From positions 1 through 21,253 of the IMG/VR virus record IMGVR_UViG_3300032293_000145: a stretch of DNA of 21,253 nt; one strand, written 5' to 3'. Within the stretch, counting starts at the first letter, position 1, and each line of letters begins with the position of its first letter. The notes beneath the pieces are model-generated. The model did no database searches. It saw nothing but the letters and a program-made list of their open reading frames with translations, and had not been told where the DNA came from. Positions 1 to 21,253 of the stretch are shown one piece after another. Origin of the DNA: a virus. The translations under genes and the position numbers were made by a program.

Positions 1-1049
1 ACAGTGATATCTCTCTGGAAGCCCCAAATACGGTTCTGTGGGAACGTTAGGTCAACGAATCCTGCAGGGTAGTAAGGAACTTCAAGAACAGGTACACCTA
101 GAACACGAGTCTGACGTGCTTCACCGAAAGTCTGGTTTGCACCACCTAGGAACTCTCCACGAGAACCTTCAGTAGAACCGATGTTAGCAATAACAGTACC
201 ATTGTTCTTAACGATGTTGGCAAATGTGTCTGTACCAGCATAGAACTTTAGTCCGTTAGTGATAGCACGGTATCTACGAGGCATAGCCAAGATAAGTGCT
301 TGCATTCTTTCAGTTGTCCAATCAGTGAACGCAGCGTTCGACCCAACTAGAGTTGTGTTGATTACTTCGTGTGCACTTCCAAGGTTTGTACCTGAACCAA
401 CGTTTGGGCTGGTCTTCTCCAAGTTAATGAATCCATTCATAATGCTTAGGAACGAACCTGTTGAACCGTCACCGTTAATGGCTAGGTCTTCGATGTCGTT
501 ACCGAAAGCATTAGTCATTAGACGAACTAGGTGGTCCTCTAGAGCAGCACCCTCGATGTTATCTTCGAGTGTCTCCGCAGAAACTTCCCAGTCTAGACGA
601 ATCTTCTTGGTAGTTAGTTCAACCTTTGAGAAAGTTGCACCTGTGTTAGTGTATGTTGAAACACCCTGGTTTGCAGCACGAATAACACGGTCTCCCACGT
701 TAATCTTTTCCAATTCCATTGTGTTTGCTCTCATTGTAACTCTGCGTCCGTCCTTTGCAAGTGTGGTTGCGTCCCAAACATAGTCGATGAAACGACGTGC
801 CTGTTCAGGGCGTAGGATACCAGTACCTGGATAGTTTGGACTTGCAGTGCTAGATGGGTTTACACCATTTGCACCTGTTGTTACACCAAAGTTAGCGGTT
901 GGGCTGTTACCTAGATAAGTTCCGTTTTCGGAAAATGACCCAGTTCCAGATGATACGCTATCTGATGTACCGAAAGCACCTTCAGCGTTAGGGTATCCAG
1001 AAACTGGAGACGCACCTGAAGGCATATTTTTGATAATTTCTTCTGACAT
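1..1049 (-). CDS. HK97-fold major capsid protein (C-terminus beyond window)
   Basis: The reading frame is open from ATG at 1049 to the left edge, giving 349 codons. The first 75 or so residues are rich in Gly, Ser, Asn and Thr with no coiled coil. From about residue 80 (RPEQARRFIDYVWD) a capsid-like fold follows, with segments such as RLDWEVSAETLEDNIEG and AAFTDWTTERMQALILAMPRRY typical of HK97-family capsid proteins. Hundreds of copies would form the icosahedral shell. The ribosome site is the strongest in the window: AGGAGGTGA at 1066-1058, 8 nt before ATG, as expected for the most abundant virion protein. The gene lies 23 bp after the protease-scaffold gene, in the canonical portal-protease-capsid order. 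There is no scaffold (delta) domain in its N-terminus, which fits a scaffold supplied by the neighbouring gene. The identification is by pattern recognition of the family plus gene order. Confidence 0.9.
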   Translation of the reverse strand, partial: MSEEIIKNMPSGASPVSGYPNAEGAFGTSDSVSSGTGSFSENGTYLGNSPTANFGVTTGANGVNPSSTASPNYPGTGILRPEQARRFIDYVWDATTLAKDGRRVTMRANTMELEKINVGDRVIRAANQGVSTYTNTGATFSKVELTTKKIRLDWEVSAETLEDNIEGAALEDHLVRLMTNAFGNDIEDLAINGDGSTGSFLSIMNGFINLEKTSPNVGSGTNLGSAHEVINTTLVGSNAAFTDWTTERMQALILAMPRRYRAITNGLKFYAGTDTFANIVKNNGTVIANIGSTEGSRGEFLGGANQTFGEARQTRVLGVPVLEVPYYPAGFVDLTFPQNRIWGFQRDIT

Positions 1050-1057
1050 TTTATTTT

Positions 1058-1066
1058 TCACCTCCT
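1058..1066 (-). promoter_or_regulatory. Very strong ribosome binding site of the capsid gene
   Basis: AGGAGGTGA is a nine-base match to the 3' end of 16S rRNA, 8 nt before ATG 1049. It is the best site in the window and fixes the capsid start. Confidence 0.9.
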
Positions 1067-1072
1067 AGTGAA

Positions 1073-1561
1073 TTATTTTAGTAAATCGGATGTTGTGAGG
1101 AAACTTCCGCCCCATACTGATTTTTCCACCAGTACTGGTTCCTGAATGACCTCACCGAGGTCACCAGACTTGCGGAAAGCGGTGTCTGCTTCAACAGCAT
1201 CGATACGCTTTCCAAGATTGTTAAAGTCTGATTCTGCATCTGTAACCTTTGAGGTAACAAATCCAAGAGACTTCTTTAGTTCAGCAACATCAGCAACTAG
1301 TGATGCATTTGCATCTGCTAGTGACTTAATGATTGCTGTAATGTCGCTAAAGGCTGTTGTAACTGTTGAGCCTAGTTCTGAAACTGCCTTGGCAATTTCT
1401 TCCTCTGAACCTGGAACAACTTCTTCTACAACTTCTTCTACATGTGCTGGCTCTGCTACTGGAGCATCCTCAACAACTTCTTCTGTAGCAGGAGCGTCAA
1501 CTACAACTTCTGCCTCTGGAGCGACTTCAACTGATTCAACGTTTACGTTTTCTTCGGTCAT
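1073..1561 (-). CDS. Nested in-frame scaffold protein (internal start in the protease gene)
   Basis: Methionine 255 of the protease frame is preceded by AAAAAGGAG (plus-strand 1571-1579), with AGGAG 9 nt from ATG 1561. This is a much better ribosome site than the parent ATG has. Starting here gives a 162-residue protein made only of the acidic segment and the helical C-terminal region, without the protease. This matches the known arrangement in lambda-type phages, where a scaffold (Nu3) is made from an internal start in the protease gene. I infer that the product is a free scaffold made in excess of the protease. It could be a chance site in an A/G-rich stretch, although its strength, its spacing and its position exactly at the domain boundary argue otherwise. 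Confidence 0.6.
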   Translation of the reverse strand: MTEENVNVESVEVAPEAEVVVDAPATEEVVEDAPVAEPAHVEEVVEEVVPGSEEEIAKAVSELGSTVTTAFSDITAIIKSLADANASLVADVAELKKSLGFVTSKVTDAESDFNNLGKRIDAVEADTAFRKSGDLGEVIQEPVLVEKSVWGGSFLTTSDLLK

Positions 1562-2323
1562 GTTATCATTCTCCTTTTTAATAGTCTTAGAAGTATTAAT
1601 GCCTTTAGCACTATCTACTAAGAACTTTATCATGTCAAGTTTGTCATCATCTGACTTCTCGACAAAACCTATGTTTTGCATACTTGCACCAGTTACTGGG
1701 CTTAATGCTGTTTCTTCTTCTGAAATTGTTACTAATCCAGACTCTTTGTCCCAGAAAACATTTTCTAGAATTGTTTCTGTACCCTCGCCTGTAATGGTGT
1801 CAACACCATCTACCTTTTCAACAGATAGGATATTTGCAAACTGATTTGCTGGACTATCAACAAGGGATAACTCTACCAAGTCGTAGTCTTTAATAATTCT
1901 AATAGCGGAATCGCTCTTCTCGTCATAACCGTCATCCCACTTGTTCATCTTTCCGCCAATGGAAAAACCTGTGTAGGTTCCGTCAATAACTTTTTCCCAT
2001 GCATCCTGAGCACCCTTTGAAACATATGCTGATACATAAATACCTTGATAGAACTTTTTTGTCTCTGGGTCAAAATATTTGTCTTCTTTGAATGCTACCA
2101 TTTTACCAATTGCTTTTGGTTGGTGCATTTCACGAATGTTACCACGGAACTTTGAGAAGGCTGATAGAGATGCTTCTGGGGTAACTATATCGTTCTGCTT
2201 GTCAATGTTATCAAGCGTGGCAAAACCAGATACAATTCTACGTTCTGCGTCTACCTTAGTAAGAGGCATAGAGATACGGACGTTATTTCCGTCAATGTCA
2301 AAATGTGCTTTTTGAATACTCAT
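1073..2323 (-). CDS. Prohead protease (S78/HK97 gp4-like) with C-terminal scaffold region
   Basis: This is a 416-residue protein. Residues 1-170 match the phage prohead protease fold: VSGFATLDNIDKQNDIV (31-47), a histidine in IREMHQP (His67), a serine in YTGFSIGGK (Ser121) and ELSLVDSPANQFA (151-163). His67 and Ser121 are the likely catalytic pair. Residues 255-330 are very acidic and rich in Val, Ala, Pro and Glu, and about 310-385 looks helical or coiled-coil, as in scaffold or delta domains. The protein should therefore sit inside the procapsid, guide shell assembly and later cut itself and the scaffold. ATG 2323 has no Shine-Dalgarno but lies 7 nt after a TATAAT box (2335-2330), so it looks leaderless. 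An in-frame internal start at 1561 is listed separately. The fold assignment is strong; the scaffold role of the C-terminus is inferred from composition and context. Confidence 0.88.
   Translation of the reverse strand: MSIQKAHFDIDGNNVRISMPLTKVDAERRIVSGFATLDNIDKQNDIVTPEASLSAFSKFRGNIREMHQPKAIGKMVAFKEDKYFDPETKKFYQGIYVSAYVSKGAQDAWEKVIDGTYTGFSIGGKMNKWDDGYDEKSDSAIRIIKDYDLVELSLVDSPANQFANILSVEKVDGVDTITGEGTETILENVFWDKESGLVTISEEETALSPVTGASMQNIGFVEKSDDDKLDMIKFLVDSAKGINTSKTIKKENDNMTEENVNVESVEVAPEAEVVVDAPATEEVVEDAPVAEPAHVEEVVEEVVPGSEEEIAKAVSELGSTVTTAFSDITAIIKSLADANASLVADVAELKKSLGFVTSKVTDAESDFNNLGKRIDAVEADTAFRKSGDLGEVIQEPVLVEKSVWGGSFLTTSDLLK
1571..1579 (-). promoter_or_regulatory. Internal ribosome binding site for the nested scaffold
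   Basis: AAAAAGGAG within the protease coding sequence, with AGGAG 9 nt before the in-frame ATG 1561. It supports separate synthesis of the scaffold part. Confidence 0.65.
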
Positions 2324-2329
2324 AGATTA

Positions 2330-2338
2330 ATTATAGCC
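2330..2338 (-). promoter_or_regulatory. Leaderless-type promoter of protease-scaffold gene
   Basis: TATAAT (2335-2330) ends 6 nt before ATG 2323. No Shine-Dalgarno lies between, so transcription should start at or next to the ATG. Confidence 0.7.
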
Positions 2339-2367
2339 CCTTTTTGTGAAAGTGTTATACAAATGTT

Positions 2368-2376
2368 ATTATACCA
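2368..2376 (-). promoter_or_regulatory. Second extended -10 promoter upstream of protease-scaffold gene
   Basis: TGGTATAAT sits just after the portal stop and 38 bp upstream of the leaderless promoter box. It would give a transcript with about a 37-nt leader. Two promoters in tandem suggest a need for high head-gene expression. Confidence 0.6.
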
Positions 2377-2381
2377 CTTTT

Positions 2382-3980
2382 TTAGGAGGAGCGTCTCCCC
2401 TCGCCTTGTGCATTTCTACCTGCAGTTGTTGCTGTGTTGTCAGCCTGTGCCTGTTGTCTTTGAGCATCACGCTCTCTGTTACCTGCATTGTTGGCATTAG
2501 AGTCTGCTGCTTGGCGAGCAGTTGGTTGAATCATAGAGTCACTTTCGGAACGTTCTGGAAGATTAAGAAGTTCACGAGCCTCGTTAGGAACCATAATCTG
2601 GTTCTTAACATAGTTAGTAAGAATCTGTGACTGAGCCAACTCATCGGTAAGTGTGAGTTCGTTAAACTTAAATTCTAGAACATCTGTCTTTTCACGAATA
2701 ATCTTATTAAGAATCTTTTCAAGATTGCGTTGTGCTGGTCTTGCTACCTGCTCTTTAAATGTTCTATCTTGTGCTAGTGAGTCAGCGATTGATGATGAAC
2801 TGCTACCACCAAGTTTTGAAAGTGGTACTTGGTGAGCAACAAGAATATCGTCACGGTTCTGGTCACGGTACTTTGAGAACGAACCTTCTTGAATACCATT
2901 TTCAATTGGTTCCATCTTGAACTCAACCTTATTGCTATCTGAATCTCCTGGCAATGGGATGTAAAGAGTTCTGTGTGACTGACCCTTTAGACCAGTCTGT
3001 AGGAATCGGAACAACTTGTCCTCTGCCTCTTGGGTAAGTTGTGCACCCTTAAGAGTTACGATATAGCGTGGAACAGCCTTATTGTTGAAGTAGTCAATGT
3101 TGTATTGTGATGCCAGCATGTCTCCTAGTAGAGATGGCATGGCAGCCATAACATCTGGAACACCATAGAAAGTGTTTAGTGGAGAGTATTCCTTAATGTG
3201 GATAATCTCGTTTGGTCGTGGGTCTTCGGTAATGTAGTTTACATTCTTTGCCCCAAAGTTGCGGAAGTAAACGACCTTATTTGAAATGATTTGAACATAA
3301 CCATCACGCAATCTGCGGACACGCATTGTTGATGCAGGGATGTGACCAATGTAGCCAATCTCTCCAGTTGTTGTTCTTCCAACTTCGATATAGCCATTAC
3401 CCATAGCGTGAACATCTGTGAATACTTTTTCAAGAACTGAGGAGAATGACTCGTCCTGGTTTAGACCTTCTATCCAATCTCTAAGTTGAACTTTTAGTCT
3501 TTCAATTCTATTTCTGGCACGAGACATCTGGTCTGCTGATGCAGCCTCTAGTTTAAGGTTTGTTTTGTCAGATACGATAAAGTCATAGCCAAGACCAACT
3601 GTGTTTTCAACTTTTGCATCGATAGCAGCGTGGTTAGCAAATGATGTGTCGTAGTAGTTTGCAAGTTCGTAAAGGTTGTATGGTGGGGTAATTACATCAA
3701 AGAGTGAGTATGCGTTGCGAAATACTATACCAGGGTTAATGGCATTTGAGCGAGCACCATTAGTACCCATTTGGATTGCACCAGCAGACTCTAGATAAGC
3801 ATCGTCACCCAAAGCCTTAGCCATTCTAGAACTTCTACGTTTAAAGTTAGTCTGCATACCAGCCAGACCTTTTAATTCGTCCCATGATTTTGTAAATGGG
3901 TCCATAGAAGCAAATTCGTTTACAGCCTCTTGAGCCTCATCTAGTCTTGCAGGAGTATTAGCGTATTCATAATAATTCAT
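2382..3980 (-). CDS. Phage portal protein
   Basis: This 532-residue protein would form the dodecameric ring at the capsid vertex through which DNA is packaged and to which the tail attaches. Family-like segments include AYSLFDVITPPYNLYELANYY (about residues 90-110), a clip/stem-like central part and SKYRDQNRDDILVAHQVPLSKLGG (about 365-390). These are characteristic of the HK97/SPP1-like portal family (Pfam Phage_portal). The last 45 or so residues are a Gln/Asn/Ala/Arg-rich low-complexity tail. The start ATG 3980 overlaps the stop of the preceding small gene as TAATG, and no strong Shine-Dalgarno is visible, so translation is probably coupled. Position directly before the protease is canonical. 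The length is usual for the family. Confidence 0.9.
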   Translation of the reverse strand: MNYYEYANTPARLDEAQEAVNEFASMDPFTKSWDELKGLAGMQTNFKRRSSRMAKALGDDAYLESAGAIQMGTNGARSNAINPGIVFRNAYSLFDVITPPYNLYELANYYDTSFANHAAIDAKVENTVGLGYDFIVSDKTNLKLEAASADQMSRARNRIERLKVQLRDWIEGLNQDESFSSVLEKVFTDVHAMGNGYIEVGRTTTGEIGYIGHIPASTMRVRRLRDGYVQIISNKVVYFRNFGAKNVNYITEDPRPNEIIHIKEYSPLNTFYGVPDVMAAMPSLLGDMLASQYNIDYFNNKAVPRYIVTLKGAQLTQEAEDKLFRFLQTGLKGQSHRTLYIPLPGDSDSNKVEFKMEPIENGIQEGSFSKYRDQNRDDILVAHQVPLSKLGGSSSSSIADSLAQDRTFKEQVARPAQRNLEKILNKIIREKTDVLEFKFNELTLTDELAQSQILTNYVKNQIMVPNEARELLNLPERSESDSMIQPTARQAADSNANNAGNRERDAQRQQAQADNTATTAGRNAQGEGRRSS

Positions 3981-4375
3981 TAATCGTCACGTCCGTATAG
4001 GTCTAGTGTCTTCTTAGCATCTACTAGTGCACCTAGGTCTGTTTCTGAAGGAATATATCCCTGAGCCATGCGGTCAATCTGTTCGCTGTATTCTTCGTCT
4101 GATACCTTGCGAACATTGGCAAAGAATACTGCCTGACCATCTGGCTGTCCTAGCCAAGTTGCCTCATTACGAAGCAAAGCAATCCTTGATTCATCACCCT
4201 TCATGGAGTCGATGCTTAGGGCATTTCCATCTCCATCGGTAAACATTTTACCTGAGCGTAGTTGCCAAACGTAGATTCCATAGTCTGAAAAAGGTTCCTC
4301 TACGACAGAAACTCTTGTTTTACCAATTTGGTTGGGCATGACTTGACCAATATCTTTTGTAGTATCTATATTCAT
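3980..4375 (-). CDS. Small unknown protein coupled to the portal gene
   Basis: This 131-residue acidic soluble protein (for example YGIYVWQLRSGKMFTDGDGN, GQPDGQAVFFANVRKVSDEE) has no signal peptide or membrane segment, and I do not recognise a family. I chose ATG 4375 rather than GTG 4381: a TATACT box with TGG in front (4391-4383) ends 7 nt before ATG 4375, so the GTG would lie upstream of the expected transcript start. No Shine-Dalgarno is present, which fits a leaderless message. Its stop codon overlaps the portal start (TAATG), so the two proteins are probably made together. The position suggests a head or portal accessory protein, but nothing in the sequence proves that. Confidence 0.75.
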   Translation of the reverse strand: MNIDTTKDIGQVMPNQIGKTRVSVVEEPFSDYGIYVWQLRSGKMFTDGDGNALSIDSMKGDESRIALLRNEATWLGQPDGQAVFFANVRKVSDEEYSEQIDRMAQGYIPSETDLGALVDAKKTLDLYGRDD

Positions 4376-4382
4376 AACCACT

Positions 4383-4391
4383 AGTATACCA
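4383..4391 (-). promoter_or_regulatory. Leaderless-type promoter of the small gene before the portal
   Basis: TGGTATACT ends 7 nt before ATG 4375. It lies directly after the stop of the LamG-like gene. Confidence 0.65.
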
Positions 4392-4393
4392 CA

Positions 4394-7300
4394 TTATGAT
4401 GCACTATATATGTTTGATTGTTTTGTTAGTCCTACCAAAACTTCTCCATGCTTACCAGTTATAGTTAAACCAGAGGTACTTTCATTATTTGATATATTTG
4501 TTTTTGAAACTCCAGCATATACATCATATATTTGTGAAAGACTAATAGGAACATTAGCCTTGTCCGCCATTTTTGTTAGTTCTTCCCAAGTAATAGAAGA
4601 ACTCCAGACTGACCAGTCATATTGAACATTTGATACATTATCAGAAATAGCAGGATTAATGACATCACGCCAAGTTCTTGCCTTTTTGCTATTTAATATT
4701 CTACTTTGTGACAATGAGTAAAATGATATATTGTCAATAGATACTGAAGGTTTTACTATTAGTTTTCCTGGATTTGAGTCGAAGTCTAATGGCTCTACAA
4801 ACACAATTCCTAAAATACCCCATTCATTTAGTGTCATAGTTGCTTCTTTTACAAGTTCTCCATTCCAGTAAAAATACATATTTTCGTTTATCATGTCTGC
4901 CAAATATTGATAGTATGAGTTTGCGTACAATCTTACTCTTTGTGAGTTTGATGCTATTGAAGAACCAGAAAGTGTTGGAGTTTTGTCTAAGGCTTCCATT
5001 ACAAAATCTATTACTCTTGTTGTTGTTTCTATTGAGAATATAACTCCAAGTGTTGGATATTCTAGATAATTTGATGTAGATGTATTCTTTGTAAATGGGA
5101 ACTGATAGTTAATAAACATCTGCATTCCACTTAAAGTATAGTTTGGACTTGCTTTTTCATTTATAGAAACATAGAATCCACGGTCTTCTGGGGAATCTGG
5201 GATGTCTCCAACTAATTTTATTCCAGATTGTGGGGTTAGATTTAAATAAGGACTAGTCTGCTTATCAATCAGAAAAGGGTTTGGCTCTGTATAGTCATAG
5301 GCTACTCCATTATGGTAGTATGGAGTTATTGTAGTTCCAGTTTTAGAACCAAGTGTATTCTTTAGAGATGTTCCAGTGTTTAGTGCTTGCGAAGCAAACT
5401 GCAAATACTTTATTTCAACTGGATTGAGTATAGATGTTGGCAAATGTATGTCTAAATGAACAACAATAGCGTATTCTGTAAAATCTATAGATGGTGGTAA
5501 GTATATAATTGTTCTATCATTTATCTCATACTTTGTTGTTGCCCAACTACCAGAAGGAGTAATTGTGTTGTTTGCATTTAATGCTACTGTTGTTGCAAAA
5601 GATGATAGGTCTAGGTTTGGACCTGTAGATGCTGTGATATCTTGAAAAGTAATGTAGTTGTTTAGTCCAGAGCCATCACTTATAGAAAATGATGTCCCAG
5701 TTCCAGACGATAAAATGTTTTTTGTATAATCGATATTATATTGCAAAAATGACAAGTTGTAAACCTGATTACCAGAGCCATCAAGCACATTTTTTGCAAG
5801 CAAAGTTAGCGGAATGTAGTCCTGCCAGTAACATGCTGCACCAATATCAAAGCCCAAGTCTTTATTAAACATCAATGAGTAACTTGATAACCTGTCGTAT
5901 TTGGATACCCAGGAGACTGCTGGCAAAGCAATGAACGTTCCATTGGCATTAATCTGGGATGTAAAGTTTGTGAGGTTACGCTTGTTGTCGAAAGATATCC
6001 TAACTATAGATTCTTCGTAAAAATATGTGTTTGTAGTATCTTCATCTCCACCAAAATAAACTATGACATCATCTTGATTAGAAAACAGGGACGTATTTAA
6101 ATTTGCATTTGGATAAGTTGTTGTAAATTTATCTATATCTATTCCAACAAAGAATACGTTACTTAGTCTAGAAATTGAGGTTGTGGCTCCTGAAATAGTT
6201 GTTTCTGTAATGCCACCGTCATTACTGTATTTGTAATAAACACTATTACTTTGTGTTGTTATTTTTAGATAGTTGTTAGTATTCTTATTTATAAATTTAA
6301 ATATAAGTTTTTCTGTCGCACTCGATGGTGCTTGCAAAATTGCATGAACACCCTTTACTGATTCATTTAAAACATTTAATGAATCGAACTTAATGTATGT
6401 TTTATCGTATGCTGCTACTGGCTTTAGTTTAAATTCGTTTGCTGTTGGTGGCAAAGCAGAGTTTGCTGTTTCTAGGGTATTTTTTGAAAACGTGGTATCT
6501 GTAAATATAAAATTAGGCAAAGAATAGGTTGGGGAAGACAAAGCATTGTTCTTTTCAATAAAGTTGCTTAGTAGACCGTTCTTCCATTTTCCAGTTTCTG
6601 GATAGTTGTAATCATTTGAATAGTTTGCCTTTGTATAGTCAATTGCTACTGTTGTAGAGTCGTACTGTGAGTTTATATCTTCTGGTATTCTTGTTCCAAT
6701 ACCGCTTACAAAATTAACTAATGCTTGGGTATTTGAAAATTGATAAGGATATATTGATACAGAGTCTATTTGGATTTGTTGATATTCTGAACCAATTCCA
6801 ATCCAGTCTGTTTCTGGCACTGCTGTGGCTAAAGTGTCTAGGTCAGTTTCATCTAGCGATAGAGATATTGCGTCTTCGCCATTAACAAATAGTTTTATAA
6901 AGTTTTTGCTGTATGTAATTTGAAGCAACATCGGTCTATTCCAATATCCAACATAGTGATACCCAATCTTATCTCCAAGTTGTAGAATTATGCTGTTATT
7001 AGAAACATACAATCCATTGCCACTTTTTTCTGATGCTAGTCCAAGTATCTTGGTTCTGCCTATACCATCCTGGTCTGGAAGTGTCCATTTCTGATAGTTT
7101 AACTTCATCCAAAATTCAAAAGTGTATTCTTTATTTTTACCCTTTTGATTTAAAAATCCAAACGCTGGAAATAACATTGAACATGGTTGATAGGTTGCTC
7201 CAGATGTTTCATATGAAAATGCTATAGCCTTATCCGAACCCATTGCCAGTGGTATGCTCGAAGCCCTAGCAAATATTTTTTTATCATCAGATAGGTAGTA

Positions 7301-7954
7301 TGCACTGTATTGATTGTTTCCATAATCTTTTGTTTCATACCCTTTTTGAGATGTAAAACCAGTTATAGATGATAGGGTTGTTAGAGATGTTGTCTGAATA
7401 CCCAAAGAATACTTGTTAAATTCTTCGGACATATGACCAACAGTTAATCCATTAATCCAAAACTCATTGTCTGTTGCTGACCCAGAATAATTTATTTTAA
7501 TATATACTTTAGCACTTGCAACGCTGGCAAAAAAAGTTTGTGAAATAAAAACCCAATCCTGATATACAGATGGGTAGTATGTAGCAACAACTGGGGTATT
7601 TGAAGCAATCTGATATCCAATATCTACACTAGTTATATTTAAACTACCCACATACAAATAAAATCCAACACAAAAAGAGGTTGTTGAGTTTGTAAAAGTA
7701 CTGACATTGGTTGCTGTTATTGAACCTGAACCAGAAGTACTTAAAAGTTTTGTGGTTGTACTAGATGGGAACGGTGCTGTTGATGGTGTTGTTAGGTTTG
7801 TTGCAGTTCCACCAGATATTGTCCAACCGCTGCTAAGACTTCTGTTGGCATTTGTAATTAATGAAATATAGTCTACAGAATCATCCAAAGACCATGTGGC
7901 TATTGGATGCTGTGCAAATATTTTTTCTGAATAGATGTTAGAAATGGATGGCAT
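4394..7954 (-). CDS. Giant LamG/concanavalin-like tail or adhesin protein
   Basis: This 1186-residue protein is rich in Ser, Thr, Asn and Tyr. Residues about 270-405 form a recognisable LamG-like jelly roll: EYTFEFWMKLNYQ, GNGLYVSNNSIILQLGD, PMLLQITYSKNFIKLFVNGE and IDSVSIYPYQFS. A second similar region lies near residues 930-1080 (ENMYFYWNGELVKEATMTLNEWGILGIVFVEP, SIDNISFYSLS). Such folds bind polysaccharides, so this is probably a host-recognition protein of the virion. The N-terminus (NIYSEKIFAQHPIATWSLDD) resembles the start of large LamG proteins in actinobacterial phages. ATG 7954 is 7 nt after a TAGAAT box with TGG in front, and there is no Shine-Dalgarno. A terminator for the upstream reductase precedes the promoter, making this a separate transcription unit. 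Its exact place in the virion is unknown. Confidence 0.75.
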   Translation of the reverse strand: MPSISNIYSEKIFAQHPIATWSLDDSVDYISLITNANRSLSSGWTISGGTATNLTTPSTAPFPSSTTTKLLSTSGSGSITATNVSTFTNSTTSFCVGFYLYVGSLNITSVDIGYQIASNTPVVATYYPSVYQDWVFISQTFFASVASAKVYIKINYSGSATDNEFWINGLTVGHMSEEFNKYSLGIQTTSLTTLSSITGFTSQKGYETKDYGNNQYSAYYLSDDKKIFARASSIPLAMGSDKAIAFSYETSGATYQPCSMLFPAFGFLNQKGKNKEYTFEFWMKLNYQKWTLPDQDGIGRTKILGLASEKSGNGLYVSNNSIILQLGDKIGYHYVGYWNRPMLLQITYSKNFIKLFVNGEDAISLSLDETDLDTLATAVPETDWIGIGSEYQQIQIDSVSIYPYQFSNTQALVNFVSGIGTRIPEDINSQYDSTTVAIDYTKANYSNDYNYPETGKWKNGLLSNFIEKNNALSSPTYSLPNFIFTDTTFSKNTLETANSALPPTANEFKLKPVAAYDKTYIKFDSLNVLNESVKGVHAILQAPSSATEKLIFKFINKNTNNYLKITTQSNSVYYKYSNDGGITETTISGATTSISRLSNVFFVGIDIDKFTTTYPNANLNTSLFSNQDDVIVYFGGDEDTTNTYFYEESIVRISFDNKRNLTNFTSQINANGTFIALPAVSWVSKYDRLSSYSLMFNKDLGFDIGAACYWQDYIPLTLLAKNVLDGSGNQVYNLSFLQYNIDYTKNILSSGTGTSFSISDGSGLNNYITFQDITASTGPNLDLSSFATTVALNANNTITPSGSWATTKYEINDRTIIYLPPSIDFTEYAIVVHLDIHLPTSILNPVEIKYLQFASQALNTGTSLKNTLGSKTGTTITPYYHNGVAYDYTEPNPFLIDKQTSPYLNLTPQSGIKLVGDIPDSPEDRGFYVSINEKASPNYTLSGMQMFINYQFPFTKNTSTSNYLEYPTLGVIFSIETTTRVIDFVMEALDKTPTLSGSSIASNSQRVRLYANSYYQYLADMINENMYFYWNGELVKEATMTLNEWGILGIVFVEPLDFDSNPGKLIVKPSVSIDNISFYSLSQSRILNSKKARTWRDVINPAISDNVSNVQYDWSVWSSSITWEELTKMADKANVPISLSQIYDVYAGVSKTNISNNESTSGLTITGKHGEVLVGLTKQSNIYSAS

Positions 7955-7961
7955 ATCTACT

Positions 7962-7970
7962 ATTCTACCA
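7962..7970 (-). promoter_or_regulatory. Leaderless-type promoter of LamG-like gene
   Basis: TGGTAGAAT ends 7 nt before ATG 7954. It begins 2 bp after the T-tract of the reductase terminator. One base differs from the window consensus. Confidence 0.65.
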
Positions 7971-7971
7971 C

Positions 7972-8006
7972 ATAAGAAAATACCCTGCCAAGTTAATGAC
8001 AGGGTA
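7972..8006 (-). terminator. Rho-independent terminator of the ribonucleotide reductase gene
   Basis: On the minus strand TACCCTGTCA pairs with TGGCAGGGTA (10 bp with one G-U), with loop TTAACT, followed by TTTTCTTATG. It starts 10 bp after the reductase stop, and isolates that gene from the LamG-like gene downstream. Confidence 0.85.
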
Positions 8007-8016
8007 CTTTACCTAT

Positions 8017-10056
8017 TTAGTTTTTATCTGGAATTTTGATTTCACAGTAATCGGTGGTGCAGTAGGCTTCGCCTTGTGCTTCCAGATTGTCTACTCCATC
8101 ATAGATAGCAGAGAAATCAATCTTTGCTAGTCTGCCAATGTAGTAGTCGTACTCATCTTCTGTAATTTCAGAATATGGCTGTTGTGGATAAACAGTGTTG
8201 CCCATTGGTAGGAATGAAACTGCCTTCAACTGTCCTTCATACATGTTTAGAACAGAAGCAATGTGCTGTTTCTCAGTTGCTGTGTCAAACGATAGCGTTA
8301 CTGAAACACCATTGTCTGACCAGTACTTCTGAGCGGTAGCAGCAAGTGCTGTCTTCTCAAATAGAGTTACATCCTTTTCTGCTCGCTTCTGTCCTGACGC
8401 AATTGGGAAGTATACTACTGAAGTATTTGCTGACACTAGGTCTGGCTCAATCTTGTACCCTGCCGCTTTGAACAAGTGTAGCATTGGGTCTGTGTTTCCA
8501 AAACGGATTGCTCTTAGATAGAACTTTCCACCTGGACCCCAGTGAACACCAGGGGTAGCACCAGAAAGAATTGAAACAGAGCCAGATGGCTTAACTGTAG
8601 TTACACGAATTGACTCACGAACACACATCCATTCTGAATACTTGTTGTCGTAATAGCGAATCTTGTTATATCCTTCGTCCATCCACTCACGAGTAGTAGG
8701 AAGACCATGCTCATCAGCGAATGATGCGATGCCAGTTAGAGATGTTCCAATTCTACGGTTTCTCTGCATGATACCGTTGGTCTGTTGCCAGTGAGTAGGT
8801 AGAAGTGTTACAGTCTTTCCATACAGATAAGCGAACTTAAGAGTACGCAGGAAGTCTTCCTTTGACTCGTGACGGTTTAGGTGTACTTCCACAAGGGTAC
8901 ATAGTTCATATGACTCTAGTGGCTGTTCTGCACACGGATTGAAGCCCATTACACGATAGTCCTTGCCATCTGCTGGGTCTGCTAGTCTACCAAAGTTACG
9001 AGCAACATCGAGCCAAATAAATCCTGGCTCACCATTGTCAACAATGCGGTCTACATACTTTTCGTAATCCATTCCGACATTTGCTTCGATAGAGTTGTTT
9101 GACATCCAAGCCCAACCTGGATTCTCTGGGTCGTATGAGTTACGCTCTGGGAATGCTTCTGCATTCTTTAGATTTAGGAAGTCCTCATCTCCATCTACGC
9201 CAAGTGCAAGAGTAGCAGAACGTCTGACGTTACCTGAAACAACACAAGTACCAATAAGGTTGATTAGGTCAACGATAGCACGAGCATCTAGGTTGTCTCC
9301 AACACGCTGTGAAAGAACGTGAGCAATACGCTCATGTAGTTTGATTAGCGGAGCAGGACCAGAGGCTACGCCACCAAATCCCTTAATTGGAGCACCTTCT
9401 GGACGAACCTCAGAGTAATCAAACTTCTGTATGTTCTGACCTGAACGAAGGAATGAGTTGATTAGAAGACGAGTTGCCTCTACCCAGCCTTCACGAGTAT
9501 CAGGAATAACATAAGTTACTTCTGGTTCTGATGGTGCGTAGATTGGAAAGTTTTTGTCTTTTCCAAGGGTATCAAAACCAACTCCAATACCAAGCATAAG
9601 AGCATCCATTACCCAAGCAAACAACTGACCTGGGTCATTCTTGTCTAGGTCTTTTGTAGATACCATAGCACAATTCTGAAGAGCCGCTGAGTTACGCTTC
9701 TCCATTGTTAGTGGTGTTCCGAATGTCCACATGCCACGACCTGGCGGTGTCCATTTTAGGTTAAACATGCGGTCAAAGGCTTCTTGTGCTGACTTCTGTG
9801 CCTTATAGTCATTCCATGGGAGACGATTCTCCTTTGCATGGTTTTTCTGTACAGAGTACATACCTTCGATAACTCTGCGTACAACTTCGTACCAGCGTTC
9901 TTTAGTTCCGTCTTCTTTGACTCGTGAGTAAGTGCGAACAAAGGTAATTTCACCTAGTGCGTTGCCCCCTGCATCCACGAATCCAAAGGGTGATTCGACT
10001 GATTTGTACTTTTCGACAAAATCATTCGGTAGGGTAAATGAGAAAAAATCTGACAT
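8017..10056 (-). CDS. nrdJ: Adenosylcobalamin-dependent ribonucleotide reductase (monomeric class II)
   Basis: This 679-residue enzyme reduces ribonucleotides to deoxyribonucleotides for phage DNA synthesis, using vitamin B12 to make the thiyl radical. All key residues of the Lactobacillus leichmannii RTPR type are visible. Cys375 lies in NPCAEQ (the thiyl radical cysteine; Asn373 and Glu377 alongside). Cys386 lies 11 residues later and Cys129 lies in LQNCAMVST, the two being the redox pair. A C-terminal CTTDYC (Cys666/Cys671) is the shuttle pair for thioredoxin-type reductants. SGNVRRSA (274-281) is also typical. At 679 residues it is shorter than the 739-residue reference, with most of the deficit between Cys129 and Cys375. 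No intein is present. The gene has its own promoter, a ribosome site AAGGTGG 7 nt before ATG, and a terminator, so it is an independent cassette among structural genes. Confidence 0.95.
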   Translation of the reverse strand: MSDFFSFTLPNDFVEKYKSVESPFGFVDAGGNALGEITFVRTYSRVKEDGTKERWYEVVRRVIEGMYSVQKNHAKENRLPWNDYKAQKSAQEAFDRMFNLKWTPPGRGMWTFGTPLTMEKRNSAALQNCAMVSTKDLDKNDPGQLFAWVMDALMLGIGVGFDTLGKDKNFPIYAPSEPEVTYVIPDTREGWVEATRLLINSFLRSGQNIQKFDYSEVRPEGAPIKGFGGVASGPAPLIKLHERIAHVLSQRVGDNLDARAIVDLINLIGTCVVSGNVRRSATLALGVDGDEDFLNLKNAEAFPERNSYDPENPGWAWMSNNSIEANVGMDYEKYVDRIVDNGEPGFIWLDVARNFGRLADPADGKDYRVMGFNPCAEQPLESYELCTLVEVHLNRHESKEDFLRTLKFAYLYGKTVTLLPTHWQQTNGIMQRNRRIGTSLTGIASFADEHGLPTTREWMDEGYNKIRYYDNKYSEWMCVRESIRVTTVKPSGSVSILSGATPGVHWGPGGKFYLRAIRFGNTDPMLHLFKAAGYKIEPDLVSANTSVVYFPIASGQKRAEKDVTLFEKTALAATAQKYWSDNGVSVTLSFDTATEKQHIASVLNMYEGQLKAVSFLPMGNTVYPQQPYSEITEDEYDYYIGRLAKIDFSAIYDGVDNLEAQGEAYCTTDYCEIKIPDKN

Positions 10057-10090
10057 AGTGTTTCCACCTTTCCATAACTGTGATGTATAA

Positions 10091-10099
10091 AGTATACCA
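10091..10099 (-). promoter_or_regulatory. Promoter of the ribonucleotide reductase gene
   Basis: TGGTATACT, giving a leader of about 28 nt that contains AAGGTGG 7 nt before ATG 10056. Unlike several neighbours this unit is not leaderless. Confidence 0.65.
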
Positions 10100-10139
10100 C
10101 AGTTTTAAGAAATATCAAACACTACCTTAAAGTATAGGT

Positions 10140-11537
10140 TTAAGCCCAGTTTCCAGCAATTAAAGTTTGAGAAGAAGTTCCAAGTTTTTCTAGTTCAAAG
10201 AATGAACCTGCAGTTGCGACTGTAGATACTCCTCCAGCAGATTGAGCAAACTGAGGTGTCAGGGTGCTTGCTGTAGTAGCATTGCTAGTAAAGAATCCTT
10301 CGAACTCTACAACATATGATGCTGTAGCACTAATTGTTCCTGTTACTGTAGTTGCTGCGTTAGTTGATGACTGTCCAACAAAATCAAATGCCGCCTGACC
10401 AGCAGCCTTATATGATTTATAGTTATATTTAAATATTACAGGAGCGTTGCTAAAAGCAAACTCTAGACGAATTGGAACACCACCAGAAGTAAAGGTAGAT
10501 GTAAAATAATAAACTCCTCTAAATCTATATGACTTTCCAACTTCAAGAGAGGATAGTACGTCATTTGCAGCAGCAAAAGGGCTTACTGGTGTAGATGAAG
10601 TTGCGGCAGTTGAGTTTGATACTGCATAGACCATTTGTGGTGCACGAATAAAGCCAAAGCCAGGACCTGCACCTGTGGTTTTTGTTGTAGCAAGTTGTAG
10701 AGATTCTGCACCTGCAGCAACCATTCCAAATTCTTGGCTTGCTGTTGTTGGCACTGTTCCTGACGGTAGTCTTATTGGTGCTAGAGATGTTGTTGTTGTT
10801 GTTCCCACAAGGCTTCCTGTCATAGTTCCTCCACCTTTAAGCAGTGGTGCTGAGGTAGTCCAAGACATGCCTCCTCCTACTGGTGCATACTCAATCACCT
10901 GACCAAATGTTGTTGGAAGTCCTGCTGGATAAATGTCTCTATATGAAAGAACTCTAAATGATGGCGTTCCAGCGGCAGAGTTTGGCGATGCTAAAAATGT
11001 ATTTGCAGTTTGTGATGGCAAAGTCAGGCTTCCATTTATTGTTGTAGTTGAACCAGTTCTACCAATGGTTATGGTTGGTGAATTTGTTGTTCCAATAAGA
11101 ATAGAGCCAGCAGCCGCTCCTGAGCCTGTTCCAGTATCTATAGTAATCGAGCCAGATGGACCTGTGCTTCCAGAACCGTTTCCAGTTTTAATTAAAATTG
11201 CTCCAGATGCGTTTCCAGCACCTGCTCCAGCACCAGTAGCAATCGTAACTGAGCCAGAAGTAATTCCACCTATTCCAGAACTTGTAGTTCCAGAAGAAAT
11301 TGTAATTGCACCAGAAGCAGTTGTATTGTTAGCGGTAGAAATTGGTAAAGCCACACCTGCAGCAGAAGACAACCCAGTAAGTGCTGCTGGTTCCGATGTC
11401 CATGCTGGAGTATTTCCAGAACCTTGAGAAATTAAGATTTGTCCAGTTGTTCCAGCAAGAGAGTCTAAGGTTAGACCTCCATCAATATTAATTCTAGAAT
11501 CGGTAGGTATTTGTATACCAGATATATGACTTCTCAT
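10140..11537 (-). CDS. Repetitive tail-fibre protein with C-terminal jelly-roll-like domain
   Basis: This 465-residue protein starts SHISGIQIPTDSRINIDGGLTLDSLAGTTGQILIS, a common opening of phage fibre proteins. Residues about 70-180 are a beta-helix-like series of short units of the type SGAITISSGT, SGSVTIATGAG, SGAILIKTGNG and SGSITIDTGTG. After a linker (FRVLSYRDIYPAGLPTTFGQ) the C-terminal 160 residues (SYRFRGVYYFTSTFTSGGVPIRLEFAF...) look like a C1q/TNF-type receptor-binding head. Promoter TGCTATAAT ends 6 nt before ATG 11537 and there is no Shine-Dalgarno, so it looks leaderless. The upstream fibre gene stops only a few bases before this promoter. It is probably a trimeric fibre that contacts the host. 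Confidence 0.8.
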   Translation of the reverse strand: MRSHISGIQIPTDSRINIDGGLTLDSLAGTTGQILISQGSGNTPAWTSEPAALTGLSSAAGVALPISTANNTTASGAITISSGTTSSGIGGITSGSVTIATGAGAGAGNASGAILIKTGNGSGSTGPSGSITIDTGTGSGAAAGSILIGTTNSPTITIGRTGSTTTINGSLTLPSQTANTFLASPNSAAGTPSFRVLSYRDIYPAGLPTTFGQVIEYAPVGGGMSWTTSAPLLKGGGTMTGSLVGTTTTTSLAPIRLPSGTVPTTASQEFGMVAAGAESLQLATTKTTGAGPGFGFIRAPQMVYAVSNSTAATSSTPVSPFAAANDVLSSLEVGKSYRFRGVYYFTSTFTSGGVPIRLEFAFSNAPVIFKYNYKSYKAAGQAAFDFVGQSSTNAATTVTGTISATASYVVEFEGFFTSNATTASTLTPQFAQSAGGVSTVATAGSFFELEKLGTSSQTLIAGNWA

Positions 11538-11543
11538 AAATCA

Positions 11544-11552
11544 ATTATAGCA
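11544..11552 (-). promoter_or_regulatory. Leaderless-type promoter of the 10140-11537 fibre gene
   Basis: TGCTATAAT ends 6 nt before ATG 11537, in the 17-bp gap after the previous fibre gene. There is no Shine-Dalgarno. Confidence 0.7.
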
Positions 11553-11554
11553 GA

Positions 11555-13450
11555 CTAGACACCAAGAAGTGTTAGCCTATAAACTCCAGCAGTTACTGTT
11601 GCTGAAGCATTCCATTTAACAGTAACGTCACCAGTAGTGTCATTAATAGCAAAGTCTGGCTCAACTGTAGACCCAGATGAAACTTCTTTTAGTGATGGAA
11701 TGATAGAGCCTACTGCACCAATACCATGGGTACCTGCAGCAACTGTCCAAGTAACTTCTCCAGATGATGGAGTAAGAGAAGCGTTGGTTGCTGTGTATCT
11801 CTTTACTCCTGAACCTGCTGAACCTGATACTGCTGTTGCTACGAATGCTGTAGTAGCAACAAGTGTGCTAGAGTTACCAGCAGTAGCAGTAGTTGCTGTA
11901 GCAGCACCAATGTCTCCACCTGCAAAAATTAGTCCTCCAGTACCAGATTCGTCAGTTAGTGCTGCACGAAGGTTGGCACTTGAAGGCGTGGTTAGGAATG
12001 TCTGTACTCCAGAAGCAGTTGAGTGTAGTAATGTTACTGCATTTGGAATTGTAGTGCTATTTACGCTAGTTACTGATGGAAGCGATGTTACACCAGCAGC
12101 AAGATAAGCAGATGTTGCTGTGAAAGCAGCAGTTCCAAGAGTACCACCAGAACCAATGTTAAGTGTTGAAGAGTCTGTACCAGCAAGTGTAAGTGTGTTG
12201 CTTACTGTTAGAGTCTTGCTTGTTGTACCACCAGCAACAGTGAATCCTGTCGAAGCAGCGGTAAGTGTAAGACCGTTATAAGTCTTGCTAGTAAGAGCAG
12301 AAGCAATTCTTGCATCAGCAACTGTTCCAGAAGTAATTACACCACCAGAAAGGTTCCCAATTGTTACTGCACCAGCAGCGTCAACTGAGAACTGTGCGGT
12401 AGGGAATGATGCAATACCAGCACTAGATGTGGTTGCTATAGGAACTGCTCCAGCACCAGAGAATTGTGTCCAAGTTACAGAAGTAGTTCCAACAGTAACA
12501 TTCGGTGTTGTTTGAACGTATCCGTCTCCACCATGAACAGTACCAGCGACAACATAGGTCAAGTCACCAGCGTCAATTTCAGGAGACTCGTCAGAGTCAA
12601 GGGCACGAGTAAAGATAAATGAAGTAGTGTTTCCCACAGAACCTACTTGAGTAACTGTATAAATACCGTTTTGTAAAGCAGTTGCCTGATTCTTAATAAG
12701 AATACGGTCAGTGACGGTTAGAGATTGTGCGTCAACAGTAATGGCAGACCAGTTTGAAGAAGTGGCGATTGTAAGTGTTGCTCCTACACCAGAAGTTCCA
12801 TTTGAATAAGTAGTTGTGATTGTTCCACCAACAAGGTTACCAGCAGTACCAAGAGCACCTGTTGTAGCATAGTTGACAGATGGGTGAACATGAAGACCAC
12901 TAGAGATAGTATCTACATAAGCCTTTGTTACAGCGTCTGCTGCTGATGTTGGAGTTCCAAGACCAGTAATCTTGTTATCTCCCATGGCAATGTTGCCACC
13001 CATTGTAAGACCAGTTAGAGTTCCTACGCTAGTCAGAGATGATGCGGTTACCCCTGAGTTTAGGCTAGAGCCAGTAAGAGTACCTGCTGCTGCGGTAACG
13101 GTAATGTTGGCAGAGCCATCGAAGGAGGTTCCGTTAATTGTTCTAGCAGTCTGAAGGGTAGTTGCGGTAGATGCGTTGCCTGTAAGAGCACCTACAAAAG
13201 TTGTCGAGGTTACAGATGATAGACCTGCAATAGTTGTGGCGGTAGCACCAAGTGCAACCGATGTGCTACCAATGGTAACAGCGTCTGTACTAAGGGCTAC
13301 GTTTACTGCAGCAGAGCCATTTCCAATTACAATTCTTCCGCCTGAATATGCCAAAGCACCTGCAAGTGTTCCACTTGAGTGTGTGCTCAGTGTTGCATTT
13401 AACAACAGATTTGTATTTAAATCTATGTTTGTTAAAAATTTTCTAGACAT
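11555..13450 (-). CDS. Long repetitive tail-fibre protein
   Basis: This 631-residue protein is dominated by Thr, Ser, Gly, Ala and Val. It contains units seen in many phage fibres: GGNIAMGDNKITGLGTPTSAADAVTKAYVDT (about 152-182), ILIKNQATALQNGIYTVTQVG and LAGTDSSTLNIGSGGTLG. These form beta-helical shafts. The C-terminus (VKRYTATNASLTPSSGEVTWTVAAGTHG ... GVYRLTLLGV) is a distinct compact domain, likely the tip. The ribosome site AAGGAG lies close before ATG 13450 and no promoter motif is visible directly in front. The preceding Mtd-domain gene stops 12 bp upstream, so the two are probably co-transcribed. The low-complexity DNA gives long open frames on the other strand that I regard as shadows. 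Confidence 0.8.
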   Translation of the reverse strand: MSRKFLTNIDLNTNLLLNATLSTHSSGTLAGALAYSGGRIVIGNGSAAVNVALSTDAVTIGSTSVALGATATTIAGLSSVTSTTFVGALTGNASTATTLQTARTINGTSFDGSANITVTAAAGTLTGSSLNSGVTASSLTSVGTLTGLTMGGNIAMGDNKITGLGTPTSAADAVTKAYVDTISSGLHVHPSVNYATTGALGTAGNLVGGTITTTYSNGTSGVGATLTIATSSNWSAITVDAQSLTVTDRILIKNQATALQNGIYTVTQVGSVGNTTSFIFTRALDSDESPEIDAGDLTYVVAGTVHGGDGYVQTTPNVTVGTTSVTWTQFSGAGAVPIATTSSAGIASFPTAQFSVDAAGAVTIGNLSGGVITSGTVADARIASALTSKTYNGLTLTAASTGFTVAGGTTSKTLTVSNTLTLAGTDSSTLNIGSGGTLGTAAFTATSAYLAAGVTSLPSVTSVNSTTIPNAVTLLHSTASGVQTFLTTPSSANLRAALTDESGTGGLIFAGGDIGAATATTATAGNSSTLVATTAFVATAVSGSAGSGVKRYTATNASLTPSSGEVTWTVAAGTHGIGAVGSIIPSLKEVSSGSTVEPDFAINDTTGDVTVKWNASATVTAGVYRLTLLGV

Positions 13451-13461
13451 CTATTCTCCTT

Positions 13462-13821
13462 CTATGACAGATAAGCATATCCAATGCTTGGTTCTGACAG
13501 TGTTACTTTAATTTGATTTGAGCCAATGTATTCAATATCGCCTTCTATAACATTACTATTATAATCGGTTATTATGACGTTTGGCTTAAAAGATAGGGGA
13601 TGTGCGATAGTCCATACAGAAAGATTTGCATTTTGTGTGTGAGTATAAGCAATATCTCCAACGTCTAGACTTAAATAGTCTAGGCTATTCCAGGCAGTAG
13701 TACCGTCACCAATTTTAATCTTATTGGTATCGGTTTCTAGCCCAATTTCACCAGCAAGCAGAATAGGGTTAGTAGAAGTCCAGCGACTTGCTGTTCCTCT
13801 TTTTTGCTGCATTGTTGGCAT
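13462..13821 (-). CDS. Short fibre/tropism protein with Mtd-like N-terminal domain
   Basis: This 119-residue protein opens with MQQKRGTASRWTSTNPILLAGEIGLETDTNKIKIGDGTTAWNSL, the signature of the phage-fibre/major-tropism-determinant N-terminal domain that attaches receptor-binding modules to the tail. The remaining 70 residues (THTQNANLSVWTIAHPLSFKPNVIITD...) look like a small beta domain of the kind that follows such anchors. The start is ATG 13821, with AAAAGGA 9 nt upstream. A promoter TGCTATAAT lies at 13858-13850. A five-codon frame (13840-13823) lies between promoter and start. Its neighbour at 13873-14529 has the same N-terminal domain with a different C-terminus, showing modular exchange. 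Confidence 0.78.
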   Translation of the reverse strand: MPTMQQKRGTASRWTSTNPILLAGEIGLETDTNKIKIGDGTTAWNSLDYLSLDVGDIAYTHTQNANLSVWTIAHPLSFKPNVIITDYNSNVIEGDIEYIGSNQIKVTLSEPSIGYAYLS

Positions 13822-13849
13822 CTTATATCATCCTTTTCATAACTATAAA

Positions 13850-13858
13850 ATTATAGCA
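13850..13858 (-). promoter_or_regulatory. Promoter of the Mtd-domain / long-fibre pair
   Basis: TGCTATAAT in the 51-bp gap upstream of ATG 13821. The leader is about 22 nt, contains AAAAGGA, and includes a five-codon open frame. Confidence 0.65.
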
Positions 13859-13872
13859 TGATTTACTGATAT

Positions 13873-14529
13873 TTATATCCAGCCACCAGTATTTGTTGCT
13901 GTAGATGGACCAAGATAATCTACTTTTATAAAACTATTACTCAAAAGATTTCTAGTTGTATCGGTATTTGAGAACTTGATTCTTGGTCTAAAATCAGACG
14001 AGCCATTTCCAGTAGTCAATGTTCCTTGTATTGTAAACATCAGTACTGGGTCAGTGCTTGATGAAGAAAAAGTAACTAGTGCACCTGTTACGTTGCTGCT
14101 ACCTGTAAATGTGCTGGTTGAATAACTTACACCAGTTCCTCTAGTTCCATATGACCAAATATATCTAATATTTGAAAATGCTGTCATTCCAGTTTGATAA
14201 AAGCCAAAATCGAAGTTTCTTGCACTTCCTGGGGTGCTTGTTGAAATAGTGCATTGAATTGTAAATTCATATATTGAATTTGCTAACAAAGGAAGTCTTG
14301 ATGGACTAGGAAAAAGGTCCTGCTCTGTAGTGTTTAGGGTCATTGTCTGCTGGGCAGTTACATAGTAAAAAGATTTATTTGTTGGAAAAAGGCTTGCCCA
14401 TAGAGTTGTTCCATCACCTATTTTTAAAACTTTATTTGTTGTATCGTAACCCAATTCACCAGCAGAAAGGGGATTTACAGCAGCAGACCATTCCGATGCT
14501 GTTCCCCTTTTCTGTTGTTGAACTGTCAT
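13873..14529 (-). CDS. Fibre protein with Mtd-like N-terminal domain and beta-sandwich C-terminus
   Basis: This 218-residue protein opens with QQQKRGTASEWSAAVNPLSAGELGYDTTNKVLKIGDGTTLWASL (about residues 4-47), paralogous to the start of the 13462-13821 protein. Residues about 55-215 are a beta-rich domain (LPLLANSIYEFTIQCTISTS, ARNFDFGFYQTGMTAFSNIRYIWSYG, NLLSNSFIKVDYLGPS) resembling the trimeric head at the end of many phage fibres. The start ATG 14529 lies just after the stop of the preceding 80-residue gene, with GGAG 4 nt before it, so translation is coupled. It is likely a receptor-binding protein. The family is clear at the N-terminus; the C-terminal fold is inferred. Confidence 0.75.
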   Translation of the reverse strand: MTVQQQKRGTASEWSAAVNPLSAGELGYDTTNKVLKIGDGTTLWASLFPTNKSFYYVTAQQTMTLNTTEQDLFPSPSRLPLLANSIYEFTIQCTISTSTPGSARNFDFGFYQTGMTAFSNIRYIWSYGTRGTGVSYSTSTFTGSSNVTGALVTFSSSSTDPVLMFTIQGTLTTGNGSSDFRPRIKFSNTDTTRNLLSNSFIKVDYLGPSTATNTGGWI

Positions 14530-14530
14530 A

Positions 14531-14773
14531 TTACTCCGCTACTGGAACTACCAAAGTGTCTAGTTCCTGCTTATAAACAGAAATCATTTGCTCAAGCAGA
14601 TTAAGATTACTGTTAATCTCTGTTTGTGCTTGCTCGTTTGGTTCTTCCTGTGCGTTAATTACGTTCAGGTTGAGGCTCAACTGGTAAGCCTCTACTGCTA
14701 GTTGCTGGATTCTTTGTGTAACTACCGAAGTTCTTTCGTCAACGGTAAGTAATGAATTAAAATCAATAGACAT
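14531..14773 (-). CDS. Small helical protein, possible fibre-assembly factor
   Basis: This 80-residue protein is almost wholly alpha-helical by composition, with no Cys and no membrane segment. Spaced hydrophobics in LAVEAYQLSLNLNVINAQ and SNLNLLEQMISVYKQELDTL suggest two amphipathic helices, perhaps a coiled-coil hairpin. I do not recognise a named family. It begins a three- or four-gene fibre unit with its own promoter (TGCTATAAT, 14815-14807) and ribosome site AAAGGTGG 7 nt before ATG 14773. Its stop is immediately followed by the next fibre gene. The context suggests a structural linker or chaperone for fibres, which is inference only. Confidence 0.7.
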   Translation of the reverse strand: MSIDFNSLLTVDERTSVVTQRIQQLAVEAYQLSLNLNVINAQEEPNEQAQTEINSNLNLLEQMISVYKQELDTLVVPVAE

Positions 14774-14806
14774 TGATTAGCCACCTTTCAAGTGTTGTAT
14801 TTTTTA

Positions 14807-14815
14807 ATTATAGCA
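14807..14815 (-). promoter_or_regulatory. Promoter of the 80-residue protein and downstream fibre
   Basis: TGCTATAAT with a leader of about 27 nt containing AAAGGTGG. It lies back to back with the plus-strand promoter of the NlpC/P60 gene. Confidence 0.7.
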
Positions 14816-14822
14816 CATGATA

Positions 14823-14851
14823 GTGACATTTAGGTTAATTCGTGGTATAAT
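14823..14851 (+). promoter_or_regulatory. Promoter of the NlpC/P60 peptidase gene
   Basis: GTGACA (14823-14828), a 17-bp spacer, then TATAAT (14846-14851) with TGG in front. It is one of the few promoters here with a visible -35 element and is the only clear one serving a plus-strand gene. Confidence 0.75.
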
Positions 14852-14860
14852 TTATATACG

Positions 14861-14883
14861 ACACCCTTCAAAAAGGTGTTTTT
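14861..14883 (+). terminator. Leader hairpin with T-tract before the NlpC/P60 gene (attenuator-like)
   Basis: ACACC pairs with GGTGT (two further T-A pairs inside after a mismatch), followed by TTTTT. It starts within a few bases of the predicted transcript start and ends before the AGGAGG. It may stop a share of transcripts early or only structure the leader; the stem is short. Confidence 0.45.
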
Positions 14884-14901
14884 CCATTAAAGGAGGAAAA
14901 T

Positions 14902-15447
14902 ATGAATAATTCAAAAATCAAAAAATTACTCGCTGTCGGAATACTAAGTTTTATGTTGTCTGGGTATCCAACCCCTATTGCTCAGGCTGACAAGGTACCC
15001 CAACAAATAATTAAAGAAAAAGGTTTCGACTTTAGAAGCCAACTAATCAATCATGCTAAGTATTTAAAAAATACTGAAAGAATGAAACGGACTGTTCAAA
15101 AACTAATGAGACGTGTAAATAAAACTTCTTATGTCTTTTCTGGGTCTACCCCATATGGGTGGGACTGTTCTGGAATGGTTAGATGGACTTATAAGCAATT
15201 TGGACTAGATGTTCCTCATTCCGCCAACAAACAAGCACACATTGGCAAAAGAGTTTCTGTTCCAAAATTAGGAGACATCGTAGTCTTTGCTTACAATGGC
15301 TCTACAAACTTCTATCATTCTGGTATCTATATTGGCAAGGGTAAAATAGTAAACTCTAATCGTTACTATGGAACTACAGTCATTGAACCATTAACAGATT
15401 ACAAAAATAGTCAAATAAGATTTGTAAGAGTAGTTTCTACTTTATAA
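14902..15447 (+). CDS. Secreted NlpC/P60 cysteine peptidase (peptidoglycan hydrolase)
   Basis: This 181-residue protein is the only plus-strand gene. Residues 1-29 form a typical signal peptide: a basic start (NNSKIKK), a hydrophobic core (LLAVGILSFMLSG) and an AQA cleavage site at 27-29. Residues about 67-178 are an NlpC/P60 domain with the catalytic cysteine in WDCSGM (Cys89), histidine in FYHSGIYIG (His139) and a third polar residue in VNSNRY (Asn151, 12 residues later). The family cleaves peptide stems of cell-wall peptidoglycan. With a signal peptide it would act outside the membrane, as a Sec-exported endolysin or a host-wall modifier. The start is fixed by AGGAGG 5 nt before ATG. A divergent promoter at 14823-14851 and a hairpin in its leader suggest separate control from the fibre genes that surround it. 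Confidence 0.9.
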   Translation: MNNSKIKKLLAVGILSFMLSGYPTPIAQADKVPQQIIKEKGFDFRSQLINHAKYLKNTERMKRTVQKLMRRVNKTSYVFSGSTPYGWDCSGMVRWTYKQFGLDVPHSANKQAHIGKRVSVPKLGDIVVFAYNGSTNFYHSGIYIGKGKIVNSNRYYGTTVIEPLTDYKNSQIRFVRVVSTL

Positions 15448-15487
15448 AAAACATTTTTAGCATATACAAAATTTGTGAATTAGTCTT

Positions 15488-15973
15488 TTAGAGTACTAAC
15501 GCTGTTGGACCCAGCACGACCGAAACATCGTCAATATAAAAAGAGGACCCAGCGTAAACAAAAATTTGCAATGTACCATTTCCTGTACATGTAATATTTT
15601 CAATTTTATAGTTTGTCCAAGGTGCTGCACTAGACTGTGATGCTGTTATCAAGTTTCCAGCAGTAGTGCCAGCATTTAAAGTAATGTTAAAACTTTGTGT
15701 ATTAAAAGTTCTAATCCAAATAGACAAAGAGTATACCTGACCGATGGTCAAGAGGCTGCTCTTAAAGTAATAAGGATTAGGGTCTCCATCGCCTGGTTCT
15801 GCAACCAAAGAAGCAGGGGCACTTCTAAAAGTTACTGTATCTCTAGTAATTATCCCAGTGTCACTATACCAATCAGTGGTGTTTACTGAAAAAGAAGGAT
15901 TAGTCACAAGGTTTGTTGCAGCAGCGACAGCAGTCTTAATACTACCAATCAATCCTGCAATAACACCAGTCAT
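15488..15973 (-). CDS. Carbohydrate-binding-module-like virion protein
   Basis: This 161-residue protein has an N-terminal hydrophobic/small-residue helix (MTGVIAGLIGSIKTAVAAATN), common at the start of phage appendage proteins. It is followed by a beta-sandwich that begins NLVTNPSFSVNTTDWYSDTG and ends GSSFYIDDVSVVLG. These two motifs are typical of CBM4/9-like carbohydrate-binding folds. It probably binds host surface glycans or displays on a fibre. The start ATG 15973 overlaps the stop of the fibre gene before it (TAATG), so the two are translated together. The N-terminal helix is not a convincing signal peptide in a virion context, though secretion cannot be excluded. Confidence 0.75.
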   Translation of the reverse strand: MTGVIAGLIGSIKTAVAAATNLVTNPSFSVNTTDWYSDTGIITRDTVTFRSAPASLVAEPGDGDPNPYYFKSSLLTIGQVYSLSIWIRTFNTQSFNITLNAGTTAGNLITASQSSAAPWTNYKIENITCTGNGTLQIFVYAGSSFYIDDVSVVLGPTALVL

Positions 15974-17271
15974 TAGGTCAACCCATTACCAGAAATCAGC
16001 CATGTAGTTGCAGTTGTCTTTACAGCAGTAGCAATACCATGAGCAGCAAGAGTTCTTGAACCTGTAGTGCCTGAACCAGCCAAATACATGGTATCGGTTG
16101 TTATAGCAATAGTCATTGTTGCACCTGCCCCTGCAATAAAAGTCAGAGTTGTTCCTACAGGAAACGCTACCGAACCGTTTGCTGGAATAGTAACAGTTCT
16201 AGTTGCTGAAGCATAAATGTGCTCACCAGCATCTCCTGCAACAATTGTGTAAGAACCTGTTGTTGTAGAGTTTTGTGGTAGACCCATATAGCCTATGCCT
16301 CTGGCAGCAGTAGTAGTTGTAGCATCCGCTATAGTTCCATTAAGAGTAAGTGTTCCGTTTAGATTTATGTTGGAAGTTGAAACGCTAGGATTACCACCTA
16401 TGTTTATGTTAGTTGTTCCACCAGTTCCTGCACCTGTTCCAATGTTTAATGTTTTTATAGTTCCGCCACCTTGAGCACCAGTAGCAAAATTATATGTTGA
16501 AGCACCAGTAGATGCAGTAAACATATTTACCGTTTGGGCAGAATATGTAGTGTTTCCAATATTTAAAGTTGTTGCTGAATTAACAAGGTTTGCTGTTGTT
16601 GCTGCGTTGCCAAGACTTAGAGACAATGCGTTTGTGTTAAATACTGACGCAGTTCCATTAGAGGATGTAACTATGGAAGGAGATGCACCATTTAAATTAA
16701 GTGCGGTTGCATTTGTCAATGTTACAGTTGGGTTTAGAATTGTTGCGGTACCACCATTAGCACCGATAGCAATAGTGGTAGATGCACCTCCACCAACAAC
16801 CAAAGCAGTTGCCGAACCAGAAACAATGTCTGCGTTATTAATCTTGTATGTTTTTCCAGTTGCAATGCTTAGGTTTTCGGAAGATGTCCAGTTATCGCCA
16901 GTGTCTGCCCACTGAAATGTTTTTGCAGTAGTTCCGTTTAGAGTAATGCCGCCGCCATCAGCCTGAGTGTCTAAAGTGTTATCGTTTCCAAGAACGATGT
17001 TCTTATCATCAATTGTTAATGTTGTTGAGTTTACAGTTGTTGTTGTGCCATTAACCGTTAGGGTTCCAGTAATTGTTACGTTACCTGCTAAAGTTGGATT
17101 TCCAGTATAAAGAGTATACAAGGCACCGTAGATACCTGTAGTTGTACTTAGTGTTCCTCCAGTAGTACCGTAATACAACTGCTTAAGAGCAGTTTGAATA
17201 TTTGCGGTATCTGCTAAATCTGGAATATATGTTGCTAGGGTAGTTGAACCTGAACCAATTTGAGTAGCCAT
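15973..17271 (-). CDS. Low-complexity tail-fibre protein
   Basis: This 432-residue protein is rich in Thr, Gly, Asn and Ala. The N-terminus (TTLATYIPDLADTANIQTALKQLYYGTTGG) is helical, followed by the widely shared phage-fibre segment GNVTITGTLTVNGTTTTVNSTTLTIDDKNIVLGN (about 62-95). Then come hexapeptide-like beta-helix units such as TALNLNGASPSIVTSSNG and NIGNTTYSAQTVNMFTAST. The C-terminal 100 residues (GYMGLPQNSTTTGSYTIVAGDAGEHIYASATRTVTIPANG...) are a small beta domain often found at fibre ends. ATG 17271 lies 7 nt after TATAAT with no Shine-Dalgarno. The promoter's TATAAT box includes the stop codon of the preceding glycosyltransferase gene. It is coupled by TAATG to the CBM gene. Confidence 0.8.
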   Translation of the reverse strand: MATQIGSGSTTLATYIPDLADTANIQTALKQLYYGTTGGTLSTTTGIYGALYTLYTGNPTLAGNVTITGTLTVNGTTTTVNSTTLTIDDKNIVLGNDNTLDTQADGGGITLNGTTAKTFQWADTGDNWTSSENLSIATGKTYKINNADIVSGSATALVVGGGASTTIAIGANGGTATILNPTVTLTNATALNLNGASPSIVTSSNGTASVFNTNALSLSLGNAATTANLVNSATTLNIGNTTYSAQTVNMFTASTGASTYNFATGAQGGGTIKTLNIGTGAGTGGTTNINIGGNPSVSTSNINLNGTLTLNGTIADATTTTAARGIGYMGLPQNSTTTGSYTIVAGDAGEHIYASATRTVTIPANGSVAFPVGTTLTFIAGAGATMTIAITTDTMYLAGSGTTGSRTLAAHGIATAVKTTATTWLISGNGLT

Positions 17272-17278
17272 AAACTAT

Positions 17279-17287
17279 ATTATACCA
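17279..17287 (-). promoter_or_regulatory. Leaderless-type promoter of the 15973-17271 fibre gene
   Basis: TGGTATAAT ends 7 nt before ATG 17271. The bases TAA inside it are also the stop codon of the glycosyltransferase gene. Confidence 0.7.
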
Positions 17288-18320
17288 CGTCTGTCTCTTT
17301 AAATAAGTCAAAATTAGAACTAGCAATTCCATTGACATTAAGAGACATCTTATCTTTTCTATTCTTAAACTTTAGATTGTGATTGCAAACATAAAGCATA
17401 TTCTTTGGTAGATAGCCCCAGGCTTGTTCAATATAGTTGTGGTCTGTTGTTCTTTGAGTAATTTCCATTACCTTTTTGCAATACTTTTTGGCATTTCTCC
17501 AATCCTTTTTATTGAAGTAATGAACTGCCAAGCAGTATAGTGGTTCACGAGCATACCAAGCCTTAAGTGCAGACTTCAGGTGTTTCTTCTGTTTTTTGTG
17601 TTGTATGTTTGCAAGAACAATATATGCTGCAGAAATATCTGTTGGAAGTATGTCTTTATCTTTCATAGATACAAACTTTTTAAACTCTTTTATGGACTGC
17701 TCTATATCTTTTGCAAGCAAAGCCTTTGCATAATATAGTTGATACCTATGGCTATCTGGATTTTCATCTAAAGTATCTTTAATTAGACTGTTATACTCAA
17801 GCCTACTTTTTTCTAAATCTGGATAGTGCAAAATATGTAGTTCTGGGCATTCCTCTAAAACATGCTTTTCATTTCTGTCTGCAACAATGTATTCGTGAAC
17901 GATGTATTTCCAACGGTATCCATGGCGAGCATGAATCTTAGCCTGAGAAGTAATGTTACCTGGAATTGTCTGGTCTTTATTATTCCAGTTCTGAGTATAC
18001 TTGTAAAGAATTTGAGTTCCAGTTGTTTTTTCTAATAGTTCTCGCCAACCCTCTTCCAATACCTCGTCAACATCTAAAGAAATACACATGTCGATATCGG
18101 CTGGTAGTGAAGCAAGAGCAGCATTACGAGCATCATCAAAACGCCAAGGTTTAATAGATATATTGATTACATTAATGCCAAGTTTCTTAGCAAGTTTAAC
18201 AGTCTTATCTGTAGAGCCAGTGTCAGCAATTAGTAGGTAGTCTGCATCTTTGGCAGATTCATACCAACGCTCTATAAACTTTTCTTCATTTAGGGCAATT
18301 GTGTATACCGCAATTTTCAT
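17280..18320 (-). CDS. Family-2 glycosyltransferase with TPR-like C-terminus (copy 2)
   Basis: This 346-residue protein transfers a sugar from a nucleotide-sugar donor. The GT-A fold is clear: MKIAVYTIALNEEKFIERW (1-19), ADTGSTD (32-38), PWRFDDARNAAL (58-69) and the metal-binding DxD motif in SLDVDE (Asp83/Asp85). From about residue 180 the protein is made of helical repeats resembling TPRs (YQLYYAKALLAKDIEQSIKEFKKF, AYIVLANIQHKKQ, LAVHYFNKKDWRNAKKYCKK). It begins at an ATGA overlap with the upstream paralogue, with AAAGGA as ribosome site and a possible extra promoter inside the end of that gene. By my count about three quarters of the first 90 residues match the paralogue, while the C-terminal half differs much more. 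Acceptor candidates are virion fibre proteins or a host glycan; neither is shown. Confidence 0.85.
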   Translation of the reverse strand: MKIAVYTIALNEEKFIERWYESAKDADYLLIADTGSTDKTVKLAKKLGINVINISIKPWRFDDARNAALASLPADIDMCISLDVDEVLEEGWRELLEKTTGTQILYKYTQNWNNKDQTIPGNITSQAKIHARHGYRWKYIVHEYIVADRNEKHVLEECPELHILHYPDLEKSRLEYNSLIKDTLDENPDSHRYQLYYAKALLAKDIEQSIKEFKKFVSMKDKDILPTDISAAYIVLANIQHKKQKKHLKSALKAWYAREPLYCLAVHYFNKKDWRNAKKYCKKVMEITQRTTDHNYIEQAWGYLPKNMLYVCNHNLKFKNRKDKMSLNVNGIASSNFDLFKETDVV

Positions 18321-19270
18321 TCGTCAATCCTTTGTTCATTATCATTATACCATTCTTCAATCTTGGCTTTTAGTTCTTCTACAGCACCCTTCCAAACTTT
18401 AGGGTTGTTGAAGATATCTGGCTTAGGTTGGGTATGTCTGATTGCCATTTCTATATACATCTTAGCCAACCCCCAGACTTCCTTTTCTACATAAAATTCT
18501 GCTAAGTAGTAGTATGGCTCTCGTCTTTCTCTAGAATGCTTTAGACATTCGGCAAGATATTTGTAGCGTTTCTCTGGAACAATGTCAGCCAAAACTTTAT
18601 AGACATGAGACTTATCTGTATCGCTAAATCCTGGAACCTTCATCATTTCTAGATACCAAGTTTCAGCCTCTTCGTATCTTTCAAGGGACACTAGAGCGTC
18701 CGTGTAATATTTATAGTATCGTGTAATGTCTCTGGTCTCATCCAATGCTGCTTTAATTAAGTCTAAATATTGACTGCGAGGTTTTTCGGTATCTGGCAAA
18801 TGATAAACTTCAAGACCATAAGCAAACTCAATGTCTGGCTCTGTCCTGTCTTGAACAATTCCTTCGTGCATAATAAACTTCCAGACATATCCGTGTCGTG
18901 AATGAATCTTATTATTGACCATGCTGTGTTGCTTGTGATAGTTGTCGAAGACGTAGGTAATCTGGTTTCCAGTTGTCTTTTCTAGAATTTCCCTCCACCC
19001 TTCGGAAATTGTCTCATCCATGTCAAGAGATACGCAGAGGTCTATGTCATCTGGTAGCAGCGATAGGGCTGTGTTCCTGGCTACGTCAAATCTCCATGGT
19101 TTGATTGAGATATTATAAACAGTTATACCAAGCGACTTGGCAATTTCAACGGTACGGTCAGTGGAACCAGTATCAGCAATAAGGATATAGTCAGCGTCCT
19201 TTACTGAGTTGTACCAGCGTTCGACAAACTTTTCTTCATTAAGTGCAATTGTATAAACTGCGATTTTCAT
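18317..19270 (-). CDS. Family-2 glycosyltransferase with TPR-like C-terminus (copy 1)
   Basis: This is a 317-residue paralogue of the next gene, with the same landmarks: MKIAVYTIALNEEKFVERW, ADTGSTD (32-38), PWRFDVARNTAL and the DxD in SLDMDE (Asp83/Asp85). The helical-repeat half (YYKYYTDALVSLERYEEAETWYLEMM, YYYLAEFYVEKEVWGLAKMYIEMA) is shorter. I chose ATG 19270 rather than the in-frame GTG 19276 because AAAGGG ends 5 nt before ATG and the paralogue begins with exactly MKIAVYTIALNEEKF. A TGCTATAAT promoter sits at 19301-19293, just after the stop of the collagen-like gene. It acts in the host cytoplasm as a soluble enzyme; no membrane segment is visible. Confidence 0.85.
   Translation of the reverse strand: MKIAVYTIALNEEKFVERWYNSVKDADYILIADTGSTDRTVEIAKSLGITVYNISIKPWRFDVARNTALSLLPDDIDLCVSLDMDETISEGWREILEKTTGNQITYVFDNYHKQHSMVNNKIHSRHGYVWKFIMHEGIVQDRTEPDIEFAYGLEVYHLPDTEKPRSQYLDLIKAALDETRDITRYYKYYTDALVSLERYEEAETWYLEMMKVPGFSDTDKSHVYKVLADIVPEKRYKYLAECLKHSRERREPYYYLAEFYVEKEVWGLAKMYIEMAIRHTQPKPDIFNNPKVWKGAVEELKAKIEEWYNDNEQRIDE
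18344..18352 (-). promoter_or_regulatory. Possible internal promoter for glycosyltransferase copy 2
   Basis: TGGTATAAT lies inside the last codons of glycosyltransferase copy 1. It would give a leader of about 17 nt with AAAGGA before ATG 18320. The coding constraint means it could be chance. Confidence 0.45.
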
Positions 19271-19292
19271 TCTCACCCTTTGTTAGATATCT

Positions 19293-19301
19293 ATTATAGC
19301 A
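19293..19301 (-). promoter_or_regulatory. Promoter of the glycosyltransferase pair
   Basis: TGCTATAAT immediately downstream of the collagen-like gene, with a short leader of about 16 nt containing AAAGGG 5 nt before ATG 19270. Confidence 0.7.
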
Positions 19302-19850
19302 TTAAGGAATTAGATAGGTTCCAGATATATAGAAGTAGTCTGCAGTATGAAGTGTAAGTGGGGTGTTATGGTCAAATGCAACATCTTTGGCACTTGAGCC
19401 TGGATGCCACAACGTCATTGTTGTTGTTCCATCTTCTGCATCTGCTGCAATTGCGTGATGATTTCCAGTAGATGCATCATGGAATCCTCCATCTCTAAAA
19501 ACATAATCATCGACTGGGGCAAATGGTAGAGTCAAGGAGTATTGACCAGTTCCAAAATTTGTAACATTCGTACAAACAACCTTTATTTTAAAATGAACAA
19601 GTTTTCCGATTTGAATATATGTTCCAGTTGCTGGAGTTCCTGTATAGGCTAATCCAGTTCCGCTCCAAACTGGGTTGAATGATTGTGATGTAGGACTTAA
19701 GGCTGGTCCAGCAGGTCCAGTAGCCCCAGTTGGTCCAGTTGGTCCAGTCGCTCCTGTACTTCCAGCACTTCCAGAGGGACAGACAATGCCATCAATCTTC
19801 ACAACTGCAGGGGTAATAGTTTTAGGAACAATCTTAACAATATTAGCCAT
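19302..19850 (-). CDS. Collagen-like fibre protein with C-terminal head
   Basis: This 182-residue protein has a short helical start (MANIVKIVPKTITPAVVKIDGIV). Seven or so Gly-X-Y triplets follow at about residues 28-50 (GSTGATGPTGPTGATGPAGP), then a beta-rich C-terminal domain (about 58-182: FNPVWSGTGLAYTGTPATGTYIQIGKLVHFKIKVVCTNVT...). The collagen segment would trimerise the protein and the C-terminal domain would act as a receptor-binding head. The start overlaps the previous gene's stop (TAATG) with GGGGGAG upstream. The next genes are the two glycosyltransferases, so this protein is a plausible glycosylation substrate, but only by neighbourhood. Confidence 0.8.
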   Translation of the reverse strand: MANIVKIVPKTITPAVVKIDGIVCPSGSAGSTGATGPTGPTGATGPAGPALSPTSQSFNPVWSGTGLAYTGTPATGTYIQIGKLVHFKIKVVCTNVTNFGTGQYSLTLPFAPVDDYVFRDGGFHDASTGNHHAIAADAEDGTTTMTLWHPGSSAKDVAFDHNTPLTLHTADYFYISGTYLIP

Positions 19851-20146
19851 TAGATAACTCCCCCATCTACTTTTTCTAGAATAAGAGTATTTGTGTTAAC
19901 GTCATATGCTAGACCTCCACCAACTGTAAGGTTTCCCAAAGCACCTGCTGGTCCTTGGATACCCTGGATTCCTTGGATACCCTGGATTCCTTGAGGTCCT
20001 TGGCTGCCTGTGTCTCCTTTGGCTCCAGGCATAGGAAGAAGTTTAATTGTAGGAGTTTGACCTTGATTAATAATCTTAATAATTACGTCATTAGTGTTAT
20101 CTGGAACGACTTGTCCTAGGATTGCTGGCGAGTAGTAAGTAGGCAT
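19850..20146 (-). CDS. Short collagen-like fibre protein
   Basis: This 98-residue protein has an N-terminal region of about 40 residues (YYSPAILGQVVPDNTNDVIIKIINQGQTPTIKLLP). Gly-X-Y triplets follow at about 43-70 (GAKGDTGSQGPQ then four GIQ units and GPAG), and then a short tail (LTVGGGLAYDVNTNTLILEKVDGG) typical of fibre bases. The protein lacks a large head domain, so it may be a shaft or adaptor for the collagen-like protein encoded next. Translation is coupled on both sides through TAATG overlaps. The GIQ units are encoded by an exact 18-bp tandem repeat. Confidence 0.78.
   Translation of the reverse strand: MPTYYSPAILGQVVPDNTNDVIIKIINQGQTPTIKLLPMPGAKGDTGSQGPQGIQGIQGIQGIQGPAGALGNLTVGGGLAYDVNTNTLILEKVDGGVI
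19957..19992. repeat. Exact 18-bp tandem repeat coding for GIQ collagen triplets
   Basis: Two perfect copies (19957-19974 and 19975-19992) of a unit starting GGATACCCTGG. Each encodes two Gly-Ile-Gln triplets. Slippage would lengthen or shorten the collagen stem by six residues in frame. Confidence 0.85.
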
Positions 20147-20526
20147 TATGCGTTAATGCTCACATCAGCAAGAACGGTAATTTTACCGATTACTGGTGTC
20201 CAGATTTCGGAGTTGATAGTCACTTGCAAATCAAATGATAGTTCTGTAACTACAGATGATTGACCAGTACCCCATGTCTTTGTTAAACTTGCAGGGGCAG
20301 TAATATCAACATATCCAGTGCCAGCAGTAACTGTCAATGCATCAAAGCCACCATTCTTCAGGTCATAGGCACTTGATAAAAATGTCCAACCTGTGATATC
20401 ATAAAGTGTCTCTCCATCGGTTTCATAAAACTCGATACGGATTCGGGCGGTATCACCACGAACAACTTTCCATTGAACAAACGCAGGGTCTGCTCCAAAG
20501 TTATCGGGGATTGCACAATTAGTCAT
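20146..20526 (-). CDS. Ig-like/BppU-type baseplate or fibre-anchor protein
   Basis: This 126-residue protein contains VVRGDTARIRIEFYETDGETLYDITGWTFLSSAYDLKNGG and ends LQVTINSEIWTPVIGKITVLADVSINA. The pattern resembles the N-terminal Ig-like domain of baseplate upper proteins (BppU_N) and similar domains that anchor fibres. I chose ATG 20526 over GTG 20541. A TATAAT box (20538-20533) lies between the two and ends 6 nt before ATG, so the GTG is upstream of the expected transcript start. No Shine-Dalgarno is visible. It begins a three-gene coupled unit with the two collagen-like genes, consistent with an anchor plus shaft plus head. The family match is moderate. Confidence 0.7.
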   Translation of the reverse strand: MTNCAIPDNFGADPAFVQWKVVRGDTARIRIEFYETDGETLYDITGWTFLSSAYDLKNGGFDALTVTAGTGYVDITAPASLTKTWGTGQSSVVTELSFDLQVTINSEIWTPVIGKITVLADVSINA

Positions 20527-20532
20527 AAGATT

Positions 20533-20541
20533 ATTATACAC
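20533..20541 (-). promoter_or_regulatory. Leaderless-type promoter of the Ig-like/collagen unit
   Basis: GTGTATAAT ends 6 nt before ATG 20526. There is no Shine-Dalgarno. The upstream hairpin at 20551-20600 separates it from whatever is transcribed before it. Confidence 0.65.
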
Positions 20542-20604
20542 TATAAATAAAGAACCAGTGCCTGAAGTGGGTATGAGAGAGAGTATCAGACACTGGCTCT
20601 ATAT
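20540..20604 (-). ncRNA. Candidate short structured RNA (or terminator hairpin with its own promoter)
   Basis: On the minus strand AGAGCCAGTGTCTGA (20600-20586) pairs with TCAGGCACTGGTTCT (20565-20551). This makes 15 uninterrupted pairs, two of them G-U, around a 20-nt loop that includes CUCUCUCUC. On the plus strand the same two positions would be A-C and C-A mismatches, so the structure belongs to a minus-strand RNA. TTCTTTATTT follows as a weak T-tract. A TGATATAAT box (20618-20610) points at it, giving a product of about 60-65 nt. It may simply be a terminator for the membrane-protein gene at 20753-21046. Confidence 0.45.
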
Positions 20605-20609
20605 GATAA

Positions 20610-20618
20610 ATTATATCA
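20610..20618 (-). promoter_or_regulatory. Promoter-like box in front of the 20551-20600 hairpin
   Basis: TGATATAAT matches the window consensus, and no open reading frame lies between it and the hairpin. It is embedded in a small dyad (ATGATA and TATCAT, 20603-20619). Confidence 0.5.
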
Positions 20619-20643
20619 TTTTGTAGGGATTTCTGTTTTCTAT

Positions 20644-20672
20644 TTGACAAATCACAAAAAGTGTGATACCCT
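20644..20672 (+). promoter_or_regulatory. Plus-strand promoter with an operator-like dyad in its spacer
   Basis: TTGACA (20644-20649), a 17-bp spacer and TACCCT (20667-20672). The dyad ATCACA-5-TGTGAT (20651-20667) fills the spacer, where a repressor would block polymerase. It would read into the 3' end of the minus-strand gene at 20753, that is antisense. The -10 is weak. Confidence 0.4.
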
Positions 20673-20692
20673 CTTATCTATAGAGATAAGGG
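20671..20692. other. Perfect 7-bp hairpin next to the operator-like dyad
   Basis: CTTATCT (20673-20679), loop ATAG, AGATAAG (20684-20690), extended by a T-G and a C-G pair. It may act as a 3' structure for the gene at 20753 or as a second protein-binding dyad. No good T-tract follows on the minus strand. Confidence 0.5.
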
Positions 20693-20693
20693 C

Positions 20694-20753
20694 TATATAT
20701 TATATATTTATATATTAGTATATATTATAGTTTATATATATTATATTAATAAT
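20694..20753. other. Sixty-base tract almost wholly A+T
   Basis: 58 of 60 bases are A or T, with repeated TATAT runs. It lies between the membrane-protein gene and the two dyads. It could be a DNA-unwinding or origin-like element, a protein-binding curved region or a cluster of weak -10 boxes. No gene is present in it. Confidence 0.6.
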
Positions 20754-21046
20754 CAAAGTTCGGTGTTTTCTGATTTCTTATTTTTGTTAGTCTTGACACC
20801 TTCGTTTATAAGAACGTTATAAAGGTTGTCAATTTTTTCTTCTAGTTTGTGAGACTTTTCTTCTAGTCTGTTAACCTGGTCTTTCATCGATGACCCTCCG
20901 TTAGGCTTGAGTTCTGATAAATTGTTTTTAAGTTCGGTTGATAGGACTTTCATTTCTGCGGTAATGAACCATCTGATTCCGCCAACAGTAATAGCGATGA
21001 TAGATAATGCGGTTAGTATTAAACCAGCCCAATCGGATATAGACAT
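20753..21046 (-). CDS. Small membrane protein with coiled coil (holin-like or actinophage accessory)
   Basis: This 97-residue protein has one transmembrane helix at about residues 8-28 (LILTALSIIAITVGGIRWFI). A hydrophilic helical region follows with ELKPNGGSSMKDQVNRLEEKSHKLEEKIDNLYNVL (about 45-79), which has coiled-coil heptads, and then a Lys-rich tail. The GGSSxKDQVxRLE motif is one I associate with small membrane proteins of actinobacterial phages, and the shape also fits XhlA/holin-type lysis proteins. I chose ATG 21046: the in-frame GTG 21064 lies inside the promoter (GTGTATAAT, 21064-21056), upstream of the expected transcript start. No endolysin lies beside it; the nearest wall hydrolase is about 5.3 kb away. 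Confidence 0.7.
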   Translation of the reverse strand: MSISDWAGLILTALSIIAITVGGIRWFITAEMKVLSTELKNNLSELKPNGGSSMKDQVNRLEEKSHKLEEKIDNLYNVLINEGVKTNKNKKSENTEL

Positions 21047-21055
21047 AATAAAATA

Positions 21056-21064
21056 ATTATACAC
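21056..21064 (-). promoter_or_regulatory. Promoter of the small membrane-protein gene
   Basis: GTGTATAAT with a 9-bp gap to ATG 21046, giving a transcript with at most about 3 nt before the start codon. No Shine-Dalgarno. Confidence 0.6.
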
Positions 21065-21253
21065 TATCTTTTGAGTGTTTCGAGTTTTTTAAAACGGTCG
21101 AAATAGGAAACACCAAACCACCATAATGCCATGTATGCATAATGTCTGCAATAGGGCAAAAAAGGGTTTAAATGCCCCTACAAACGATTTTGATGTCTTT
21201 TTCTATAAACTATACGGTCATATCTTCTACAGGTCATATAAGGGCTATTTGGG
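21065..21253. other. Right-edge region without an assignable gene
   Basis: No frame with a convincing start and ribosome site spans these 189 bases. On the minus strand one frame is open for 37 codons (21177-21067) and stops with TAG exactly where the next promoter begins. A different minus-strand frame is open upstream of it, and TTTTTT occurs near 21165-21160. This could be the decayed 3' end of a gene or noncoding leader sequence. Confidence 0.4.

Follow-up and report, generated by a model that had tools for sequence, protein, structure and literature searches.

Tandem phage glycosyltransferases of GT-A and TPR build, probable O-glycosyltransferases of collagen-like and Thr-rich virion fibres

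Glycosyltransferases of phages are commonly interpreted as enzymes that protect DNA or act on the host surface (PMC10202952 and PMC7029224, in their available text). What might two such enzymes do when their genes lie in tandem among collagen-like and fibre genes? This question is raised by the window analyzed here, 21,253 nucleotides of the IMG/VR virus record IMGVR_UViG_3300032293_000145.

The gene pair and its neighbours

The features of the locus are as follows.

20146..20541 (-): 131-aa protein, phrog_1084 (function unannotated); in relatives, bounds the fibre module on its upstream side
19850..20146 (-): collagen-like protein, 98 aa; PF01391 E 3e-4, below cut-off
19302..19850 (-): collagen-like protein, 182 aa; PF01391 E 7e-4, below cut-off
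18317..19276 (-): GT_A, GT2-type glycosyltransferase, 319 aa, GTG start; phrog_13126 E 1.8e-66; GT-A domain at about residues 1-162, then C-terminal TPR-like helices
17280..18320 (-): GT_B, paralogue of GT_A with the same architecture, 346 aa, ATG start; phrog_13126 E 6.9e-78
17264..19301 (-): island with 87% nucleotide identity to contig IMGVR_UViG_3300042691_002312, exactly the GT pair, both flanking genes being different
15973..17271 (-): Thr-rich fibre or structural protein, 432 aa; phrog_30158, phrog_6002
15488..15973 (-): 161-aa protein, next in the fibre module; weak CBM_4_9 match

We label the phrog_1084 protein a bppU-like baseplate protein, so that the order in the direction of transcription reads bppU-like protein, 98-aa and 182-aa collagen-like proteins, GT_A, GT_B and 432-aa fibre. 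A preliminary description of this DNA had proposed tandem paralogous glycosyltransferases flanked by collagen-like genes and a Thr-rich fibre gene, which the reading frames and gene order bear out; both frames, overlapping by 4 nt, lie in the interval it gave, 17280 to 19301, and the end of that interval at 19301 is intergenic. Residues 27 to 50 of the 182-aa collagen-like protein read GSA GST GAT GPT GPT GAT GPA GPA; five of these eight Gly-X-Y triplets end in Thr, and this protein is the predicted acceptor. The 98-aa protein, whose triplets are of GIQ type and end in Thr in one case out of 11, is unlikely to be one, and the 432-aa fibre, with a Thr content of 22.5%, is a second candidate. 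The contig matched by the island comes from a close relative (portal region, 93% nucleotide identity) in which the collagen and the fibre on the two sides of the enzymes are different, the replacement collagen being also Thr-rich at Y (0.47). The pair was kept while both neighbours were replaced, so its enzymes do not depend on any single acceptor protein.

GT_A and GT_B share 52% identity over 298 aa by BLASTP (E 4e-91), unevenly distributed: 76.9% in the columns of residues 3-94 (the first 92), 46.3% in 95-162 and 32.0% from 163 to the end. The identity of about three quarters over the first 90 residues and the strong divergence of the helical-repeat halves, both estimated in the preliminary description, were thus confirmed. 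Its reading of this pattern as shared sugar donors and different acceptors did not hold: mean all-pairs identity in the 52-member family over the same three parts is 74.7%, 41.4% and 32.5%, meaning that the steep gradient is a trait of the whole family and cannot by itself show a shared donor or different acceptors. Gene conversion between the N-terminal halves of paralogues was rejected, since those from the same phage are no more alike (0.775) than those from different phages (0.784).

Both proteins pass the Pfam Glycos_transf_2 cut-off of 23.3 bits, with 30.8 and 38.5 bits, and their matches to the PHROG 13126 profile span most of their length (1-318 to 1-324 and 3-295 to 1-307 of 394 positions). 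TPR profile matches in Pfam, named for GT_B, stay below cut-off. The AlphaFold2 models (pLDDT 94.7 and 93.2) show helical repeats, and both proteins are modelled as a GT-A domain followed by TPRs, a class of about 320 to 370 aa. Searched with Foldseek, these models match SunS/ThuS far ahead of anything else (E 2.6e-17 and 3.4e-16; next unrelated matches, 8e-7 and 1.2e-8), and VIA-align gives Z scores of 19.9/19.3 for SunS/ThuS, the superpositions covering 262 residues at rmsd 6.1 and 247 at 3.8. The family sequence profile matches GmaR best among PDB entries (E 7e-11, GT domain), as well as SunS (1.7e-5). The catalytic motifs are complete: D35TGS, D85xD87E, H137E and H159 are invariant in 52/52 alignment rows, and the GT-A fold suggests that metal-binding and base roles fall among D35, the DxD, H137-E138 and H159. 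No membrane segment is predicted in either enzyme. Full-length alignment with the pair is also obtained for bacterial genes of this architecture, a profile of seven of them, most lying beside collagens, giving E values of 2.5e-25 and 5.6e-19.

Association with collagen-like proteins

The enzyme family goes together with collagen-like proteins whose Gly-X-Y triplets carry Thr at Y, an association that is new here. Among 38 contigs of the window's clade, near-copies included, the upstream side is readable in 34 (all except L006, L024, L028 and L096), and in 32 of these a collagen-like gene or its homologue lies between the bppU-like gene and the first glycosyltransferase (GT). Clade records carry a collagen with a fraction of Thr at Y (Thr-Y) of at least 0.4 in 19/25 cases, and none was found in the available DNA of the other 6/25. 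L010 and L011 have three GTs and, upstream, only a 95-aa non-collagen gene; L074 and L075 have a collagen and no GT. A generic GT type tracks long collagens, which occur in 5/5 lineages with this type versus 1/17 without it, the lineages having been grouped by us and L010/L011, without a long upstream collagen, left out. In more distant phage records, a GXY run of at least 5 lies within 4 genes upstream in only 9/24.

Across viral records, PF01391 exceeds its cut-off in 18/25 with the enzyme versus 4/29 without it, and in 14/17 versus 4/14 of those of at least 20 kb (Fisher p 0.004). A collagen occurs in all 6 GT-positive records examined from the jumbo-phage group versus 4/13 GT-negative phages. 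Enrichment of Thr at Y did not extend to these GT-positive jumbo-phage collagens (Thr-Y only 0.14-0.25); of eight GT-negative records compared, three gave no triplets under the proline filter, and a laxer rule yielded a mean Thr-Y of 0.19 (n = 8).

A phage sample drawn by collagen motif and blind to the enzyme gave 179 loci, 17 of which had no collagen ORF by the rule used and were dropped. Among the matches listed for the remaining 162, the enzyme occurs in 12/103 with a Thr-Y of at least 0.4 and 0/59 below, so that all 12 GT-bearing loci fall in the Thr-rich class (p 0.004; rank test p 0.0017; GC-stratified p 0.003, the last with a slightly different ORF rule and 163 loci). In the same listed matches, a cut at 0.5 leaves a nonsignificant 9/84 versus 3/78 (p 0.13), and 91/103 Thr-rich loci do not have this enzyme in the flanks examined. 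Seven weaker GT2 matches (55-79 bits), none counted as positive, have Thr-Y near 0 in 3/7 among the matches listed.

The association extends to bacteria, in whose collagens Thr is reported to occupy 48.3% of Y positions in Gram-positives (PMC8968730, available text). In the best 80 of 168 bacterial loci, a collagen-like gene lies within 2 genes of the enzyme in 19/80, and no flagellin, as would fit a GmaR-like setting, was seen beside the homologues by motif, a weak test. Of 196 Clostridia genomes, 19/23 with the enzyme have a collagen versus 42/173 without it (p 8e-8), and in 10/23 the collagen lies within 2 kb; G054, the centre of the draw, was GT-positive by choice, and without it the counts are 18/22 and 10/22. 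Mean Thr-Y is 0.66 in 18 GT-positive regions versus 0.21 in 20 GT-negative ones (p 2.6e-4; 0/20000 GC-stratified shuffles), scored as one region per genome in 18/19 GT-positive genomes with collagen (G088 left out) and in 20/42 GT-negative ones, mostly taken from the top of the listing. For G139 the scored region is not the one beside the enzyme, which has a Thr-Y of 0.89. The stratified tests in bacteria and in phages rejected GC content as an explanation of the association.

The phyletic co-occurrence of enzymes and collagens that the preliminary description had suggested looking for is found in phages and Clostridia. Closeness of the two genes does not exceed random placement in phage records chosen by the enzyme (combined p 0.21 in 15 records; 0.06 in 11 records of at least 20 kb, neither significant). 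The same description held that enzymes in relatives without collagen or fibre neighbours would refute virion glycosylation; this is partly the case, since such enzymes occur in L031, L032, L035, L038 and the jumbo phages, of which L035, L038 and 6/6 records of the jumbo-phage group carry a collagen elsewhere.

Proposed function and alternatives

We consider it probable that GT_A and GT_B are phage O-glycosyltransferases of SgtA type acting on collagen-like and Thr-rich fibres of the virion. They would be cytoplasmic, metal-dependent GT-A enzymes of the kind that joins a GT2 domain to an acceptor-binding TPR domain. During late gene expression, they would most likely O-glycosylate Thr, perhaps also Ser, in the phage's own tail-fibre proteins, starting with Gly-X-Thr triplets in collagen-like proteins (for example that at 19302-19850) and possibly including the fibre at 15973-17271, with the sugar added before the virion is assembled. 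The likeliest donor is UDP-GlcNAc, and no sugar-making genes would be needed because it is present in every host. The acceptor would be chosen by the TPR half, and the paralogues, 1 to 3 per phage, may serve different acceptors or sites.

Which other substrates come into question? Other virion proteins, such as the capsid, the tail tube or the large structural protein at 4394-7954, might carry the glycan while the collagen neighbourhood is incidental. Jumbo phages of PHROG 13126 fit this, having the enzyme in a head-morphogenesis cluster by DNA ligase, prohead protease and structural genes and not near a collagen, as does L039, where it adjoins homologues of the window's 4394-7954, 3980-4381 and portal genes; the pair also outlasts exchange of both its neighbours, and glycans on mycobacteriophage capsids and tail tubes have been published (as cited in the available text of PMC12619734). 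We still regard this explanation as rather unlikely, since it would not predict that the enzyme covaries with Thr-at-Y collagens, as it does in both phages and bacteria, and no mycobacteriophage appears in the leading title words of the 69 phage records that matched GT_A, the sole query, by tblastn at E 1e-5. Modification of the host surface, in which envelope glycans or teichoic acids are glycosylated and superinfection is blocked, is the usual reading in the literature, as in the available text on Nanopelagicales phages (PMC10202952) and pelagimyophages (PMC7029224), and the teichoic-acid glycosyltransferases TarS and TarP do appear lower in the fold-match list. They match mainly over the GT-A domain, whereas SunS/ThuS match over both domains; this, the missing membrane segment, the late virion-module position and the association with collagens make a host-surface role improbable. 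The suggestion that a virion-glycosylation module is plausible here, made in the preliminary description beside host-surface modification, thus emerges as the better supported one, because the enzymes are soluble GT-A and TPR proteins, their nearest solved folds are protein or peptide glycosyltransferases, and their genes are associated with collagens in both phages and bacteria.

A role in glucosylating phage DNA to protect it from host nucleases, as has been suggested for glycosyltransferases of freshwater actinophages (PMC10202952, available text), is very improbable: the TPR acceptor domain and the fibre-module position point to protein, and no base-hypermodification gene was recognized among the 11 genes scanned in the window, itself a fragment. 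We give almost no credence to S-glycosylation of a small secreted peptide of glycocin type, for which SunS and ThuS are the best solved fold matches and SunS itself a gene of the SPbeta prophage. TIGR04195, the SunS family in NCBIfam (cut-off 350 bits), does not match either enzyme at E 0.01 and gives a relative, L041, 25.5 bits, and no gene for a Cys-rich peptide stood out next to the GTs among listed ORFs of at least 70 aa.

Returning to glycosylation of virion fibres, we tentatively raise a broader possibility. This widespread family of GT-A and TPR enzymes in phages and bacteria might be the machinery dedicated to O-glycosylating prokaryotic collagens, modifying Thr at Y as a stand-in for the hydroxyproline of animal collagens, with phage sets of 1 to 3 paralogues building glycosylated collagen tail fibres that stabilize the virion and its receptor-binding module or mask them. 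If the family does decorate collagen-like tail fibres, a posttranslational layer would be added to the receptor-binding structures of freshwater phages, the Thr enrichment at Y reported for bacterial collagens would have a reason, and short cassettes of collagen plus enzyme would be available for making glycosylated recombinant collagens. In a literature search with poor coverage of subscription journals, no paper tying phage glycosyltransferases to phage collagens was recognized.

Comparison with known systems

A mycobacteriophage-encoded glycosyltransferase is said to modify the phage's own virion, in work by Freeman in 2023. The targets there are described as capsid and tail tube (as cited in PMC12619734, available text), unlike the candidate fibres here. 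PHROG 13126, to which both enzymes belong, is labelled beta-1,4-glycosyltransferase and filed under moron/AMG; the label implies glycan chemistry, whereas the fold and the gene neighbourhood suggest that the acceptors are proteins. SunS and ThuS are peptide S-glycosyltransferases with which the pair shares, in the models, the same two-domain fold over most of its length; it differs from them in its low identity (15-19%), in falling outside the NCBIfam SunS family at E 0.01 and in having no recognized glycocin peptide. GmaR of Listeria, a flagellin GlcNAc transferase and antirepressor, likewise has a GT2 domain followed by a TPR domain, which is proposed to bind the substrate, and its acceptor is a protein (PMC9638930, available text); its 637 residues include linker and antirepressor domains, the latter C-terminal, that are missing from the phage enzymes, which end at 319 and 346.

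The closest likeness is to SgtA of Clostridioides difficile, drawn from its published description, with sequence homology seen to bacterial genes of the same build. SgtA is described as a GT-A and TPR protein of 358 aa that prefers Mn2+ over Mg2+, transfers beta-O-GlcNAc in vitro onto Thr of collagen GPT peptides and is encoded directly upstream of bclA3, the gene for the collagen-like spore protein BclA3 (PMC7157674, available text). The phage pair resembles it in length (319/346 aa), in the order of GT-A domain and TPRs, in its metal-binding DxD and in adjoining a collagen-like gene with GPT and GAT triplets. It departs from SgtA, an enzyme of the spore exosporium, in being phage-borne, in forming sets of 1 to 3 tandem paralogues and in having virion fibres as its putative target.

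Gene neighbourhood of the glycosyltransferase pair

The named genes of the window, a 21,253-base tailed-phage fragment, lie on the minus strand, with the exception of a lysin-like NlpC/P60 hydrolase gene (14902-15447, plus strand); its product has a hydrophobic N terminus, and this arrangement amid minus-strand structural genes is conserved clade-wide. The portal protein is closest to those of Streptomyces phages (127 of 247 matching records; identity up to 45%), and the first glycosyltransferase (GT), GT_A, scores highest among phage records against the lake-derived Actinomycetia phage DSL-LC01 (41% over 84%), so the sequence matches point to an aquatic actinobacterium as the likely host. The fibre module reads, in order:

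20541-20146, minus strand, gene whose product we take to be bppU-like
minus strand, collagen-like protein of 98 aa
minus strand, collagen-like protein of 182 aa, directly before GT_A
18317-19276, minus strand, GT_A
17280-18320, minus strand, GT_B
15973-17271, minus strand, Thr-rich fibre

The module seen in the preliminary description, a GT pair between collagen-like and fibre genes, is real. Among window-clade contigs with a readable upstream side, near-copies included, 32 of 34 have either a collagen-like gene or a gene homologous to the window collagen genes, placed after the bppU-like gene and before the first of the 1 to 3 GT genes; the exceptions, L010 and L011, have a 95-aa gene at that position. 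Most contigs of the clade encode a Thr-rich or other fibre downstream, but in L022-L024 the lysin gene directly follows the GT_B orthologue, so the downstream fibre gene is dispensable. Another contig carries three GT genes, of which the middle one (L008:6927-7981) is split over two frames, likely a broken or misassembled copy.

Occurrence of the enzymes away from collagen and fibre genes, regarded at the outset as counting against the module, is found in the four loci L031, L032, L035, and L038, where the neighbours are non-fibre genes, and in jumbo phages, where the GT lies in a head-morphogenesis cluster. In L031, genes for an NAD-dependent epimerase (PF01370) and for a GT25-type glycosyltransferase (PF01755) lie at 1571-3395, immediately before the GT, suggesting a small glycan-assembly cluster. 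More distant phages have a run of Gly-X-Y triplets within four genes upstream of the GT in 9 of 24 records, including two (L041 and L042) whose collagen gene, above the Pfam cutoff, ends at the GT start. Within GT-chosen phage records, the GT lies no significantly closer to collagen than expected by chance. Another of the nine is DSL-LC01, with the order collagen, collagen, hypothetical, tryptophan halogenase, GT. This halogenase (10436-12007, annotated) and that of a second phage (L034:4173-5726, PF04820, E 1e-107), both between collagen-like genes and GT, may be a second virion-protein-modifying enzyme.

The window is 93% identical to contig 3300042691_002312 across the portal region and 94% across the ribonucleotide reductase, and positions 17264-19301, exactly the GT pair, align at 87%, whereas the preceding collagen genes and the following fibre align only in short stretches. 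The pair thus persists as a stable core while the fibre genes around it are exchanged, which argues for a shared motif being recognised and against a tight fit to a single acceptor. The replacement collagen has 1010 aa, with Thr at 47% of Y positions. The reductase gene (8017-10056) lies within the structural module, is adenosylcobalamin dependent (TIGR02505, 336.8 bits, just below the cutoff of 340), and is about 84-98% identical in clade relatives with exchanged fibre genes. An Mtd_N (major tropism determinant N-terminal) domain occurs in a 218-aa protein, with a related 119-aa protein nearby (13873-14529/13462-13821); homologous N termini bear long collagen stretches in relatives such as L078.

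Fold and paralogy of GT_A and GT_B

AlphaFold2 models of GT_A and GT_B (mean pLDDT, 94.7 and 93.2) predict a GT-A domain of ~160 residues followed by helix pairs. In Foldseek, the peptide S-glycosyltransferases SunS and ThuS head the matches of both proteins (E 2.6e-17 and 3.4e-16), the next group being far behind (E 8e-7 and 1.2e-8). VIA-align gives Z 19.9 for ThuS (262 residues, rmsd 6.1), 19.3 for SunS (247 residues, rmsd 3.8), and 17.7 for WrtF. The family profile matches the glycosyltransferase domain of GmaR (E 7e-11) and SunS (E 1.7e-5), as well as many TPR proteins, including the TPR part of O-GlcNAc transferase; D35, D85xD87E, H137E138, and H159 are invariant across 52 rows, and a search of both proteins for a membrane segment found none. 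Both fall in PHROG 13126 ("beta-1,4-glycosyltransferase," category morons), and the models argue for a protein acceptor over that label.

The two are paralogues (52% identity over 298 aa). Identity falls from 77% over the first 92 columns through 46% in the stretch that follows to 32% in the remainder. The first 90 residues had correctly been counted as about three-quarters identical; however, the means over all pairs of the 52-member family are 75%, 41%, and 33%, so that the steep gradient is a family trait and no special evidence for a common donor, as had been proposed. N-half identity is 0.775 for same-phage partners versus 0.784 between phages, evidence against gene conversion. The A type forms a single clade (100/100) in a 66-row tree, and A plus B occupy one side of a branch (100/100); the duplication predates the close relatives of the window.

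Covariation with collagen and with Thr at Y

Pfam collagen is present in 18 of 25 GT-positive viral records versus 4 of 29 GT-negative records of the related sample and, among records of at least 20 kb, in 14/17 versus 4/14 (Fisher p 0.004). All six GT-positive jumbo-phage records examined have collagen, versus 4 of 13 GT-negative control phages. The family extends to bacteria (168 relatives): among the best 80 of these loci, a collagen-like gene lies in the flanks of 22, within two genes in 19, and adjacent in 13, in Bacilli, Clostridia, Planctomycetes, and others. In Mesorhizobium (L166, L171, and L182, among others), GT homologues follow a ~1260-aa protein with a weak GT score of its own, a distinct, collagen-free family context.

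Of 196 Clostridia genomes drawn evenly, with the class taken from the contig title of the draw centre (Clostridium sp.), 23 have the GT (E 1e-25) and 61 have collagen (E 1e-6). Collagen is found in 19 of 23 GT-positive versus 42 of 173 GT-negative genomes (p 8e-8) and within 2 kb of the GT in 10 of 23 (binomial p 6e-8 even with a 5% chance each).

Thr occupies Y in 50% of triplets in the window clade, 65% in distant GT-positive phages, and 68% in GT-linked collagens of bacteria, versus a mean fraction of 0.19 in GT-negative phage collagens (8 records); jumbo phages are the exception, being GT positive yet at 0.14-0.25. With one collagen region per Clostridia genome (18 GT positive, 20 GT negative), the means are 0.66 versus 0.21 (rank test p 2.6e-4; 0/20000 GC-stratified shuffles), and 15/18 versus 3/20 regions reach at least 0.4. 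Among the phage loci listed, sampled GT-blind by collagen DNA motifs, the GT accompanies 12 of 103 at or above 0.4 but none of the 59 under that value (p 0.004), and 9/84 versus 3/78 at a cut of 0.5 (p 0.13), with a rank test p of 0.0017 (GC-stratified, 0.003); 91 of the 103 Thr-rich loci have no such GT in the flanks examined.

Proposed action and the SgtA counterpart

We propose that the enzymes act in the cytoplasm at a late stage of infection: the TPR half would hold nascent fibre chains while the GT-A half adds a sugar, GlcNAc being the most likely, to Thr of Gly-X-Thr triplets or similar Thr-rich stretches before fibre assembly. The paralogues may divide acceptors among themselves; by our own lineage grouping, omitting L010/L011 because they have no long upstream collagen, collagens of at least 74 triplets occur in 5/5 window-clade lineages having the generic GT type versus 1/17 without it. 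The analysis establishes fold, motifs, synteny, and covariation; chemistry, sugar, and acceptor are inferred, and the modification might affect stability, masking, or tuning of receptor binding. Host-surface change is the alternative; for the glycosyltransferases of the first Nanopelagicales phages, DNA protection or cell wall change has been proposed (PMC10202952). Virion glycosylation, favoured in the preliminary description, is the more likely role of the window GTs, although the reasons given there are not those that carry it. New here are the SgtA counterpart and the covariation with collagen and Thr; in the literature searched, where subscription journals are sparsely covered, we recognised no paper tying phage glycosyltransferases to phage collagens.

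Excerpts of the work on Clostridioides difficile SgtA (PMC7157674) describe a 358-aa GT-A plus TPR enzyme, encoded immediately upstream of bclA3, that when purified transfers beta-O-linked GlcNAc from UDP-GlcNAc onto Thr (and Ser) of GPT collagen-region peptides, with a preference for Mn2+. Seven bacterial GTs of the Clostridia draw share the SgtA-like build, six with a collagen gene no more than 2 kb away; they are homologous to the window pair over the full length (E 2.5e-25 for GT_B and 5.6e-19 for GT_A with a profile of the seven). Set against the published description of SgtA, the window pair resembles it in build and gene context.
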